DNA from: Bacteroidota bacterium
GTDB taxonomy: Bacteria > Bacteroidota > Bacteroidia > Chitinophagales > Chitinophagaceae
Length of the DNA: 64,000 nucleotides
Assembly: GCA_026391435.1 (NCBI GenBank)
Contig: JAPLEJ010000003.1
Location: 1 to 64,000 of the forward strand
Reading direction: 5' to 3'
In this document: one piece after another, positions 1 to 64,000 of the stretch
Numbering within the stretch: the stretch's first letter is position 1
How the letters are laid out: every line of letters begins with the position of its first letter
Made by a program: the position numbers and the translations under genes
Notes under the pieces: model-generated
Database searches by the model: none
What the model was told of the DNA's origin: nothing
What the model saw: only the letters and a program-made list of their open reading frames with translations

Positions 1-51
1 ATTCAATTAGAATTTAAGCCAGGCGCTACTATTATTTTGAATGCACGTTAG
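1..51 (+). CDS. C-terminal end of a gene entering from the left edge (partial)
   Basis: The first 48 bases read in frame 1 as IQLEFKPGATIILNAR followed by TAG at 49-51. The frame is open from the window edge, the residues look like an amphipathic beta strand or a C-terminal tail, and the stop lies 26 bases from the convergent stop of the AlkB gene, as expected for a real gene end in this tightly packed genome. Sixteen residues are too few to name a family. Chance of a spurious open frame of this length is substantial. Confidence 0.4.
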   Translation: MQLEFKPGATIILNAR

Positions 52-77
52 CCGTAACTCAATATAAAATCAAAAGA

Positions 78-1127
78 TTATAATTTATATTTTTCGATTT
101 GCTGATGCATTACTTTAAACCATAAAGGCGGAAATAAGGAGAGTAAGATCATCCCAGGATATCCAGTGGGCATTTGCGGAGCATCATCAAAACTTCTTAA
201 AATTTGATATTTGCGTGAGGCCAAATAATGATGATCACTGTGGCGACTTAATTCAAACAACATTAATCGTCCAATGATATGGTTGCTATTCCAACTATGA
301 TGAGGCTGAACACGCTCGTACTGTTCATCCCCTGTTTGTTGACGCGAAAGCCCATAGTGTTCAATGTAATTAACGGTTTCTAGTAATAGGCCACCTAATA
401 AGGCAGCCAATATAAATAAGCAGGCAATAGTGCCACCAAAAAAATAAAAGATACAACCTACGAAAAGTAGTTGGATGATTTGAAACAATAACATTTCATT
501 TTCCAATGACCACCATGACTTTTCTTTTTTTAACAGCGCTTCATTTGAAATTTCCCAAGCGCTTACATAAGTGCCTATTACCGTTTGCACCCAAAACGCG
601 TAAACAGATTGCTTGTATTTAGCAGTACTTGGATCATTAGGGGTCGCAACATTTTTATGATGACCTTTATTATGTTCAATAAAAAAATGCATGTATAAAC
701 TAGTCAATAGCAACAATTTTGCAAATGTCTGCTCCGTTTTATTAACGCGATGTCCTAATTCGTGGGCTACATTAATACCAAAAGTGGCACAAAGCAATCC
801 CATACTAATGACCCTTCCGGTAATATCCCAATTAGATAAGGTGGGTTGCTGTAAGGAATGGAAAAATACCCATAAGGAATAATATTGCATCACGACTGCT
901 GCATATAATATAAAGTCATATGCTTTATTTTTTTTAACCAATGCTTCTTCTACTTCGTCTAAGTTGCTGGGATCTGCCTTAATAAATAGTTCTAAAGAGG
1001 GAATTAAAAAAAAGGTATATAATAAAGGCGACCAACAAATAAATCCATGTCCATTAAATGCGGCAAGCGATAATACATATAATACAAAGGGGGTTAGGTA
1101 CTTAAAGGATTTGATAGTTGATTTCAT
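78..1127 (-). CDS. alkB: AlkB-type membrane diiron hydroxylase (alkane 1-monooxygenase family)
   Basis: Integral-membrane non-haem diiron oxygenase of the alkane hydroxylase family, which places oxygen on the terminal carbon of alkanes or related alkyl chains. All three histidine boxes of the family are visible: HELGH at residues 122-126, HNKGHH at 152-157 and RHSDHH at 295-300, plus the signature NYIEHYGL at 253-260. Hydrophobic segments lie around residues 10-48, 71-90, 104-120, 135-150 and 215-250. At 349 residues it is slightly shorter than classical AlkB (about 400). No rubredoxin or rubredoxin reductase gene is adjacent, so the electron donor must be encoded elsewhere. The substrate could be an alkane, a fatty acid or another lipid; sequence alone does not decide. 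Convergent with the partial gene at the window edge. Confidence 0.88.
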   Translation of the reverse strand: MKSTIKSFKYLTPFVLYVLSLAAFNGHGFICWSPLLYTFFLIPSLELFIKADPSNLDEVEEALVKKNKAYDFILYAAVVMQYYSLWVFFHSLQQPTLSNWDITGRVISMGLLCATFGINVAHELGHRVNKTEQTFAKLLLLTSLYMHFFIEHNKGHHKNVATPNDPSTAKYKQSVYAFWVQTVIGTYVSAWEISNEALLKKEKSWWSLENEMLLFQIIQLLFVGCIFYFFGGTIACLFILAALLGGLLLETVNYIEHYGLSRQQTGDEQYERVQPHHSWNSNHIIGRLMLFELSRHSDHHYLASRKYQILRSFDDAPQMPTGYPGMILLSLFPPLWFKVMHQQIEKYKL

Positions 1128-1156
1128 AACAGTAAATTAGTTGATATACTTATCTA

Positions 1157-2236
1157 TTAGTTCAGATATAAGTCTGCAATTTTTTTAGCTTCCAATATAG
1201 GATCTCCCTCATTGCGATTGGTTAATATCAGCACCATTAACTTTTGTTCTGGGAATAAAAGAATATGATTTCTAAAACCAATGGAGCTTCCTCCATGGTG
1301 CGGATGTGTACTATTTTTATAATCTTCTATTTCCCAGCCCCATCCGTAATTTATAGGAGCACCTGAATTTAATTTTTGACGACTCCATGCATTGTTTTGT
1401 ATTTCGGGGCTAAGTAATTTATAACTTGATAAGGCTTTAATCCATTGTGTCATTTCCACTGTATTTGTATAAATACCACCATCACCTAATACAGCACTAG
1501 TAAGACTTTGATCGGTTTCTATCCAATTCCCATTATTGAATGAATAACCATAAGCACGATTTTGTACGGTCGATTTTCCTTGTTCAAATGCGACCGTTGT
1601 GTTCATTTTCAAAGGCTTAAAAATATTTTCCTTTAAAAACAATGCAAAATCTTGACCTGTTACTTTTTCTACTACCAACGCTAATATCGCATAGCCTGTA
1701 TTACTGTATTTGTATTGAGTGCCAGGGGTAAAGTATAATCCATTTGCTTTAAACATTAATTGTAAGCAATTGGTATCATGTAATTGTATTGTTTGATTTG
1801 CTGGCATTAAATCTTCGTAGTCCATTAACCCCGAGGTATGGGTAAGAAGATGTTTTATTTTTATCTCTTTTCCGTAGGCTGGGAAAGTAGAAAAATATTT
1901 GGAAAGCGGATCCTCTAATTTTATTTTACCTCTTTGCACTAATAACAAAATAGACATGGCTGTAAACTGTTTTGTAACAGAAGCCAATCTAAAATTGGTA
2001 TTAGGTTGAATGTTTTCATTACTAGCAATATTGCTTAATCCATATCCTTTTTTAAATACAATTTTATCATCTTTTAATACCAAAACACTTGCGCCTGGCT
2101 TGTCTGTTGATTCATATGCAGAAAGAATATTGTCAATACTTTTTTCTTTCATTAACATCCCGCTTGATTTGCAGGCAGACAAGGACCATAAAATAAAAAC
2201 ATAAACAAAAAGCGGGCAGCTTAATTTATTTTTCAT
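1157..2236 (-). CDS. Serine hydrolase, beta-lactamase/class C family, lipoprotein
   Basis: Penicillin-binding-protein-like serine hydrolase (Pfam Beta-lactamase family), 359 residues. A lipoprotein leader ends LSAC with the acylated cysteine at residue 22, so the enzyme should be membrane-anchored in the periplasm or outer membrane. Catalytic signatures are SVTK (Ser86, Lys89), YSN (177-179) and HHGGS (about 313-317), the three motifs of class C beta-lactamase and esterase folds. Its ATG overlaps the stop of the upstream Asp-box gene by four bases (2233-2236), which implies co-transcription and translational coupling with it. Family members are peptidases or esterases more often than true beta-lactamases; the substrate is not deducible here. 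Confidence 0.85.
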   Translation of the reverse strand: MKNKLSCPLFVYVFILWSLSACKSSGMLMKEKSIDNILSAYESTDKPGASVLVLKDDKIVFKKGYGLSNIASNENIQPNTNFRLASVTKQFTAMSILLLVQRGKIKLEDPLSKYFSTFPAYGKEIKIKHLLTHTSGLMDYEDLMPANQTIQLHDTNCLQLMFKANGLYFTPGTQYKYSNTGYAILALVVEKVTGQDFALFLKENIFKPLKMNTTVAFEQGKSTVQNRAYGYSFNNGNWIETDQSLTSAVLGDGGIYTNTVEMTQWIKALSSYKLLSPEIQNNAWSRQKLNSGAPINYGWGWEIEDYKNSTHPHHGGSSIGFRNHILLFPEQKLMVLILTNRNEGDPILEAKKIADLYLN

Positions 2237-5133
2237 TTTTGCAATAATTTATTTAAAGCTTGTTGTGTTTCTATGACAGCCTTTTCTACTTGTTTGGTAG
2301 GAGGCATATCTGTTTGTTCTAAGGTATTAAATAGTCCACTAAATTTATTTGCTAATTGCGGAAAAGTGGTAAGTGTTTTTTTACGGCCATCATAACAGAT
2401 CATTGATAAATCATGTTGTTTTTGAAGTTGTACTAATGGCGTTTTTACGCGGGGGTCCATTTTCAAAGGCATGGTTTGTTGATATACTTTGTCCTTTACT
2501 TTTAGACGAATCGTATATTGACCAGGCATCAACCAAGGCGCCGTTGCTGCCGGAGCAGTATTATGTATTATCGAAGTCATTGGATAAGAGACGGGTACAT
2601 TAAGGGGTTCATATTTCATATCCCATAAAAAGCGATGCGCCCCTGCACTTGCCGATAATATTTGTTGTGGTCGTATCCAATATAATGGGATATTCAATGG
2701 GGGTATGGTATACAAAGTATCTTTATTGCTAAAACTTCGTACAACCATTCCTTTATCATTTAAAATATCTAATTGTACCCTATCCTCATTACTATTTAAA
2801 TAATAATCAATCACTGCACCATCAGGAGGATTTTCACCAGCAGGTTCTTCTGGAGGAAGTGGTGTATCTGTATTCATATTCCAACGAATGCGGATCGCTT
2901 GTTGTGGTTTATATAAAACAGTTTCTTTTGGAGTGCTTAATTTTATTTGACGAAGTGGCGTGATATTATCTAAAATCCAAAAACTTCGGCCATGTGTTCC
3001 AAGGACTAAGTCATCGTCTTTAATGACTAAATCTCTTATGGAAGTAGCTGGCATATTTAATCTAAGAGATTGCCAATGTTCACCAGCGTCTAATGAAAAG
3101 TAAACTGCATTTTCAGAACCTGCGAATAACAATCCTTTACGAACCGCATCTTCGCGTACAGTATTGATGGGCTCATTTGGTAAGCCATTGATAATTTTTT
3201 TCCAAGTAGCACCTCCGTCTGTTGTTTTATAAATATGAGGTGTCATATCATCACATCTTATTCTATTGACTGCGACATATGCTGTATTGGCATCAAACCT
3301 ACTTGCATCAATCATTGAAATTTTACTCCATGAAGTAATGGCTGTAGGTGTAATATTTTTCCAATGCTTACCACCATCTTTTGTAATGTGAATGAGACCA
3401 TCATCTGTTCCTGCCCATATGGTATTTATATCTTGATAGGATGGCGCCAATGCATATACCACACCTCTTTGTGCCATTGTTTTTAAATCAGGCGTATTGA
3501 ATATGCCTACACTTTCAGGAATCTCCCATTTTTCTCTTGTTAAATCAGGACTAATTTGTTCCCAAGAATCACCTCCTGTCGTGGTTTTAAAAATAACATT
3601 GCCTGCATAAAATAATGTTTTATTATCAACAGGTGAAAAAAGTACAGGCGCTGTTCTTATAAATCTAAACTTTCCTTTGCGTGAAGTCTCAGGAGAAATA
3701 TTTTGTACCTGCCCTGTTAATTTATTATACTTTGTAATTTTTCCGCCATAAATAATATTCGGATCTAAAGGATCTGCAGCGATATATCCATATTCTTCAA
3801 CTCCTACAGAATGCCATTCTCTAAAAGTAATACCTCCATCGTTAGAACGAGAAGCGATACCAATGGAGCCACTTTCTTGTTGTCCACCATACACATTATA
3901 AGGGAATGCATTATCAGTACTTACATGATAAAACTGAGCAGTAGCTTGATTATACCAGCTTGAATAAGTTTCTCCACCATTCACTGTAATCGTACCACCC
4001 TGGTCTAATCCTATTGCAATAATATTAGTATTGTTGGGATTAATCCAAAAGCGATGGTAATCGTCTCCACCTGGTGCGCCCTTAATACCATTCCAGTTTT
4101 TTCCACCATCAATCGATTTCCACATCACTACATTCGCTGAATAAACAATGTTTTCATTTTTTGGATCTGCTTTTACTTCGGCAAAATCGGAACCTCTTCC
4201 CCAAAATCTTTCATCTGAAGTTAAAAGGTACCATGATTCACCTCCATCATCGCTTCGATAAACGCCCCCATTTTTTTCTGCGTCTACTGTAGCATACATT
4301 CTTTTTGAATTACTTGGCGCAATGGTAAATCCAATTCGACCTAATCCATCTTGAGTAGTTGTAGGTAATCCTTTTGTAATTTTTTCCCAAGTGGTACCAC
4401 CGTCTATTGATTTGTACAATCCACTCGCAAGACCATTCCATGCGCCATTTTCCCAAGGACCTTGTCGCGCAGACCAAATAGTTGCAAAAACAATATTGGT
4501 ATTATTAGGATCGATACCCACTTGTACCGCACCGGTATTTTCATCAAAATATAAAACCTGTTCTAAAGTTTTTCCGCCATCCAAACTACGATATACTCCG
4601 CGCTCTTTATTAGGCCCATAAGGATGACCTAATGCTGCCACAAAAATTCTATTTTCATTATAAGGATCAATACTGATACCTCCAATTTGTTGTGCATCAT
4701 GCAGGCCCATGTTGGTCCAAGTGGCACCAGCATCAGTTGATTTATATAAACCATCTCCAATTGATAAATCGGGTCTTTGAATACCTTCTCCACTTCCTAC
4801 ATATACTACATTGGGATTGGAAGGAGCTACTGCAACATCACCTACTGAACCCGTGTTTTGACTATCAAAAATCGGATTCCATGTATGGCCATAATCATTG
4901 GTTTTCCAAACGCCTCCGTTATTGACACCAATATAAAAAACATTGGGTTGTGAAGCAACTCCCGTAATTCCTACAGTGCGACCTGCGCGGTGTGGCCCAA
5001 TATTTCGATACTTTAATCCTTGCAATAAAATTGGATCAATGGTTTGTGCATTTATGTTAGAAAAAATAAATACACAGCCCATTATGAGTCCTATACATTT
5101 GGGTTGGTTGAACATGGTAGCAATGAATAGCAT
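2233..5133 (-). CDS. Secreted VPS10/sortilin-like Asp-box (BNR) beta-propeller protein
   Basis: Large exported protein built of about a dozen Asp-box repeats of the form S/T-x-D-x-G-x-T-W (for example KSTDAGATW, KSIDGGTTW, RSDDGGESW, KTTDGGATW), the signature of sialidase/sortilin-type propellers and often annotated as glycosyl hydrolase. The frame is open to 5181, but the Met at 5133 or 5115 gives a proper signal peptide ending INAQ; I chose 5133. It is the first gene of a two-gene unit with the serine hydrolase at 1157. A divergently transcribed paralogue starts at 5263. No catalytic residues of a known glycosidase are identifiable; it may be a binding protein or a hydrolase. Confidence 0.82.
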   Translation of the reverse strand: MLFIATMFNQPKCIGLIMGCVFIFSNINAQTIDPILLQGLKYRNIGPHRAGRTVGITGVASQPNVFYIGVNNGGVWKTNDYGHTWNPIFDSQNTGSVGDVAVAPSNPNVVYVGSGEGIQRPDLSIGDGLYKSTDAGATWTNMGLHDAQQIGGISIDPYNENRIFVAALGHPYGPNKERGVYRSLDGGKTLEQVLYFDENTGAVQVGIDPNNTNIVFATIWSARQGPWENGAWNGLASGLYKSIDGGTTWEKITKGLPTTTQDGLGRIGFTIAPSNSKRMYATVDAEKNGGVYRSDDGGESWYLLTSDERFWGRGSDFAEVKADPKNENIVYSANVVMWKSIDGGKNWNGIKGAPGGDDYHRFWINPNNTNIIAIGLDQGGTITVNGGETYSSWYNQATAQFYHVSTDNAFPYNVYGGQQESGSIGIASRSNDGGITFREWHSVGVEEYGYIAADPLDPNIIYGGKITKYNKLTGQVQNISPETSRKGKFRFIRTAPVLFSPVDNKTLFYAGNVIFKTTTGGDSWEQISPDLTREKWEIPESVGIFNTPDLKTMAQRGVVYALAPSYQDINTIWAGTDDGLIHITKDGGKHWKNITPTAITSWSKISMIDASRFDANTAYVAVNRIRCDDMTPHIYKTTDGGATWKKIINGLPNEPINTVREDAVRKGLLFAGSENAVYFSLDAGEHWQSLRLNMPATSIRDLVIKDDDLVLGTHGRSFWILDNITPLRQIKLSTPKETVLYKPQQAIRIRWNMNTDTPLPPEEPAGENPPDGAVIDYYLNSNEDRVQLDILNDKGMVVRSFSNKDTLYTIPPLNIPLYWIRPQQILSASAGAHRFLWDMKYEPLNVPVSYPMTSIIHNTAPAATAPWLMPGQYTIRLKVKDKVYQQTMPLKMDPRVKTPLVQLQKQHDLSMICYDGRKKTLTTFPQLANKFSGLFNTLEQTDMPPTKQVEKAVIETQQALNKLLQK

Positions 5134-5262
5134 TTTATATGATTTTATGATACTTAAATATACAAATAATTCATATGACAAAGGCCATACTCAATACTAC
5201 TTTGGTGGCTCCCACTATTTTTATTAAATTCAAGGATTGATTTTATCATTAATGAATTTTAT

Positions 5263-8200
5263 ATGAAAAAAATACTTCTTCTCTTTGCTTTTGTCGTGAT
5301 AGGAATGAGCAATTTTGCCCAACAAGGTGTAACTCACCCATTTACAAACATGCCATTTCGGTTTATTGGACCTGATGGTAATCGTACGATTGCAGTGGTA
5401 GGAGAGCCAGGTAATCCAATGGTGTCGTATGTGGGAGCGGCTTCGGGAGGTATTTTTAAAACCATCGATGGGGGTGTGAACTGGAGACCCATTTTTGATG
5501 ATATGGACAATGCATCCATTGGGGCATTGGCTATTGCCGAAGGCGATCATAATCAGGTTTGGGCGGGGACAGGAGAGACATTTGTGATTCGACCTGCTCA
5601 TGCAAATGGAAATGGTATTTACAAATCATCTGATGGAGGAAAGACATGGAAAAATAGAGGATTAAAAGAAACCGTTTTAATAAGTAAAGTGATAGTTGAC
5701 CCCACTGATACCAATACAGTTTATGTAGCTGCTATGGGGCATATGCATGGACCTCAAAATGAGCGCGGTGTTTATAAAACGACAGATGGTGGTTTAAGTT
5801 GGAATCAAATTTTATTTGTGGATGCACTTACAGGTTGTAGTGATTTATCCATCAATTTAAAAAATCCAAAAAATTTAGTAGCCGCCATGTGGCAGGTGGA
5901 AATCAAAACCTGGAATTTAAATAGCGGCGGTCCAGGAAGTGGTTTTTATAAAACAATGGATGGTGGTAAAACATGGCAGGTCATGAAGAATGGATTACCA
6001 GGGGGTGTGCAACATCCAATTGGTAAAACGTCTATTGATTTTGCACAAAGTAATCCTAATACTATATATGCATTAGTTGAAGACAAAGCACCAGGACTAT
6101 ATAAATCGGTGGATGCAGGGGAACATTGGAAACTCATGTATGAAAGTAATTCCATGGCCCAGCGTGCACCTTATTATACAAGAGTGCGTGTATCTACCCA
6201 AGATGAAAATAAATTATATACCATCTGTGTCACTATCATGGAATCTAAAGATGGCGGGAAAACTTTTAATGGTAATGGTACTTATGTGCCTGGTGGAGAT
6301 AATCATGACGTATGGTTTGATCCTAAAAATGCAAATCGCATTATGGTGGCTCATGATTTAGGAATGAACATGAGTTTTAATGGAGGGAAGTCCTGGCGTA
6401 ATTTAAATTTACCTATTGCGCAAATGTATCATGTTGCTGTTGACGAAATGGTTCCTTATCATGTGATGGGAAACAGACAGGATGGCTATTCGTATCGTAC
6501 TTCAGCAATTAGTATGCAAGGTGCTATTCCATTGGGTTTATGGGAGGGTGTGGGTGGATGTGAAAGTGGATTTGCACAGCCAGATCCTTTTGATCCCAAT
6601 ATTATTTATTCAGGATGTTATGATGGCGGACTTGATGTAACAGATGTTCGAACCGGTTTGTCGCATGATATTCGTGCATGGCCAGAAGCTGGATTTGGCT
6701 GGGCTCCAGCAGATATGAAATACAGATGGCATTGGAATTTTCCAATGGTTGTTTCAAAACATCAAAAAGGGGTTGTGTATGTAGGAAGTCAATATGTACA
6801 TAAAACCAACAATCGAGGGATGTCCTGGAAAGTCATTAGTCCAGATTTAACAACTAACGATAAAAGCCACCAACAAAATTCAGGAGGCATGAATTCTGAT
6901 AATCTGATGACTTTTGATGGATGTACTTTATATGTGATTGCAGAGTCGCCTTTGCAATCGGGTGTATTATGGACAGGAACCAATGATGGACAAATTAATG
7001 TTACGACCAATGATGGAAAAACTTGGAACAATGTTACTTCACATTTAAAAAACATAGCACCTTGGGGAACCATACGAAGTATTGAGCCTTCTCATTTTTC
7101 GGTGGGAACTGCATATATCACCATCAGCTACCAACAATTAGGTGATTTTAAACCTTATATTTTTAAAACCACCGACTTTGGTCATACTTGGACTGCTATC
7201 GGAAATGGAATTCCAGTAAGCAATAGTTCATTTGTGCATACACTTAAGGAAGATCCTACTCAAAAAGGATTGTTATTTGCGGGCACTGATAATGGTTTAT
7301 ATATAAGTCCAAACGATGGCATGACTTGGGTTCAGTTAAAAAATAATTTACCACCTGTACCCATTTATTATTTAGCAATTCAAAAAAACTTTCGTGATTT
7401 AGTTATTGCCACTTATGGTCGTGGATTTTATATCTTAGACGATATTACTCCAATACGAGCTTGGAGTAAGGACATCGCAAAAAATAAAGTAGAACTAATA
7501 GCACCTCGTCCTGCTTATCGATTTAATAACAAGCCGGGTATACATAATGAAGGATCATTGGCCACTGGAAGTAACCCACCTTATGGCGCGAGTATTAATT
7601 ATTTTTTACCTGACACCACTAATGCTCCTATTTTTGTTTTTATATTAAATCAAAAAGGAGATACGATTAACACCATAAATGGTACAAAAAATAAAGGAGT
7701 GAATAGGGTATGGTGGGGCTTAGTGCATGATGAAATTATTTTACCCCCCTTAAAAACCAAACCTGATAACAAGGACTTTGTTGTATTGGATAAAGAGGGC
7801 AATCGAAAATTAAATATTTACGATTTAGATATTGGCCCAGGTATGGAACCTATTAAAGTGCCAGCAGGCTTATACAGTGTGGTACTTAAAGTTGGAGGGT
7901 TCATTCAAAAACAAAATTTGACAGTTTTTAAAGATCCAAATATTCACTCCAATGATATTGATATTCAACACCAATATACTTTTGGGTTGGATTTGAATAA
8001 GCATATTAAACTTTGCTTATCCATGATTGCAACAATGGAAACCAAGCGCGCTCAATTATTAAAAGAAGCGACAGTAGCAGCGCTCGCTCAAGAAAAAACC
8101 TTGTATCAATTAGAAGCACAGTTATTTGATATTCACTTAACAGGCGCTCGTATGGATGTGTTTAGAAATCCAGCTAAATTGTTGGAGCGTATGTTAACCA

Positions 8201-8322
8201 TTACCAAAGAAAGTCAAACTTATGGTGCGGATTTTCCGCCAACACAACAGCAACAACAAGTATTTAATGCATTAAAAACGCAATTATATAAAGTGGAAGC
8301 TGCTTATAAACAGTTAAAATAA
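5263..8322 (+). CDS. Secreted VPS10/sortilin-like Asp-box (BNR) beta-propeller protein, paralogue
   Basis: 1019 residues with signal peptide cut after SNFAQ (residue 19) and about ten Asp-boxes (KTIDGGVNW, KSSDGGKTW, KTMDGGKTW, KSVDAGEHW, KTTDFGHTW and others). It shares with the 2233-5133 protein the opening RxIGPxxxxRT region, the GVYKTTDGG blocks and the C-terminal segment beginning LYYLA/IRDLVIATYGRGF-ILDDITPIR, so the two are paralogues. The C-terminal 250 residues are predicted to be a beta domain followed by helices. The divergent arrangement leaves about 130 bases for two promoters. Its TAA stop at 8320-8322 abuts the opposing TTA stop of the SASA gene without a gap. Function unknown beyond extracellular propeller. 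Confidence 0.82.
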   Translation: MKKILLLFAFVVIGMSNFAQQGVTHPFTNMPFRFIGPDGNRTIAVVGEPGNPMVSYVGAASGGIFKTIDGGVNWRPIFDDMDNASIGALAIAEGDHNQVWAGTGETFVIRPAHANGNGIYKSSDGGKTWKNRGLKETVLISKVIVDPTDTNTVYVAAMGHMHGPQNERGVYKTTDGGLSWNQILFVDALTGCSDLSINLKNPKNLVAAMWQVEIKTWNLNSGGPGSGFYKTMDGGKTWQVMKNGLPGGVQHPIGKTSIDFAQSNPNTIYALVEDKAPGLYKSVDAGEHWKLMYESNSMAQRAPYYTRVRVSTQDENKLYTICVTIMESKDGGKTFNGNGTYVPGGDNHDVWFDPKNANRIMVAHDLGMNMSFNGGKSWRNLNLPIAQMYHVAVDEMVPYHVMGNRQDGYSYRTSAISMQGAIPLGLWEGVGGCESGFAQPDPFDPNIIYSGCYDGGLDVTDVRTGLSHDIRAWPEAGFGWAPADMKYRWHWNFPMVVSKHQKGVVYVGSQYVHKTNNRGMSWKVISPDLTTNDKSHQQNSGGMNSDNLMTFDGCTLYVIAESPLQSGVLWTGTNDGQINVTTNDGKTWNNVTSHLKNIAPWGTIRSIEPSHFSVGTAYITISYQQLGDFKPYIFKTTDFGHTWTAIGNGIPVSNSSFVHTLKEDPTQKGLLFAGTDNGLYISPNDGMTWVQLKNNLPPVPIYYLAIQKNFRDLVIATYGRGFYILDDITPIRAWSKDIAKNKVELIAPRPAYRFNNKPGIHNEGSLATGSNPPYGASINYFLPDTTNAPIFVFILNQKGDTINTINGTKNKGVNRVWWGLVHDEIILPPLKTKPDNKDFVVLDKEGNRKLNIYDLDIGPGMEPIKVPAGLYSVVLKVGGFIQKQNLTVFKDPNIHSNDIDIQHQYTFGLDLNKHIKLCLSMIATMETKRAQLLKEATVAALAQEKTLYQLEAQLFDIHLTGARMDVFRNPAKLLERMLTITKESQTYGADFPPTQQQQQVFNALKTQLYKVEAAYKQLK

Positions 8323-9735
8323 TTATTTTTTGATCGGGCTTGTATCCATCTCCCAATCATCTGTTCTAAATAAATTCACTGGCAATCCATCCTTGCTAAA
8401 TAAATTAGGGATGGCTGTATTATTAAATGCATAACGAACTGCGACAGGAGCTTTAATATTTTTATTAAAAACGGTTACTCCGTTATTTTCAATTTTAGCT
8501 TGAGCTGGTAAAAATATTTTATCTGCACCTGCTATTTCAAAGCAAGTAATTTCATTTCCTTTGGATATAATTCCATTTTCGGAATGGGCGAATTGAATTT
8601 TTATATTATCTTTTTCAATTTGATGAGCAGCGTAAATCGGGCTTTGGCAAATTATTTTTTTATCGCCATAAGTTTCATTTAATGCCATATCCGATAAACG
8701 TTTAGCCACTTCTTTTTTAAGTATCGGATGAATATTATTGGTATCAGGTACTAAATCACTAATCACCACCATACCTGTATTAGCATGTAAAGCCGACTTG
8801 GTTTGTGTTTCTCTGAGTAGTGCACCTATATTTTTATTACCGTAAGCATAAGGCGCAATTTGTACAAAGTAAAAAGGAAAATTTTTATTCCATTGTTGAC
8901 GCCAAGCATCAATCATGCCTGTAAATAATTTTTCGTACGCATAATAAGTTTGAGTATTACTTTCGCCTTGATACCAAATAGCACCTGCTATACTAAAATT
9001 GGTCAGTGGATAAATCATTGCATTATAAGCTAAAGCTGTTTTATGCGGCCACCAATCTGTTGGTTTTAATTCATCGGCGCCTTTTTTTATAATCGTACTT
9101 TCATTAATGACAAATTCAGGTGTCCAAGTTTCTGCCGGTGTTCCTCCCCAGTTGGAATTAATCAAACCAATGGGGCTATTTAATTTCTCATTTAAATTTT
9201 TCCCAAAGAAATATCCAATGGCACTAAAATGAATCATTTCTTCTGGTGTACAAACCATCCATTTTCCTTCTGTATTATCTTGAGGGAAAGCAGATGTTGA
9301 TTTAGGCACATAAAAAAGTCTGATTTTATTATTGTTGGCGTTCGGCGCTTCTTCCTTGCATTGCGCTAAACCCTGATCCCCCGACCACTCCATATTACTT
9401 TGTCCACCACAAACCCAAACCTCACCAATTAAAACATCTTCTAATTTAATGGTATTGTTGCCTTTGATGATGATTGAATAAGAGCCACCCGCTTCGGGTG
9501 TTTTAATTGTAGTAAGCCATTTCGCATCATTACCTGCACGCACTTTATAAGTTGTAGTATCCCAACTTACATTAATTGTAATACTTTCGGAAGGTGCTGA
9601 CCAACCCCAAAGACGCACATTTGATTTTTGTTGCAAAACCATATGAGATCCAATAATATTAGGTAGGCGCACATTGGCAATACTGGCGATGCTTGCAAAA
9701 CAAAGTAAGCTGATGAATACGAATTGTTTTTTCAT
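8323..9735 (-). CDS. Sialate O-acetylesterase-like SGNH esterase (SASA domain)
   Basis: Exported carbohydrate O-acetylesterase of the SASA/sialate 9-O-acetylesterase group. A signal peptide covers residues 1-20. SGNH-type blocks: GQSNMEWS with the nucleophile Ser113, GAIWYQGESN at 251-260 (oxyanion and Asn/Gln block) and DLVPDTNNIHP with candidate catalytic Asp327 or Asp331 and His336. The length of 470 residues is normal for the family. It probably removes acetyl groups from sialic acid or plant hemicellulose; no sialidase or xylanase operon surrounds it, so substrate choice is inference. Thirteen bases separate it from the upstream DUF5916 gene on the same strand, suggesting one transcript. 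Confidence 0.83.
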   Translation of the reverse strand: MKKQFVFISLLCFASIASIANVRLPNIIGSHMVLQQKSNVRLWGWSAPSESITINVSWDTTTYKVRAGNDAKWLTTIKTPEAGGSYSIIIKGNNTIKLEDVLIGEVWVCGGQSNMEWSGDQGLAQCKEEAPNANNNKIRLFYVPKSTSAFPQDNTEGKWMVCTPEEMIHFSAIGYFFGKNLNEKLNSPIGLINSNWGGTPAETWTPEFVINESTIIKKGADELKPTDWWPHKTALAYNAMIYPLTNFSIAGAIWYQGESNTQTYYAYEKLFTGMIDAWRQQWNKNFPFYFVQIAPYAYGNKNIGALLRETQTKSALHANTGMVVISDLVPDTNNIHPILKKEVAKRLSDMALNETYGDKKIICQSPIYAAHQIEKDNIKIQFAHSENGIISKGNEITCFEIAGADKIFLPAQAKIENNGVTVFNKNIKAPVAVRYAFNNTAIPNLFSKDGLPVNLFRTDDWEMDTSPIKK

Positions 9736-9748
9736 GGTTTTGATTTTT

Positions 9749-12019
9749 TTATTTATTCCACCAATAGGTGAACTTTAATACAACTGCTCTATTTTTTACG
9801 AATACGGGTCCAATATAGTAATTGTCGGTATATACTATGAATAAATCTGATACCGGCTTATACCTCCATTGAAACCTTGTATTAAAGTTAATATTTTTTG
9901 TTTGTTCATTGTATTGAAAAAAGGTAGTAAAAAATAATTTGTTGGTAAAAGTGACATCTACTTTAGGCCCAATTAATAAAAAATTATTGTTACCCCAGGG
10001 CGCTGGTAACTCAATATGATTATAGGTACTTGAAAAATCAATATTGATATAGGGTTGTATGCGATATCCCAAATTCCCTGTAATGCTTAATAATTTACCA
10101 TTAGCGTAATAACCACCGATTCTTGTGGACAAGGCGTAAGTGAATTTGTGCTGTGGTGCAGACACTAAATCGAACCCACCAGTATTCCATTGATGTTTTG
10201 TACCTTTTTCTAAGGGCTCTTTTCCAATTCGAGTGGGATCAAAAGGAGACAATAATTCAACATAAAAATTTTGAGCAACAGCCGACAAAGTACTTTTATC
10301 TCTGTATGTAATTAAATATGTAAACGTATTACTATTATCGGTTTTTGAAAATTGACTGTTATAGTAATAAGTGCCATTGAACTGTGGCCCATGACTTAGG
10401 ATACTTCCACTTTTCGGGAAAAATAATCTTGTAATACTAGGATTTAATTTGATATAGTTATTCCTAGGTACATAACCTACTTCGGCATTGTAATTGTCTC
10501 CAACTATTTCGTGTTGCCACGCTAAGATCCATTTGCGTTGACTGTATTGTAAATTAGCTGCGTTTAAATAATCATTCCCTGTCATTCTTGGGGTAAATGA
10601 TTTTATAAAAATTGTTTTTCCTGATAAGGTATTATTAGGTGGAGCCAAGTAATATTCAAACCCAATATTTCTATTGTACTCGTTTCCATCATGTTCATAT
10701 ACGCAGTTGCATGACCCGTTCGAATTAGTTTTACCATTAAAATTCAAAGCAGTTCTGTCAATTACAAAAAGTTCGATACTTGATTTTTTGAATAATTTTC
10801 GTTGAAGTGCTAGTACTGTATAATTTTGCCCTGCTAAGTGAATATCATCATTGGGGCTTGTTTTCATATCCATTAATCCGATACGCCAATTTTTATCAAG
10901 ACGCCCACTTAGTCTTGCACCAAAATCGATGGTACTATTTAAACCAATACGTCTCGAAAAAAAAGGTCTTGTATTGGGGAAGCCTAAGTTGGAAAATAAA
11001 TCAGCGTTCTCTAAAAAAAATTGTCGATGCTCTGGAAAAAATAATTCAAATCGACTCAGATTGGTTACTTGTCTATCCACTTCTACTTGTGAAAAATCGG
11101 GATGTATGGTTAAGTCTAAATTTAAAGCAGAGGTTAAACTTATTTTTGCATCAATTCCGATGTCTTTTCCTATATCGCTTGGCTTTGTTATTTTATCACC
11201 AGCTGCATTGGTATAATCTTGTGAAACACTTGTTTTAACATAAGGAATAAGGGTAAAGTCATTTTTTGTTTTTTGGAGTGGCTCATCCCAGATCAAAACA
11301 CCTGCATAGGAAAGTGATGCAGTAGGGAATTGACGCGGCACAGGAGCCCACGCAGATTTTTCGGTACTCTTTAAATCATTTCTACTAAAATTAATTCCCC
11401 ACTCATTCATTCCTTCTTTATATCTAATAGAAGTGAATGGGATAGCTGCTTCAATAATATATTTATTTTTATCTGAGGTACTTGCTGTCGTCCATTTATT
11501 GTCCCAATTTAAATCAACGCTACCTCCATCATACATGGTTCCATCCCATTGTGCACCAGCTGCATTTACTCCAAAAGCGAATCCGCTATTCATATCACCA
11601 TAGGTGTCCATGAAAATGATAAAATTATCATTCTTCACAAATGCCCAATCTCGTTTTAGGGATTCAATGACATCAACACCATCTCCTATTTTAAAACAAG
11701 TGGCAATGATGTATAAGTTATCATTATCATAGGTCATCCTTACCTCGGTGGGGACCATAGCTTTACTTGTATCCATGGGTAATACCATTTTAAAATTGCT
11801 TGCCACTTCTGCCTTGGACCATGCATCTTCTTGCATTATACCATCTAGCTTAATGGGAACCTGGGTTTTATGTATATGGTATCTAAATTGCGCGTTTTTT
11901 TTCTGCCCCATGACCTGGCTGACCTGAAAACTTAAAAACAAAAAACATCCAAAAAGTGGTAGTTTCAAAATTGACTTGATTAATTGAGAATTAAATGTAA
12001 AGTTTTTCAGTTGAATCAA
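9749..12019 (-). CDS. DUF5916 outer-membrane protein with CBM9-like N-terminal domain
   Basis: 756 residues: leader ending near residue 38 (VMGQ), a carbohydrate-binding-family-9-like domain at about residues 48-240 (opening IKLDGIMQEDAWSKA, then TYDNDNLYIIATC) and a long C-terminal part rich in alternating aromatic beta strands ending KFTYWW, typical of an outer-membrane barrel. This two-part layout matches the Bacteroidota DUF5916 family, whose function is unestablished. It is upstream of, and probably co-transcribed with, the SASA esterase, hinting at a cell-surface glycan role. Only 36 bases separate its start from the divergent M24 peptidase gene. Confidence 0.8.
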   Translation of the reverse strand: MIQLKNFTFNSQLIKSILKLPLFGCFLFLSFQVSQVMGQKKNAQFRYHIHKTQVPIKLDGIMQEDAWSKAEVASNFKMVLPMDTSKAMVPTEVRMTYDNDNLYIIATCFKIGDGVDVIESLKRDWAFVKNDNFIIFMDTYGDMNSGFAFGVNAAGAQWDGTMYDGGSVDLNWDNKWTTASTSDKNKYIIEAAIPFTSIRYKEGMNEWGINFSRNDLKSTEKSAWAPVPRQFPTASLSYAGVLIWDEPLQKTKNDFTLIPYVKTSVSQDYTNAAGDKITKPSDIGKDIGIDAKISLTSALNLDLTIHPDFSQVEVDRQVTNLSRFELFFPEHRQFFLENADLFSNLGFPNTRPFFSRRIGLNSTIDFGARLSGRLDKNWRIGLMDMKTSPNDDIHLAGQNYTVLALQRKLFKKSSIELFVIDRTALNFNGKTNSNGSCNCVYEHDGNEYNRNIGFEYYLAPPNNTLSGKTIFIKSFTPRMTGNDYLNAANLQYSQRKWILAWQHEIVGDNYNAEVGYVPRNNYIKLNPSITRLFFPKSGSILSHGPQFNGTYYYNSQFSKTDNSNTFTYLITYRDKSTLSAVAQNFYVELLSPFDPTRIGKEPLEKGTKHQWNTGGFDLVSAPQHKFTYALSTRIGGYYANGKLLSITGNLGYRIQPYINIDFSSTYNHIELPAPWGNNNFLLIGPKVDVTFTNKLFFTTFFQYNEQTKNINFNTRFQWRYKPVSDLFIVYTDNYYIGPVFVKNRAVVLKFTYWWNK

Positions 12020-12055
12020 AATAGTAATATCTTTAAATTATATAAATAAATAAGT

Positions 12056-13348
12056 ATGTCACATAATCGACGCAAATTTTTAAGCCTTACAGCACTTTCT
12101 GCGGGTGCAATGACACTAAGTAGTTCTGTATTTGGAAAAAGCACATCACAACAAAATTGGGATGATGATTTACCAAAGTCTATTCGTGATTTAAAACCTT
12201 TTAAAGGCGGAATTGAGCCTATAACAGTGGACGAGCGCAAGCAAAGAATTCAAAAGGCACAAGCTATCATGGAGCGTGAAAAAATAGATGCTATATTTTT
12301 AGAAGGTACTACTTCCTGTTATTACTTTACAGGAATGCGTTGGGGGCAAAGTGAACGCACTTTTGGAGTAGTGATTCCTGCCAAGGGCGCTATTGCGTAT
12401 GTGTGTCCAAAATTTGAAGAGGATCGCGCGCGTGAATTATTATTACCTGTATTTGGTGATGAAGTAAGATGTTGGGAAGAGCACGAGAGTCCTTATGCTG
12501 TGATTTTTGGAATTGTAAAAGATAGAGGCGTAAAGTATCATAAAATAGGAATGGAGGAAAGGGTTCGATTTTTTATTGCCGATGGTGTAAAAAAAGTGGC
12601 TACTGGATTTGAAGTAGTAGATGCAACGCCCATCACAGCAGGTTGTCGAATGATCAAAACAAAAGCAGAATTAGCTTTGATGCAAAGAGCAAGTGATGTC
12701 ACCATTGAAGCATATCAAGCAGCATTTCCTACGATACGTGATGGTATGTCTCAAACAGAATTTAGTAGTAATATTTCTGCTGCTTTTAGAAAATTAGGAT
12801 TTAGTGGTGGCGCTTCTGTACAAATTGGAAAATACTCAGCACTTCCTCATGGCAGTATTACACCACAAACAATTCATGAAGGAGATGTTGTCATGGTAGA
12901 TGGCGGAACCAGTTGCGAAGGGTATGCTTCAGATATTACAAGAACTTTTGTTTTAGGTAAAGCAAGCCAACGTCAAACGGATGTTTGGAACTTAGAAAAG
13001 AAAGCACAGGATGCCGCATTTGCAGCAGTAAAAATAGGAGCCCCTTGTGAACAAGTGGATGCTGCAGCGCGAGCTGTCATTGAAAATGGTGGATTTAGTC
13101 GTCAATATAAATTACCAGGATTGCCTCATCGAACCGGCCATGGCATTGGTTTAGAAGGGCATGAGTGGACTAATTTTGTAAAAGGAAATAAAACACCTAT
13201 CGCGGTAGGAATGTGTTTTAGTGACGAACCTACTATTTCAATACCTGGTGAATTTGGAATTAGATTGGAAGATTGTTTGTATATATCAGAAGAGGGTCCT
13301 CGCTTTTTTTCCAAGCAAAGTATATCTATTGACAAACCATTTGGATAA
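12056..13348 (+). CDS. M24 family metallopeptidase (Xaa-Pro aminopeptidase-like), Tat-exported
   Basis: Dimetal aminopeptidase of the pita-bread fold, probably removing residues in front of proline in the periplasm. The N terminus NRRKFLSLTALSAGA is a twin-arginine leader. A creatinase-type N-domain (about residues 55-195) precedes the catalytic domain. The five metal ligands of the family are all present: Asp282 in VDGGTS, Asp293 in SDITRTF, His362 in TGHGIGLEGHE, Glu391 in DEPT and Glu405 in RLEDC. The length of 430 residues is normal. Weak promoter-like box TATCTTTA at 12028-12035 precedes it by 20 bases. Xaa-Pro dipeptidase or creatinase-like activity are alternatives. Confidence 0.87.
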   Translation: MSHNRRKFLSLTALSAGAMTLSSSVFGKSTSQQNWDDDLPKSIRDLKPFKGGIEPITVDERKQRIQKAQAIMEREKIDAIFLEGTTSCYYFTGMRWGQSERTFGVVIPAKGAIAYVCPKFEEDRARELLLPVFGDEVRCWEEHESPYAVIFGIVKDRGVKYHKIGMEERVRFFIADGVKKVATGFEVVDATPITAGCRMIKTKAELALMQRASDVTIEAYQAAFPTIRDGMSQTEFSSNISAAFRKLGFSGGASVQIGKYSALPHGSITPQTIHEGDVVMVDGGTSCEGYASDITRTFVLGKASQRQTDVWNLEKKAQDAAFAAVKIGAPCEQVDAAARAVIENGGFSRQYKLPGLPHRTGHGIGLEGHEWTNFVKGNKTPIAVGMCFSDEPTISIPGEFGIRLEDCLYISEEGPRFFSKQSISIDKPFG

Positions 13349-13366
13349 ATTAAAGTAATCTAATTT

Positions 13367-14797
13367 TTAATTTACTCTCTGTATTGTAACCATTGCCGAA
13401 GGCGTTGCAGGCCTAGACGGTGATAATTGCGTACCCGTACCTGTAATACTTGTATTTATATTTTTAATAGTAAAATATATTTCAACATAGTCGTCAGTAC
13501 CAAGGTCTACAAAAAAAGAATTGATAATGGTGTTTTTTATTCCCGATCCCTGGATAGTATAAGTGTTATTGGTATTGGCAAAAGCGGCGCTGTTGCGACG
13601 AATCCATACACTAACCTCATCGTTGCCTACATCTGTTTTAATAAATTGTAATGCATATTTTACTATATAGATGCCTGCATTGGCCACTGTAATTCGGGCA
13701 GGAAGTCCACTGGTATTATTGACGATAATGATATTATTAGCAAAGCTGGTAAATCCAAATTTGACCGAAATGGCACTTAATACAGTTGTGATTTGTTTAG
13801 CAGTATCGTAAAAACTGCCATAGTCGTTTCGCAGTGGTGTATAATTTAAAGCAGTGATGATATCCTTGCTTGATAAGCTTCCTATGTTTATTTTATTATC
13901 GATTCTGTTGCTAAGACTAGTGGTGTCAATTGGTAAGATTTGACTTATTTTATTATAAATTTTAATCGTATCACTTGCATTTAGTTTTTGATTGATACGG
14001 TTACTTATAAAATTAGTATCAACTTTATTTAATTTTAAGTCAAGACGATTACTTAAAGTATTCGTATCTGTCTTATTGAGTTTATAATTTATGCGATTAC
14101 TAAGGCTAGTGGTATCTAATACTGGAATTTGACTTATTTTATTATATATTTTAAAGGTATCGATCGCATTTAGTTTTTGATTGATACGGTTGCTTAAATA
14201 TAGTGTGTCTATTTTTTTTAATTTCTCATTTAATAAAATGAGCGTCGCTTGTGAGGCAGGCTTAACGCTATCTGGTGTATTGTTTACTTTATCTAATGCG
14301 GCACTCATTTTAAAATCTTTTAGGTTATCAAAGCCAGTACCACCTTGATTTATACTAATTAATCCATTGATATTTTTAGCATCCACCTTATCGGCGTAAA
14401 AGGCAAATGGGACATAATTTATTTTTTGTGTACCAAGATTTATAAAATAAAAATCACCTGTGATATCTACTTCAACTTGTAAATATTTTTCTGAGCTAGC
14501 CCAATTTATATTATCAAAAGTTCCTATCGTTGCCATTTTTCTTTCTTCAGTACTCCCCACCACTATCGAAAAAAGTCCAATCACATTTGTAGTAACAGAT
14601 TTAATTTCTTGGTATTCGATATTCCCATTTAAGGAATCCGTTTTAATAGATAATCGAAGACTTATTATTTTATTAGCAATAACAAGCCCATTATTATTAC
14701 GAGCAATTCCTTGAAAATTAATTCCTTTATTATTTTGCGCATTTAAATACGTCAATAAAAAAGAGGCGAGCAATACTAAAAAAAATCTTTGTTTCAT
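13367..14797 (-). CDS. Repeat-stalk surface protein with C1q/TNF-like C-terminal head
   Basis: 476 residues with signal peptide (cut after LNA, residue 20). Region 25-140 is a beta domain widespread in Bacteroidota surface proteins (FQGIARNNNG...YVPFAFYADKV). Residues 200-305 hold about six copies of a 12-15-residue repeat of the type LSNRINQKLNKxDT, predicted to be helical or coiled coil. Residues 340-476 look like a C1q/TNF jelly-roll head (ARITVANAGIYIVKYALQF, then IYFTIKNIN). A trimeric stalk-and-head adhesin-like architecture is therefore likely. It follows the T9SS-tagged mini-protein at 14813 by 15 bases and probably shares its transcript. Name and ligand are unknown. Confidence 0.7.
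   Translation of the reverse strand: MKQRFFLVLLASFLLTYLNAQNNKGINFQGIARNNNGLVIANKIISLRLSIKTDSLNGNIEYQEIKSVTTNVIGLFSIVVGSTEERKMATIGTFDNINWASSEKYLQVEVDITGDFYFINLGTQKINYVPFAFYADKVDAKNINGLISINQGGTGFDNLKDFKMSAALDKVNNTPDSVKPASQATLILLNEKLKKIDTLYLSNRINQKLNAIDTFKIYNKISQIPVLDTTSLSNRINYKLNKTDTNTLSNRLDLKLNKVDTNFISNRINQKLNASDTIKIYNKISQILPIDTTSLSNRIDNKINIGSLSSKDIITALNYTPLRNDYGSFYDTAKQITTVLSAISVKFGFTSFANNIIIVNNTSGLPARITVANAGIYIVKYALQFIKTDVGNDEVSVWIRRNSAAFANTNNTYTIQGSGIKNTIINSFFVDLGTDDYVEIYFTIKNINTSITGTGTQLSPSRPATPSAMVTIQRVN
13911..14212 (-). repeat. Direct repeats inside the stalk-coding region, period 189 bp
   Basis: The block starting CTAAGACTAGTGGTGTC at 13911 recurs with few changes as CTAAGGCTAGTGGTATC at 14100, 189 bases (63 codons) further on, and both are followed by matching stretches including TTTAGTTTTTGATTGATACGG. 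The copies encode the IYNKISQI plus LSNRINQKLN repeat units of the surface protein, so recombination could change stalk length in steps of whole codons. Confidence 0.8.
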
Positions 14798-14812
14798 TGC
14801 AAATTATTTTGG

Positions 14813-15343
14813 TTACATTTTTATTACCTTAAAAACTTTTGTTTTGGATAATGAATTTGCAACAACATAATGTAACACCACTATATATATACCAGTATTT
14901 GCCGAAGCAAATGGAATTTCTTGATAAAAATGCAATCCAGAGAATGGGCCTTTAATAATTTGATACGGCTTTCCTTGTTGAGTAAAAATTTCAATTTTTG
15001 AAATGACTAATCCAAGTTGAGCTACAGTTATTATTAATTTATCTTTTAGAGGATTAGGGCCAATGGAGAAACGAATTCCAATACTATCTACAATATTGAC
15101 ATTGTTTTCCATTAAAAAATTATTTTGTAGTAAACCTGCGGTAATCAAAAACTGATTCTTTGTATTCAGGGTATTCACTAATATGCCTTCTCCAAAACTC
15201 CAATCCCAGCTGTAGGGCTCCCCATATTTTGTATGGCCATTGACGTTGAAAGCATAAGGGTCCTTATTTTGACCATGCGCATTTTGTGCTAAGCTTAAGC
15301 ACAGTAACAAGTACCCTATTATTGTATTTTTGATGTTCTTCAT
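14813..15343 (-). CDS. Small secreted protein with type IX secretion C-terminal sorting domain
   Basis: 176 residues. Signal peptide cut after AHG (residue 24). A short middle domain carries the W-x-W-SFGE-x-L...AGLLQ pattern common in short Bacteroidota T9SS cargo. Residues about 92-176 form a type A sorting domain: IGPNPLKDKLIITV, ISKIEIFTQQGK, TGIYIVVLHY and KVFKVIKM. The protein should be exported by Sec, then moved across the outer membrane and attached by T9SS machinery, which is encoded outside this window. It lies first in a likely operon with the repeat-stalk protein downstream. Its own function is unknown. Confidence 0.75.
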   Translation of the reverse strand: MKNIKNTIIGYLLLCLSLAQNAHGQNKDPYAFNVNGHTKYGEPYSWDWSFGEGILVNTLNTKNQFLITAGLLQNNFLMENNVNIVDSIGIRFSIGPNPLKDKLIITVAQLGLVISKIEIFTQQGKPYQIIKGPFSGLHFYQEIPFASANTGIYIVVLHYVVANSLSKTKVFKVIKM

Positions 15344-15396
15344 ATCCTAAAATAATATTTTATATTATTGAAATATAAGTATTTATACATTTAATA

Positions 15397-15417
15397 AATT
15401 CTATATTTATTAGAATT
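15397..15417. promoter_or_regulatory. Inverted repeat with 7-bp arms upstream of the T9SS mini-protein
   Basis: AATTCTA (15397-15403), seven spacer bases, then TAGAATT (15411-15417). It lies about 55 bases upstream of the minus-strand start at 15343. The 281-base divergent interval 15344-15624 holds this element and the GC-rich palindrome at 15592, and otherwise AT-rich sequence without a gene. Could be an operator or chance in AT-rich DNA. Confidence 0.3.
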
Positions 15418-15591
15418 GTACCTATAGTTTTTAGTATTAAGTTGCTTTGATTGGTCTATATCCTATCATCTGTAGTGCTAATTTTAATCAACCAGACCTT
15501 TTATGATAAAATATTTCAATATTTGTAAATCAACGGATAATGTTTAATTTTAATCTTTAAAGCCCCCCGGTTTAAAACATTGCACTTAATT

Positions 15592-15603
15592 CCGTGAACA
15601 CGG
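15592..15603. promoter_or_regulatory. GC-rich 12-bp palindrome before the lipoprotein gene
   Basis: CCGTG-AA-CACGG is a perfect inverted repeat ending 21 bases before the ATG at 15625, in a region otherwise very AT-rich. Placement fits an operator or a 5'-leader hairpin. No known regulator matches by eye. Confidence 0.3.
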
Positions 15604-15624
15604 TGTAGTACAAAAAATATAGTT

Positions 15625-16086
15625 ATGAAAAAATGGAGTTTATTTTTAATCTGTCTATCTCTTGCTTTTATTTCATGTAGTAAAGGAGGCGATAGTAGTA
15701 CACCAGTGACGCCACCACCGCCGCCAGTAGTTGTAGCAGAGGCCGACATTGCTTTTAAGTTAGAAATTGATACGAAGGAAGTGGATTACAATGCTATTTA
15801 TGCCGCTTTAACTGCGACTCAACCAATTAACATTAATGTGACTTCAACACCCTTCCCAAAAGATGGTGTGAATATTGATATAACAGTAAAAAAAGATGTA
15901 GATAATTCAACTGTATATAATGAAAGTAAACTTGGTCCCTCAGCACCCACAAATCCTCTTATAGTTAATAGTTTAGTACCAGGTGTACTTTGTACTGGGA
16001 CAGTTACAGTGACTTCAAAAACACAAGATCCTGTGAGTAAGACTTATAAGACACTTACAAAAACATTTAAAATAGCGCGTAAGTAA
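15625..16086 (+). CDS. Small lipoprotein with proline-rich linker
   Basis: 153 residues. Lipobox FISC with Cys18 after a Lys-led hydrophobic leader. After the cysteine comes a short Gly/Ser stretch and a run of five prolines followed by valines (about residues 29-40), then a roughly 110-residue beta-rich, threonine-rich domain ending KTFKIARK. The layout is of an outer-membrane or surface lipoprotein whose domain is held off the membrane by the linker. No family recognised. A hairpin terminator follows the stop codon, indicating a monocistronic transcript. Confidence 0.65.
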   Translation: MKKWSLFLICLSLAFISCSKGGDSSTPVTPPPPPVVVAEADIAFKLEIDTKEVDYNAIYAALTATQPININVTSTPFPKDGVNIDITVKKDVDNSTVYNESKLGPSAPTNPLIVNSLVPGVLCTGTVTVTSKTQDPVSKTYKTLTKTFKIARK

Positions 16087-16113
16087 TTAACGCTTTCTCC
16101 TAAAATAGATACT

Positions 16114-16149
16114 TCCCCTGTCAGTTATTTACTTGCAGGGGATTTTTTT
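16114..16149 (+). terminator. Rho-independent terminator of the lipoprotein gene
   Basis: Stem TCCCCTG (16114-16120) pairs with CAGGGGA (16136-16142), 15-base loop, followed by seven T residues. It sits 28 bases after the stop at 16086. Its right half is also the last codons of the opposing aminotransferase gene, so the two genes share DNA at their ends. Confidence 0.65.
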
Positions 16150-17429
16150 GCGATGGCTTCTATGGCCATTACTAATTTATCTAAATCTTGAATACGGGTA
16201 TAAACATGTGGTGTGATGCGTACACAACTAACATTATCCCACACAATACCTACTGTGTGTATTTTATAGTTATTAAATAATGCATTGTCTAATTCGCCAG
16301 GCGTCATACCATCAACGCTCACACCACAAATAGCACAGGAGAATTCATCTTTTAATGAAGTATTAATTTTTACTTTAGGAATTTCTTTCACTCTAGTCGC
16401 CCAATAATTTTTTAAATAGCGAATGCGCTCTTCTTTTCTTTTACTACCAATTGCAGTATGAAAATTGATGGCTTCTCCAATACCTTGTTCGATAGGGAAG
16501 CTTCTGGTACCAAGGGTTTCAAACTTTCTAATATCCGTTCCTTTGGGGTTATCATTACATACCAATGGCCAAATTTTTTCGATATTTTCTTTTTTAATCC
16601 AAAGCATTCCGCTTCCAATGGGCGCAGATAAAAATTTATGTAAGGAAGTACCAAAATAGTCGCAACCTAAATCCGGTATTTTAAAATCCATTAAACCAAA
16701 ACTATGTGCACCATCCACAATGGTTTCGATATTATGCTTTTTAGCAAGCGCACATAATTTTTTTACTGGCATAATTTGACCTACCCAATTCACCATATGC
16801 GTAATATGAAACACTTTTGTTTTAGGAGTAATGGCATTTTCATAAATACGTACCATATCTTCTTCATTTTCCATTGGGAATTTAAAGTCGAGTTGTTTAT
16901 AAACAATACCTTCTCTCGAAGCTCTTTGCTTCCATGCATTCACCATATTGGGGTAATCAAATTTGCTACCCACTACTTCATCGCCTGCTTTCAAATTCAA
17001 TCCAAAGATGACTGTGTTTAATGCCTCGGTCGCATTTCTATTGATGGCAATTTCTTCAGGATCGCAGCCGGCTAATTGTGCTAATTTATATCTTAATGGT
17101 TCTCTTCCTTGATCTAAAATACGCCACATAAAATAGGAGGGGCCTTCGTTGGACATTTTATTAAAGGTCTCTACCGCTTCTTGCACAACTCTTGGACTTG
17201 GGCTAACGCCACCATTATTCAAATTGATGATAGAAGGGCTTACTGTATAGCCTTGCTGAATGACACTCCAATAATCTTCATCCATGGCTAACTCCTTAGG
17301 ACTTAGCATTTTCTTTTGCAAGTTGATATGCTCAAAATCGGCAGCATGGGCTTGATTAAACAAGCTATTTGCCGAAAAAGCACCTGCCATCAGGCCTAGG
17401 TGTTGGATAAAATTGCGACGGTTGGCCAT
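16125..17429 (-). CDS. Class V PLP-dependent aminotransferase (isopenicillin-N-epimerase-like), Tat-exported
   Basis: 434 residues with a twin-arginine leader (NRRNFIQHLGLMAGAF, cut near AHA at residue 29), so the enzyme is predicted periplasmic, unusual for a PLP enzyme but seen repeatedly in Bacteroidota members of this group. PLP features: DGAHSFG with Asp239 and His242, and the Schiff-base Lys265 in FGTSLHKFLSAP. Family members act as cysteine desulfurases, epimerases or amino-acid lyases; the isopenicillin epimerase label is by similarity only. Neighbours give no pathway. Its 3' end overlaps the terminator of the convergent lipoprotein gene. Confidence 0.8.
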   Translation of the reverse strand: MANRRNFIQHLGLMAGAFSANSLFNQAHAADFEHINLQKKMLSPKELAMDEDYWSVIQQGYTVSPSIINLNNGGVSPSPRVVQEAVETFNKMSNEGPSYFMWRILDQGREPLRYKLAQLAGCDPEEIAINRNATEALNTVIFGLNLKAGDEVVGSKFDYPNMVNAWKQRASREGIVYKQLDFKFPMENEEDMVRIYENAITPKTKVFHITHMVNWVGQIMPVKKLCALAKKHNIETIVDGAHSFGLMDFKIPDLGCDYFGTSLHKFLSAPIGSGMLWIKKENIEKIWPLVCNDNPKGTDIRKFETLGTRSFPIEQGIGEAINFHTAIGSKRKEERIRYLKNYWATRVKEIPKVKINTSLKDEFSCAICGVSVDGMTPGELDNALFNNYKIHTVGIVWDNVSCVRITPHVYTRIQDLDKLVMAIEAIAKKSPASK

Positions 17430-17465
17430 AGTTGTAATTTGAATAACTAAGTTAACTAATTATAA

Positions 17466-17473
17466 TATCTTTG
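17466..17473 (+). promoter_or_regulatory. Promoter -7 box TATCTTTG
   Basis: Exact match to the Bacteroidota primary-sigma -7 consensus TAnnTTTG, 17 bases before the TTG start at 17491. A TTTG at 17438-17441 is a candidate -33 element, but its 24-base spacer is long. Confidence 0.45.
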
Positions 17474-17490
17474 AATTATAAATTTTTAAG

Positions 17491-18006
17491 TTGAAGCGCA
17501 TCTCTTGTTCTATATTATTATTTTTAGCATTAAGTAGCCAGCTGGGTACCTATTTGGTATATGTTGTACAGCAAGAAATAAATAAGGAAAATATTGCACA
17601 GCAAATGGCACGCCAACTTCCAGAAGCAAATTTGGTTAAAATAAAAAATAGCCAAGAAATTAAGTGGGAAGAGAAAGGACGAGAGTTTTATTTACAAGGT
17701 ACTTTTTATGATGTTGTTAAAACGGAAAAAATAAATGGGGTGACTTGGTATTTTTGTATCAATGATAAAATGCAAACAAAATTGTATAATCAATATGCAA
17801 AGTCAATTCATTCAGAAACGACGAATTTACCTAATCAAAAAGAAACCAAACAGCATCTCAAATTTTCACTTTCTTATTTTTTAGTAGAGCCTTATTTGAT
17901 TTTTACTTTTAAAGATAATAAGTCTAATACACCTGAATTCGTGTATCAAGATAAGCTAACAAGTACTTTTGGAACTTTACTAGTACCTCCTCCGCAACAG
18001 ATATAA
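17491..18006 (+). CDS. Unknown small membrane-anchored or exported protein preceding a TonB receptor
   Basis: 171 residues starting at TTG (17491); no in-frame ATG occurs before the hydrophobic leader ISCSILLFLALSSQLGTYLVYVV, so TTG is the only start that keeps it. The rest is lysine-rich with an aromatic beta core (GREFYLQGTFYDVV, then GVTWYFCINDK) and ends in PPPQQI. Not recognised. The gene lies 72 bases upstream of the haemoglobin-type TonB receptor in the same direction and may be part of that uptake system. A weak imperfect hairpin (CCTGAAT / ATTCGGG, 18027-18048) lies between them and could attenuate or separate transcripts. Confidence 0.6.
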   Translation: MKRISCSILLFLALSSQLGTYLVYVVQQEINKENIAQQMARQLPEANLVKIKNSQEIKWEEKGREFYLQGTFYDVVKTEKINGVTWYFCINDKMQTKLYNQYAKSIHSETTNLPNQKETKQHLKFSLSYFLVEPYLIFTFKDNKSNTPEFVYQDKLTSTFGTLLVPPPQQI

Positions 18007-18078
18007 TTTTTCAAAATTATTAATTACCTGAATCAAAATGAATTCGGGCATGTATTTATTTAAATTAATTTATATCTT

Positions 18079-20277
18079 ATGCAAATTAAATTTCTATTTA
18101 TTGCTTTTATAGCTACATTTTTTATATCAACGTCTAATGTTTTTGCACAATCAGACAGTACAAAAACGCTTTTACCCGAAGTGGTAATTTATGCTAATAA
18201 ATTTCCAAAGCTTTCAAAAAATATTGTTCAAAAAGTAGATTTTATTAGTGATAAAAATACAATAAATCAACAAGGCAACACTGCTGATATCTTAAGTCAA
18301 TCAGGGCAGGTTTTTGTTCAAAAAAGCCAGTCAGGCGGCGGTAGTCCTGTGGTTAGAGGATTTGAGGCAAGTCGTGTATTATTAATGGTGGATGGTGTTA
18401 GATTAAATAATGCCATTTTTAGAGCAGGTCATTTACAAAATATCATTACGGTGGACAATATGATATTAGATAGAGTGGAAGTTATTTATGGACCTTCCTC
18501 TACATTATATGGAAGCGATGCATTAGGAGGTGTTGTTCAACTTTTCACAAAAAAACCTTTACTTGCAAATAATCAAAATTGGAAAATTAATTCCAATTTA
18601 TTGCAACGCTATGCTTCGGGTCAAAATGAAAATAGAACTCATTTTGATATTAATATAGCTAATAATAAATGGGCCTATTTAACATCATATACTTATGGAA
18701 GTTTTGGTGATATGCGTCAAGGTGCAAATAGATCGTCTACTTATCCTGATTTTGGTAAACGCTCATTTTTTGTTGTGAGAGAATCTGGCGCAGATGTGAT
18801 AAAAATGAATGACGATGTAGATGTTCAAAAATTAAGCGGGTACAATCAATATGATCTTTTACAAAAAGTGCTATATAAACCGAATGAAAATTCAGAACAT
18901 TTATTAAATATTCAACTTTCTAATTCTTCTAATATTAATAGGTATGATCGATTAACAGAAAAAAGTAATGGTTTGCCAGTTTATGCCGAATGGTATTATG
19001 GCCCTCAATTAAGAAATTTAATTTCTTATAAATATACTGCCACAAAATTGCCTGGATATTTTAGTGATTTAATGTTAACGACTAGCTTTCAAGATATTGA
19101 GGAAAGTAGAATTTCTAGAAAATATAATTCTACGTCTAAGGATTTTCGTGTTGAAAGAGTAAATGTATTTGGAGTTAATGCGGATTTCTTACATAAACAA
19201 TCTAATGGTGATATTCATTTAGGGGTAGAGTCATATACCCATTTTGTAAGGTCAACAGCAGAGCGTCTTAATATTCAAACAAATGCGTTGAGTAGAATCA
19301 CCACAAGATACAGTGACGGCCCAACTAAAATGAGTTATAATGCATTGTATTTGCAACAAACTAAATTGTTAGATAATCATTGGGTATTAAATGATGGGAT
19401 TAGATTTAATTTGGTTCAATTAGAGGCCCGTTTTGCTGATACTACATTAATGCATTTTCCTTTCAACAAAGCAATACAAAATAATGCAGCCATTACAGCT
19501 AATCTTGGCGTAGCATATAATGGAGAAAATGGCTATCGCGCTACTTTAGGCATCAATAGTGGATTTAGATCACCTAATGTGGATGATTTAACGAAAGTGT
19601 TTGATACAAAAACGGGATACGTGGTGGTGCCTAATAAGGACTTAAAACCAGAATACACGTATAACGCTGAATTGAATTTGTCTCATTCTGGAAGTATAGC
19701 AAGCTGGGGAGCTTCTATTTTTTATACCTGGTTCAATAATGCGATAGTTGTTAGTAAGTATAATTGGAATGGACAAGATAATATAATGTACCAAAATGTT
19801 TTAAGTGCAGTGTATGCGCCACAAAACCAAGCCAATGCTCAATTATATGGCTTCAATGTCAATGGTAAAATAAAATTGCCTTATAATACTGTATTACAAG
19901 GAACATATACTTATACGAAGGGTACTTATAAAAATGCCAATGTATCGATGCCTTTAGATCATATCCCCCCTGCATATGGACGTGTTGGTTTAAAAAAGGG
20001 AGATGATAAATTTAATGTAGAAGGTTTTGTACTATTTAATGGCTGGAAACATATTTCCGATTATAATTTAAATGGGGAAGACAATGAAATATATGCAACA
20101 CCAGACGGAATGCCTAGTTGGATGACTATTAATATTTCTAGCTTTTATCAACCCTCTAAAAAATTAAGTTTAGGCTTGCAAATTGAAAATATAACTGATA
20201 AAAATTACAGATACTTTGCAAGCGGAATTTCAGCAGTAGGACGAAACTTTATTTTAAGTGCTAGATTTTCGTTTTAA
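18079..20277 (+). CDS. TonB-dependent outer-membrane receptor, haemoglobin/transferrin/lactoferrin type
   Basis: 732 residues. Signal peptide cut after VFA (residue 23). A plug domain (about 30-155) carries GGSPVVRGFEASRVLLMVDGVRLNN and DRVEVIYGPSSTLYGSDALGGVV, the pattern of the haem/haemoglobin-transferrin receptor family. The rest is a 22-strand-type barrel ending with aromatic LSARFSF. There is no carboxypeptidase-regulatory N-domain, unlike the receptor at 21798. Predicted to import haem or an iron carrier with TonB energy; siderophore or other metal chelate import cannot be excluded. It follows the unknown gene at 17491 and ends at a strong bidirectional terminator. Confidence 0.83.
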   Translation: MQIKFLFIAFIATFFISTSNVFAQSDSTKTLLPEVVIYANKFPKLSKNIVQKVDFISDKNTINQQGNTADILSQSGQVFVQKSQSGGGSPVVRGFEASRVLLMVDGVRLNNAIFRAGHLQNIITVDNMILDRVEVIYGPSSTLYGSDALGGVVQLFTKKPLLANNQNWKINSNLLQRYASGQNENRTHFDINIANNKWAYLTSYTYGSFGDMRQGANRSSTYPDFGKRSFFVVRESGADVIKMNDDVDVQKLSGYNQYDLLQKVLYKPNENSEHLLNIQLSNSSNINRYDRLTEKSNGLPVYAEWYYGPQLRNLISYKYTATKLPGYFSDLMLTTSFQDIEESRISRKYNSTSKDFRVERVNVFGVNADFLHKQSNGDIHLGVESYTHFVRSTAERLNIQTNALSRITTRYSDGPTKMSYNALYLQQTKLLDNHWVLNDGIRFNLVQLEARFADTTLMHFPFNKAIQNNAAITANLGVAYNGENGYRATLGINSGFRSPNVDDLTKVFDTKTGYVVVPNKDLKPEYTYNAELNLSHSGSIASWGASIFYTWFNNAIVVSKYNWNGQDNIMYQNVLSAVYAPQNQANAQLYGFNVNGKIKLPYNTVLQGTYTYTKGTYKNANVSMPLDHIPPAYGRVGLKKGDDKFNVEGFVLFNGWKHISDYNLNGEDNEIYATPDGMPSWMTINISSFYQPSKKLSLGLQIENITDKNYRYFASGISAVGRNFILSARFSF

Positions 20278-20306
20278 TTGAGAAACCTATATCATTGAAT
20301 AACAAT

Positions 20307-20339
20307 AAAAAAGGGGCGCTGAATAAGCGCCCCTTTTTT
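20307..20339. terminator. Bidirectional Rho-independent terminator
   Basis: Perfect 8-bp GC stem GGGGCGCT (20313-20320) with AGCGCCCC (20326-20333), extended by six A:T pairs on the outside and ended by T tracts on both strands. It serves both convergent genes, the TonB receptor ending at 20277 and the oxidoreductase ending at 20354. Confidence 0.9.
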
Positions 20340-20353
20340 GAATTGGTATTGTA

Positions 20354-21670
20354 TTATATTTTAGGTAAGCTATATCCGTTGTTATAGGCTTTCGTAAAGT
20401 ATTCTTTATTGATAGCGTCGTTGGTAAATATTTTTTTATTGTCATCCCAATTCACTTTTTTACCAGAACGATAAGCAATATTACCCATCTGTGCAATAGT
20501 AGCAATATGTGCGCCTTCTTCAATAGAGCAATGTAAACTTTGAGGTGTATTGTTTCTGATGGCATCTGCAAAATTGAGCCAATGTAAATTCAAGCCATTG
20601 TCTTCGCTTTTATGAAGTGGGATGGCTACTTTATTTTTAGCTTGTCTTTCTTCAATTACTTCCCAACCACCTCTATCTAAAACCAAAGTACCATTATTGC
20701 CTATAAAAGCAATACCATGATCACGACCATAAGAGCCATTATCAATACCCATTGCAGAATCCCAAACCAAATTAAATTTATCAAACTCATATAAGGTCGT
20801 CAAAGTATCTGGCGCTTCTTCTGCTAGTTCAGGGTAGGCAAATTTTCCACCTAATGCGCTAACGCTTTTAGGATTGCCTGCTTTCATACCTTGAATAGCG
20901 TAGTCTAATAAATGCACTCCCCAATCGGTCATTAAACCACCAGCATAATCCCAAAACCATCTAAAATGAAAATGGAATCTGCTTGAATTAAACTCGCGCG
21001 TAGGAGCAGGACCTAACCATGTTTTGTAATCTACTCCCGCTGGAGGTGCGCTATTAGGCACAACAGGTTGAGGGCGCATCCATCCTTGATAACACCACAC
21101 TTTTGTTGTACGTATATTACCTAATTGTCCAGAATGAACAATATCTAATGCATCTTTAAAATGTTTTTGACTTCTTTGCCATTGGCCTACTTGCACAATT
21201 CTGTTATATCTATTTTTAGCAGCGATCATGGTATTACATTCTCCAATAGAATTTCCAGCTGGCTTTTCTACATATACATGTTTGCCTGCACTACAAGCAT
21301 TGATCATTTGTAAAGCATGCCAATGATCGGGTGTTCCCACAATGACAATATCAATGTCTTTTCGATCTAGTATTTTTCTGTAATCCCCATAGGTGTCAAT
21401 TTTTTGCACAAGGGGTTGCTTTAATAACAACTCTGCTTTTCGTTTATTTAAAACAGATTCATCAATATCGCATAAGGCGACTACTTCTAAGTTAGGTACT
21501 TTAAGAGCGGCCATGGTATTGGCCCATCCCATACCATTCACACCAATGGTAGCAACCCTTAATGTATCGGTAGTAAATATTTTACTATTCGCGAATAAAT
21601 TAGAAGTCATTAAGGCCCCTGTAGTGAGCGCAGTATTTTTTAAAAAAATTCGACGACTGTTCATGATCAT
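20354..21670 (-). CDS. Gfo/Idh/MocA family oxidoreductase, Tat-exported
   Basis: 438 residues. Twin-arginine leader NSRRIFLKNTALTTGAL; the start may be 21670 or the second Met at 21664. Rossmann domain opens IGVNGMGWA (about 42-50); the catalytic EKP motif is at 135-137 with Lys136, and DWGVHLLDY supplies Asp249 and His253 in the C-terminal alpha/beta domain. Periplasmic members retain NADP and act on sugars or glycosides, for example as glycoside hydrolases of GH109 type or sugar dehydrogenases; which one is not decidable here. Shares the terminator at 20307 with the opposing receptor. Confidence 0.83.
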   Translation of the reverse strand: MIMNSRRIFLKNTALTTGALMTSNLFANSKIFTTDTLRVATIGVNGMGWANTMAALKVPNLEVVALCDIDESVLNKRKAELLLKQPLVQKIDTYGDYRKILDRKDIDIVIVGTPDHWHALQMINACSAGKHVYVEKPAGNSIGECNTMIAAKNRYNRIVQVGQWQRSQKHFKDALDIVHSGQLGNIRTTKVWCYQGWMRPQPVVPNSAPPAGVDYKTWLGPAPTREFNSSRFHFHFRWFWDYAGGLMTDWGVHLLDYAIQGMKAGNPKSVSALGGKFAYPELAEEAPDTLTTLYEFDKFNLVWDSAMGIDNGSYGRDHGIAFIGNNGTLVLDRGGWEVIEERQAKNKVAIPLHKSEDNGLNLHWLNFADAIRNNTPQSLHCSIEEGAHIATIAQMGNIAYRSGKKVNWDDNKKIFTNDAINKEYFTKAYNNGYSLPKI

Positions 21671-21701
21671 ATCATTTAATGATTAAAATAAAAAGGCTAT
21701 G

Positions 21702-21741
21702 TTAAATATAATTAAAAACTTTTGCTTTTAATTATATTTAA
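21702..21741. promoter_or_regulatory. Perfect 16-bp AT-only inverted repeat between two minus-strand genes
   Basis: TTAAATATAATTAAAA (21702-21717), eight-base loop, TTTTAATTATATTTAA (21726-21741). It lies 32 bases upstream of the 21670 start and 57 bases downstream of the receptor stop at 21798. No T run follows on the minus strand, so a classical terminator is not supported; an operator for the oxidoreductase or an mRNA-stabilising hairpin is possible. Confidence 0.45.
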
Positions 21742-21797
21742 TTTAAAAATTTCCTAATGAATTTAAGAAATCGAAGTTGATAATGAGATAGTTATCA

Positions 21798-23999
21798 CTA
21801 CCATTTAAGGTGCATGGATAAATTTATGACCCTGCCATCCAAGGGCGCCCAAATTTCAGGGAAACTTGGGTTGGTCAATGGCGGGATCACTAAGGATCCA
21901 TTTTTATTTTGGCGCTTATCAAATAAATTTTCGCAGTTGAGAACAAAGCTGGCTTTGCCTATATTATACCTTAACATGATGGCAGTGAATAGATAAGCCT
22001 CTGTTTGAGTGCCGTTGTCAAGGTATTGAGTACCTGTATAAGAAGATTCAATGCCTGCCCTAAAATCCTCATTAAATTCATAAGCAAAAACGGTTGCAAA
22101 TTTATTTTTAGCAATCAACGGTAGTTGGGGGTGGGTTGCATTGTATTCTCTTCGCGCATCTGTATACACATAGCCAAAGTAGATTTCATAAGGTCCTTTG
22201 ATGGCCTGTAAATAGGATTCCATGCCCTTTGAAACGAGCGGGTTAGCGGCATTGTTGTAATAGAATACAGGAGGAATACAACAAGCAAAGCTTTCACTTA
22301 TAACTGTTTCTAATAAAATGGGCTTATCTACTTTATTGTAAAACAAGGTTTGATTTAAAGTTAAATTCCAACCATTAATTTTTGTTTTATAATTCACATC
22401 GTAATTAAATCCTATTGATTTTTCCGAAGTGATATTATTTCTGTATCCAATTAAATAATGGTAATCTCTTTCGTCCATTTCCGAATTAAATAAACTAGGC
22501 GTTTTATAACCTTGTCCACCACCTATGCGCATTGTGACTTTGTTATTTAATTTATACATTAATGAAAGTCGAGGTAAAACGAAAGTCCCATACTGATTAT
22601 TTTGATCCACCCTTATACCAGATTGTAAAGTAAATTGATCGGCAAATTTCCAATCGTCCTGAATAAATACCCCCATGGTATGAAAAGCATCATTGGACAA
22701 ATAACTACTATCAGGTAATTGCTTATTAAACTGCTCACCATTAAAGTTAATACCCATGACTAAATTGTGATAGTCATATTTTTTTGAAAAAGCTAGTTCC
22801 GAATACCAGCTTGATTGTTTTCCCTTCATTCCAAAAACATTAGTAGTCATGTCTCTATCAAAAAAGGAAGCGTTGGTTTTGGCTGTCATTTGTCCGCCAT
22901 TCGCTAAAGGCTTCTCCCAGACCAAGTCAACTGTATTTCTTAAACTTTTATTTTGTATAAAAAATTGATGTTTACTATCTGCATTACTCGATAACACTTG
23001 CATATCTCCTCCATTTCTATCTTCATAATTTAAAGTATACCCAATCGTTAGGTTGGATTGATCTTTACCATAAATAAAGAATCGAGGGTGCACAAAAATG
23101 CTTTTAACAGCGGGCACATCAGAGAATCCATCATTGTCTACATCAACTTGTTTTTGTTGCGTTGTACCTGCATATAAAGAATAACCTACCTCCTTATTTC
23201 GAGCAGAGAAAAAAGTATTAAAATTGGTTTCTTTTAAACTAGAGTAATTAAGCGTTATACTTTTTTCTGGTTTACCCAATTTTGGTTTCTTTGAAATTAA
23301 ATTTAACATACCTGCAATGGCACCACCACCGTACAAAGTTGAGCTAGCACCTTTGACCAACTCTATTTGTTGTAAATCGAGAGGGGGTATTTGTAAGATG
23401 CTAAAGCTTCCCGCATAGCCACCAAACAAAGGCATACCATCTCTTAGAATTTGTGTATACTTTCCTTGTAATCCTTGAATGCGCATATCGGCATTGCCAG
23501 TAGCCGCATTGGTTTGCTGTATTTGAATCCCAGCAATATCGCCTAATAAGCTGGCTATATTACCTGGCTTGATACCATTTTCTTCATGTACTTCTTCTGA
23601 ACCAAGTACTTCTACTTTAGTAGGTAAATCTTCGATTCTTGAATTAGTTCTTGAAGATGATACAATAATGACTTCTTCTAAATCTGCCTCCTCGCGTGCG
23701 AGTGAAATTTGAATTGGCGAAGTTTTAGTTGTAAAGTCAATGAGCGTATCTAATGTGGTATAACCTGTATGAGCAAATACTAAATGTAATTTTCCTATAG
23801 GTATATTATTTAACACAAACGCTCCCAATTCATTACTCACTACACCTTTATTAGTAGCCAATACTTTAACTGAAGCGCCTATGAGTGGCGCATTGGTTTC
23901 TTTATCTAAAATTTTCCCAGAAATTGTTTGCGCTGCTAATGGAACCAATCCGAAGAATGATATTAGTGAGGATAAAAAAAGACATTTTATTTTTAACAT
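21798..23999 (-). CDS. TonB-dependent outer-membrane receptor with carboxypeptidase-regulatory N-domain
   Basis: 733 residues from the Met at 23999; the frame is open to 24044, but that longer version would begin inside the -7 box and lacks a clean leader. Signal peptide cut after AAQ, then a CarboxypepD_reg-like domain (ISGKILDKETNAPLIGASV), a plug with RIQGLQGKYTQILRDGMPLFGG and IELVKGASSTLYGGGAIAG, and a barrel whose C terminus is LSMHLKW. The plug resembles CirA/FecA-type siderophore receptors. A ferric-reductase-like membrane gene lies 138 bases upstream on the same strand, which together suggests iron or metal acquisition. Confidence 0.83.
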   Translation of the reverse strand: MLKIKCLFLSSLISFFGLVPLAAQTISGKILDKETNAPLIGASVKVLATNKGVVSNELGAFVLNNIPIGKLHLVFAHTGYTTLDTLIDFTTKTSPIQISLAREEADLEEVIIVSSSRTNSRIEDLPTKVEVLGSEEVHEENGIKPGNIASLLGDIAGIQIQQTNAATGNADMRIQGLQGKYTQILRDGMPLFGGYAGSFSILQIPPLDLQQIELVKGASSTLYGGGAIAGMLNLISKKPKLGKPEKSITLNYSSLKETNFNTFFSARNKEVGYSLYAGTTQQKQVDVDNDGFSDVPAVKSIFVHPRFFIYGKDQSNLTIGYTLNYEDRNGGDMQVLSSNADSKHQFFIQNKSLRNTVDLVWEKPLANGGQMTAKTNASFFDRDMTTNVFGMKGKQSSWYSELAFSKKYDYHNLVMGINFNGEQFNKQLPDSSYLSNDAFHTMGVFIQDDWKFADQFTLQSGIRVDQNNQYGTFVLPRLSLMYKLNNKVTMRIGGGQGYKTPSLFNSEMDERDYHYLIGYRNNITSEKSIGFNYDVNYKTKINGWNLTLNQTLFYNKVDKPILLETVISESFACCIPPVFYYNNAANPLVSKGMESYLQAIKGPYEIYFGYVYTDARREYNATHPQLPLIAKNKFATVFAYEFNEDFRAGIESSYTGTQYLDNGTQTEAYLFTAIMLRYNIGKASFVLNCENLFDKRQNKNGSLVIPPLTNPSFPEIWAPLDGRVINLSMHLKW

Positions 24000-24041
24000 G
24001 AAATATTTAAATAAATGAGAATAAATTGGGCATCTTAATAT

Positions 24042-24049
24042 CAAATATA
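24042..24049 (-). promoter_or_regulatory. Promoter -7 box TATATTTG for the TonB receptor
   Basis: The plus strand CAAATATA is TATATTTG on the minus strand, an exact TAnnTTTG match 43 bases before the ATG at 23999. No clear -33 TTG at normal spacing. The box supports 23999 rather than 24044 as the start. Confidence 0.45.
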
Positions 24050-24136
24050 CTATACTAATTTAAGTAAACCCCAGATACTCAATAGGTATACTATGATCAC
24101 TATAAAAGAATCGATTCCCATCCTCCCAATTTGTTT

Positions 24137-24709
24137 TTACTTACTTTTTGTCTTATAATTCCATCTATACACAAAAGCCGCAATTAAAATTAAGGCACAG
24201 AACTGTACCAATAGCTTTTCGGGATCTAAAAAGTCAATGGGTCTATCTTTTAATAAGGGGTCCATCACCAATCCGTGTATAATAAATAATAGACCTGTTG
24301 CGTATGAGATCACATGAATATTACGCCAGGTTGTAGTGCCCAGCTTCTTTTTTATTATTTTTTGCGTCGTAATAACCACTAGTAACAATGCAATGAATGA
24401 AATGACACCTAGTAAAACAAAATAGGGTTGATGTGGTGCATTTAATGGAAACAACAACTGAATAAAACTAAATTTCGAACTAGGATCTAAGGGTATTATT
24501 ATAAAATGTAAAAACACAATGACCAAAGCCACATAAGCAGTATAATTATGTATGTCAATTATTTTATATGCCTTCCATTTTGTAGGCATCTTTTGCCAAT
24601 ACTCCGTTTGTTTATAAGCAGTACTCAGCATAATACCCAAAACGATATTGAGTGTTAGCACTACCATCGCAATTAATCCCAATGCCCCTGATATATCAAT
24701 TGTTTCCAT
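24137..24709 (-). CDS. Ferric-reductase-like/cytochrome b-type transmembrane protein
   Basis: 190 residues with about five or six hydrophobic helices (9-29, 57-73, 97-116, 134-150, 168-182). Paired histidines His54/His68 and His132/His145, 13-14 residues apart on two helices, are the bis-haem ligand pattern of the ferric reductase/NADPH oxidase-like membrane domain, also found in MsrQ. No FAD/NADH domain is attached, so electrons must come from another protein. Position upstream of a TonB receptor on the same strand suggests reduction of imported ferric iron, but an MsrQ-like role is possible. Confidence 0.65.
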   Translation of the reverse strand: METIDISGALGLIAMVVLTLNIVLGIMLSTAYKQTEYWQKMPTKWKAYKIIDIHNYTAYVALVIVFLHFIIIPLDPSSKFSFIQLLFPLNAPHQPYFVLLGVISFIALLLVVITTQKIIKKKLGTTTWRNIHVISYATGLLFIIHGLVMDPLLKDRPIDFLDPEKLLVQFCALILIAAFVYRWNYKTKSK

Positions 24710-24845
24710 AATTAGATTTTACAATATTAATGATTATTCGTTTAAAATCACATACAGTCAACTCGGAGCTACCCTATAAAGCCAATTCATTTTTCTCTTC
24801 CTCCCATTTTATAGACATTACACACAAACGACCGATTTAAACTCC

Positions 24846-24864
24846 AATGTGATCTCATTACATT
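24846..24864. promoter_or_regulatory. 19-bp near-palindrome in a divergent intergenic region
   Basis: AATGTGATCTCATTACATT: seven Watson-Crick pairs and one G-T pair around a central CTC. It lies between the divergent ferric-reductase-like gene and the Gfo/Idh/MocA gene, as a shared operator might. The half-site TGTGA is CRP-like, but the other half is TTACA with one base less spacing. Confidence 0.3.
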
Positions 24865-24906
24865 TCACTTGGAAGTAAGAGGCAACTATTTTATTATAAG
24901 ATTTAA

Positions 24907-24947
24907 ATAAAAAAGAGGAACTTGTCATGGATAGGTTCCTCTTTTTT
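24907..24947. terminator. Orphan bidirectional hairpin terminator in a divergent region
   Basis: AAAAGAGGAAC (24911-24921) pairs perfectly with GTTCCTCTTTT (24935-24945) and is flanked by A and T tracts, giving a terminator shape on both strands. No annotated gene ends here: the left neighbour starts at 24709 leftwards and the right neighbour starts at 24990 rightwards. It may end a small RNA in 24710-24900 or act in the leader of the right gene. The rest of 24710-24989 holds only the 19-bp near-palindrome. Confidence 0.7.
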
Positions 24948-24989
24948 GGTAAATTGAAACCTTATTATCATTATAATTTATAGTTGAAT

Positions 24990-25964
24990 ATGAGTATCAT
25001 TAGATGGGGTATGATCGGATGTGGCAGTGTTACGGAAGTTAAAAGCGGTCCCGCATTTAATAAAGTAGCTGATTCAAACTTAAGGGTGGTGATGCGCAGA
25101 GATGCTGCAAAGGTGAAAGACTATGCTACTCGACATCAAGTACCACATTATTGTACAGATGTAAATGAATTAATAAATCATCCAGAAGTAGATGCCATTT
25201 ACATTGCAACGCCACCTCAATTTCATGAAGCATATGCTATTGCAGCTATGGAAGCAAAAAAACCCGTTTACATAGAAAAGCCGATGGCATTGGATGTGGA
25301 TGCTTGTTTGCGAATAGCTGATTTTTCAAAAAAGTCGGGCATTAAAGTGGTGATTGCACATTATCGACGCGCCTTGCCCTTATTTATGCAAGTGAAAAAA
25401 TTACTTGATCAAAATATTGTAGGAAAAATACATTCAGTGTATATCAATATGCAAAAGTCAGCTGGGGGTAATTTAAATCTAAAAGAAAATTGGAGACTCG
25501 ATCCTAAAATAGCTGGAGGTGGTTATTTTTATGATTTAGCACCGCATCAACTGGACTTGGTTTTTTATTTTTTTGGGAAGGCGATTTCTTATGAAGGGAA
25601 AGCGAGTAATCAAGCGGGTTTATATGAAGCAGAAGATACTGTTACAGGCAAGATGCTAATGGAGAATGGGATTCATTTTAAAGGGGATTGGTGCTTTTGT
25701 GCAGCAGAGGGAAATGAAATAGATTTATTTGAAATCATAGGGGAGCAGGGTAAAATATCATTCCCCGTTTTTGGTAATGATATCACAATAGAAAAAGAAG
25801 GGACGATAGAAGTAATTCATTTTGATCCACCCATGCACAATCAACAAAATTTAATTCATCATGTGGTTCAGTATTTTTTGGGAAAGGGCGAAAACCCTTG
25901 CACTGCCGAGGATGCAATACAATCAATGCGTGTGATGGAAGCCTTTGTTTATGGTAATGATTAA
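24990..25964 (+). CDS. Gfo/Idh/MocA family oxidoreductase, cytoplasmic
   Basis: 324 residues from ATG 24990; the frame also allows TTG at 24984, which adds nothing. Rossmann start WGMIGCGSVTEVKSGPA at residues 6-22, catalytic EKP at 96-98 (Lys97), GGGYFYDLAPHQLDL in the second domain. No leader, so cytoplasmic, in contrast to the relative at 20354. It is followed 41 bases later by an L-rhamnose mutarotase-family gene, so both may serve oxidation of a deoxy sugar. Exact substrate unknown. Confidence 0.82.
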   Translation: MSIIRWGMIGCGSVTEVKSGPAFNKVADSNLRVVMRRDAAKVKDYATRHQVPHYCTDVNELINHPEVDAIYIATPPQFHEAYAIAAMEAKKPVYIEKPMALDVDACLRIADFSKKSGIKVVIAHYRRALPLFMQVKKLLDQNIVGKIHSVYINMQKSAGGNLNLKENWRLDPKIAGGGYFYDLAPHQLDLVFYFFGKAISYEGKASNQAGLYEAEDTVTGKMLMENGIHFKGDWCFCAAEGNEIDLFEIIGEQGKISFPVFGNDITIEKEGTIEVIHFDPPMHNQQNLIHHVVQYFLGKGENPCTAEDAIQSMRVMEAFVYGND

Positions 25965-26005
25965 TTAAATTTTATAACTTCGTTTAACTAGCTAAAAATA
26001 TCGTT

Positions 26006-26335
26006 ATGAGTAAATACTGTTTTGCTGTGGATTTAAAAGATGATCCTATTGCCATTGCCGCTTATGAGGAATACCATAAATCGGTATGGCCCGAAATTAT
26101 TAAATCAATTAAAGATGCTGATATTCATGTCATGGATATATATCGTGTTGCTAATCGATTGTTCATGATTATGGAAACAGGCGATAGTTTTAGTTTTGAA
26201 AAAAAAGCAGCTATGGACGCTGGAAATGACATTGTGGTTCAGTGGGAAAAATTATTATGGGACTATCAACAAGCCTTGCCTTGTGCTAAACCTGGAGAAA
26301 AATGGGTATTAATGAATAAAATATTTTCACTTTAA
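26006..26335 (+). CDS. L-rhamnose mutarotase family protein
   Basis: 109 residues, the usual length. The RhaM-family motif YEEYHKSVWPEI at 20-31 contains the conserved His24 and Trp28, followed by IYRVANRLFMIME and WEKLLWDYQQALP. The family interconverts alpha and beta anomers of L-rhamnose or L-fucose in the cytoplasm. No rhamnose isomerase or kinase is adjacent; the upstream oxidoreductase could use the same sugar. Its stop shares the tetranucleotide TTAA (26332-26335) with the opposing exporter gene. Confidence 0.82.
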   Translation: MSKYCFAVDLKDDPIAIAAYEEYHKSVWPEIIKSIKDADIHVMDIYRVANRLFMIMETGDSFSFEKKAAMDAGNDIVVQWEKLLWDYQQALPCAKPGEKWVLMNKIFSL

Positions 26336-27123
26336 ATAGCGAAAAAGAATTGTTCAATAAAAATAACACAAGCCATCCCCAGTACAAACCACCCAAATCC
26401 CTTTTTAAGTTTAGCGCCATCCATCTTTTTATTAAGATAATTTCCAATAATAATGCCAAGGGTCGCTAAGATGACAATAGTGATTAAAAATTTCCAATCA
26501 ATGATGGTATGAGAGAGATCTCCAACAAATCCCACGATCGATTTAATGCTGATTATAAAAATGGAACTTGCTATTGCTTTTTTCATTGGGAGTCTTCCAA
26601 GTAGGACCAAAGCAGGTATGATTAAAAAGCCTCCTCCCGCACCCACAATACCTGTTAACATGCCTTCGCCGAGTCCTACCATCATTAAAGCCAATCCATA
26701 TACAGGCAAAACACCCTCCACTTCTTTTTTATTTTTCCCTAAAATCATGGATAAGGCCGAAATCAACATAAGAGAAGCAAAAAACAGCATGATAAAATTA
26801 CTTTTACTTACTATGTTGTTCCCAAGATGAATACTTTCTGGAATATTGGGCAGAAAGAATTTCCTTGCTATAAAAACGCCTATCACTGAGGGTATTCCAA
26901 AAACGATGATGGTTTTAATGTCTACCAATTTTTGCTTTACCCTCGAAATGACCCCTGCAATACTGCTTGCACCGACAACGCAAAGGGAGTAAGTCGTGGC
27001 CATTAGAGGGTTAATATGGAATAGATACACTAACACAGGTACCGTTAATATGGAGCCGCCACTGCCAATCAATCCTAATGAAATTCCAATTAAAATAGAT
27101 GCAAAATATCCGAGTACCTCCAT
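26332..27123 (-). CDS. TauE/SafE family sulfite exporter
   Basis: 263 residues with about eight transmembrane helices and two glycine-rich family repeats: GISLGLIGSGGSILTVPVL near residue 15 and GMLTGIVGAGGGFLIIPAL near 154. The family exports sulfite, sulfoacetate or related anions. Divergent neighbour at 27302 is a persulfide dioxygenase, whose product is sulfite, so the pair plausibly makes and expels sulfite. That link is inferred from position. The intergenic region of 178 bases contains a CRP-like site. Confidence 0.83.
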   Translation of the reverse strand: MEVLGYFASILIGISLGLIGSGGSILTVPVLVYLFHINPLMATTYSLCVVGASSIAGVISRVKQKLVDIKTIIVFGIPSVIGVFIARKFFLPNIPESIHLGNNIVSKSNFIMLFFASLMLISALSMILGKNKKEVEGVLPVYGLALMMVGLGEGMLTGIVGAGGGFLIIPALVLLGRLPMKKAIASSIFIISIKSIVGFVGDLSHTIIDWKFLITIVILATLGIIIGNYLNKKMDGAKLKKGFGWFVLGMACVIFIEQFFFAI

Positions 27124-27234
27124 GTTTGTTTATTTTTTGGCAAAAATCTTAAAAAAGCAATACAAGATATGTACTATTAGTCACTTAGTAAATAATTTTG
27201 GGTAAAACTGAGGATTAAATTTTTTTAGCTAAAA

Positions 27235-27248
27235 GTGATTTTTGTCAC
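27235..27248. promoter_or_regulatory. CRP/FNR-family-type site GTGA-N6-TCAC
   Basis: GTGATTTTTGTCAC is a perfect GTGA/TCAC half-site pair with the 6-base spacing of CRP-family operators. A weak -7-like box GAACTTTG lies at 27271-27278; a start point a few bases later would put the site centre near -41.5, the class II activator position. It lies 54 bases before the ATG at 27302. Which regulator binds is unknown. Confidence 0.45.
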
Positions 27249-27301
27249 CTTATGGTTTACTTTTATATTGGAACTTTGGCGTTGATTCAAAATGCTATAC
27301 T

Positions 27302-28726
27302 ATGAAAATTGAGCAAATTTATACTGGATGTTTAGCACAAGGTGCTTATTATATTATGAGCGATGGAGAAGTGGCTATTATTGATCCATTAAGGGAGGTG
27401 GATCCATATATTCAAAAAGCTGCTTTAGATAAAGCAAAAATTAAATTTGTTTTAGAAACACATTTTCATGCCGATTTTGTTTCAGGCCATTTAGATTTAG
27501 CAAAAAAAACGGGTGCTAAAATAGTCTTTGGTCCGAATGCTGCTCCTTCATTTGATTTTTATGCTGCAAAGGACAATGAAGAAATTGCAATAGGTAAAAT
27601 TAAAATAAGGGTATTACATACACCTGGACATACAATGGAGAGTACTTCTTATTTACTGATTAATGAGCAAGGTAAAGAAGTTGCCTTATTCAGTGGAGAT
27701 ACTTTGTTTATAGGAGATGTGGGTCGTCCCGATTTAGCACAAAAATTAAAGTCGGACTTAACACAGGAAATATTAGCTGGTTATTTATATGATTCGCTTA
27801 GAAATAAAATAATGACTTTGTCGGATGATATTATTATTTATCCTGCACATGGCGCAGGCAGTGCTTGTGGTAAAAAAATGAGCAAGGAAACACAAGATAC
27901 CTTGGGTAATCAAAAGTTAACCAACTATGCATTAGACGCAAACATGACCAAGTCTGAATTTATCGAAGCGGTGTTAGACGGATTGGTAGCGCCTCCCGGG
28001 TATTTCCCTTTAAATGTCATGATGAATATACAAGGCTATGATAGTATTGATCAAGTTTTGGAGAGAGGACAACATGCAATGACTCCTTCTGTTTTTGAAA
28101 CGGTGGCCAACGAAACAGGCGCTTTAATTTTAGATACACGCGATGCGCAAACATTTGCAAAAGGGTTTATACCTAATTCCATAAATATTGGTATTGATGG
28201 CAGTTTTGCACCCTGGGTAGGCGCGATGATTCCCGATATAAAACAAGAAATTTTATTAGTAGCAGAGGAAGGTAGAGCGTCCGAAATTATTACACGACTA
28301 GCTAGAGTAGGCTACGATTTTACCATTGGTTATTTAGAAGGTGGATTTAATGCTTGGAAGGAATCTGGAAAGGAAATAGATTTTATTAAGTCCATTGATG
28401 CAAATGAATTAGCCTTACTTCAAAAGCAAGACGCGCAACTGTCTATTTTAGATGTTCGAAAATCCTCCGAATTCAAAAGCGAACATATTAAAGGTGTTCA
28501 AAATGCACCACTTGATTTTATCAATGATAGTATGGCCTCTATTGACAAAGAGAAAACTTATTATGTGCATTGTGCAGGAGGATATCGATCTATGATATTT
28601 GTATCCATTTTAAAAGCCAGGGGATTTGATCATTTAATTGATGTAAAAGGAGGGTTTAAGGAAATCAAAGAATCAGGCCAATTCAAACTAACCGATTACA
28701 GCATCCCTTCTACTTTACTTTTGTAA
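27302..28726 (+). CDS. CstB-like persulfide dioxygenase - pseudorhodanese - rhodanese fusion
   Basis: 474 residues from ATG 27302; an in-frame TTG at 27242 would place the start inside the regulatory site. Residues 1-235: metallo-beta-lactamase-fold ETHE1-type dioxygenase with HFHADFVSGH (54-63), HTPGHT (His110 last conserved) and SGDTLFIGDVGRPDL (Asp133), the mononuclear iron ligands. Residues 262-360: rhodanese fold whose active loop is AEEGR and has no cysteine. Residues 368-467: second rhodanese with active Cys424 in HCAGGYRS. The order matches staphylococcal CstB, which oxidises persulfides to thiosulfate/sulfite. Neighbours are a sulfite exporter, DsrE protein and thiosulfate dehydrogenase. 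Confidence 0.87.
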   Translation: MKIEQIYTGCLAQGAYYIMSDGEVAIIDPLREVDPYIQKAALDKAKIKFVLETHFHADFVSGHLDLAKKTGAKIVFGPNAAPSFDFYAAKDNEEIAIGKIKIRVLHTPGHTMESTSYLLINEQGKEVALFSGDTLFIGDVGRPDLAQKLKSDLTQEILAGYLYDSLRNKIMTLSDDIIIYPAHGAGSACGKKMSKETQDTLGNQKLTNYALDANMTKSEFIEAVLDGLVAPPGYFPLNVMMNIQGYDSIDQVLERGQHAMTPSVFETVANETGALILDTRDAQTFAKGFIPNSINIGIDGSFAPWVGAMIPDIKQEILLVAEEGRASEIITRLARVGYDFTIGYLEGGFNAWKESGKEIDFIKSIDANELALLQKQDAQLSILDVRKSSEFKSEHIKGVQNAPLDFINDSMASIDKEKTYYVHCAGGYRSMIFVSILKARGFDHLIDVKGGFKEIKESGQFKLTDYSIPSTLLL

Positions 28727-28749
28727 ATGTATTCCTTAGGTAGGTAATA

Positions 28750-28792
28750 CATAACTAATAATTTCTTACATTCATGTAAATTATTAGTTATG
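28750..28792 (+). promoter_or_regulatory. Perfect 15-bp inverted repeat covering the DsrE start codon
   Basis: CATAACTAATAATTT (28750-28764), 13-base spacer, AAATTATTAGTTATG (28778-28792). The last three bases are the ATG of the next gene. The spacer contains an alternative inner pair TACAT/ATGTA (28767-28771, 28774-28778). As DNA it could be an operator; as RNA the stem would bury the start codon and its ribosome-binding area. Confidence 0.7.
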
Positions 28793-29224
28793 AAAAACAG
28801 GTTGCGTCAGATTATCCCAATTTTTACGATACTCTTTTTAAGCCATTTTTGTCAAGCACAACAAGCTGCAGTTCAACATAAAATAGTCATTCAATTAACG
28901 ACAGCGGACACGAGCGCTTGGTCATCAACCATTGGTGGTATAAAAAATATTCAAAAAGTATTTAAAACAGATCTTCAAATTGAAGTGGTGGTGCACGGAA
29001 AAGCACTTGATTTTTTAGTGAAGGACAAAACCTTTTTTGCAAATGAAATTGCAGGATTGACTAAAGAAGGAATAGTATTTTCAGCCTGCGAAAATTCAAT
29101 GCGCAGACACAATATAAAAAAAGCAGATTTGCTAACTGATGCCTTTACTGTGCCTTCGGGTGTGGTGGAAGTGATTTTAAAACAAGAACAAGGCTGGAGT
29201 TATTTAAAAGCCAGTAATAATTAG
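28790..29224 (+). CDS. Exported DsrE-family protein
   Basis: 144 residues: signal peptide cut near CQAQ (residue 24), then a DsrE/DsrF-like alpha/beta fold (KIVIQLTTAD, then EVVVHGKALDFL, then GIVFSACENSMRRHNI). The single conserved Cys100 is where DsrE relatives carry sulfane sulfur, so a persulfide-carrier or sulfur-trafficking role is plausible in the periplasm. It lies between the CstB-like fusion (63 bases upstream) and the TsdA-type cytochrome (23 bases downstream), all in one direction. The start codon lies inside a perfect inverted repeat. Confidence 0.75.
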   Translation: MKNRLRQIIPIFTILFLSHFCQAQQAAVQHKIVIQLTTADTSAWSSTIGGIKNIQKVFKTDLQIEVVVHGKALDFLVKDKTFFANEIAGLTKEGIVFSACENSMRRHNIKKADLLTDAFTVPSGVVEVILKQEQGWSYLKASNN

Positions 29225-29247
29225 CGGTCACTTATTCCTAAGTACTT

Positions 29248-30240
29248 ATGAAAAAGTGGTTCAGATATTTTGTGATCATCTCATCCTTTGTATATTTTTT
29301 TTGGAAATTAAGTATCGATGATACTATAATGCGTTCGCATGAAAAAAAAATGAAGACGATACAGGACAGCTCTGCTTGGGTCGGAGCTTCGCATTATCAA
29401 ATTCCAATTGATTCAAATCAACATGATCCTTTAATAAGATATGGTTATGAACTCATAGCACATACTGCAAAGTATTTAGGTCCCAAGGGATCTGTCATGC
29501 AAATAACCAATGGAATGAATTGTCAAAATTGTCATTTGGAAGCTGGCACTAAACCATGGGGTTTAAATTTTGGTTCGGTCTATTCTACTTATCCAAAATT
29601 TAGAGAACGTTCAGGTGCTATTGAAACAATTTATAAAAGAATCAATGATTGTATGGAGCGTAGCTTAAATGGAAAAGCGCTTGATACCAATTCTAAAGAG
29701 ATGCAGGCCATCTATGCTTATATTCAGTGGCTAGGGAAGGAAGTTCCTCGTAGCAAACAAGTGAAAGGTGCTGGTATTGAAATGCTACCCATATTATCGG
29801 TTGCTGCAAATCCTCAAAAAGGCGCTTTGGTATTTTCTATCCATTGTCAAAAATGTCATGGTCTAGAAGGACAAGGTGTAATAAATAAGGAAGGGGATAT
29901 GTATGAATATCCACCATTATGGGGTATGCATAGTTATAATGATGCTGCTGGAATAAATCAACTTTCTAAATTAGCAGGCTTTATTAAAAACAATATGCCT
30001 CATGGCATTAATTATCATCAGCCAACTTTAAGCAATGAAGAGGCATGGGAAGTAGCAGCATTTATTAATTCCCACAATCGACCAACGCAGGATAAATCCA
30101 AGGATTGGCCCGTTCTTGCAACTAAACCTTTTGACTATCCTTTTGGTCCCTATGCTGATACATTTTCAGTAACACAGCATAGGTATGGTCCTTTTGCTCC
30201 TATTCAACAAGATCAATGGAGTAGGGACTCAAAAAAATAG
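29248..30240 (+). CDS. tsdA: Dihaem c-type cytochrome, TsdA-type thiosulfate dehydrogenase
   Basis: 330 residues. N-terminal signal or anchor (5-20). Two haem sites: C92-QN-C95-H96 and C200-QK-C203-H204. The N-terminal domain has GMNCQNCHLEAGT, then RINDCMERSLNG with Cys135 exactly 39 residues after His96; in characterised TsdA the distal cysteine ligand of haem 1 has the same spacing. Met250 in NNMPHG is the likely haem 2 ligand. TsdA joins two thiosulfate molecules into tetrathionate with cytochrome electron acceptors, or runs in reverse. Directly downstream of the DsrE gene, ending at a weak terminator. SoxA/other dihaem cytochromes are a less likely alternative. Confidence 0.82.
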   Translation: MKKWFRYFVIISSFVYFFWKLSIDDTIMRSHEKKMKTIQDSSAWVGASHYQIPIDSNQHDPLIRYGYELIAHTAKYLGPKGSVMQITNGMNCQNCHLEAGTKPWGLNFGSVYSTYPKFRERSGAIETIYKRINDCMERSLNGKALDTNSKEMQAIYAYIQWLGKEVPRSKQVKGAGIEMLPILSVAANPQKGALVFSIHCQKCHGLEGQGVINKEGDMYEYPPLWGMHSYNDAAGINQLSKLAGFIKNNMPHGINYHQPTLSNEEAWEVAAFINSHNRPTQDKSKDWPVLATKPFDYPFGPYADTFSVTQHRYGPFAPIQQDQWSRDSKK

Positions 30241-30264
30241 CCTTACATAAAAAATGCAAGGCTA
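30238..30264 (+). terminator. Hairpin at the end of the sulfur operon
   Basis: TAGCCTT (30238-30244, including the TAG stop) pairs with AAGGCTA (30258-30264), with an inner CAT/ATG continuation. Only a short T stretch follows, so termination may be inefficient. Confidence 0.5.
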
Positions 30265-30285
30265 TTTGAATAAGTGAGAATAATT

Positions 30286-32769
30286 TTATTTCTTACGTTC
30301 TATCTCTTTATTTAGTTCCTCCATATCCACCGATCTTTCAGTATTGTCGCCTAATAAATATTTTGAAAAATAATCGGCGGTTCTCCAAAACCAATATTCA
30401 CTCATGTCACCAAAGCCATGTCTTTGCGTGGGTAGTATCAACATATCAAAACGCTTATTAGCCTTAATTAATGCATTCACTACCCTAAGGGTATTAGATG
30501 GGTGCACATTGTTATCTATTTCACCATGAATTAATAATAATTTACCTTTTAAATTTTTAGCGATATCTGGATTTTTATCAATCATATAAGTAAAAGTAGT
30601 ATCTCCCTTATCTGAAATATTTTCTTTTACACCATTGTGCTTTTCACTCCACCATCTATTATAAACACTATTATCGCGATTCCCTGCATTGCTAACTGCA
30701 ACTTTAAATATGTCCGGATAGACCAACATGGCGGCAGTGCTCATGAACCCACCACCACTATGTCCATGAATACCCACTTTATCACGATCTATAAATTTAA
30801 ATCTGTCTGCTAATTGTTCGATGGTTGCTTTTTTATCAGCTAATCCATAATCCCTTAAGTTCCCATATCCATAATTATGATACCATTTGCTGCGAGCAGG
30901 GTGACCTCCTCGATTACCAATGGTCACTACAACAAAACCCAATTGAGCTAAACGATCAATGCGATCCATTCCTTTACTAAAACTTTTATTTACCGATTCG
31001 GTTTGTGGTCCAGGATAAACATATTCTATAATGGGATATTTTTTGGTGCTATCAAAATCAAAAGGTTTGTACATCACCCCGAAAATATCAGTAATACCGT
31101 CGTCTGCTTTCACTTTAAAGGTTTCAGGATATTTATAACCTGCCGCAAATAAGGAACTTAAATCCGCTGTTTCTAGGTCCATTAATTTTCTACCTTCAGT
31201 CGAATATAAGGTGGAAGTAGGCGTTGAATTGATGCGCGATGAATTATTGACAAAATAATTTTTTTTGTCATTCATACTAAAGTTATGATCAAAATTACCT
31301 GGGTTCAGTAATTGTAAACCAGAACCATCAAAATTAACTTTGTATAAGTGTAAGTAGTATGGATCCTCCTTTACATTACTATTTACATTTTCTTTTCCAT
31401 TGGCCGAAAAGTAAACCACTCTTTTTTCTTCATCAATTGAAACAATATCTTCAATATGCCATGGCCCCTGTGTAATTTGATTTTTTACTTTACCCTCCTT
31501 GTCATGTAAATACAAATGCGCCCAACCATCTCGCTCACTCCATTCTATTATTTCTTCTCCATTTTTGATCAACCCTGGTTTTTTAATTTCAACATAAGTA
31601 TTAAGACTTTCCTCAATTAAAGTTTTAACAACACCTGTATTAATGTCTACCACACATTGGTCAATTTTTTTAAGATCCCGACTCGTACGAGATAGGTATA
31701 GTTTATCATTTGTTCCCAACCAAATCATTGGTTTGTGCTCGTCGTCACGTGTATTGACATTCGTAGTTTTATTCCATAACGAAATATCCTGGTCTTTAAA
31801 TAAGGAAACATCAATTTCTTTATAAGTGAATGCAGTCATATCAACCATCATTAAATGGTCCATAGGTGCTTCCTTTTCGCCCGGCATCCAATATTTATAT
31901 GTTTCTAATGTAGGGCGCGGATCGGCGATACTATTAATCACCCATAAATCTTTCACTTTTCGATTATCTACTTTAGATACGGCAAGATGTTTGCTGTCCT
32001 CGCTCCACATGGCAGATACAGACTTTCGTTTATTTTTATTTTTTTCTGCGTCTACATTTGTCTCTCCGCCACCTCCATAGGCACTTTCACTATGCCAACT
32101 ATAATTTTGTATACCATCTTTAGTAATGGCATGTTCCACAATGGCACTGTCGTCTTCATTTTTTATAGCTTTATCATAATTTTCTTTATCCATATAAAAT
32201 AAATTATAATTTCTTCCAAAGACAATTATTTTTTCATCTGGCGATACATTTGCCCAACTTGGTTTTCGTTTTGGCTTTTTAAATCCTACTAATTCATTAA
32301 GTTGTTCAGTCATTAAATTATATTCGAAATAAAATGTCTTCTTAATTTTTTCGGGCTTCTCGTCTTTTTTTAATATACCTTCTTTATTTATTTCAATAGA
32401 ACTTTTCACTTCAAATTGTATCCAGTTTTCATCCTTAATAAATTTTAAGGAATCAATAGGGAGGTGCTGACCATCAAATGGGTCTTTAATTATTTTAGTA
32501 AGCTCTGCTGCTAGTTTATCACGATTAAACATTGATTTTTTTTCGTATTTAGTAGGGTCTACTATATTCCACTGTTTTCCTTCGCTGGTTTCATAAGTGT
32601 ACCAAAATTTATTGGACAGTTTTAACCAATGCGGGTCCACTGATAATGAAAAAATCATTTTGTCTAATTTTTTAGGAGCAAAACGAGCTGCCAAATTATA
32701 ATTTGCTTTTTGTTGACTTATTGCAAAAAAAGGCAATAGCATGACAATGAAGAGTAAGTATTTACGCAT
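30286..32769 (-). CDS. S9 family peptidase (dipeptidyl peptidase IV type)
   Basis: 827 residues from Met at 32769; ten extra residues to 32799 would spoil the leader. Signal peptide (cut near FAISQQ), DPP IV-type beta-propeller (about 60-560) and C-terminal alpha/beta-hydrolase domain. Catalytic triad: Ser671 in GHSGGGF, Asp752 in HGEIDNNVHP, His784 in QRHGFG. Periplasmic or cell-surface release of dipeptides, mainly Xaa-Pro, is the family role. Stand-alone gene between the sulfur operon and the divergent serine hydrolase. Confidence 0.88.
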   Translation of the reverse strand: MRKYLLFIVMLLPFFAISQQKANYNLAARFAPKKLDKMIFSLSVDPHWLKLSNKFWYTYETSEGKQWNIVDPTKYEKKSMFNRDKLAAELTKIIKDPFDGQHLPIDSLKFIKDENWIQFEVKSSIEINKEGILKKDEKPEKIKKTFYFEYNLMTEQLNELVGFKKPKRKPSWANVSPDEKIIVFGRNYNLFYMDKENYDKAIKNEDDSAIVEHAITKDGIQNYSWHSESAYGGGGETNVDAEKNKNKRKSVSAMWSEDSKHLAVSKVDNRKVKDLWVINSIADPRPTLETYKYWMPGEKEAPMDHLMMVDMTAFTYKEIDVSLFKDQDISLWNKTTNVNTRDDEHKPMIWLGTNDKLYLSRTSRDLKKIDQCVVDINTGVVKTLIEESLNTYVEIKKPGLIKNGEEIIEWSERDGWAHLYLHDKEGKVKNQITQGPWHIEDIVSIDEEKRVVYFSANGKENVNSNVKEDPYYLHLYKVNFDGSGLQLLNPGNFDHNFSMNDKKNYFVNNSSRINSTPTSTLYSTEGRKLMDLETADLSSLFAAGYKYPETFKVKADDGITDIFGVMYKPFDFDSTKKYPIIEYVYPGPQTESVNKSFSKGMDRIDRLAQLGFVVVTIGNRGGHPARSKWYHNYGYGNLRDYGLADKKATIEQLADRFKFIDRDKVGIHGHSGGGFMSTAAMLVYPDIFKVAVSNAGNRDNSVYNRWWSEKHNGVKENISDKGDTTFTYMIDKNPDIAKNLKGKLLLIHGEIDNNVHPSNTLRVVNALIKANKRFDMLILPTQRHGFGDMSEYWFWRTADYFSKYLLGDNTERSVDMEELNKEIERKK

Positions 32770-32931
32770 AGGATTGATTTGTATTTTGAAAATTACCAAA
32801 TATGTTCTAATCTACCTACTTGATTGCTCCTTTTTTGATGAAAGGGGCTATTGTAGACAGCGCTTAATTAATTGGCAGACATTTTTTTTAGATGTAATGA
32901 AATATTAATTAAATTAGATAAAATCAATCTT

Positions 32932-34461
32932 ATGAAATCCTTCTTTATTAGCTTCTTTTTGATCATACAGTTAATGCAACTTGATGCACAAGTGCCTTCG
33001 GCATTTACAGCTCCAGCCTATCAGGACGCCACTCGTAATGAACGAATTGCTAAAACATTTCCCCTTGTGGAGCAGCTCTATAAAAAATTTGCAACTGAAA
33101 ATCATTTTCCAGGTTACGCTTTTGGCATTGTTGTAGACGGAAAATTAGTTTATAAGGGAAATGAAGGGTATGCGAATTTGGAGGAAAAAATTCCTGCATC
33201 TAGTACTTCCATGTTTCGTATTGCATCCATGTCAAAAAGTTTTACCTGCATGGCCATTTTAAAGTTAAGAGACGAAGGAAAATTACAATTGGACGATGCT
33301 GTTGAAAAATACATCCCGGCTTTAAAAGGGCAAGGACTTACAACAGATGCCCCCTTCATTACGATACGTCATTTAATGAGTCATAGCGCAGGTTTCCCTG
33401 AGGACAATCCTTGGGGAGATAGACAATTAGATGATACAGAAGCTGACTTGAATACACTTATCAAAAAGCAATTATCTTTTTCTAATACGGCTGGAGTCGC
33501 CTATGAGTATAGTAATTTAGGTTTTGCCATGTTGGGCTATATTATTCATAAAGTATCAGGCATGACTTATGACGTATATATTCAAAAAAATATTCTGACA
33601 CCCTTAGGAATGAATAATACAACATATGAGTATACTACTATTCCTAAAGATAAATTTGCGTTTGGATATCGATACATTAATAATCAATGGCGTAAAGAGC
33701 AACCATTAAAGAATGGCATTTATGGTGCAATGGGAGGGATGATTACTTCAATTGATATGTTTAGTAAGTATGTTGCCATGCATGAAGCAGCATGGCCTGA
33801 GCGAAATGGTAATGAAACCTTTCCATTAAAACGAAGTAGTATTAGAGAAATGCATCAACCTGCTCGCTTCATTGGATTGAATCCATATACTCGATTCCCA
33901 AGTGGCAAAATAATGGCAACCATTGACAGCTATTCCTATGGGCTTCATTGGATGATTGATGCAGAAAATAAAAAAAGTATTGGACATAGCGGCGGTTTGC
34001 CTGGGTTTGGATCCAACTGGCGATTTTTACCCGAATATGGGATTGGTGTTATTTTATTTGCTAATGTAACCTATGCGCCAACTTCGACCATCAACTTAAT
34101 TGTATTAGATACGATGATTCAATTGGCCCAACTAAAGCCACGCCAAATAAGTGTTTCGCCCATATTAGCAAAAAGGCAAAAGGAATTAGCCGGCATCATC
34201 ACTCATTGGAACAACAAGGAAACTATTTTTGCTGAGAATTTTTTTGATGATTATCCTATTGATGCCTTAAAGAAATCCGCTGATGAAATTTTTATCAAAG
34301 TCGGGAAAATTAAAAAAGTAAATGAAATGGTTGCCGAGAATCAATTAAGAGGGTATTGTATTATTGAATGTGATAGGGGTAAATTAAAGTTGGCATTTAC
34401 TTTAACACCCGAAAATCCAGCGCTCGTTCAAGAATACCATTTAACGATCGAAAATCCTTAA
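32932..34461 (+). CDS. Exported serine hydrolase, beta-lactamase family
   Basis: 509 residues from ATG 32932; the open frame from TTG 32872 adds a non-leader sequence. Signal peptide cut after LDAQ (residue 20). Motifs: SMSK (Ser99, Lys102), YSN (193-195) and GHSGG (351-355), the third box being His instead of Lys as in esterase/peptidase members. The C-terminal 130 residues form an extra domain. Third-site substrate unknown; one of three members of this family in the window, the others being at 1157 and 44976. Confidence 0.85.
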   Translation: MKSFFISFFLIIQLMQLDAQVPSAFTAPAYQDATRNERIAKTFPLVEQLYKKFATENHFPGYAFGIVVDGKLVYKGNEGYANLEEKIPASSTSMFRIASMSKSFTCMAILKLRDEGKLQLDDAVEKYIPALKGQGLTTDAPFITIRHLMSHSAGFPEDNPWGDRQLDDTEADLNTLIKKQLSFSNTAGVAYEYSNLGFAMLGYIIHKVSGMTYDVYIQKNILTPLGMNNTTYEYTTIPKDKFAFGYRYINNQWRKEQPLKNGIYGAMGGMITSIDMFSKYVAMHEAAWPERNGNETFPLKRSSIREMHQPARFIGLNPYTRFPSGKIMATIDSYSYGLHWMIDAENKKSIGHSGGLPGFGSNWRFLPEYGIGVILFANVTYAPTSTINLIVLDTMIQLAQLKPRQISVSPILAKRQKELAGIITHWNNKETIFAENFFDDYPIDALKKSADEIFIKVGKIKKVNEMVAENQLRGYCIIECDRGKLKLAFTLTPENPALVQEYHLTIENP

Positions 34462-34664
34462 TCAGATTTATATCAGAATACAAGCCATTTTTATGTTATA
34501 TGTGGTGATTTGTTGACGATGAAAAGCAAATCGGTTAAACATGCCAAGCCCAATAAATAAAATGAGCATGAGTGGCTATGCGTAAATGCCTCAAATTTTT
34601 GAATGCATTCACCTTAATTACATTAATTTGCATCCTTATTTAGCACATTAATTTATATTCTATT

Positions 34665-35702
34665 ATGGAGGAGCAAAAAAAGAAAAAACAAGCTAGTATT
34701 CGTAAAGTGGTGATTAGCATCTTATTGATGGTAGCCTTGTATTTTGGCGGAAGAAAAGTTATTTTTTCAATGACGCACGAAACCACAGATAACGCACAAA
34801 TTGAAACCTCTATTGTACCTGTCTTAACTCGAATTTCAGGCTATGTAAAAACCTTAGAAGTGAAGGATTATGATTCTGTGCATCAAACTCAAATTTTAGC
34901 ACAATTAGATGATGCTGAATTAAAAATGCAATTAGAAGAGCAGCAAGCCGATTTGCTTCAAACTTCTGCTGAGGTTTCTAATGCAAAAGCACAATTAGAA
35001 AATGCCATACTTGCTCTAAAAATCAATAAGGGTAATATTGATTTAAAAAATATTAAATTAAAAAAGGTAGGGAATGATTTAAATAGAGATCAAAATTTAT
35101 TTAAGGAACAGGCTATTACTAAAAAACAGTTAGAGGAATCTGAATTTCAAGTTTCTACTGCGAATCAGGAATCGAGTAATGCACAAACTGAATATGCAAC
35201 AGCCAATAATAAAATTGCGGCATTAAAGGAAAATGTAAATAGGGTTTTAGCTATGATTGATATGAAAAAAGCTAAAATTAAAGAAACACAATTAAAATTA
35301 ACTTATACCACCATAATTGCTCCCAATACAGGAAAGCTGGGTAAAAAAAATATCAGTATTGGTCAATTTGTGCAAGCGGGCACTCCTTTATTTAGTATTG
35401 TAAATGACAGTAATTTTTGGGTAATTGCTAATTTTAAGGAAAGTCAATTAGCTTCTTTAATTGAAACAAAAAAAGTAAAAATTCGTCTAGATGCTTTTCC
35501 GGATTTAGACATCGATGGTACCATCCAAAGTTTAAGTGATGCAACAGGTGCAAAATTTTCATTACTTCCTCCAGATAATTCAAGTGGAAATTTTATTAAA
35601 GTAACCCAACGAATTCCTGTAAAAATAGCCATCAACAATCAAGCTGCTTTTAAAAATAAATTAAGAGCAGGAATGAGTGTATTTATCACCGTTGACAAAT
35701 AG
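34665..35702 (+). CDS. emrA: HlyD/EmrA-family membrane fusion protein
   Basis: 345 residues: short Lys-rich cytoplasmic start, one membrane helix (about 14-31), a biotinyl-lipoyl half (43-75), a coiled-coil hairpin (76-215), second lipoyl half starting TIIAPNTGKLGKKNISIGQFV and a beta-barrel domain. It is the periplasmic adaptor of a tripartite pump whose inner-membrane transporter (35708) and outer-membrane channel (37316) follow with gaps of 5 and 33 bases. The upstream 203-base interval holds no regulator gene; I see only AT-rich sequence with a weak TTTG (34627) and TATATTCT promoter candidate. Confidence 0.88.
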   Translation: MEEQKKKKQASIRKVVISILLMVALYFGGRKVIFSMTHETTDNAQIETSIVPVLTRISGYVKTLEVKDYDSVHQTQILAQLDDAELKMQLEEQQADLLQTSAEVSNAKAQLENAILALKINKGNIDLKNIKLKKVGNDLNRDQNLFKEQAITKKQLEESEFQVSTANQESSNAQTEYATANNKIAALKENVNRVLAMIDMKKAKIKETQLKLTYTTIIAPNTGKLGKKNISIGQFVQAGTPLFSIVNDSNFWVIANFKESQLASLIETKKVKIRLDAFPDLDIDGTIQSLSDATGAKFSLLPPDNSSGNFIKVTQRIPVKIAINNQAAFKNKLRAGMSVFITVDK

Positions 35703-35707
35703 TATGC

Positions 35708-37282
35708 ATGGCAGCGCTTAAGGGCTTCGCAAGAACCATAATTGTAATTACGACTGTATCAGCTGCTATTATGGAGCTGATTGATACTTCTATTGTCAAT
35801 GTTGCATTAAACGACATTTCGGGCAGTTTGGGGGTAAGTATCGAAGATGTAAGTTGGGTGATTACTTCCTATGCTATTGCCAATGTTATTATTATTCCCC
35901 TTACTGGTTTTTTAGCAGAATATTTTGGGCGTAAAAATTATTACATTGTTTCAATGATCATCTTTACGGCGGCCTCTTACTTATGTGGGCAGTCGGATAG
36001 TTTATTTGAATTAATTCTTTGGCGATTTGTACAAGGCATTGGCGGTGGGGCATTACTTTCCACTTCACAAGCGATATTGTTTGACGCCTTCGAGCCCAAA
36101 GATCGGCCTATGGCGGCAGGTTTATTTGGTATGGGTATTGTATTGGGTCCAACATTAGGTCCAACCTTAGGCGGTTGGATTATTGAACACAATAGCTGGC
36201 CATTAATTTTCATGATCAATATTCCTATTGGGATCATTGCCACTTTTTTATCTTTCACTTTTATAGATAAGAAAGTAGGTGAGGGAAAAGGGAAGGATGC
36301 TATTAAGATTGATTATACAGGCATTATGCTTTTAATGGCAGGTATTGGATGCCTGCAGTATGTATTGGAAAGAGGAGAATCAGAGGAGTGGTTTAATAGT
36401 GAAACCATTCGCTATTGTTCTGGAATTGCAGTGATTGGCCTTGTTTCATTTATTTTATATGAATTAAATATAAAACAGCCCGCCGTTAATTTAAGGGTAC
36501 TTAAAAATCGAAACCTAGCCTTCACTACTATATTTACATTTGTTGCAGGCTTTGGTTTGTTTACTTCGGTATTTATATACCCAGTGCTTGCACAGAGAAT
36601 CATGGGTTATACCGCTTTTGAAACAGGTATTTCATTATTGCCTCCTACTTTAGCGGGTGTCATTATGATGCCCATTATTGGCAAATTGATGAGCAAGGGT
36701 GTATCACCTATACCTTTTGTTATTGTTGGATTTAGTTTGTTTGCAGTATATGCATTTTATAGTGCCAATATGCCATTAGATGCTGGGAAATGGGATTTTT
36801 TCTGGCCTTTGTTGATTAGAGCTTTTGGGATTTCGATGAGTCAATTACCACTGATCAACCAAGCGGTAGTAGGGTTGGCTCCTAAAGATTATGCAGCCGG
36901 TATATCCTTAAATAATATGATTCGTCAATTGGGTGGTGCCTTTGGTATTGCGATGGCTAATAATTATGTAGCAAAACAATATTTTCAACATCGTACTAAT
37001 TTAATTGCCAATATGCCATCGGATGGTGCGCAGTGGCATGAAAGAGTGACTGCTGTCACGCAAGGCATTGCCTCTAAAACGGGCGATTTGCATGGTGCCA
37101 CACAAAGGGCTTATAAAATGATTGATATGTCTGTGGATCGACAAGCCTATTATCTATCTTATCTAGATACATTTAGATTAGTAGGTATTTTCTTTATTGT
37201 AGTCATCCCTTTGGTTTTTTTCTTAAGGACCAGTAAAAAAATGGATAAAGCTGCTGCTGACGCCGCGGCAGAAGCGCATTAA
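35708..37282 (+). CDS. emrB: EmrB/QacA-type (DHA2) major facilitator drug exporter
   Basis: 524 residues with fourteen predicted membrane segments, the DHA2 layout. The antiporter motif C region GPTLGPTLGG lies near residues 142-160 and DTSIVNVAL near 26-34. It should exchange protons for amphipathic compounds and pass them to the EmrA-like adaptor and TolC-like channel. Efflux substrate (drugs, bile salts, fatty acids or secondary metabolites) is not determinable. Start ATG at 35708, five bases after the adaptor stop. Confidence 0.88.
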   Translation: MAALKGFARTIIVITTVSAAIMELIDTSIVNVALNDISGSLGVSIEDVSWVITSYAIANVIIIPLTGFLAEYFGRKNYYIVSMIIFTAASYLCGQSDSLFELILWRFVQGIGGGALLSTSQAILFDAFEPKDRPMAAGLFGMGIVLGPTLGPTLGGWIIEHNSWPLIFMINIPIGIIATFLSFTFIDKKVGEGKGKDAIKIDYTGIMLLMAGIGCLQYVLERGESEEWFNSETIRYCSGIAVIGLVSFILYELNIKQPAVNLRVLKNRNLAFTTIFTFVAGFGLFTSVFIYPVLAQRIMGYTAFETGISLLPPTLAGVIMMPIIGKLMSKGVSPIPFVIVGFSLFAVYAFYSANMPLDAGKWDFFWPLLIRAFGISMSQLPLINQAVVGLAPKDYAAGISLNNMIRQLGGAFGIAMANNYVAKQYFQHRTNLIANMPSDGAQWHERVTAVTQGIASKTGDLHGATQRAYKMIDMSVDRQAYYLSYLDTFRLVGIFFIVVIPLVFFLRTSKKMDKAAADAAAEAH

Positions 37283-37315
37283 AAAATGTATTTATACTTT
37301 TAAAGTAAACGAGAT

Positions 37316-38602
37316 ATGAAAAAAATAATGGTAGGTATGTTAGTAGTGATGAGTAGTTATTCTACTTGTATTGCACAAAGCTTAATAAATAGTGAACTTA
37401 AAAATTTATTAAATCAGTCCTTACTTTATTTTCCAAAAGTGAAGGAGGTACAACAGTCGGTACAATTAGCCGAAGATAAAGTAGCATTAGCAGAATTAAA
37501 TAAATATCCAGACATTACCCTTGATGCGAGCTATGCTTATGTGCAACCTAAAATAGAAGTCCCATTTGGTGATAAAACTTTTCAATTTGCACCCGTGCAC
37601 AATATCTCAGGATCCCTAAATGGCACGTATACTTTATTTGATTTTGGTCGATTACAATCTAGTATTCAAAAAGCAAAATTAGAATTACAAACATCAAAAC
37701 ATATTGCTGAAGAATTGAAGCATACTTTATTTTTTCAAATAAGTCAATTGTACTACCAAATCATTTATACCAAAAAGGCAATTGAAATTCAAAATCAAGT
37801 TTTACAACTACTCACCGAAAATAAATTAGTGGTAGAGACGCAATTAAAAAATGGGAATGCGATTCAATTGGATTTATTAACTATTCAAAGTAAGATAGAT
37901 AATGAATTGAATAGAAAGATTGACTTAGAAAACAATCATCAAAAGCTACTGAACTTATTAAAATATGCTACAGGTGTTACTAATATTACAGAAGGGCAGC
38001 TTAGTATTGCTTTAAAAAAATACACTTTAGACGAAGCCTTACAAATGGCATTGATACACAATCCTAGCTTAGCAATCACAAAGGATAAAGTAAATGTATC
38101 AAAGGCGGAAGTAGCTATTATAAAATTAATTGAGCGTCCTTCTGTAGGGCTAAAAGCCAGCGTAGGCTCTAGAAACGGGTATTTACCTGAAATACAAGAT
38201 CCTCGTTTTAATTACAATGCCGGCATTGGATTTTCAGTTCCTTTATTTAATGGAGGTAAGACAAAACAACAAATCAAAATTCAGGAGCGCTCTTTAGCAT
38301 TGAATGAAACAGGTGTAATTGCGCAACAACATGATGTTGAAAAAGACATTCAAGCTGCATTAATAGATATCAATAGCAATGAAAGCAGAATAAAAAATGC
38401 GGCTACTCAAATTGACCAAGCTGCATTAGCACAAAAATTAAGTGTGAGCAAATTAAAAAATGGAACTGTAACGCCTATTGAAATCACTTCAACGAATGCG
38501 GATTATCAAAGGGCTTTGCTTAATCAGCTCCAGTATCAATATCAACTTTGTAATGCGCAGTTAGAATTAATTAAATTAATGGGCATCGAATTACTTGATT
38601 AA
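37316..38602 (+). CDS. TolC-family outer-membrane efflux channel
   Basis: 428 residues. Signal peptide cut near CIAQ (residue 21), then two structurally repeated helical/strand halves of the outer membrane efflux protein family; each contains long amphipathic helices (about 50-80, 120-190 and 270-400) and a strand-turn such as LNGTYTLFDFGR and IGFSVPLFNGGK. Third gene of the pump operon. Its TAA stop shares TTAA (38599-38602) with the stop of the opposing NIPSNAP gene. Confidence 0.88.
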   Translation: MKKIMVGMLVVMSSYSTCIAQSLINSELKNLLNQSLLYFPKVKEVQQSVQLAEDKVALAELNKYPDITLDASYAYVQPKIEVPFGDKTFQFAPVHNISGSLNGTYTLFDFGRLQSSIQKAKLELQTSKHIAEELKHTLFFQISQLYYQIIYTKKAIEIQNQVLQLLTENKLVVETQLKNGNAIQLDLLTIQSKIDNELNRKIDLENNHQKLLNLLKYATGVTNITEGQLSIALKKYTLDEALQMALIHNPSLAITKDKVNVSKAEVAIIKLIERPSVGLKASVGSRNGYLPEIQDPRFNYNAGIGFSVPLFNGGKTKQQIKIQERSLALNETGVIAQQHDVEKDIQAALIDINSNESRIKNAATQIDQAALAQKLSVSKLKNGTVTPIEITSTNADYQRALLNQLQYQYQLCNAQLELIKLMGIELLD

Positions 38603-39378
38603 AAATCAGCATAATTTTTTGCAGTCATTAATACGGTCTCGCCCTTGTTTACAATTTTTTGATATTTTTTATCGGGTGCAATTTTTTTCCAAATAGCATC
38701 ATCAAAAAATGCCTTCCAATGTGCATCGCGTTCCGCCATATTATTAAAGCTGGTCATGTATACCAAGTTCGGAGTTCTACCCCCTGCAATCACTTTAGAA
38801 TAAAAAATAGCATTAAAATTTAATTTTTTAAATAGCGTAATTTCTTGCCCTTCATTAAACATATGAATTTTTCGTAAATGCATTTCCTCGGTTGGGCTTT
38901 CATAGCTTCGATATTCATAAATACGAGTATTGGTTTTTATTAAATTTGAATTGGCATTAAATTGAGGTTGCAGTTTAAATGCTTTAGTTAATAAAACTTC
39001 AATACGATTATAGGGTAAACTACTGTCTTTATTATCTAAACGAAGTAATGGGTCATTTCCGAAAGGGTCTATATTTTCAATAGGTTGGTCTATTTGCTCT
39101 AATTGATTCAAGGTTTTTAATGGTATCCAAACATAAATACGCTTATCGACACTAGTGTCATTATCTAATGGGGAAAAGACGCCTATTTTTTTAAAACCGC
39201 TTTTATGCAAAAAGGGTAAATACGCAGATTGTAAGTATTGGTCAATATGATCCAACTGTTTTTGTGAACTACAGTGGTATATTTTGATTAAATAAAATTC
39301 TCGAGGTACTGCGTTGTTATTAGCTTGAGTTTGAAATACACCTAGCAGCATTAAACATAAAAAATACCATTTTTTCAT
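38599..39378 (-). CDS. Exported NIPSNAP-family protein
   Basis: 259 residues from the second Met (39378), giving the leader KKWYFLCLMLLGVFQTQA; the frame also opens at 39387. Two ferredoxin-like NIPSNAP domains: FYLIKIYHCSSQKQLDHIDQYL and YEYRSYESPTEEMHLRKIHMFNEG (the latter the NIPSNAP core). Paired-domain secreted members are frequent in Bacteroidota and have no proven function. Convergent with the efflux operon. Confidence 0.78.
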   Translation of the reverse strand: MKKWYFLCLMLLGVFQTQANNNAVPREFYLIKIYHCSSQKQLDHIDQYLQSAYLPFLHKSGFKKIGVFSPLDNDTSVDKRIYVWIPLKTLNQLEQIDQPIENIDPFGNDPLLRLDNKDSSLPYNRIEVLLTKAFKLQPQFNANSNLIKTNTRIYEYRSYESPTEEMHLRKIHMFNEGQEITLFKKLNFNAIFYSKVIAGGRTPNLVYMTSFNNMAERDAHWKAFFDDAIWKKIAPDKKYQKIVNKGETVLMTAKNYADF

Positions 39379-39475
39379 AAAAAACATATTTGATTAATAT
39401 TCAGATTAAAATCGAATGATTAAGATACTGCTTTTAAGTGTTTTTGGAAGCTTTTTTTGTTTTTTTGTTTTGCAT

Positions 39476-39497
39476 GAATTATATTTAATCATAATTC
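39476..39497. promoter_or_regulatory. Inverted repeat upstream of the FucP-type permease
   Basis: GAATTAT (39476-39482), eight spacer bases, ATAATTC (39491-39497): perfect 7-bp arms, 91 bases before the ATG at 39588 in a 209-base divergent region that otherwise shows T tracts only. The size fits a LacI/GntR-type operator, but none is identified. Confidence 0.35.
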
Positions 39498-39587
39498 GTT
39501 AAACAAAATACAGCTTGCTTAAACACTAGGTGTCATCAAATAGATCATCCTTAAAGCAATCAAAAAACTTAATTAAAATCAAACTCA

Positions 39588-40826
39588 ATGGAAAAATCGA
39601 AAAAAGACTTTATCCCTTTTATATTAATTACTTGTTTATTTTTTTTATGGGGCTTTGCCAATAATTTGGTACCTATCTTAATCCCCCATTTAAAAAAATC
39701 TTTTACTTTAACTACTACTCAATCTACTTTAGTTGACTCAGCTGTATATATTGCATATTTTTTTATGGCATTACCAGCAGGGCTTATCATGAAAAGATTT
39801 GGATATAAAACTGGCATTATCATAGGATTATTATTATTTGCAATGGGTGCCTTTTTATTTGTACCAGCAGCCAACAACCAATCTTATATTTACTTTTTGT
39901 TTGCTTCCTTTGTTATTGCTTGTGGGCTTACCATTCTCGAAACCGCTGCCAACCCCTATGCTTCAGCATTGGGAGATCCCGCATCTTCAACACAGCGATT
40001 AAATTTAGCGCAATCTTTTAATGGGCTTGCTGCTTTTTTAGCGCCTTTAATTGGCGCTAAAGTTATATTTACACAAGGCAATTCACCTGAAACCTTAAAC
40101 GCCATGTCTGCTTCGGTTCGTCAAGCAGCATTGGCATCTGAAGCTTATACAGTTAAAACACCCTATACTATATTAGGGTTGGTATTGATTGTTATTGCTG
40201 TTTTATTTTATTTAGTTAAACTACCAGATATTAGAGCAAAAAATTCCACCACTGATAAAGCAACGGTGTTAGGAACATTCCAGCATACCCATTTAAGATG
40301 GGCGGTCATTGCTCAATTCTTTTATGTAGGAGCGCAGGTTTGTGTTTTAAGTTTATTCATTTTATTTGCAACCGAATCTGCTGGAATCAATCAATTCCAA
40401 GCTGCTCAATATTTAAGTTTTGGCACTTTGGCTTTTTTAATTGGCCGATTTACCGGTACTTTTTTAATGAATTATATTGCACCAAGAAAACTATTAACTC
40501 TTTATGGATTATTAGCAGCGGTACTTTGTGTTATAGCAATTACTACGCATGGCATGATTACTATTTATGCCTTAATTACAATGTGCTTTTTCATGTCTAT
40601 CATGTTCCCCACCATTTTTTCATTAGGCATTAAACAATTAGGCACAGACACGGAAATGGGCAGTAGTTTAATTATTATGGCCATTGTGGGTGGCGCCATT
40701 TTACCTCGCCTATTTGGCCTTATATCCGATGCGACAGGCAATATTCAAATGGGGTATCTCGTACCCATGGTTTCTTTTTTAGTAGTTGCCTACTATGGAT
40801 GGAAAGGGAGCGAAGTAAAGGAGTAA
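39588..40826 (+). CDS. Sugar:H+ symporter of the FucP family (MFS)
   Basis: 412 residues with twelve membrane segments. FucP-family features: FFLWGFANNLVPILIPHLKK at the first helix, ILETAANPYASALGDP and LNLAQSFNGLAAFLAPLIGA near residues 110-150. Members take up L-fucose, glucose/galactose or N-acetylglucosamine with protons. With the rhamnose mutarotase at 26006 it could serve deoxy-sugar use, but they are 13 kb apart. The next gene on the opposite strand is an esterase ending three bases later. Confidence 0.85.
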   Translation: MEKSKKDFIPFILITCLFFLWGFANNLVPILIPHLKKSFTLTTTQSTLVDSAVYIAYFFMALPAGLIMKRFGYKTGIIIGLLLFAMGAFLFVPAANNQSYIYFLFASFVIACGLTILETAANPYASALGDPASSTQRLNLAQSFNGLAAFLAPLIGAKVIFTQGNSPETLNAMSASVRQAALASEAYTVKTPYTILGLVLIVIAVLFYLVKLPDIRAKNSTTDKATVLGTFQHTHLRWAVIAQFFYVGAQVCVLSLFILFATESAGINQFQAAQYLSFGTLAFLIGRFTGTFLMNYIAPRKLLTLYGLLAAVLCVIAITTHGMITIYALITMCFFMSIMFPTIFSLGIKQLGTDTEMGSSLIIMAIVGGAILPRLFGLISDATGNIQMGYLVPMVSFLVVAYYGWKGSEVKE

Positions 40827-40828
40827 TA

Positions 40829-41737
40829 CTATTTGATGATATTTTGATGGATCATCCATTGCTGCATTAATGTAGGCCAGAATACTTCACTGGCATCATT
40901 TTTCATTCCAAATCCATGCCCCCCTTTATCAAATAGATAAATTTCGGCGGGGACTTGGTGTTGCATGAGTTGATTATAATATTGGATGGAGTTGGCTACT
41001 GGAACAGCACCATCATCTTTTGCATGTACTAAAAAAGCAGGTGGTGTATTTTTTGTAACTCGTTCTTCGTTACTAAAATAATGAACCTGATCTTCTGATA
41101 TAGTGGGTCCAATTAAATTATCTCTTGATCCACTGTGACCAAAACTTCCAAAACTAATAACGGGATAAATCAGTATTTGAAAATCAGGACGACATGAGAT
41201 GTTTTCGGGGTATGTAATTTTTAGATCATCAAAATGCGTTGCAGCCGTTGACGCTAAATGTCCTCCTGCAGAAAAGCCCATGATCCCAATTTTGTGATCA
41301 TCAATTCCCCAATCCGCTGCATTTTTTCGGGCCAAATACATCGCTTGTTGTGCATCCTGAAGGGGCGCAATGGTTTTATCTAATTGATTTTTACTGCTTG
41401 GAATTCGATATTTTAAAACTATGGCATTCACCCCAATAGTGTTAAAAAAAGCTGCGACATCAGTTCCTTCATGTGAGGCAGCTAAAATACCATAACTACC
41501 ACCGGGGCAAATAATCACACAGGGCCTTTTTAAATTATCCTTAGCTACTCTAAAATATTGATATGCGGGAATGGATACTTTTGCGATTCGTATAATGCCA
41601 TCATTCGTTACATTTTCCTCATTGGCTGCATCTATATAATTAGGTATATGATCATATAGGGGCAGATATTGTGCTGTTGATTTTGACATATGAATGGTTG
41701 AAAAAATTAAAATAAATAATAGAATTTTATTTTTCAT
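40829..41737 (-). CDS. Exported alpha/beta-hydrolase, acetylxylan-esterase-like (BD-FAE/Axe type)
   Basis: 302 residues. Leader near residues 1-22. Oxyanion CPGGSYG (77-83), nucleophile Ser156 in GFSAGG, acid in HAKDDGAVP and His in KGGHGFG, all as in esterases of the BD-FAE/acetyl-xylan group. Likely deacylates plant or microbial polysaccharide in the periplasm. Convergent with the FucP permease, so not in the same operon. Confidence 0.82.
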   Translation of the reverse strand: MKNKILLFILIFSTIHMSKSTAQYLPLYDHIPNYIDAANEENVTNDGIIRIAKVSIPAYQYFRVAKDNLKRPCVIICPGGSYGILAASHEGTDVAAFFNTIGVNAIVLKYRIPSSKNQLDKTIAPLQDAQQAMYLARKNAADWGIDDHKIGIMGFSAGGHLASTAATHFDDLKITYPENISCRPDFQILIYPVISFGSFGHSGSRDNLIGPTISEDQVHYFSNEERVTKNTPPAFLVHAKDDGAVPVANSIQYYNQLMQHQVPAEIYLFDKGGHGFGMKNDASEVFWPTLMQQWMIHQNIIK

Positions 41738-41852
41738 AGTATAAAATTATTAGTTTTAAATATCCCTATTCATTTATTAATGTAATATACTAAACACATG
41801 AATAAGTAGGAATAGAAGGGAGGGTTAATTTTTAAACATTTAAATATATCAA

Positions 41853-41981
41853 ATGGCCATTCAAATTTGTCCAGTATGTTCTCAGCAGATGGAGCCAGTG
41901 ATGGTACATGGCCATTATCAATGCAGTATTTGTGGCACCAATATCGCACCCTGTTGTGATGGTGAAAATTGCGAAAACTAA
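41853..41981 (+). CDS. Tiny zinc-ribbon-like protein (42 residues)
   Basis: ATG 41853 to TAA 41981 encodes 42 residues with cysteine pairs C6-PV-C9, C24-SI-C27 and C34-C35/C40, the two-knuckle pattern of a zinc ribbon, with His19 and His21 between. Composition and phase are unlike random sequence here. A G-rich run GGGAGGG lies at 41816-41824, too far for an ordinary ribosome site. A hairpin terminator starts at its stop codon, supporting an independent gene. Function unknown; such proteins can bind zinc or regulate. Confidence 0.68.
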   Translation: MAIQICPVCSQQMEPVMVHGHYQCSICGTNIAPCCDGENCEN

Positions 41982-42020
41982 AAGTCCCAACCCCTCTCAA
42001 TATCAAGAAGTTGGGACTTT
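41981..42020. terminator. Hairpin terminator between convergent small genes
   Basis: AAAGTCCCAAC (41981-41991) pairs perfectly with GTTGGGACTTT (42010-42020), an 11-bp stem with 18-base loop. T tracts are short on both strands. It separates the zinc-ribbon gene from the end of the Spy-like gene (42039, opposite strand). Confidence 0.65.
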
Positions 42021-42038
42021 AATAGGTCAATATTAAGT

Positions 42039-42488
42039 TTATGAACCTTGAGGTGGGGGCGGTGGTCCACCACGACGACGCATCATTTCGGTCTTAGCTT
42101 TTTTGTAAAATTCTCTATCTACTTTTAAAGCATCATTTACACGAGCATCTGTTTTTAAAATAGGCTTTAGTGCTAATGCCATTTTTTTACGGGCATTCAA
42201 TAAAGCTTCTTGTAAATCTATTTCATTCTCATTTTTATCTTTTAATATAGAACGGACTAAATCTAGATGTTCGTTATATATTGGCCAAAATGCTTGCGCT
42301 TCTTGTGGTGTAAGCGATAGTTGTTCGGTTACAAATTTAATCTTGAACATTTCCATATTCATTCTGTTGGAATGATGGTCTCTTTTCATTTCTTGATCAT
42401 TAGGACGGTTTCTTCGGCCTTCAGGAGGTTGTGCACTTACAGAAGTCAATAACAAAGAAAATATTAAAGTGTATATTAAATTTTTCAT
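42039..42488 (-). CDS. Spy/CpxP-like periplasmic stress protein
   Basis: 149 residues from the Met at 42488 (frame open to 42539 but without leader). Signal peptide cut after VSA, then Arg/Asn-rich start, helices with FVTEQLSLTPQEAQAFWPIYNEHLD (LTPxQ core of the Spy/CpxP group) and a proline-rich end GGPPPPPQGS. Relatives act as periplasmic chaperones or sensors of envelope stress. It is the third gene of a unit after the ECF sigma and anti-sigma genes, suggesting it is both target and part of the feedback loop. Confidence 0.75.
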   Translation of the reverse strand: MKNLIYTLIFSLLLTSVSAQPPEGRRNRPNDQEMKRDHHSNRMNMEMFKIKFVTEQLSLTPQEAQAFWPIYNEHLDLVRSILKDKNENEIDLQEALLNARKKMALALKPILKTDARVNDALKVDREFYKKAKTEMMRRRGGPPPPPQGS

Positions 42489-42555
42489 AAGATGTATTTT
42501 TAAAGTAATAGATTTTGAAGTGTTTATGACAAACATCACTTAATTATATAATTTA

Positions 42556-42987
42556 TTAATCAATCGTGTCTTTTAAAAGTGAGCTGTAGTCTGATTCTAA
42601 TTTAACACTCTCAGTTTGCCAATCCATTTCAGCGATCCATTCATTTGCATCTACATAAGATTCAATTTCCTCGTTGGAGATATCTTGTATCGTTATGATT
42701 GCTAAATCGCTTTTAATTTTTGAATAGTTGTTTAAAAATATAAAAGTACTTGCCATGACAAAAATAAAGACAGCTGCAATAGCCATTTTCCCATAAGTTG
42801 TAAGATAAAACACAGCAGGCTTATTTTTTGAAATTCGATCAAGAACCTTGTCTGAAAAAGTTTCAAAATAGTCTCTTGGCACTTCCATTTTTTTTAAATT
42901 AAAATGGGCTAAATCTTGCTTGGAAAAAAGCTGTTCAGCAGCTAATTTGTCCTTGTTTAATTCAATATTTATGTTATTGGTTTCCAT
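42556..42987 (-). CDS. Putative anti-sigma factor, single-pass membrane protein
   Basis: 143 residues: cytoplasmic part 1-66 with the MEVPRDYFETFSDKVLDRI segment that recurs in Bacteroidota anti-sigma proteins, one membrane helix (69-86) and a short acidic periplasmic tail. No zinc-binding HxxxCxxC motif. It follows the ECF sigma gene with 34 bases between, the normal order for sigma/anti-sigma pairs. Role is inferred from position and layout. Confidence 0.65.
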   Translation of the reverse strand: METNNINIELNKDKLAAEQLFSKQDLAHFNLKKMEVPRDYFETFSDKVLDRISKNKPAVFYLTTYGKMAIAAVFIFVMASTFIFLNNYSKIKSDLAIITIQDISNEEIESYVDANEWIAEMDWQTESVKLESDYSSLLKDTID

Positions 42988-43021
42988 TTATACAATTTTG
43001 ACAATTGATTAATAATTTGGT

Positions 43022-43564
43022 TTAAGTTTTTTTCAAAAATTCTTCTAATTTCTTTACCGCTTGATGGTAATTGGCCTTTGCGCCTCCTACAGTGGTCCCA
43101 GTTATGCTTGCAATTTTTTCATAATTCAATTCCTCAAAATACCGCAGCATGAATACAAACTGCTGTTTTTCAGGTAGTTGCTTAACTCCTTGGTCTAATT
43201 TAATCTGAATTTCACTGCTTTTTGGAGCATCTGTTTGACTAGATAGGCTTTCGTAGTCTAAAAGATCTGAATTTGAGTGGGAAGTACCCTGTCTTTTTTG
43301 CTTTGCCAAAAAATTGAGGGTTTCGTTATAGGCAATACGGAATAGCCAGGTGCTGAATTCACTCTCCATTTTAAAACCATCCAATTTGTTCCAAATTTTA
43401 ATCCAAACCATTTGTGCTATATCATCAGCGTCATCATGATCTAACACCATTCTTTTTATTTGGTGGTACACTTTCACCTGATGTTTTTTTAACAACTGGG
43501 TGAACGATTGTTCCCGTTGAATGGATTGTTGGAACTGTATGATTAATTCTTGGTCTGAATGCAT
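43022..43564 (-). CDS. ECF-type RNA polymerase sigma factor
   Basis: 180 residues. Sigma region 2 (about 22-90) with DHDDADDIAQMVWIKIW and FSTWLFRIAYNETLNF; region 4 (about 122-172) with LPEKQQFVFMLRYFEELNYEKIA and a helix-turn-helix ending GGAKANYHQAVKKLEEF. No extra domain. Heads a likely three-gene unit with the anti-sigma and Spy-like genes and probably controls envelope stress genes. Confidence 0.87.
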   Translation of the reverse strand: MHSDQELIIQFQQSIQREQSFTQLLKKHQVKVYHQIKRMVLDHDDADDIAQMVWIKIWNKLDGFKMESEFSTWLFRIAYNETLNFLAKQKRQGTSHSNSDLLDYESLSSQTDAPKSSEIQIKLDQGVKQLPEKQQFVFMLRYFEELNYEKIASITGTTVGGAKANYHQAVKKLEEFLKKT

Positions 43565-43636
43565 GGTAGCTCTAAAATTACCATAAACATTTTAATTACC
43601 CCGTTAAATACTATCTCTTTATCCTTATTTTGAGAT

Positions 43637-43644
43637 TATATTTG
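43637..43644 (+). promoter_or_regulatory. Promoter -7 box TATATTTG for the M28 peptidase gene
   Basis: Exact TAnnTTTG match 21 bases before the ATG at 43666. It shows that the in-frame TTG at 43630 is not the start because it would precede transcription. Confidence 0.5.
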
Positions 43645-43665
43645 CCAAATTTTAAAATTATACTC

Positions 43666-44961
43666 ATGCAAAAAAGAATTTTAATAGCCCTCCTTTCATT
43701 TGTATTCATTGCTTTAACTGCACATAGCCAAAAAGCCGATAAATTTATTAATAGTAAGGAAACGGAGCGTATCGAAAAATTTTTATCATCTGATGATTTA
43801 CAAGGTCGTCAAATATATAGTGAAGGGCTTGAAAAAGCATCATTGTTTATTGCAAATGAATTTAAGCAAAACGGATTAACTACTTTTAAAAATAGCGATG
43901 GTTTTTTACAATCCTTTTCGCGATTAAATACAAAATTCATTTCTGCAAGTGGAAATTTGGATGGCACTAGCCTTGAGGCCAAAAATATTATTGCTATTAC
44001 AGCTGAGGCTAATTTAAAAGTAACTGAAAATAGTGGATATGAAATTATAAAAATAGCCAAGGAGGATAATTTGTTTTTAGCAGTCAGAAAATATATGACG
44101 AATAATAAAAATTATTTGATTTTAGTAGATGAATCATTAGCAGCTAATTTTGGAAGATTGGTCCAATTTAAATCGGGCATGACCGAACAACAAAAGTCTA
44201 TATTAATTATTTTAACCAATCAAACACCTAAGCAATTTATAATTGAAGCCACCCATAAAATTGATAAACTAAATTTAGCAAATGTAGTAGGTATACTACC
44301 TGGAAAATCTTTGCCTAATGAGTATGTTATTTTTTCGGGTCATTATGATCATCTTGGAGTGAATGGAAAAAGAGCAGTGAATGGAGATTCTATTTTTAAT
44401 GGTGCTAATGATGATGCCGCTGGCACAACTGCAATGATCATGTTATCAAAATATTTTTCTGTTTTGGCTAACAATGAGCGAACATTGGTATTTGCGGCCT
44501 TCACTGCCGAAGAGTCTGGCGGTTTTGGTGCACAATACTTTTCAAAACAATTTGATCCTTTACAAGTAAAGGCCATGTTTAATATTGAAATGATTGGTAC
44601 TGAAAGTAATTGGGGAAGAAATAGTGCTTATATCACTGGGTATGAAAAAACAGATATGGGTGTTATACTTCAAAAAAACTTAGAAGGAAGTGACTTCCAT
44701 TTTTATCCAGATCCTTACACCACTCAAAATTTATTTTACAGATCTGATAATGCTACGCTAGCAAGATTAGGTGTTCCAGCACATACTATTTCTAGTTCAA
44801 AAATGGACAATGAGCCTAATTACCATAAACCAAGTGATGAATTTAGTACCCTTGATATAGATAATATGACACAAATTATAAAAGCAATCGCTAAAAGTGC
44901 AAAATCGATCATTGCTGGCAAGGATACCCCCACAAGAGTGGACGTAACTCAATTAAAATAA
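43666..44961 (+). CDS. Exported M28 family metallopeptidase
   Basis: 431 residues from ATG 43666. Signal peptide cut near AHSQ (residue 22). M28 zinc-site blocks: SGHYDHLG with His226, NDDAAGT with bridging Asp249, TAEESGG with Glu282 as general base and Glu283 as ligand, NIEMIG (Glu308, where most M28 members have Asp) and NYHKPSDE with the last His. Probably a periplasmic aminopeptidase. A NylB-like hydrolase gene follows after 14 bases and is likely co-transcribed. Confidence 0.85.
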   Translation: MQKRILIALLSFVFIALTAHSQKADKFINSKETERIEKFLSSDDLQGRQIYSEGLEKASLFIANEFKQNGLTTFKNSDGFLQSFSRLNTKFISASGNLDGTSLEAKNIIAITAEANLKVTENSGYEIIKIAKEDNLFLAVRKYMTNNKNYLILVDESLAANFGRLVQFKSGMTEQQKSILIILTNQTPKQFIIEATHKIDKLNLANVVGILPGKSLPNEYVIFSGHYDHLGVNGKRAVNGDSIFNGANDDAAGTTAMIMLSKYFSVLANNERTLVFAAFTAEESGGFGAQYFSKQFDPLQVKAMFNIEMIGTESNWGRNSAYITGYEKTDMGVILQKNLEGSDFHFYPDPYTTQNLFYRSDNATLARLGVPAHTISSSKMDNEPNYHKPSDEFSTLDIDNMTQIIKAIAKSAKSIIAGKDTPTRVDVTQLK

Positions 44962-44975
44962 ACGCAATATAGAAT

Positions 44976-46193
44976 ATGAAACAAATCAAATTAGTATTCT
45001 TTTTTATTATTATATCTTTTACGATATCGGCACAAGAAAATTTTTATTTTCCTTTACCCAATCATTGGGAAAAAAAAGATCCCTTCTTTTTTAAGATTGA
45101 CACGAATCAACTTAAGGAGGCCATTCAATTTAGTATCCAACATGAATCAAAATTTCCAAAAGATGCAAGGTTAACACAAGCAATGCAATTTGGAAAGGAA
45201 CCTTTTTCGGATCCTATTGGCCCTATGATGAATCGTGGTAATGTGACGGGGTTAATTATTTATAAGGGGTATATTGTTGCAGAGTGGGGAGACCCTTCAA
45301 GAGTGGAAACGCTTAATAGCGTTACAAAAAGTTGGATATCAACCCTGGCCGGACTTGCTGTTGATAAGGGTCTAATTGCCTCTATAGATGATAAAGTAGA
45401 AAAATATGTCCCACCCATACAAGTATATTCGGCTCAGCCTGACATTATTAATAAGCCTATTGGCAATTCCGATTTCATTTATCTTTTTGAGACGACGCAT
45501 AATAAAAAAATTAGTTGGGATCATATGCTAAGACAAACAAGTGATTGGGAAGGAACACTGTGGGGTAAGCCAGATTGGGCAGATAGGCCATCCGATAATT
45601 CAGCTGAATGGCTTACGCGTAAACGCAATGAGCCTGTAACAAGTTATAAATATAATGATACAAGGGTCAATGCATTGGCTTTAGCATTGACAACCGTTTT
45701 TCATAAATCATTACCCGAAGTGATTAGAGAAAATATAATGCAACCTATTGGGTCTTCTAATTCATGGGTATGGGCAGGGTATCAAAATGCTTGGATTGTG
45801 TTAGATGGCAAGTTGATTCAGTCGGTGAGTGGTGGTGGACATTTTGGAGGAGGTATGTTTATGAATGCATATGATATGGCTCGTTTTGGTTTATTCACTT
45901 ATCATAATGGAAATTGGGATGGTAAGCAACTTCTTTCAGCCGCTTGGTTTAAGAAAGCAAAGACCCCTACCTCAGTCCATCCTGACTATGGATTTATGAA
46001 TTACTTTTTAAATACAGATAAAAAATTATTTCCATCAGCACCTGCTTCAGCATATGCGCATATGGGGAATGGCACCAATATGATCTATGTTGATTCCGAA
46101 CATCAACTAGTAGTAGTGCTTAGGTGGATCGAAAACGATTCGATTGATGGATTTTTAAAGAGAATGCTTTCAGCAATGCCGGTCAACAAATAA
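44976..46193 (+). CDS. Exported serine hydrolase, NylB-like beta-lactamase-family member
   Basis: 405 residues. Signal peptide cut after ISAQ (residue 20). SVTK with Ser115 and Lys118; tyrosine box is YND (226-228) where most members have YxN; final box AHMGNGTN in place of KTG. These features match the group containing 6-aminohexanoate dimer hydrolase. Amidase or esterase activity on small substrates is probable; natural substrate unknown. Second gene after the M28 peptidase; TAA stop directly abuts the opposing gene's TTA stop. Confidence 0.8.
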   Translation: MKQIKLVFFFIIISFTISAQENFYFPLPNHWEKKDPFFFKIDTNQLKEAIQFSIQHESKFPKDARLTQAMQFGKEPFSDPIGPMMNRGNVTGLIIYKGYIVAEWGDPSRVETLNSVTKSWISTLAGLAVDKGLIASIDDKVEKYVPPIQVYSAQPDIINKPIGNSDFIYLFETTHNKKISWDHMLRQTSDWEGTLWGKPDWADRPSDNSAEWLTRKRNEPVTSYKYNDTRVNALALALTTVFHKSLPEVIRENIMQPIGSSNSWVWAGYQNAWIVLDGKLIQSVSGGGHFGGGMFMNAYDMARFGLFTYHNGNWDGKQLLSAAWFKKAKTPTSVHPDYGFMNYFLNTDKKLFPSAPASAYAHMGNGTNMIYVDSEHQLVVVLRWIENDSIDGFLKRMLSAMPVNK

Positions 46194-46664
46194 TTATTTA
46201 TGACGGGATTCGTATCTAACTGAATCAGGATAGCCAACGGCGTTTACGTAAATGACTTTTTTATTTTTATCAAAATAAAATTCAAGTGTTTTTTGATTCT
46301 TATATTCCTTTAGATTATCTGCAGAGGCGGGTCTGGCCGAAGCGGTTACATAGGTAGTGGGCTGGATACGTAACATGCCGTTTTTATCTATTTGATTCGT
46401 GCCAGTAGATGAAGCACTTGTTGGGTAATTGGGAGTATAGAATGACTTTTTAGGTATAAAATAAGTGCTATAGTCAAATAATAGCATGTAACCCATTTCA
46501 TTATTCTCTCTATGCTTAAAGGCACCTAATTTTACAATCACTAGCTCCTCGGGCTGATTCATCCATTTTTCTGTTTGTATTTCACTCATTGAAACAATTA
46601 TCTTTTTCATAGGTGAACAACTTGCAATAACAAAGCAAATTCCAATTAGCATTTGTTTTTTCAT
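46194..46664 (-). CDS. Unknown small lipoprotein
   Basis: 156 residues. Lipobox IASC with Cys16. Beyond that a beta-rich region with a Thr/Ser-rich loop and the ending KKVIYVNAVGYPDSVRY. No family recognised. It faces the tiny membrane-protein frame at 46691 and the convergent hydrolase at 46193. Outer-membrane or inner-membrane location is not predictable. Confidence 0.6.
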   Translation of the reverse strand: MKKQMLIGICFVIASCSPMKKIIVSMSEIQTEKWMNQPEELVIVKLGAFKHRENNEMGYMLLFDYSTYFIPKKSFYTPNYPTSASSTGTNQIDKNGMLRIQPTTYVTASARPASADNLKEYKNQKTLEFYFDKNKKVIYVNAVGYPDSVRYESRHK

Positions 46665-46690
46665 ATCTTTATGATATTAATATATTCATT

Positions 46691-46765
46691 ATGAGCTTAC
46701 CTATTTTGTTTGGAATCGTAGCCTTGATCATTATCATCATCCGACGAAATCGTAAAGGAAGGTAG
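46691..46765 (+). CDS. Possible 24-residue single-helix membrane peptide
   Basis: ATG 46691 to TAG 46765 encodes MSLPILFGIVALIIIIRRNR plus four residues: one hydrophobic helix (about 3-17) and a strongly basic tail, the classic positive-inside layout. It lies in the 126-base gap between two minus-strand genes. Without conservation data a chance frame cannot be excluded. Confidence 0.3.
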   Translation: MSLPILFGIVALIIIIIRRNRKGR

Positions 46766-46790
46766 TCTTATTAATTGGGTAAGGCCTATT

Positions 46791-47279
46791 TTACTTAATA
46801 GCCTCAAATTCACCACTATCTTTATTCTTCTTCACCTTATTTGCTTCAAAAATTTTGCCATTCATTGCAATATAGACCCCCTTGGGTAATACTTGCACAA
46901 AGGCCAATGCGCTGCCTAAGTTGAATAATCCATCGGAGCTTCCAAATTTATATGGAACCATGGCACCAGTCAATACAATGGTTTTGTCGCCACAACAATC
47001 TGCTAGGTAACTTGCTGAAATAGTCATGGTATCTGTGCCGTGTGTGATTATAATTTTTTGTGCTGGAGATTGCAAACAGGCATCTGCGATTTGCTTTCGA
47101 TCTGCATCTATAAAATCCAAACTATCCTTCATCATTAAAGTAGTGATGGATAAATCAAGTTGACTTCGTCCAAGTTGCAACATTTCATTTAAATGTGTTT
47201 CCTTAAAGTACAAACTTCCATTAAGTTCATTGTATTCTTTATCAAAAGTGCCACCTGTTACAAATACTTGAATGCTCAT
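46791..47279 (-). CDS. Single-domain asparaginase-like protein
   Basis: 162 residues, about half of a normal 330-residue L-asparaginase. The N-terminal catalytic domain is intact: TGGTFD with Thr11, THGTDTM with Thr82 and Asp83, and VLTGAMVPY. The C-terminal domain is absent; the frame ends in a clean stop with a lysine-rich tail, and no remainder is found in the adjacent sequence. Such one-domain proteins may act as dimers or bind other amides. Starts 14 bases after the esterase gene on the same strand. Confidence 0.7.
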   Translation of the reverse strand: MSIQVFVTGGTFDKEYNELNGSLYFKETHLNEMLQLGRSQLDLSITTLMMKDSLDFIDADRKQIADACLQSPAQKIIITHGTDTMTISASYLADCCGDKTIVLTGAMVPYKFGSSDGLFNLGSALAFVQVLPKGVYIAMNGKIFEANKVKKNKDSGEFEAIK

Positions 47280-47293
47280 GGGATACTAATTAT

Positions 47294-48169
47294 TTATTGA
47301 TGAAAATTATTGCCAATAAACGAAAGGGCATTGATGATACCAGAGCGCCAATAGCTCCAGTTATGTACACCATCTCGAATTCTAAATTCATGGGGTACTT
47401 TTTTATTGGTCAATGCGATATGTAAATTTGAATTACCTATTGATAAATTATCATCATCTCCACAATCAATCCAATACTTCACTGAAGATAATTCTTCAAC
47501 TGATTTTTTTTCAATGATGGCCAAAGGACTATTGCGAAGCCATGCATCAGTGATGCGGTCAGCTCCTTTTGCATTTTTAGTAGCATTCGTTTCAAAAAGG
47601 CCACTATTGTAAATATTATCGGAGTCGTTCATGATGTCCTTGTCGGACCATACCACGGCACTTAAAGGTGCGACTGCTGCAAATAACTGAGGGTATTTTA
47701 AACCATAAATTAATGCGCCATAACCTCCCATCGAAAGGCCTGCAACACCTCTGTATCTTTTTTCAGATTTCACCTTGTATGTTTTTTCAATAAAGGGTAT
47801 TAATTCCTTAATAAAAAAATCTTCATAATCTAATGAACCATCTGCTGCATTAATATAAAAACTTTTAAAACCATCTGGAGTTACTATAATCATTGGAGGT
47901 ATTGTGCCATCCGAAATGGCCTTATCGGCTAAGCGATTAATTTCACCAAATTGAACCCATCCATCATCTTCATCTCCATATCCATGTAATAAATAGGTGA
48001 CAGGGTAGGAGCGTTCACTTGTATTATAATCAGCAGGTAAGTAAATAGTGTAATGAACTTCTCTATTTAAAATTTTACTTGTTATTGTTTGTTTTTCTTT
48101 TACAATACCTTGCCCCATTACAAAAAGCACCACGAAGCATTGCATAAGAAGCAGTATGTATTTTTTCAT
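47294..48169 (-). CDS. Exported esterase of the feruloyl-esterase D/S-formylglutathione-hydrolase fold
   Basis: 291 residues. Signal peptide cut near VMGQ (residue 20). LLHGYGDEDDGW (61-72), nucleophile Ser146 in AGLSMGGYGAL, Asp in WIDCGDDD and His in DGVHNWSYWR. Shape and spacing match the putative esterase family with feruloyl or acetyl esterase activity. Probably part of a unit with the S41 protease upstream (39 bases) and asparaginase downstream (14 bases). Confidence 0.82.
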   Translation of the reverse strand: MKKYILLLMQCFVVLFVMGQGIVKEKQTITSKILNREVHYTIYLPADYNTSERSYPVTYLLHGYGDEDDGWVQFGEINRLADKAISDGTIPPMIIVTPDGFKSFYINAADGSLDYEDFFIKELIPFIEKTYKVKSEKRYRGVAGLSMGGYGALIYGLKYPQLFAAVAPLSAVVWSDKDIMNDSDNIYNSGLFETNATKNAKGADRITDAWLRNSPLAIIEKKSVEELSSVKYWIDCGDDDNLSIGNSNLHIALTNKKVPHEFRIRDGVHNWSYWRSGIINALSFIGNNFHQ

Positions 48170-48208
48170 TTAAGCAATTGTTAAAATAATAAAAATAAAA
48201 TTAAGCTA

Positions 48209-49597
48209 TTACTTTGGTTTAATCCACATATCTAAGCGATCCATTTTTATATTATCTGAAATGGCCTTAGTTTGAAACAAAGTGGCCTTACTTTCGTTAG
48301 TGGAAAAATTCATCCCAGATGGTTTATAAGCAATTGGGCTAATAAATAATAATGCTTTATTTAAAACAGTTTCTAATGGGTCGCCTAATTCTTTAAAAGG
48401 CAGCACATTGTCGGTAATAGTAATGTTAGGTAGAAATCCATCTTTGGTCCCATAATTAGATTCATCTTTTGAATTTGCAATTTTAAAAGTAATGGGTTGT
48501 AAACCATAATTCCATCTATTTTTACTATCTGTTAAAGTAAAGGACCCTACATTTTTCCCATAAGTGTGCTCGCCTACTAAAATCACATCCATAAATGGTT
48601 TTAAGTTATTAATGACCAATTCGCTGGCAGAGGCAGTGCCATTAGATATTAAAAAAAACACCCTTGATAATGTACCCAAATTATTGCTTTCCATTTTAAA
48701 ATTAGTATTAAAAGCACTACTACCGCTGGATTTATTTAGTTCCTGTGTGTAGGTGGCGTTGTATACTTTTTTGTTCATGATCATATTGCTTTTTGCAGCC
48801 AAGTCCTTGACGATAAGATCGGTCATTAAATCAGATGATGTAACATAGCCTCCTCCATTGTATCTTAAATCAATCACCAGCTCATTTACGCCTCCTGCTT
48901 TAAATCGTCCAAAGACAGCTCTTAAACTATCGTCATAACTAGATAAAAATTGTATGTATGAAAGATATCCTACTTTTTTCCCACCCCATTTAATAATGGT
49001 GTCTTTTAAAATAGGATTGGTTTGCAATTCAACTTTAGTGACTGTCATTGAAATTCCATTGATGTTAAAGATGCCACTTGCGTAGGAGCCAAGTCCTAAT
49101 TTCAATGTTTGATTTTGTAAGATACTTGAATAATTATTTTTCGTAATTGTAACGTCATCCACTTTTAAAATAATATCCCCTCTTTTTAGCCCTGCTTTTT
49201 CGGCAGGACTACCCTTTAACACATAGGATATCACAAAAGCCACATTCAATTGTGCATTATCTGTATAAAAAACGGAGTATTTAATTCCTAGTACGGTGTT
49301 GATGCCATTTAATTGATTGGTTAAATTGCTGGCGCTACTATCAATCCATGAAAAACGATCCGTATTCCCATAATCATATAAAACACTATAAAAATAATTC
49401 ATGGGGTTATCATTCAAATTGGTACTTGTTATTTTGGGCATATTGGTATTCCATAAATAATAATAGCTCATTGTATTATGGATCCAGGTATTAATATCGT
49501 TATTGGTGATTATACCATTATTCGTATCCACTGGGACATCCTTTTTACACCCCAACATTATAAAAAATAGGCTAAAAGCGACAAGTACTTTTTTCAT
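48209..49597 (-). CDS. S41 family C-terminal-processing protease, lipoprotein
   Basis: 462 residues. Lipobox MLGC, Cys17. N-terminal helical part, PDZ domain (about 100-165, with VLKGSPAEKAGLKRGDIIL), then S41 catalytic domain: VIDLRYNGGGYV, Ser323 in NGTASASELV and Lys348 in VGEHTYGKNVG, at the 25-residue spacing known for the Ser/Lys dyad. Substrates would be periplasmic or surface proteins. First gene of the minus-strand run to 46791. Confidence 0.85.
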   Translation of the reverse strand: MKKVLVAFSLFFIMLGCKKDVPVDTNNGIITNNDINTWIHNTMSYYYLWNTNMPKITSTNLNDNPMNYFYSVLYDYGNTDRFSWIDSSASNLTNQLNGINTVLGIKYSVFYTDNAQLNVAFVISYVLKGSPAEKAGLKRGDIILKVDDVTITKNNYSSILQNQTLKLGLGSYASGIFNINGISMTVTKVELQTNPILKDTIIKWGGKKVGYLSYIQFLSSYDDSLRAVFGRFKAGGVNELVIDLRYNGGGYVTSSDLMTDLIVKDLAAKSNMIMNKKVYNATYTQELNKSSGSSAFNTNFKMESNNLGTLSRVFFLISNGTASASELVINNLKPFMDVILVGEHTYGKNVGSFTLTDSKNRWNYGLQPITFKIANSKDESNYGTKDGFLPNITITDNVLPFKELGDPLETVLNKALLFISPIAYKPSGMNFSTNESKATLFQTKAISDNIKMDRLDMWIKPK

Positions 49598-49672
49598 ATT
49601 AAAATCAATTTTATCTAACGTAAAATTATATAAATTAAGGACATAATGTTAATGATTTATTATTGACTTAAT

Positions 49673-49700
49673 TAATCCACCACATTTTAACTTATTTTTG
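49673..49700 (+). promoter_or_regulatory. Promoter: TTG-17-TATTTTTG
   Basis: -33 element TTG (49673-49675) and -7 box TATTTTTG (49693-49700), 17-base spacer, both matching the Bacteroidota consensus. The ATG of the DUF1684 gene follows 20 bases after the box. Confidence 0.55.
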
Positions 49701-49719
49701 GTACTAATATCATTCACTT

Positions 49720-50658
49720 ATGAACTATCTAGGGATTTCGACAAAAAGTCTAATGGGGACGATGGTGATTTTTTCGCTTTTATTCCATTCGTTAATACAT
49801 GCACAGGGCAACAACAAAATGGGCTACACCAAGGGTATAAATCAATGGTACAATACTCGAGAACAAGATTTAAAAATGCCTAATGGATGGTTGAATTTAG
49901 AAGGTTTGTTTTGGCTACATAAGGGGGTCAATTCATTGGGCGCCTCCAATGGCAATGATTGCAAATATGAAAACTCAAATGCACTAGATACTTCCTTTCC
50001 TAGCCATATTGGAAATTTTATTTTAGATGGTGACAGTGTTTCATGGGAAAACCTAAATCAATATCAGGTTAAAATAAATAATGTTGAGTCACCACTAGAA
50101 AAAAAGATTTGTGTTTATGATGGCAAATCGCTCAACCTAGAAATGACCTGGTCACATTATAGTTGGACGATTATTAAAAGAGCTGATAAAATTGGGGTTC
50201 GGTTTAGAAATTTAGAATCACTAAATCTGATTTCATTTAAAGGCATTGATCGTTTTCCTGTAAATGAACAATGGAAAATAAAAGCGGTCTTACATGCACC
50301 CTTGCAATCGGAATTAATGATATTAAATGTATTAGGTCAAAATTTAGCTACTAAAAATGCGGGTAAATTATCATTTACTTATCAAAATAAGCAGTACAAT
50401 TTAGATGTTATTGACGAGGGGGCGCAGACATTGTTTATCACTTTTGCTGATGCTACTTCAGATATTACTACATATGGCGCAGGTCGCTTTATAGATATTG
50501 CCAAGCCCGATGCCAATGGCAATACTGAAATTGATTTTAATAAGGCCTATAATCCCCCCTGTGCTTTTACAAAATTTGCTACATGTCCTTTGCCCCCTCC
50601 GCAAAATAGATTACCCATTGCGATAAACGCTGGTGAAAAAACATATGGCAGACACTGA
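49720..50658 (+). CDS. Exported DUF1684 protein
   Basis: 312 residues. Signal peptide cut after IHAQ (residue 30). DUF1684 blocks: YNTREQDLKMPNGWLNLEGLFWL and the carboxy-terminal IDFNKAYNPPCAFTKFATCPLPPPQNRLP. Other beta-rich residues make a compact domain; function is unestablished. The nucleotide-sugar dehydrogenase gene follows after 18 bases, probably on the same transcript though without a functional link I can see. Confidence 0.83.
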   Translation: MNYLGISTKSLMGTMVIFSLLFHSLIHAQGNNKMGYTKGINQWYNTREQDLKMPNGWLNLEGLFWLHKGVNSLGASNGNDCKYENSNALDTSFPSHIGNFILDGDSVSWENLNQYQVKINNVESPLEKKICVYDGKSLNLEMTWSHYSWTIIKRADKIGVRFRNLESLNLISFKGIDRFPVNEQWKIKAVLHAPLQSELMILNVLGQNLATKNAGKLSFTYQNKQYNLDVIDEGAQTLFITFADATSDITTYGAGRFIDIAKPDANGNTEIDFNKAYNPPCAFTKFATCPLPPPQNRLPIAINAGEKTYGRH

Positions 50659-50676
50659 TTTGACCATTAACTTTGA

Positions 50677-51957
50677 ATGAGCATGCAACCATCAACTAAT
50701 CAACTAAACGATACCATCGCTGTCATAGGCTTAGGTTATGTGGGACTGCCATTGGCTGTTGCATTTGGAGATCGCTATCAAGTAGTTGGATTTGATATAA
50801 ATACAGATAGAGTTACAGCATTAAACAAAGGAATAGATACCACCTTGCAATGCACCAAGGATGAAATACAAAAGACCACACAGCTTCGTTTTAGTGATCA
50901 AATTTCATTCATCAAAAATTGTAATATATATATTATTACAGTACCTACGCCAGTAACAAAAGATAAACAACCTGATTTAAGTTTATTATTGAAGGCATCG
51001 GAAATGATCGGGTCTATTTTAAAAAAGGGAGATCTTGTTATTTATGAAAGTACCGTTTACCCGGGATGTACCGAAGAAGATTGCGTTCCTGTTTTAGAAA
51101 AAAATAGTGCATTAAAATATAACCAAGATTTTTTTTGTGGCTATTCGCCCGAACGTATTAATCCAGGTGATAAAATTAATACACTAACAAAAATAAAAAA
51201 AGTGACTTCGGGTTCCACTCTTGAAATCGCCAATAAAGTGGATGCTTTATATGCAAGTATCATAAGTGCTGGGACGCATATGGCGTCAAGTATGAAAGTA
51301 GCCGAAGCCTCCAAGTCAATTGAAAATGCGCAGAGAGATATTAATATATCTTTTGTTAATGAGCTTGCATTGATGTTTGATAAAATGGGTATTGACACCC
51401 ATGAGGTATTAGAAGCGGCCGCTACAAAATGGAATTTTTTACCGTTTAAGCCTGGGTTAGTGGGCGGACATTGTATCGGAGTGGATCCTTATTACCTAGC
51501 GCATAAAGCCACTAGCTTAGGGTATCATCCACAAGTTATTTTATCAGGTCGAAATGTGAACGATCAAATGAGTTCCTTTATATCACAAAAAGTAACAAAG
51601 CTTTTAATACAGTATGGCTTTAAAGTGCAAGGTGCTAAAGTGTTATTATTGGGAGTCACTTTTAAGGAAAATTGTCCTGATATTCGAAACTCTAAAACCT
51701 TTGATATTTATTCCGAATTAAAAGCAATGGGAGCGGATGTAGTTGCATTTGATCCTTTTGCTAATGCACAAGAAGTATGGAATACCCATCAAATTAGTTT
51801 AGTGACCACACTTGATACTTATGATGCTATTGTATTGACAGTAGCGCATGATTTTTTTAAATCATTGGATTATATTCATTTAAAATCTAATCCCAATTCC
51901 ATTTTATACGATACGAAGGCATTATTGGATAAAAGTATCGTTACGGCAAGATTATAA
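50677..51957 (+). CDS. Nucleotide-sugar dehydrogenase (UDP-GlcNAc/GalNAc C6 dehydrogenase type)
   Basis: 426 residues. Rossmann VIGLGYVGLPLAVAFG (16-31), STVYPG, and catalytic Cys266 in GGHCIGVDPYYLA, followed by a third domain with FKENCPDIRNS. It is closest to the WbpO/TviB group that oxidises UDP-GalNAc or UDP-GlcNAc to uronic acids for polysaccharides. No glycosyltransferase, epimerase or export gene is adjacent, so it is an isolated member. Confidence 0.87.
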   Translation: MSMQPSTNQLNDTIAVIGLGYVGLPLAVAFGDRYQVVGFDINTDRVTALNKGIDTTLQCTKDEIQKTTQLRFSDQISFIKNCNIYIITVPTPVTKDKQPDLSLLLKASEMIGSILKKGDLVIYESTVYPGCTEEDCVPVLEKNSALKYNQDFFCGYSPERINPGDKINTLTKIKKVTSGSTLEIANKVDALYASIISAGTHMASSMKVAEASKSIENAQRDINISFVNELALMFDKMGIDTHEVLEAAATKWNFLPFKPGLVGGHCIGVDPYYLAHKATSLGYHPQVILSGRNVNDQMSSFISQKVTKLLIQYGFKVQGAKVLLLGVTFKENCPDIRNSKTFDIYSELKAMGADVVAFDPFANAQEVWNTHQISLVTTLDTYDAIVLTVAHDFFKSLDYIHLKSNPNSILYDTKALLDKSIVTARL

Positions 51958-51973
51958 ATTTTAAATTGAACAT

Positions 51974-54049
51974 TTATTGAGGATGATAAATGCTTTCTGC
52001 ATTTTTTAATATTTCGTTTTTATCCAAAGTCATCTTTTTTAATTGTTGCGCTTGATATAAAGCACGTTGATCGGCGAAGTGTTTATTTCCTTTCACACTA
52101 CTTGCGCCAAAAGTATTTACAGTTTCAATCAAAGGTAAGTCGCCATTTTTAGGAAAACGAACCAACGAAATATAAGCATCTCCACTATTCATTTTTCTTT
52201 GTCCTGCTCCAAAAGGTTCAGATTGAACCGCTGCTAAAACATCTGGCATTCCACCTTGTGGCCAATTCTCATCACCTCTCACCAATCTTTGCATTTCACC
52301 TAATGTTACATTGAGTCGATTAAAATGTTTCATTAAATAATCGTACACATATTGATAAGTAGCCACTGCTTCGCTCATGCTTAACTTTTCATTTTTATGA
52401 TCACCCATTAGAGGAGGGATGGAATAGTAAGCTAAATTATAAATCAAGGCACCATTGCTTTCGGCTATCGCATTGTGGTCCCAATTTTTTAAACTAATGA
52501 TAAGTGGAGATAATAAAGGGTATTTTGTTTCATCCACCATGAATAAGGAATCTGCGGTATAACCATAAGGGTATAAAATTTTAGCAGGAAGTTGACGATC
52601 AAATTTGATTCGTTTTAAATCTTCGTAACTAATTTTATCAAGGCCATCAATTAAATCCTTTGCACGACGGCTTCGATTATTATGAGTTAATTCATAACCA
52701 TCATAAGCATCAAATAATTTAGGCGATAAATTTTCATTTTCGGCAGTAGCTAAAAAAGGGGAATGATTGGTATTATATAAGTATCCACTTTTTGGATTTA
52801 GATATTGAGGAAGTGCGTTTAATGGTTTAAAAGTAGTCCATAACGTGGCACGCGTATTACCAGGAACAGTGCTGTTCCAATGATAAGCAGAGTCGTTGTT
52901 TCGGTAAGGCATCTTTCCATTGGAAATATAAAATATGGTATCTTTTTGATCGGCATACACAATATTAAACATGGCTAAATGATTTTGCGTAAGCGCTGCT
53001 TTGAATTCAGTAAAATTTTGCGACTTATTCATGGCATACCATTGTTGTACTGCACCTGCATCCATTAAGGAAGGAAGACGCATCGAAAAGTATTGTCCAG
53101 AAGGCGTTTTAGCAGTAGGGCCATATATTGAAGTGTATGCTGTTTTATAAATTGGAATCGGAATACCTTTAATACTTAATTTAATTTTTCGAACTTCTAG
53201 TGGCAACCATTCTCCATCTACTTTATATTGATTTGGATGTTGCTGATCTGTTTCAAGTTGATACACATCTATTTTGTCTTGCAAGTTCACTGTATGCGCC
53301 CAAGCCAAATGGGGTGTGACACCATGAAAAATTAATGGGGCTCCGGGAAATAATCCTCCTAAAATATTCCAACCTTCTTCACTTTGTAAATGCGCCTCAT
53401 AAAAAGCAGTAGCGCCTTCGATAGGTTGATGGGCGTTAATCACTAACATATTTTCACCCGAAGCAGATTTGCTAGAATGGATGGCAAAGGAATTACTACC
53501 TTCTCCAGTAAAACCAGGTAATGCCGGGATGGTGCCATTTAAAATTTTAGGCAACGCTTTATCTACTCCACAAAATACAGCTACCGAAAAAACAGTTGCA
53601 GATAAATATTCTTCTATACTAATTGGGAAAACATGTTTATTGAGTACTTGATCAGGATGTGCTTTTGCATAAGCTTCCAATCCTAATAAATATCCTTTTA
53701 CTAATTGAATAAATTTTGGATCTAAACTATTTATTTGTGCTATCACAGTAGCTTTGGTGTTCAGCAATCCCGAGACATAATCTATAGTAGCTCCTTTTTT
53801 TCCTAAATAGGTGGCTAATTTTCCTTTACCTGTCAACATTAAAGTTTGAATGGTCGTAAAATCATCTTCTGAGTGTGCCCAAGCTAAACCATAAGCTACT
53901 TCGGGATCGGTAGGAGCAAATATATGTGGAACGCCAAACTGATCTCTTGCAATGGTGATTTTATCCGTTCTAATAATAGGGCTGCTTGTATTTTGCGCTA
54001 TAACGGAATTTGTCCATATGAGTAATAAGGAAATAAACAATGATCTCAT
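51974..54049 (-). CDS. Penicillin acylase family protein (Ntn hydrolase)
   Basis: 691 residues. Signal peptide cut near VIAQ (residue 19). An N-terminal segment resembling the alpha subunit, then GEGSNSFAI in which Gly184-Ser185 is the self-cleavage site and Ser185 becomes the nucleophile. The beta part contains VINAHQPI and later WAHTVNLQDKIDVYQL. Members hydrolyse N-acyl groups of penicillins, acyl-homoserine lactones or lipids. Quorum-quenching or scavenging is possible. A second member lies at 59642. Confidence 0.85.
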   Translation of the reverse strand: MRSLFISLLLIWTNSVIAQNTSSPIIRTDKITIARDQFGVPHIFAPTDPEVAYGLAWAHSEDDFTTIQTLMLTGKGKLATYLGKKGATIDYVSGLLNTKATVIAQINSLDPKFIQLVKGYLLGLEAYAKAHPDQVLNKHVFPISIEEYLSATVFSVAVFCGVDKALPKILNGTIPALPGFTGEGSNSFAIHSSKSASGENMLVINAHQPIEGATAFYEAHLQSEEGWNILGGLFPGAPLIFHGVTPHLAWAHTVNLQDKIDVYQLETDQQHPNQYKVDGEWLPLEVRKIKLSIKGIPIPIYKTAYTSIYGPTAKTPSGQYFSMRLPSLMDAGAVQQWYAMNKSQNFTEFKAALTQNHLAMFNIVYADQKDTIFYISNGKMPYRNNDSAYHWNSTVPGNTRATLWTTFKPLNALPQYLNPKSGYLYNTNHSPFLATAENENLSPKLFDAYDGYELTHNNRSRRAKDLIDGLDKISYEDLKRIKFDRQLPAKILYPYGYTADSLFMVDETKYPLLSPLIISLKNWDHNAIAESNGALIYNLAYYSIPPLMGDHKNEKLSMSEAVATYQYVYDYLMKHFNRLNVTLGEMQRLVRGDENWPQGGMPDVLAAVQSEPFGAGQRKMNSGDAYISLVRFPKNGDLPLIETVNTFGASSVKGNKHFADQRALYQAQQLKKMTLDKNEILKNAESIYHPQ

Positions 54050-54113
54050 TTAATATTAATTTATTGGTAGGAGTGAATTTATATATAAAAGACTGTAATT
54101 TATAAAAACTATC

Positions 54114-54121
54114 TAAATTTG
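54114..54121 (+). promoter_or_regulatory. Promoter -7 box TAAATTTG for the HAD gene
   Basis: Exact TAnnTTTG match 33 bases before ATG 54155. The in-frame TTG at 54119 would overlap the box and so is not the start. Confidence 0.45.
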
Positions 54122-54154
54122 TGTGAGTTAGATGTATTCTTTAAATTAATAACA

Positions 54155-54496
54155 ATGATAGAGTCTAAAAGGTTCGGATCTAAAAAGGCATTGGTAGATA
54201 TTGATGAAACGATTTGCTTTTATAGTGAAAAGAGAGTGTACGAATTAGCAGAACCTAATTTTGAAAACATTGCAAAAATCAACCAATTGTTTGAGCAAGG
54301 TTGGCATATTACCTACTGGACAGGAAGAGGAGAAAGTTCGAAGCGGGATTTGCGCGCACTCACCCTGGAGCAATTAAATAAATGGGGTTGTAAATTTAAT
54401 GATTTAATTACAGGTTACTGCCCCAACGGAAGTCCTACCAAACCTAATTTTGATTTAGTGATAGATGATAAAGCCAAAAGAATTGAGGAGCTTTAA
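54155..54496 (+). CDS. Small HAD-superfamily phosphatase-like protein
   Basis: 113 residues from ATG 54155. HAD motif I DIDET (15-19), motif II T/GRG at WTGRGE (55-60), Lys96 and motif III IDDKA with Asp104-Asp105. There is only a minimal cap, as in capsule-locus or polynucleotide-type small HAD phosphatases. Likely cytoplasmic phosphatase for a sugar or nucleotide phosphate. Its stop shares TTAA with the opposing membrane-protein gene. Confidence 0.75.
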   Translation: MIESKRFGSKKALVDIDETICFYSEKRVYELAEPNFENIAKINQLFEQGWHITYWTGRGESSKRDLRALTLEQLNKWGCKFNDLITGYCPNGSPTKPNFDLVIDDKAKRIEEL

Positions 54497-55206
54497 TGCA
54501 CCAAAGCTTGTTTATTTTTTTTAGCAAAAGGCAGGTAAAATAACCAAAAATGAAGCAAGCCTACTAATTCTAATACAATTAGATAATAAGGCCATTCGCC
54601 AATGACAAGTGGATTATTCACTTCGGGTTTAGCAGATAAAAACATATAATTAGCGCCCACCGCATAATTAACCAATCCAACTCCAACTGCTACAATTTGA
54701 GTGTAACCAAATATCCAAATCCAAGATTTAGGGCGTGGTCTAAAATCTAAATGCAAGATCATGTAAGCAATTACTAATAACATACCAGCATGATCAATAA
54801 AGTAAGCGTAAAAATTATAGCCATCCATGCCAAGGGTAAATTCTGGTGTAAGTAAGGAATGAATACCTCCTGCTAAGCCCCAATAGTATACGCATTCAGC
54901 CAACCATTGTTTGTAGTTCAGCAATAAAGCAATACACATAAAATAACTGATACTACATAAATGAGCAGGAAGATTTTGTTTTACATTCCAATACCCTTCT
55001 TGGTAGTTATAAAAATTCTCAAATAAGAAATTGATTGAAAAAAACAATGCTATAAAAGTAGCGTAGGTTTTAACATTTACTTTTTTGAAATGAAGGGGAA
55101 CTCGAACCACAATAGTGATGATTAAAATAATCATAACGATACATTCCCACCAAAACGGAGAGAAGGGTTCGATAAAAGCAGCTGGATGAATTTTTCCCAT
55201 AAGCAA
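54493..55206 (-). CDS. TIGR02206/YwaF-family membrane protein
   Basis: 237 residues with about seven hydrophobic helices. YwaF-family pattern: PFWWE near the start, LPAHLCSISYFMCIALLL and YYWGLAGGIHSLLTPE in the middle, and a membrane-embedded YMILH segment. No function is assigned to the family. Starts after a 48-base gap from the terminator of the DUF1080 gene. Confidence 0.78.
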   Translation of the reverse strand: MLMGKIHPAAFIEPFSPFWWECIVMIILIITIVVRVPLHFKKVNVKTYATFIALFFSINFLFENFYNYQEGYWNVKQNLPAHLCSISYFMCIALLLNYKQWLAECVYYWGLAGGIHSLLTPEFTLGMDGYNFYAYFIDHAGMLLVIAYMILHLDFRPRPKSWIWIFGYTQIVAVGVGLVNYAVGANYMFLSAKPEVNNPLVIGEWPYYLIVLELVGLLHFWLFYLPFAKKNKQALVH

Positions 55207-55251
55207 GTAATCCTTACCCTTAAAGTACTATATATTTCACATATTAACATC

Positions 55252-55287
55252 AAAAAACCCTTGAATGTATTGAACATCCAAGGGTTT
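55252..55287 (-). terminator. Rho-independent terminator of the DUF1080 gene
   Basis: Read on the minus strand, AAACCCTTG (55287 to 55279) pairs with CAAGGGTTT (55263 to 55255), with an additional ATGT/ACAT inner stem and a TTTTTTG tail. It follows the stop at 55324 by 36 bases. Confidence 0.78.
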
Positions 55288-55323
55288 GATATAAATTCTT
55301 TAAAGGAATTATTTTAAAGCACT

Positions 55324-56091
55324 TTATAATTCTCTAATCCAAATGTTTCTATAACTAATAGGGTTGCCATCATCGCCATGATCTTGAAAATAGAAGGGTA
55401 GTTTGCTATCATGTTTTTTATACACAGGTATTGCCGAATAATCGGTAGGGCCTAATATAGAAACATTGTTTTGTACCAATACACCATTATGTAAAACAGT
55501 TACTCGGCCTGGAGAACCAAGTTCACCATTGTCTTTAAATACAGGTGCTGTAAAAATGATATCATAAGATTGCCACTCGCCTGGTTTACGACTTGCATTT
55601 ACTAAAGGAGGATATTGTTTATAAACAGCAGCGGCTTGACCATTGGAGTAAGTGACATTATCATAGGAGTCTAAAACTTGAATCTCATATTTGCCCATTA
55701 AGTATACGCCACTATTTCCTCTTGCTTGACCGCTATTTTTTACGATGGAAGGTGTTCTAAATTCAACATGCAATTGACAATTGCCAAAAGCTTTTTTAGT
55801 GTATAAGTCACCGGCGCCTTTCACATCTGTCAAAGAACCATCTGCATCCAACTTCCATTTAACTGGAGTACCATCTAATTTTTGAAAAGCAGATAAATCT
55901 TTACCATTAAATAATATAATCGCATCCGAAGGTGCATCTGTATTAGTAGACCCTGCCGAAATAATAGGTACGGGTACCCAAGATTCTAAACTTTCAGGGG
56001 TTACCTTCCCAGTTTCTTGTTTTGTTTTTTGAGCGTTTGCATGAATACTAAAAATACAAATCGCCATAAAAGCCCATATACTTTTTTTCAT
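55324..56091 (-). CDS. Exported DUF1080 (3-keto-disaccharide hydrolase-like) protein
   Basis: 255 residues from the Met at 56091; the frame is open to 56181, but that part has no leader. Signal peptide cut after ANAQ (residue 20). DUF1080 concanavalin-like fold: IILFNGKDLSAFQKLDG, LYTKKAFGNCQLHVEFRTP, GNSGVYLMGKYEIQVLDS and the end FQDHGDDGNPISYRNIWIRE. Such proteins bind or hydrolyse glycosides and may serve surface glycan metabolism. Follows the ATP-grasp-SET gene after 76 bases, with its own terminator. Confidence 0.83.
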   Translation of the reverse strand: MKKSIWAFMAICIFSIHANAQKTKQETGKVTPESLESWVPVPIISAGSTNTDAPSDAIILFNGKDLSAFQKLDGTPVKWKLDADGSLTDVKGAGDLYTKKAFGNCQLHVEFRTPSIVKNSGQARGNSGVYLMGKYEIQVLDSYDNVTYSNGQAAAVYKQYPPLVNASRKPGEWQSYDIIFTAPVFKDNGELGSPGRVTVLHNGVLVQNNVSILGPTDYSAIPVYKKHDSKLPFYFQDHGDDGNPISYRNIWIREL

Positions 56092-56167
56092 ATAATAATT
56101 TGATTGTTTATTAAAGCAATTTAAGGAAAAGCAAGCTGCGAAACAATTTAATGTAGGTAATTTATGC

Positions 56168-57607
56168 TCAAAACTGAACATTCCCTTTTATCAAACCCCT
56201 ACACTTAGGGTCGCCACAACTACATTGGAATGGTTCCATGGTATGGTCTAAAAAATCAGCATAATCCAAAGTAAGTTCTTCTCCCTTTTTAATGTCTTTT
56301 TTGGCGATGACATTTAAACCCTTATAACCGCAGTTGGCATCACAGTGGTGATTTTGCGGGGCCCATTCTTCGGGTTGCAAATCCCATAATATATATACTT
56401 CCTTACCTATTGGATAAGCGTAGCGTCTAAAGTTTAATTTCTCACGCTCATCCCAATTTTCATCCATATATTTTTTGGTGATGATGCGTTGTGCTTTTTC
56501 CTCCCCTTTAAATAGTAGCGTGTTTTTAGGAAGATCATATTTTGCATAAATCCCATATCCCGAAATAGCATTCCCTTTAATTAAAAATAATTTTTCCTTT
56601 TTTTGATAACGCGCTATGCCTTCAATAATAATACGCTCCAAAAATCCTCTTTGCCCTGCAGCATCATGCATTAAAATATAATCTGCCGAACCCTCTAATC
56701 CTTTTTCGTAAAAAACAGAACAAGTAAAATTAATTTCTAAAAAATAGATATCGCCTTTTGCGTCCATTCTAAAATCCATACGAGCATAACCAACACCACT
56801 AAAAGACATAAATATTTGTTCGCCGATGGATTGAAGCTGCTTTGCTAAATTTATATCTTCAACAGGAATATTTGCATTAGGATGTAATTCGGATGTTTTT
56901 AATGCATAGGTTTTAAAAGCAAAACCTTCGGGAAAAATATATTCAACAGGTTTAAAACTTGTACAAGTTTTACCATCTGCATTGCCACATACTAATACTG
57001 TAAACTCACGGCCTTCGATATACTCCTCCACTAAAGCCGATCCAAATTCGGCTACTATTTTATTTACTTTTGTTATTAATTCTTTTTGATTGGTCACTTT
57101 GGAAGCATCATCCACACCTAAGCTATCACCTGCTTTAGCAGGTTTTACAAATAAAGGGAAATTTAAATTTCCAGGTAGTAAGGATAGGTCGTCCACTGAT
57201 TCAATTAATACATGTGCTGGTGTTTTTACATCTTCACAAAAAGCCAAATACTTCATGATGGTTTTTTGTGGATCGTACAAATTCACAGTTGGACCAGTAT
57301 AAGGAAGCCCTAATAAATCTAAACTCATAATGACATCAATGGAGGGGACTTTCCATTCTAAATAACCTTCACATAAATTAATATAGATGTCGTAATTTTT
57401 TTCCTTTAACTGTTTAAGTTGTTGGTAGGTGGTTAATTTATTTAAAAAGACATGATCTATATGCGCTTCAGGCATAATAGCTGATAGGTTTCTTTTAGGA
57501 TCATAATATTGGTAATCAACACCAGAGGTTGAATAATCAGGCTGTAAAACGCAAATTTTTAAATTGGTAAAACTAGCTGTATCATTTAATAGGGGGAGGT
57601 GGCGCAT
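56168..57607 (-). CDS. D-Ala-D-Ala-ligase-like ATP-grasp fused to a C-terminal SET methyltransferase
   Basis: 479 residues from Met 57607, four bases after the upstream stop; a start at 57640 would add eleven residues. Residues 15-325: Ddl-like ATP-grasp with INLCEG (about 76-81), ATP-binding FVKPAKAGDSLG (Lys155) and metal ligands Glu291 and Asn293 in LEINFTC. Residues 348-459: SET domain with GYGIYAK (350-356), NHHCDAN (419-425) and EELTLDYAD (444-451, Tyr449). Residues 462-470: post-SET cysteines C462, C464 and C469 in CSCGDPKCRG. A ligase joined to a protein-lysine methyltransferase is predicted; the substrate is unknown. Partner gene is the ATP-grasp at 57612. Confidence 0.85.
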   Translation of the reverse strand: MRHLPLLNDTASFTNLKICVLQPDYSTSGVDYQYYDPKRNLSAIMPEAHIDHVFLNKLTTYQQLKQLKEKNYDIYINLCEGYLEWKVPSIDVIMSLDLLGLPYTGPTVNLYDPQKTIMKYLAFCEDVKTPAHVLIESVDDLSLLPGNLNFPLFVKPAKAGDSLGVDDASKVTNQKELITKVNKIVAEFGSALVEEYIEGREFTVLVCGNADGKTCTSFKPVEYIFPEGFAFKTYALKTSELHPNANIPVEDINLAKQLQSIGEQIFMSFSGVGYARMDFRMDAKGDIYFLEINFTCSVFYEKGLEGSADYILMHDAAGQRGFLERIIIEGIARYQKKEKLFLIKGNAISGYGIYAKYDLPKNTLLFKGEEKAQRIITKKYMDENWDEREKLNFRRYAYPIGKEVYILWDLQPEEWAPQNHHCDANCGYKGLNVIAKKDIKKGEELTLDYADFLDHTMEPFQCSCGDPKCRGLIKGNVQF

Positions 57608-57611
57608 AATT

Positions 57612-58724
57612 TTATTTTTTTCGTCTAGCGAATGCGTCATTGATAATATGAATCACTAATTCGGTAAAGCTCTGATTGGCAAATCTTAGAATGGCACCAA
57701 TAGAAGTGTAGTTCTCATCTTCACTGATACCACATTGTGCATTTACTTCGAGTACATAAGGCTTACCGGTTTTGGCGTCAACTCGAACATCTACTCTAGT
57801 GTATCCAGTACCATTGACAGCAGCATACGCGTCCCATGAAATTTGTTGAATAGCTAATTTAGTATCACTTGGGCTAGCTTGATATTGATAAAAATTTTCG
57901 TCAGCAGGCATGGGTGTTTCATCTTCATAAATTTCCCAAAGTCGATCAAAGGATAATATTTTTTCATTTTCAGGAAGAGAGGAATGAAAAACTCTTTCTA
58001 CAGGCGGATAAATTTTAGCATACTCCGGCTGATGATAAGTTCCTACAATCATGACGGTGTATTCGGGCCCTTGTACAAAAGATTCTGCTAAAATACCATC
58101 TGTTGCAAGATCCCATCCTCTATAGCCTTCAAACATTTTATCTAATTGTAATTGCAAGTCAGTAGGGTTATCAACTACATTTTTAATTCCCAAACCTAAG
58201 CTGCCCCCAGATACGGCTGGCTTTACGATTAAAGGACTCCCTAAATTTTTGATGAGGTCCTTTGGTTTAACCTCTCCATTTATTTTAATGGCTTCCCATT
58301 TTGGAGTAGGGACACCCGCTTCATCAAAAGCCTTCTTCATTGGAATTTTTGAAGTGGTGATGTCATAAAAATAATCATCCGCTCCTGTGTAGACCAATTG
58401 TTTTTCCTCTAATGCTTTGATTACCGATAATCCTGGTGCGCCATTTATTTCATCGCCATCACATAAATTTAATACAACAGGGAAAAATAATCCCTTTTGT
58501 CTTTCATTTGCAATCTCTTGAATGACAGTTTTATAAGTTTCTAATGAAACAGGTTGCCATTGCCAAGGCAATTCAAGTTCAGCAAATACGCGTGTATATT
58601 CCTCGATACTTTGACTAAAATCATAGTAGTAAGATAAATTGGGGTCAGGATTATCCAAGGCGGGAGCAAGCACCCAAACCTTCAAATGACCAATTGGCAC
58701 AAAGGGATAAAATAGGTTACGCAA
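57612..58724 (-). CDS. Stand-alone D-Ala-D-Ala-ligase-like ATP-grasp protein
   Basis: 370 residues. N-lobe with VVLNLCDGDEINGAPGLS (84-101, the Ddl NxxDG-type block), Lys168 in IVKPAVSGGSLGLG and C-lobe YTRVDVRVDAKTG plus YVLEVNAQCGIS with metal ligands Glu327 and Asn329. True Ddl enzymes have PGxT where this has CGIS, so it may join other amino acids or peptides. It is the first gene of the pair and overlaps or abuts the start of the ATP-grasp-SET gene. No murF or ddl neighbour, so cell-wall synthesis is unlikely. Confidence 0.83.
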   Translation of the reverse strand: MRNLFYPFVPIGHLKVWVLAPALDNPDPNLSYYYDFSQSIEEYTRVFAELELPWQWQPVSLETYKTVIQEIANERQKGLFFPVVLNLCDGDEINGAPGLSVIKALEEKQLVYTGADDYFYDITTSKIPMKKAFDEAGVPTPKWEAIKINGEVKPKDLIKNLGSPLIVKPAVSGGSLGLGIKNVVDNPTDLQLQLDKMFEGYRGWDLATDGILAESFVQGPEYTVMIVGTYHQPEYAKIYPPVERVFHSSLPENEKILSFDRLWEIYEDETPMPADENFYQYQASPSDTKLAIQQISWDAYAAVNGTGYTRVDVRVDAKTGKPYVLEVNAQCGISEDENYTSIGAILRFANQSFTELVIHIINDAFARRKK

Positions 58725-58892
58725 TGATGATTAGATAGTGGAATGGTTAGTAATTATCAATGAAGTTATAAAATTTATATTACTGACAAATAATTAGGGG
58801 GTTTAATTTGATCACTACTTTATACGAAGTCTTTAGAGGGAATGTTAGGATAATAGAAAATACATGATTAGGGCCCTTTGTCATCATTTTTA

Positions 58893-58920
58893 TTGCCATT
58901 GATACTTTAACATAGGTTTG
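58893..58920 (+). promoter_or_regulatory. Promoter: TTG-17-TAGGTTTG for the LuxR-type gene
   Basis: -33 TTG (58893-58895), 17 bases, -7 TAGGTTTG (58913-58920), all matching the consensus. The ATG at 58983 lies 62 bases after the box, leaving a leader that holds two related inverted repeats. Confidence 0.55.
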
Positions 58921-58934
58921 TTTATCAATGTATT

Positions 58935-58981
58935 ATAAGCTTATCGTTGTTTTACTTTATTATAAACCAATAAGCCTTATT
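58935..58981 (+). promoter_or_regulatory. Pair of ATAAG/CTTAT inverted repeats in the leader
   Basis: ATAAGCTTAT (58935-58944) and AATAAG-C-CTTATT (58969-58981) share the half-sites ATAAG and CTTAT; centres are about 35 bases apart and the second ends at the base before the start ATG. They could be autoregulatory operators of the downstream regulator. The rest of 58725-58982 shows no gene. Confidence 0.4.
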
Positions 58982-58982
58982 T

Positions 58983-59702
58983 ATGCAAAGCCAAGTAATC
59001 ATATGTGATCAACAAACAGTGTATGCGATAGGATGTGGGTCACTTCTTCATGATCATCCTAAGTTTAATGGGTATTGTATCATCCATACCCTACAGGAAT
59101 TGAATGAAATGATGTCTATAGATGATCCCAAAACTGAATTCCCGCAAGTTTTAGTACTGGATAGTGGCATGTTGAACTTTGCTCAATCACAAACTATTAT
59201 AACAATTCAATCCATTAAAAAGCGTATACCTATTATGATATTATTTAATGAAGAAGATGATTTTCACTTGTATAACTTAATCGATATTGGTTTTTCGGTC
59301 ATTGTTTCAAGGCAGATTTCTGAGCAGGATTGGGTAAAAGCGTTGTTAATGGCAGAACAAGACAAGGTATATTTTTGCGCTAACATTGCTGATAAGGTTT
59401 TTGCCTTAGTGAATCAAATGGATAAAATCAAGCAAATGGAAAGGATGCGCCAACTGACTATTTATGATAAATATATTTTAGTAAGAATATGCGAGGAAGC
59501 ATCTAGTAAACAAATAGCATATGAAGTAGGGCATAGTAAACGCACCATCGAAGGACATCGGACTAAGTTAATGCAACAGTTTGATGTTAAAAATGTAGCA
59601 GGCTTAGTTAAAATTACTTTTTTAACTAAGTTGTACGATCATTATTTAATGAACCCCGGCTTATATGATGTTACTTTATGTGCTAAAACATCGGCCTTGT
59701 AA
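58983..59702 (+). CDS. LuxR-type response regulator with degenerate receiver domain
   Basis: 239 residues. Receiver-like alpha/beta domain (1-125) with a candidate phospho-acceptor Asp60 in VLDSG; the paired acidic residues and conserved lysine of true receivers are not evident, so phosphorylation is uncertain. Residues 155-215 are a GerE/LuxR helix-turn-helix (EEASSKQIAYEVGHSKRTIE and HRTKLMQQFDVKNVAGLV). No histidine kinase is adjacent. Divergent from the ATP-grasp pair, which it may control. Its last 61 bases overlap the end of the opposing acylase gene. Confidence 0.8.
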   Translation: MQSQVIICDQQTVYAIGCGSLLHDHPKFNGYCIIHTLQELNEMMSIDDPKTEFPQVLVLDSGMLNFAQSQTIITIQSIKKRIPIMILFNEEDDFHLYNLIDIGFSVIVSRQISEQDWVKALLMAEQDKVYFCANIADKVFALVNQMDKIKQMERMRQLTIYDKYILVRICEEASSKQIAYEVGHSKRTIEGHRTKLMQQFDVKNVAGLVKITFLTKLYDHYLMNPGLYDVTLCAKTSAL

Positions 59703-61876
59703 AAATGAATGGTTTTAAATTCTCCATTAATATACATTTGGGCTTGATCAGTGAAATGACTTGAGCTTGCAAATCTACTTTGCCCGCCAGTAATGATGGT
59801 TTTAGCTACTAATTTTTTACCAAATGAAACTGCGGCTATAAAGCTATTGCCAGTATAACCATATCGTTTTTTAGTATGATCATAGCGCTTACTTTCAAAC
59901 GAAGGAAGGGATCCCCATCTGGAAGAAGCTTGCGCTACAGGCCAGCTGAAAGCATCATCATTCATCAAAGCACCTTCTTCTACGCGTTGATACCTATTGA
60001 TGTCCCCCCAAGGGATTTCCCATGTTCCATAAAGCTTTTCAAGTTGTTCTAAAGTCGAGTTTAATAGGCTTAATTTTTTTTCAATGGGTACTTCATTTAC
60101 CATTCGCTCATACTTTTTTATTATTTGAGTACCTTCTTCCTCGGTGATAGCTGGGGGTATTTCTAAACTCCACTTTGTTGCCCACTCAATGGCTAGGGAA
60201 GTAGCCACTGAATTTATTGCAGCATCATGATCCCAATCCGATAAATATTGAATGGCTTTTTTAAGTGAGGGGCTTAGGTTCATTTTTTTTGCGTCCTCTA
60301 AAAAACTAGGAAGTAAAATATCAAAGGCAGATAAGTGTCGATTGTATCCAAGCTGAATCAACTCGTCTAAATCAATTTTTCCTATACGCTCTAATAATTT
60401 TACTGCAGTAATTCCTCGGCCATTTTCACCATCAGGTGCCATATAGTAAGGGTACTTACTGGCTTTTGGACTTTGATTGCCCGCCATGGTAAAGGGAGTA
60501 GAATTACAATTTTGTAACCATCCATTAGCTGGATTAATACTTTGTACAATTTCATTTAATGGATGTACGCCTTGCCAATCCGTATTACTGGTACTTCCTT
60601 CGACTGGCTTACTATAATCATATTGAGTATTGCGCTTGGGCATAAAATTTCCATGCCAATAAGCAATATTACCGTCTGCATCTGCATATACTGTGTTGTT
60701 ACTATTATTGGCTAATAATGATAATGCAGTTTGGTACGCTCTTAAATTTTTTGATTTAGTTCTAGTCCAACATTCTATTAATGCATTTAGTGAACGATTG
60801 TTTTCTTTCAAGCTCAACCACTTTCCTTGGCGACTACCCATGATTGGGCCATGCCCAGTTTTGTAAGTTGTGAAATATTTAATGGGTTGTTGTCCATTAT
60901 CATTGTAACGAATAGGAATATTTCTTTGTTTCATTGGCAATATATTATTATCCAACTCATAAAACCATTCACTATTTTTTTCTGTTACTTTTTCTAAAAA
61001 CACATCTGCGACATCTGCATAACTACTAGTATGCATCCATCCGCAATTTTCATTGAAGCCCTGATAGATAAACATTTGCCCCCATGTTACAGCACCATAC
61101 ACATTTAAACCCTGCTCACTCACCATGTGCATTTCGGATCTAAAATAAAATGGAACATGAGGATTAATATATAATAAGGAAGCACCATTTTTACTATGTA
61201 TAGGAGCAATAGCAAATCCATTTGAGCCTTTTAGCGTTTTCTCCTCCATATCAAAAGGCGCAGTTTTTTCCACTATCAATGAATTTGTATTTATGAGAGA
61301 TGCCCTATTTTTAGAGGTCCCGTAAAATTGTTTTACATCCATCATTTTAATACCACCAGCTCTGGTAGGAGAAACACTGCCATCTGTCCACATTAAATGA
61401 TACCATGGTTTAAAATAGTGGATTGCTTTAGGCTTTACTTCTGGATGTTTGTATAAATAAAAATTGATACCATCGGCGTGCGCAATAAGTAATTCTTTAA
61501 ACCAAATAGGACTATTATTAAAATCTTTTATAGCATCACTGCTGTCTTGAATTAATCGCATCATTAAGTCATCATAAATAGCAATTTCTCCTTTTACTTC
61601 GGCAGTCCTACCCAGCATTTCTAAAAAATTCATTTCAATTTGTTCAAAATTTTCCTCGCATTGTGCATACATTAATCCAAAAACAGCATCTGCATCTGTT
61701 TTCCCATATATATGAGGAATATCCCATTCGTCTTTTATAATTGTAGTTTGATGCGCGTGTTTTTCACATCTTGCTTTATCAAGCGAAGTCCATTGTTGCG
61801 CATTTAATTCACGATAACTAAAAATATTACTAATAAAAATAATTAATACAGCTATATTCAATATACTGGTTTTCAT
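59642..61876 (-). CDS. Penicillin acylase family protein (Ntn hydrolase), second copy
   Basis: 744 residues. Signal peptide cut near LNAQ (residue 27). Processing site GSNGFAI with Gly217-Ser218; Ser218 is the nucleophile after autocleavage. Beta part has LLYINPHVPFYFRSEMH and ENCGWMHTSSYADVADVF. It shares only the family layout with the 51974 protein, so it is a distant paralogue. Acyl-homoserine-lactone or other amide acylation states are possible substrates. Its 3' end overlaps the LuxR-type gene by 61 bases. Confidence 0.85.
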   Translation of the reverse strand: MKTSILNIAVLIIFISNIFSYRELNAQQWTSLDKARCEKHAHQTTIIKDEWDIPHIYGKTDADAVFGLMYAQCEENFEQIEMNFLEMLGRTAEVKGEIAIYDDLMMRLIQDSSDAIKDFNNSPIWFKELLIAHADGINFYLYKHPEVKPKAIHYFKPWYHLMWTDGSVSPTRAGGIKMMDVKQFYGTSKNRASLINTNSLIVEKTAPFDMEEKTLKGSNGFAIAPIHSKNGASLLYINPHVPFYFRSEMHMVSEQGLNVYGAVTWGQMFIYQGFNENCGWMHTSSYADVADVFLEKVTEKNSEWFYELDNNILPMKQRNIPIRYNDNGQQPIKYFTTYKTGHGPIMGSRQGKWLSLKENNRSLNALIECWTRTKSKNLRAYQTALSLLANNSNNTVYADADGNIAYWHGNFMPKRNTQYDYSKPVEGSTSNTDWQGVHPLNEIVQSINPANGWLQNCNSTPFTMAGNQSPKASKYPYYMAPDGENGRGITAVKLLERIGKIDLDELIQLGYNRHLSAFDILLPSFLEDAKKMNLSPSLKKAIQYLSDWDHDAAINSVATSLAIEWATKWSLEIPPAITEEEGTQIIKKYERMVNEVPIEKKLSLLNSTLEQLEKLYGTWEIPWGDINRYQRVEEGALMNDDAFSWPVAQASSRWGSLPSFESKRYDHTKKRYGYTGNSFIAAVSFGKKLVAKTIITGGQSRFASSSHFTDQAQMYINGEFKTIHFYKADVLAHKVTSYKPGFIK

Positions 61877-61936
61877 AGTAAAGCTTTGAAATTTTTAATT
61901 GAATGTATTTCGAATACCATTTAAAGTTAGGCAAAA

Positions 61937-61969
61937 AAAAAGCACAAACAAAGGTTGCTTGTGCTTTTT
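61937..61969 (-). terminator. Rho-independent terminator of the sugar isomerase gene
   Basis: Stem AAAAAGCACAA (minus strand, from 61969) with TTGTGCTTTTT (to 61937) and 11-base loop, followed by a T run on the minus strand. It lies 16 bases after the stop at 61985. Confidence 0.75.
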
Positions 61970-61984
61970 AAAAGGTGATTTTTA

Positions 61985-62911
61985 CTATATCCCCCAAGAC
62001 TTTATTTTGTTTAAATCAATTTTTGCACATTCTAATGGTGTTCGATTTTGGTAGGATTCTTGCTCGACTATAAAATGGTGCGCCCCTCCTATTTTTTTTG
62101 CTAATAAACTAACTGCTTTTGGGTCTACCACACCATCTCCTAAGATAGTGCTCTCGTAGCCATCTCCCATTTCGCCCTTTTCTACTTTGATTTCATCTTT
62201 CACATGCAATGAAGGGAATCTGCCAGGATATTTATTAATCCAATCTTTTCCTCTTGCGCCCGCGCCGTACATATTTCCAAAGTCAAGTTGTTGAACAACT
62301 AGGCTAGGGTCTGTGTTTTTTAATATTAAATCATAAATAATTTCTCCATTGACTTTTTCAGTAAATTCAAAATTGTGATTATGATAACCGAATGTCATTC
62401 CATATTTTTTACATAACACTCCACATTTGTTGAATACTTCCATTTGAAATTTAAATGCATCATAAGAATTTCTAATTTTTTCATCTATCGATGGACTTAT
62501 TACATAGGTTTGACCCAAGGTAGCAGCGTCATCAACAGTATACTTCCATTCGTCAGTGAAATCATTCGTTGATTTATTAAAGTGTTCAACATCCATAACG
62601 GTATGCCCACTTGGCATATGAAGTCCTAAAGAGTCCAATATTTTTTTAAAATCTTTTGCATTGTATCCATAAAATTTACGATCAATATAATTAGCGTGTT
62701 CAACATGCTGATAACCCATTTTAGCTAATGCAGTTAAAGTGCTCAATGGATCTTTTTTCATATCAGCACGAACAGAATACAATTGAATACCAATTAAATT
62801 TTTTACTTTTTCAATGCTGTCATTTTTAGACCAAAGTACACTAGGTTTTAAACTTGCACCTGCAAGTACCAAGGAGGCATTTTGAATAAATTTTCGTCTT
62901 GAATTTTGCAT
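61985..62911 (-). CDS. Tat-exported sugar phosphate isomerase/epimerase-like TIM-barrel protein
   Basis: 308 residues. Twin-arginine leader NSRRKFIQNASLVLAGASL. Xylose-isomerase-like barrel: IGIQLYSVRADMKKDP, GYQHVEHANY, GYHNHNFEF, QLDFGNMYGAG, LHVKDEI and HFIVEQESY with His/Glu/Asp residues that bind a divalent metal. Periplasmic members of this family act on keto sugars or inositols; exact substrate unknown. Last gene on the minus strand before the repeat-rich intergenic region. Confidence 0.83.
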   Translation of the reverse strand: MQNSRRKFIQNASLVLAGASLKPSVLWSKNDSIEKVKNLIGIQLYSVRADMKKDPLSTLTALAKMGYQHVEHANYIDRKFYGYNAKDFKKILDSLGLHMPSGHTVMDVEHFNKSTNDFTDEWKYTVDDAATLGQTYVISPSIDEKIRNSYDAFKFQMEVFNKCGVLCKKYGMTFGYHNHNFEFTEKVNGEIIYDLILKNTDPSLVVQQLDFGNMYGAGARGKDWINKYPGRFPSLHVKDEIKVEKGEMGDGYESTILGDGVVDPKAVSLLAKKIGGAHHFIVEQESYQNRTPLECAKIDLNKIKSWGI

Positions 62912-62971
62912 CTTATCCTATTTTAGGATTTAAATTTACATAAAAAATAGGGATAATCTTACCCCCCTTTT

Positions 62972-62985
62972 TTGATGAAAATCAA
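62972..62985. promoter_or_regulatory. FNR-type site TTGAT-GAAA-ATCAA
   Basis: Exact match to the Crp/Fnr-family consensus TTGAT-N4-ATCAA, centred about 67 bases upstream of the isomerase start on the minus strand. Suggests control by an FNR-like regulator, to be confirmed by finding other copies. Confidence 0.5.
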
Positions 62986-63105
62986 CTTTTCAAGTCTTCG
63001 CCATCTCGATTTAGACTCCTATATTGTAAGTCAATAAATGAGAGCGTCGGTGTTCATGGCAAATAGGACCGAAATAGGCACCATGTCTGTTAAACTAAAC
63101 CATTC

Positions 63106-63132
63106 AAATAGGGTCAAATATTGACTCTATTT
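63106..63132. promoter_or_regulatory. 27-base inverted repeat with 11 of 12 arm pairs
   Basis: AAATAGGGTCAA (63106-63117), spacer ATA, TTGACTCTATTT (63121-63132). Only one arm position is mismatched. It incorporates one of the AAATAGG heptamers. About 160 bases upstream of the receptor start. Operator or RNA hairpin. Confidence 0.55.
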
Positions 63133-63291
63133 ATCAGGTTTTGTATTTAAATCTTATAAATCAAAAAAATGGTCGCCCGATTGAACAAGCGAGATTACCG
63201 CTTATCCAAAAAGAGGCCTATTTTACACAAAAGGAGGCGTCAAAAACAGCCTTACAAAAAAATGGTACGAATTTTATCGTAATTTTACAAA

Positions 63292-64000
63292 ATGAAAAAA
63301 ATAAAAATTCTAAAAGGACTTTTATTAACCACACTATTAGTAGTTGGTTATTTTGCTTCTGCTCAAACTTTTACAATAGAGGGTACAATCAGAGATAGTA
63401 TTGCCAAAAGGAATTTGCCATCTGCTACTATTTCTATAGTGAAAGCAAAGGATTCCTCATTAGTGAGCTTTGCAAGGTCAAATGAGCAAGGTCATTTTAC
63501 AATTAAAAATATTGCAGCAGGGTCTTATTTATTATCACTTTCCTATGTAGGCTATCAACAACAATGGTTGGCTTTTAAAACAGGGAAAAATGCGAATATT
63601 AATTTAAATAATATATACTTACAGGATGCTAGTACTATGTCAACCGTAACGGTAACATCGCGCAGGGCACCCGTTGTCATCAATGGCGATTCCATTGAAT
63701 TTAATGCTGAAAATTTTAAAACAGCACCCAATGCAGTTGTTGAAGATTTATTAAAAAAGATGCCAGGCATCGAAGTAGATAAATCGGGCGCTATTACTGT
63801 AAATGGTAAATCGGTTACAAAAGTATTTGTGAATGGCAAGGAATTTTTTACAGGAGATCCTAAAATGGCCACTCGAAATTTACCTGCTGATGCGATCGAT
63901 AAAATTCAGGTATACGATCGTAAATCGGATCAAGCCATGTTTACAGGTATCGATGATGGTTCCGAGGAAACAGCCATCAATTTGAAAATCAAGAAAGATA
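63292..64000 (+). CDS. Outer-membrane beta-barrel/TonB-receptor-like protein (5' part only)
   Basis: Frame open from ATG 63292 to the window edge (236 codons seen). Signal peptide cut after ASAQ (residue 23), then a carboxypeptidase-regulatory-like domain (EGTIRDSIAKRNLPSATISI, then NIAAGSYLLSLSYVGYQ) and a plug-like segment (VEDLLKKMPGIEVDKSG, ITVNGKSVTKVFVNGKEFF, DAIDKIQVYDRKSDQ). The pattern matches the outer membrane beta-barrel family (OMP_b-brl_3) found in Bacteroidota. Role in uptake or adhesion unknown because the barrel is outside the window. Confidence 0.82.
   Translation, partial: MKKIKILKGLLLTTLLVVGYFASAQTFTIEGTIRDSIAKRNLPSATISIVKAKDSSLVSFARSNEQGHFTIKNIAAGSYLLSLSYVGYQQQWLAFKTGKNANINLNNIYLQDASTMSTVTVTSRRAPVVINGDSIEFNAENFKTAPNAVVEDLLKKMPGIEVDKSGAITVNGKSVTKVFVNGKEFFTGDPKMATRNLPADAIDKIQVYDRKSDQAMFTGIDDGSEETAINLKIKKD

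Follow-up and report, generated by a model that had tools for sequence, protein, structure and literature searches.

An ATP-grasp–SET fusion protein and a Ddl-like ligase encoded side by side in a Bacteroidota family: possible core of a pathway to a small methylated product

SET domains are familiar above all as methyltransferases of protein lysines. Among the pathways relying on ATP-grasp enzymes, those of the bacilysin type synthesise dipeptides from free amino acids and include an exporter; to our knowledge, they contain no SET enzymes. A 2009 survey of ATP-grasp amidoligases may touch on this subject, so an earlier mention of such a fusion is possible. In the literature searched, with subscription journals mostly outside it, no paper on a bacterial ATP-grasp–SET fusion was found, nor any characterised relative; within this partial coverage, the view of the first-pass annotation that the fusion has no characterised function stands. 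A survey of graspetides (PMC8939145) has none of the five terms searched.

One SET enzyme with a free amino acid as its substrate has been described: BurB from Burkholderia thailandensis, a SET-domain methionine S-methyltransferase that converts free methionine into S-methylmethionine (PMC12542666). According to the same paper, BurB holds methionine via main-chain contacts including that of Thr73, and its activity is nearly abolished by the Tyr124Ala replacement, whereas Tyr124Phe keeps more than 60% of it; hence the authors do not call Tyr124 catalytic (PMC12542666). The Km values given there are millimolar, and thus homology to BurB is a loose guide.

The nearest described fusion in the literature searched is eukaryotic TTLL12, in which a SET-like and an ATP-grasp-like (TTL-like) domain share one chain. 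The SET-like part of TTLL12 lies at the N-terminus, critical residues are absent, and catalysis was not observed in vitro (PMC3520985), whereas the bacterial protein considered here keeps both sets of residues.

The window, that is, the whole stretch of 64,000 nucleotides analysed here, carries two overlapping genes on the minus strand. The S gene (56168–57640) is a single intact open reading frame encoding an ATP-grasp + SET fusion protein of 490 amino acids, identified by Pfam and a structural model. The P gene (57612–58724), identified by its reading frame, Pfam and the phylogenetic tree, has a TTG start and encodes a Ddl-like ATP-grasp ligase of 370 amino acids; the overlap of P and S is 29 nt. 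By Pfam, S contains Dala_Dala_lig_C (79.1 bits) and SET (42.0 bits at residues 361–460, cut-off 22.4), both above the cut-offs, and P contains Dala_Dala_lig_C (59.8 bits). The domain search proposed in the first-pass annotation thus confirms its description of two adjacent Ddl-like ATP-grasp genes, one fused to SET. The ATP-grasp part of S, which has the Ddl fold, covers residues 27–345 (56606–57562, minus strand), supported by the VIA-align alignment to 8evx_B and the invariant R287, D289, E302 and N304; its EINFTC motif occupies residues 302–307 (56720–56737, minus strand). The SET and post-SET part, residues 350–490 (56171–56593, minus strand), is seen in the Pfam match, the motif columns and the profile matches, and it contains all the motifs that had been named for it: GYG, NHHCDAN, ELTLDY and the post-SET CxCx4C. 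The EVNAQC motif of P is at residues 326–331 (57732–57749, minus strand).

The downstream neighbour of S (55324–56181) is a 3-keto-disaccharide hydrolase by Pfam, and no link to S is seen. Two penicillin acylases flank the pair (51974–54049 and 59642–61876). They were set aside as pathway members, since the neighbour clusters of at least six loci contain no window gene besides S and P. At one locus from the same genus (L031), S is surrounded by open reading frames of sizes similar to those in the window.

S is present in 84 of 294 genomes of the family. The fused frame recurs in these genomes, which excludes the possibility, raised in the first-pass annotation, that the fusion is an artefact of the gene model. 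In 75 of the 84 genomes the matched stretch has no stop codon, and in nine it has one or two; in all three of these nine that were checked (G048, G057, G245) the S frame is intact. Long frames in the same three genomes had been considered as P and S fused into one gene, and proved to be two separate open reading frames. In G021, P and S are two open reading frames 3 nt apart.

Nor are the catalytic residues usually lost in homologues, the other weakness that had been envisaged: the motifs of both halves are kept in 33 aligned S proteins. In the SET part, N430, H431, C433, N436, Y460, C473, C475 and C480 are invariant in 25 aligned sequences, and in the alignment of 33 rows, with other families included, they are still invariant except N436 (at least 90%). 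In the ligase part, R287, D289, E302, N304 and C307 are invariant in 33 of 33 rows from several families; we take the first four to be the ATP/Mg and catalytic positions. E326, N328 and C331 of P are invariant in 25 of 25 rows. The dN/dS ratios for P and both halves of S, calculated against five relatives of the window's own clade, are 0.02–0.11; dS is saturated for four of these relatives, and one of the SET ratios was not computable. By conservation, both parts of S look functional.

The kinship of the ligase parts with D-Ala-D-Ala ligase (Ddl) and VanA is clear. The model of S has a mean pLDDT of 82.3, and its ligase part is aligned by VIA-align to Ddl 8evx_B with Z 27.5 and rmsd 3.0 over 284 residues. 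The fold match covers the S model, and P was compared with Ddl by sequence. Ddl-type families are the best ligase-family matches of both proteins, and the R, D, E and N residues are common to S, P and Ddl. Nevertheless, as judged by their sequences, S and P are not D-Ala-D-Ala ligases. Against the NCBIfam Ddl family TIGR01205, with the cut-off of 245.65 bits, S scores 82.9 and P 74.4. In Ddl, the substrate residues presumably are the first Ser of GSSVG, the Tyr of the KY pair, and the Pro-Gly after EVN. The respective stretches are GDSLG and EINFTCS in S, GGSLG and EVNAQCG in P. Cys307 of S occupies the site of Pro in the EVNTxPG of Ddl, and the KY pair is aligned to K248-T249, so that S has K-T in its place; the first Ser of the GSSVG site is kept in L159 and L163, both of them distant rows of the S alignment. 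The cysteine is invariant in S (33 of 33) and in P (25 of 25), in agreement with the initial remark that the EVNxxC variants differ from true Ddl. In the ligase tree, S, P and Ddl form separate groups (supports 88/82, 100/99 and 100/100, with long branches flagged); the Ddl rows in this tree are four proteins from other genomes. A far better Ddl-domain match of the window genome lies elsewhere (C17), with 174 bits, S reaching 81 and P 60.

These data bear on the suggestion that P and S supply peptidoglycan, or a different polymer of the wall, with a modified dipeptide or side chain. VanA and similar Ddl relatives provide the precedent, and the Ddl fold of S, together with the Ddl-type families at the top of the ligase matches, is consistent with it. 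However, S is far below the family cut-off, the recognition residues differ, a far better Ddl match exists elsewhere in the genome, and no wall gene was recognised by eye in the neighbour clusters of at least six loci. Such a role in the cell envelope is improbable.

For the analysis of gene neighbourhoods, 40 of the 84 S loci were sampled, those with longer contigs. P is upstream of S in all 40; the gap is between −86 and 163 nt in 38 of them, and 1,015 and 1,708 nt in the remaining two. P also accompanies S in 80 of 80 loci from named genomes, which are the best-scoring 80 of 379 relatives in the scan for S and overlap with the 40 family loci.

A third gene, denoted U, encodes a stand-alone SET protein of about 165 amino acids in the relatives and is missing from the window. 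Profile search finds U in 34 of the 40 loci: in 33 it immediately precedes P, and in one (L066) it comes after the ABC gene. At a further locus (L067, genome G065) an upstream U is seen by six-frame search only, and a 168-aa upstream frame at L061 was dropped as a U candidate after the profile check. Over the whole family, U is present in 79 of 294 genomes: 77 have both S and U, seven, including the window genome, have only S, two have only U, and 208 have neither. The Fisher test of this co-occurrence yields p = 9e-60 with relatedness ignored, and since the genomes are related, this value overstates the evidence. In one U-only genome (G133), P runs off the contig end at the expected place of S, and in one S-only genome (G139) the cluster sits at the contig start.

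U does not adjoin S in ten of the 77 genomes having both. In G021 a single contig of 3.15 Mb carries both genes at a distance of about 1.7 Mb, and in G190 and G263 the separation may be due to contig breaks. The neighbours of the unlinked U genes, read by eye from translations for the eight of the ten that were fetched, are housekeeping genes such as leuS.

In 18 of the 40 loci, S is followed on the same strand by an ABC_membrane_3-type gene, the type being assigned by Pfam to one member. This member has no ATP-binding domain by Pfam, hence the gene alone is not a complete exporter.

The clade nearest to the window is different: in all 38 loci (L071–L108, some with short DNA) neither U nor the ABC gene was found. 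In the window genome, which is 84% complete, the profile search yields no full-length U; its matches are the fused SET domain (2.7e-9) and two weak ones, at 0.004 and 0.018, that stem from other small SET genes in frames of 134 and 140 amino acids. The genome G261, listed as 100% complete, is also without U. Within the genus of the window, the full set of U, P, S and ABC gene is seen in one genome (G216), and two (G087 and G164) are without S.

SET domains in general are uncommon among bacteria: of the 14 control genomes, the archaeon Methanosarcina acetivorans is the only one with Pfam SET matches, and six survey genomes that were checked contain three to six each. A reading of the locus as a defence system was discarded, as the PADLOC search with S, P and one U matched no known anti-phage defence family at E 0.1.

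Two U proteins match Pfam SET with 37.3 and 36.3 bits (cut-off 22.4), and N93, H94, C96, Y125, C138, C140 and C145 are invariant in 20 U rows. In the profile search, BurB has 9.4e-19 and the next best, MLL1, 1.9e-9. The model of U from locus L111 (pLDDT 91.1) yields BurB as the best Foldseek match (7.6e-10), the first other row having 3.0e-6; VIA-align gives Z 14.7 for BurB (rmsd 3.4, 129 aligned residues), followed by ASH1L with Z 11.3 (rmsd 2.6, 120 aligned). Both the sequence and the predicted fold thus place U nearer to BurB (PDB 9l4t, 9l4v), its closest solved relative, than to histone methyltransferases. Modification of protein lysines, assumed in the first-pass annotation as the default role of SET, is hence not the first choice here, the closest solved relative of the companion being a free-methionine methyltransferase. 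The YxSTE stretch and the cysteines of the post-SET region are common to U and BurB; Thr73 and Tyr124 of BurB align to columns invariant in 27 U rows, as read by eye, and the U proteins of another family (f18) have Ser at the column of Thr73. The difference is in the context: BurB is a lone enzyme of 172 amino acids (PMC12542666), whereas U travels with ATP-grasp ligases.

For the SET domain of S, which is joined to a ligase, the evidence on the substrate class, BurB-like or protein-lysine, is neutral, with no clear preference for BurB over KMT2D. The profile search gives 1.3e-13 for BurB and 2.7e-12 for KMT2D, and the single-sequence search places KMT2D (2.2e-7) ahead of BurB (4.9e-6). The list of fold matches of S is filled by the larger ligase domain, and the SET part is not among the matches listed; its fold is therefore assigned from sequence, and the missing fold match is no evidence against the SET assignment.

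S could be a protein-modifying enzyme, close to what the first-pass annotation proposed: the ATP-grasp parts would attach an amino acid or a peptide to the C-terminus or a side chain of a protein, and the SET parts would methylate lysines of this tag or of the protein itself. The match to the histone-lysine methyltransferase KMT2D, which leads in the single-sequence search, is in line with this role, as are the NHxC, Y and post-SET motifs kept in S and the union of SET-like and TTL-like ATP-grasp domains in eukaryotic TTLL12 (PMC3520985). We consider it unlikely, as BurB, and not a lysine methyltransferase, is nearest to U in both sequence and fold, the linked ABC genes would suggest a small exported product, and no conserved gene for a substrate protein was recognised by eye in the neighbour clusters of at least six loci.

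The reading that we favour, at slightly less than even confidence, is that S and P provide the ligases at the core of a small pathway, independent of the ribosome, leading to a methylated small conjugate or peptide that may be exported. It accounts most simply for two ligases, two SET enzymes, the partial linkage of the ABC gene, and the lack of an evident precursor by eye. The co-occurrence of S and U, also in genomes where they are not linked, and the ABC exporter and third SET gene that follow S in f18 are in its favour. That small substrates are considered is mainly due to the likeness of U to BurB. U would methylate a free amino acid or another small substrate with SAM, the sulfur of methionine being the first guess for the target by analogy with BurB. 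The ATP-grasp domains would convert a carboxylate into an acyl-phosphate, which would then be joined to an amine; the fused SET domain may methylate the same substrate or the product in cis, and the product would leave through the ABC protein. A bacilysin-type pathway, in which an ATP-grasp enzyme joins free amino acids and the product is exported, can serve as the model. A more specific version, that an amino acid methylated by U, possibly S-methylmethionine, is coupled by S and P into an exported, perhaps sulfonium-bearing peptide, is rather doubtful.

The ABC gene is present at fewer than half of the family loci, which speaks against such a pathway, as do the loci where S is without U and P (L158, L159, L163) and the two genomes of the same genus that have no S; in the clade of the window, lacking U and ABC nearby, either a shortened version or partners encoded elsewhere would be needed. 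Maturation of a gene-encoded precursor by ATP-grasp, with subsequent methylation by the SET enzymes, has a parallel in the graspetides, ribosomal peptides known to be matured by ATP-grasp enzymes. We regard it as very improbable here, given that the ATP-grasp parts of S and P are Ddl-like and that no obvious precursor frame was seen by eye in the nucleotide sequences of 16 gaps between S and the ABC gene and of 220 nt upstream of U. If the more specific version given above, with an exported methylated peptide, is real, it would be a new class of peptide pathway in Bacteroidota, with SET acting on free amino acids or short peptides. A recurrent operon joining a BurB-like and a ligase-fused SET enzyme to ATP-grasp would bring SET chemistry into the biosynthesis of peptides and imply that this phylum makes a product so far unseen.

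Outside the family the arrangement changes. At the threshold of E 1e-60, S is present in 17 of 395 genomes of the phylum, 12 of them outside the family, in four others (f18, f24, f28, f54). We examined nine of these 12 loci. P is beside S in none of the nine, and one of the genomes (G405) has no P-like match at all. Whether P and S always occur together, a question raised in the first-pass annotation, is thus answered with yes for the sampled loci of the family and the best-scoring named ones, and with no for the nine loci of other families. In f18, U is upstream of S in five of six loci by BLAST, and an ABC exporter of about 590 amino acids and a third SET gene (118–120 amino acids) follow S, again in five of six, the sixth locus being cut by the contig end; one exporter and one third SET gene were typed by Pfam. 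In the SET tree, which has long branches and was used for grouping only, S, U and the third SET form separate groups. At three loci (L158, L159, L163) S has neither U nor P nearby. As S is constant across the families and P is found with it in one, P looks like an addition at the family level, and the stand-alone SET gene is the more widely shared partner of S.

At L159, the neighbours of S encode an N-formylglutamate amidohydrolase, a MATCAP-type protein, a glutathione-synthetase-like ligase and a gamma-glutamyltranspeptidase. This set hints at peptide metabolism; since the nearest of these genes are 441 and 501 nt from S, it is not counted as support.

The U, P and S genes are all present in two named isolates, Terrimonas pollutisoli H1YJ31 (L141) and Sediminibacterium soli WSJ-3 (L144); in the latter the ABC gene is matched as well. 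Judging by the record titles, many of the relatives come from lakes or soil.

The pair formed by the overlapping genes P (Ddl-like ATP-grasp) and S (ATP-grasp–SET fusion) is flanked, at a distance of a few kb, by two genes of the penicillin-amidase family (51974–54049 and 59642–61876, both on the minus strand), PvdQ-like and each scoring under the NCBIfam cut-off. Both are absent from all clusters of recurring S neighbours that span at least six loci. The minus-strand gene at 54493–55206 encodes an integral membrane protein of the TMEM164 family, its NCBIfam assignment being TMEM164-related acyltransferase, and at the same-genus locus L031 S is followed by a protein that resembles it, as judged by eye.

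Each of the six genomes checked has three to six SET matches, and the window's genome contains two further small SET-domain genes at G000:C52:34375-34671 and G000:C15:1703-2017. At five S loci of another Bacteroidota family (L160, L161, L162, L165 and L166), an ABC exporter is followed by a small SET gene (118–120 aa), thus the cluster has up to three SET domains.

At L159, an S locus lacking P, the region 5041–13099 encodes, near S, an N-formylglutamate amidohydrolase, a MATCAP-type protein, an ATP-grasp enzyme resembling glutathione synthetase and a gamma-glutamyltranspeptidase.

Finally, the 476-aa protein encoded at 13367–14797 (minus strand), with imperfect repeats of the LSNRINxKLN type, is possibly a surface or fibre-like protein.
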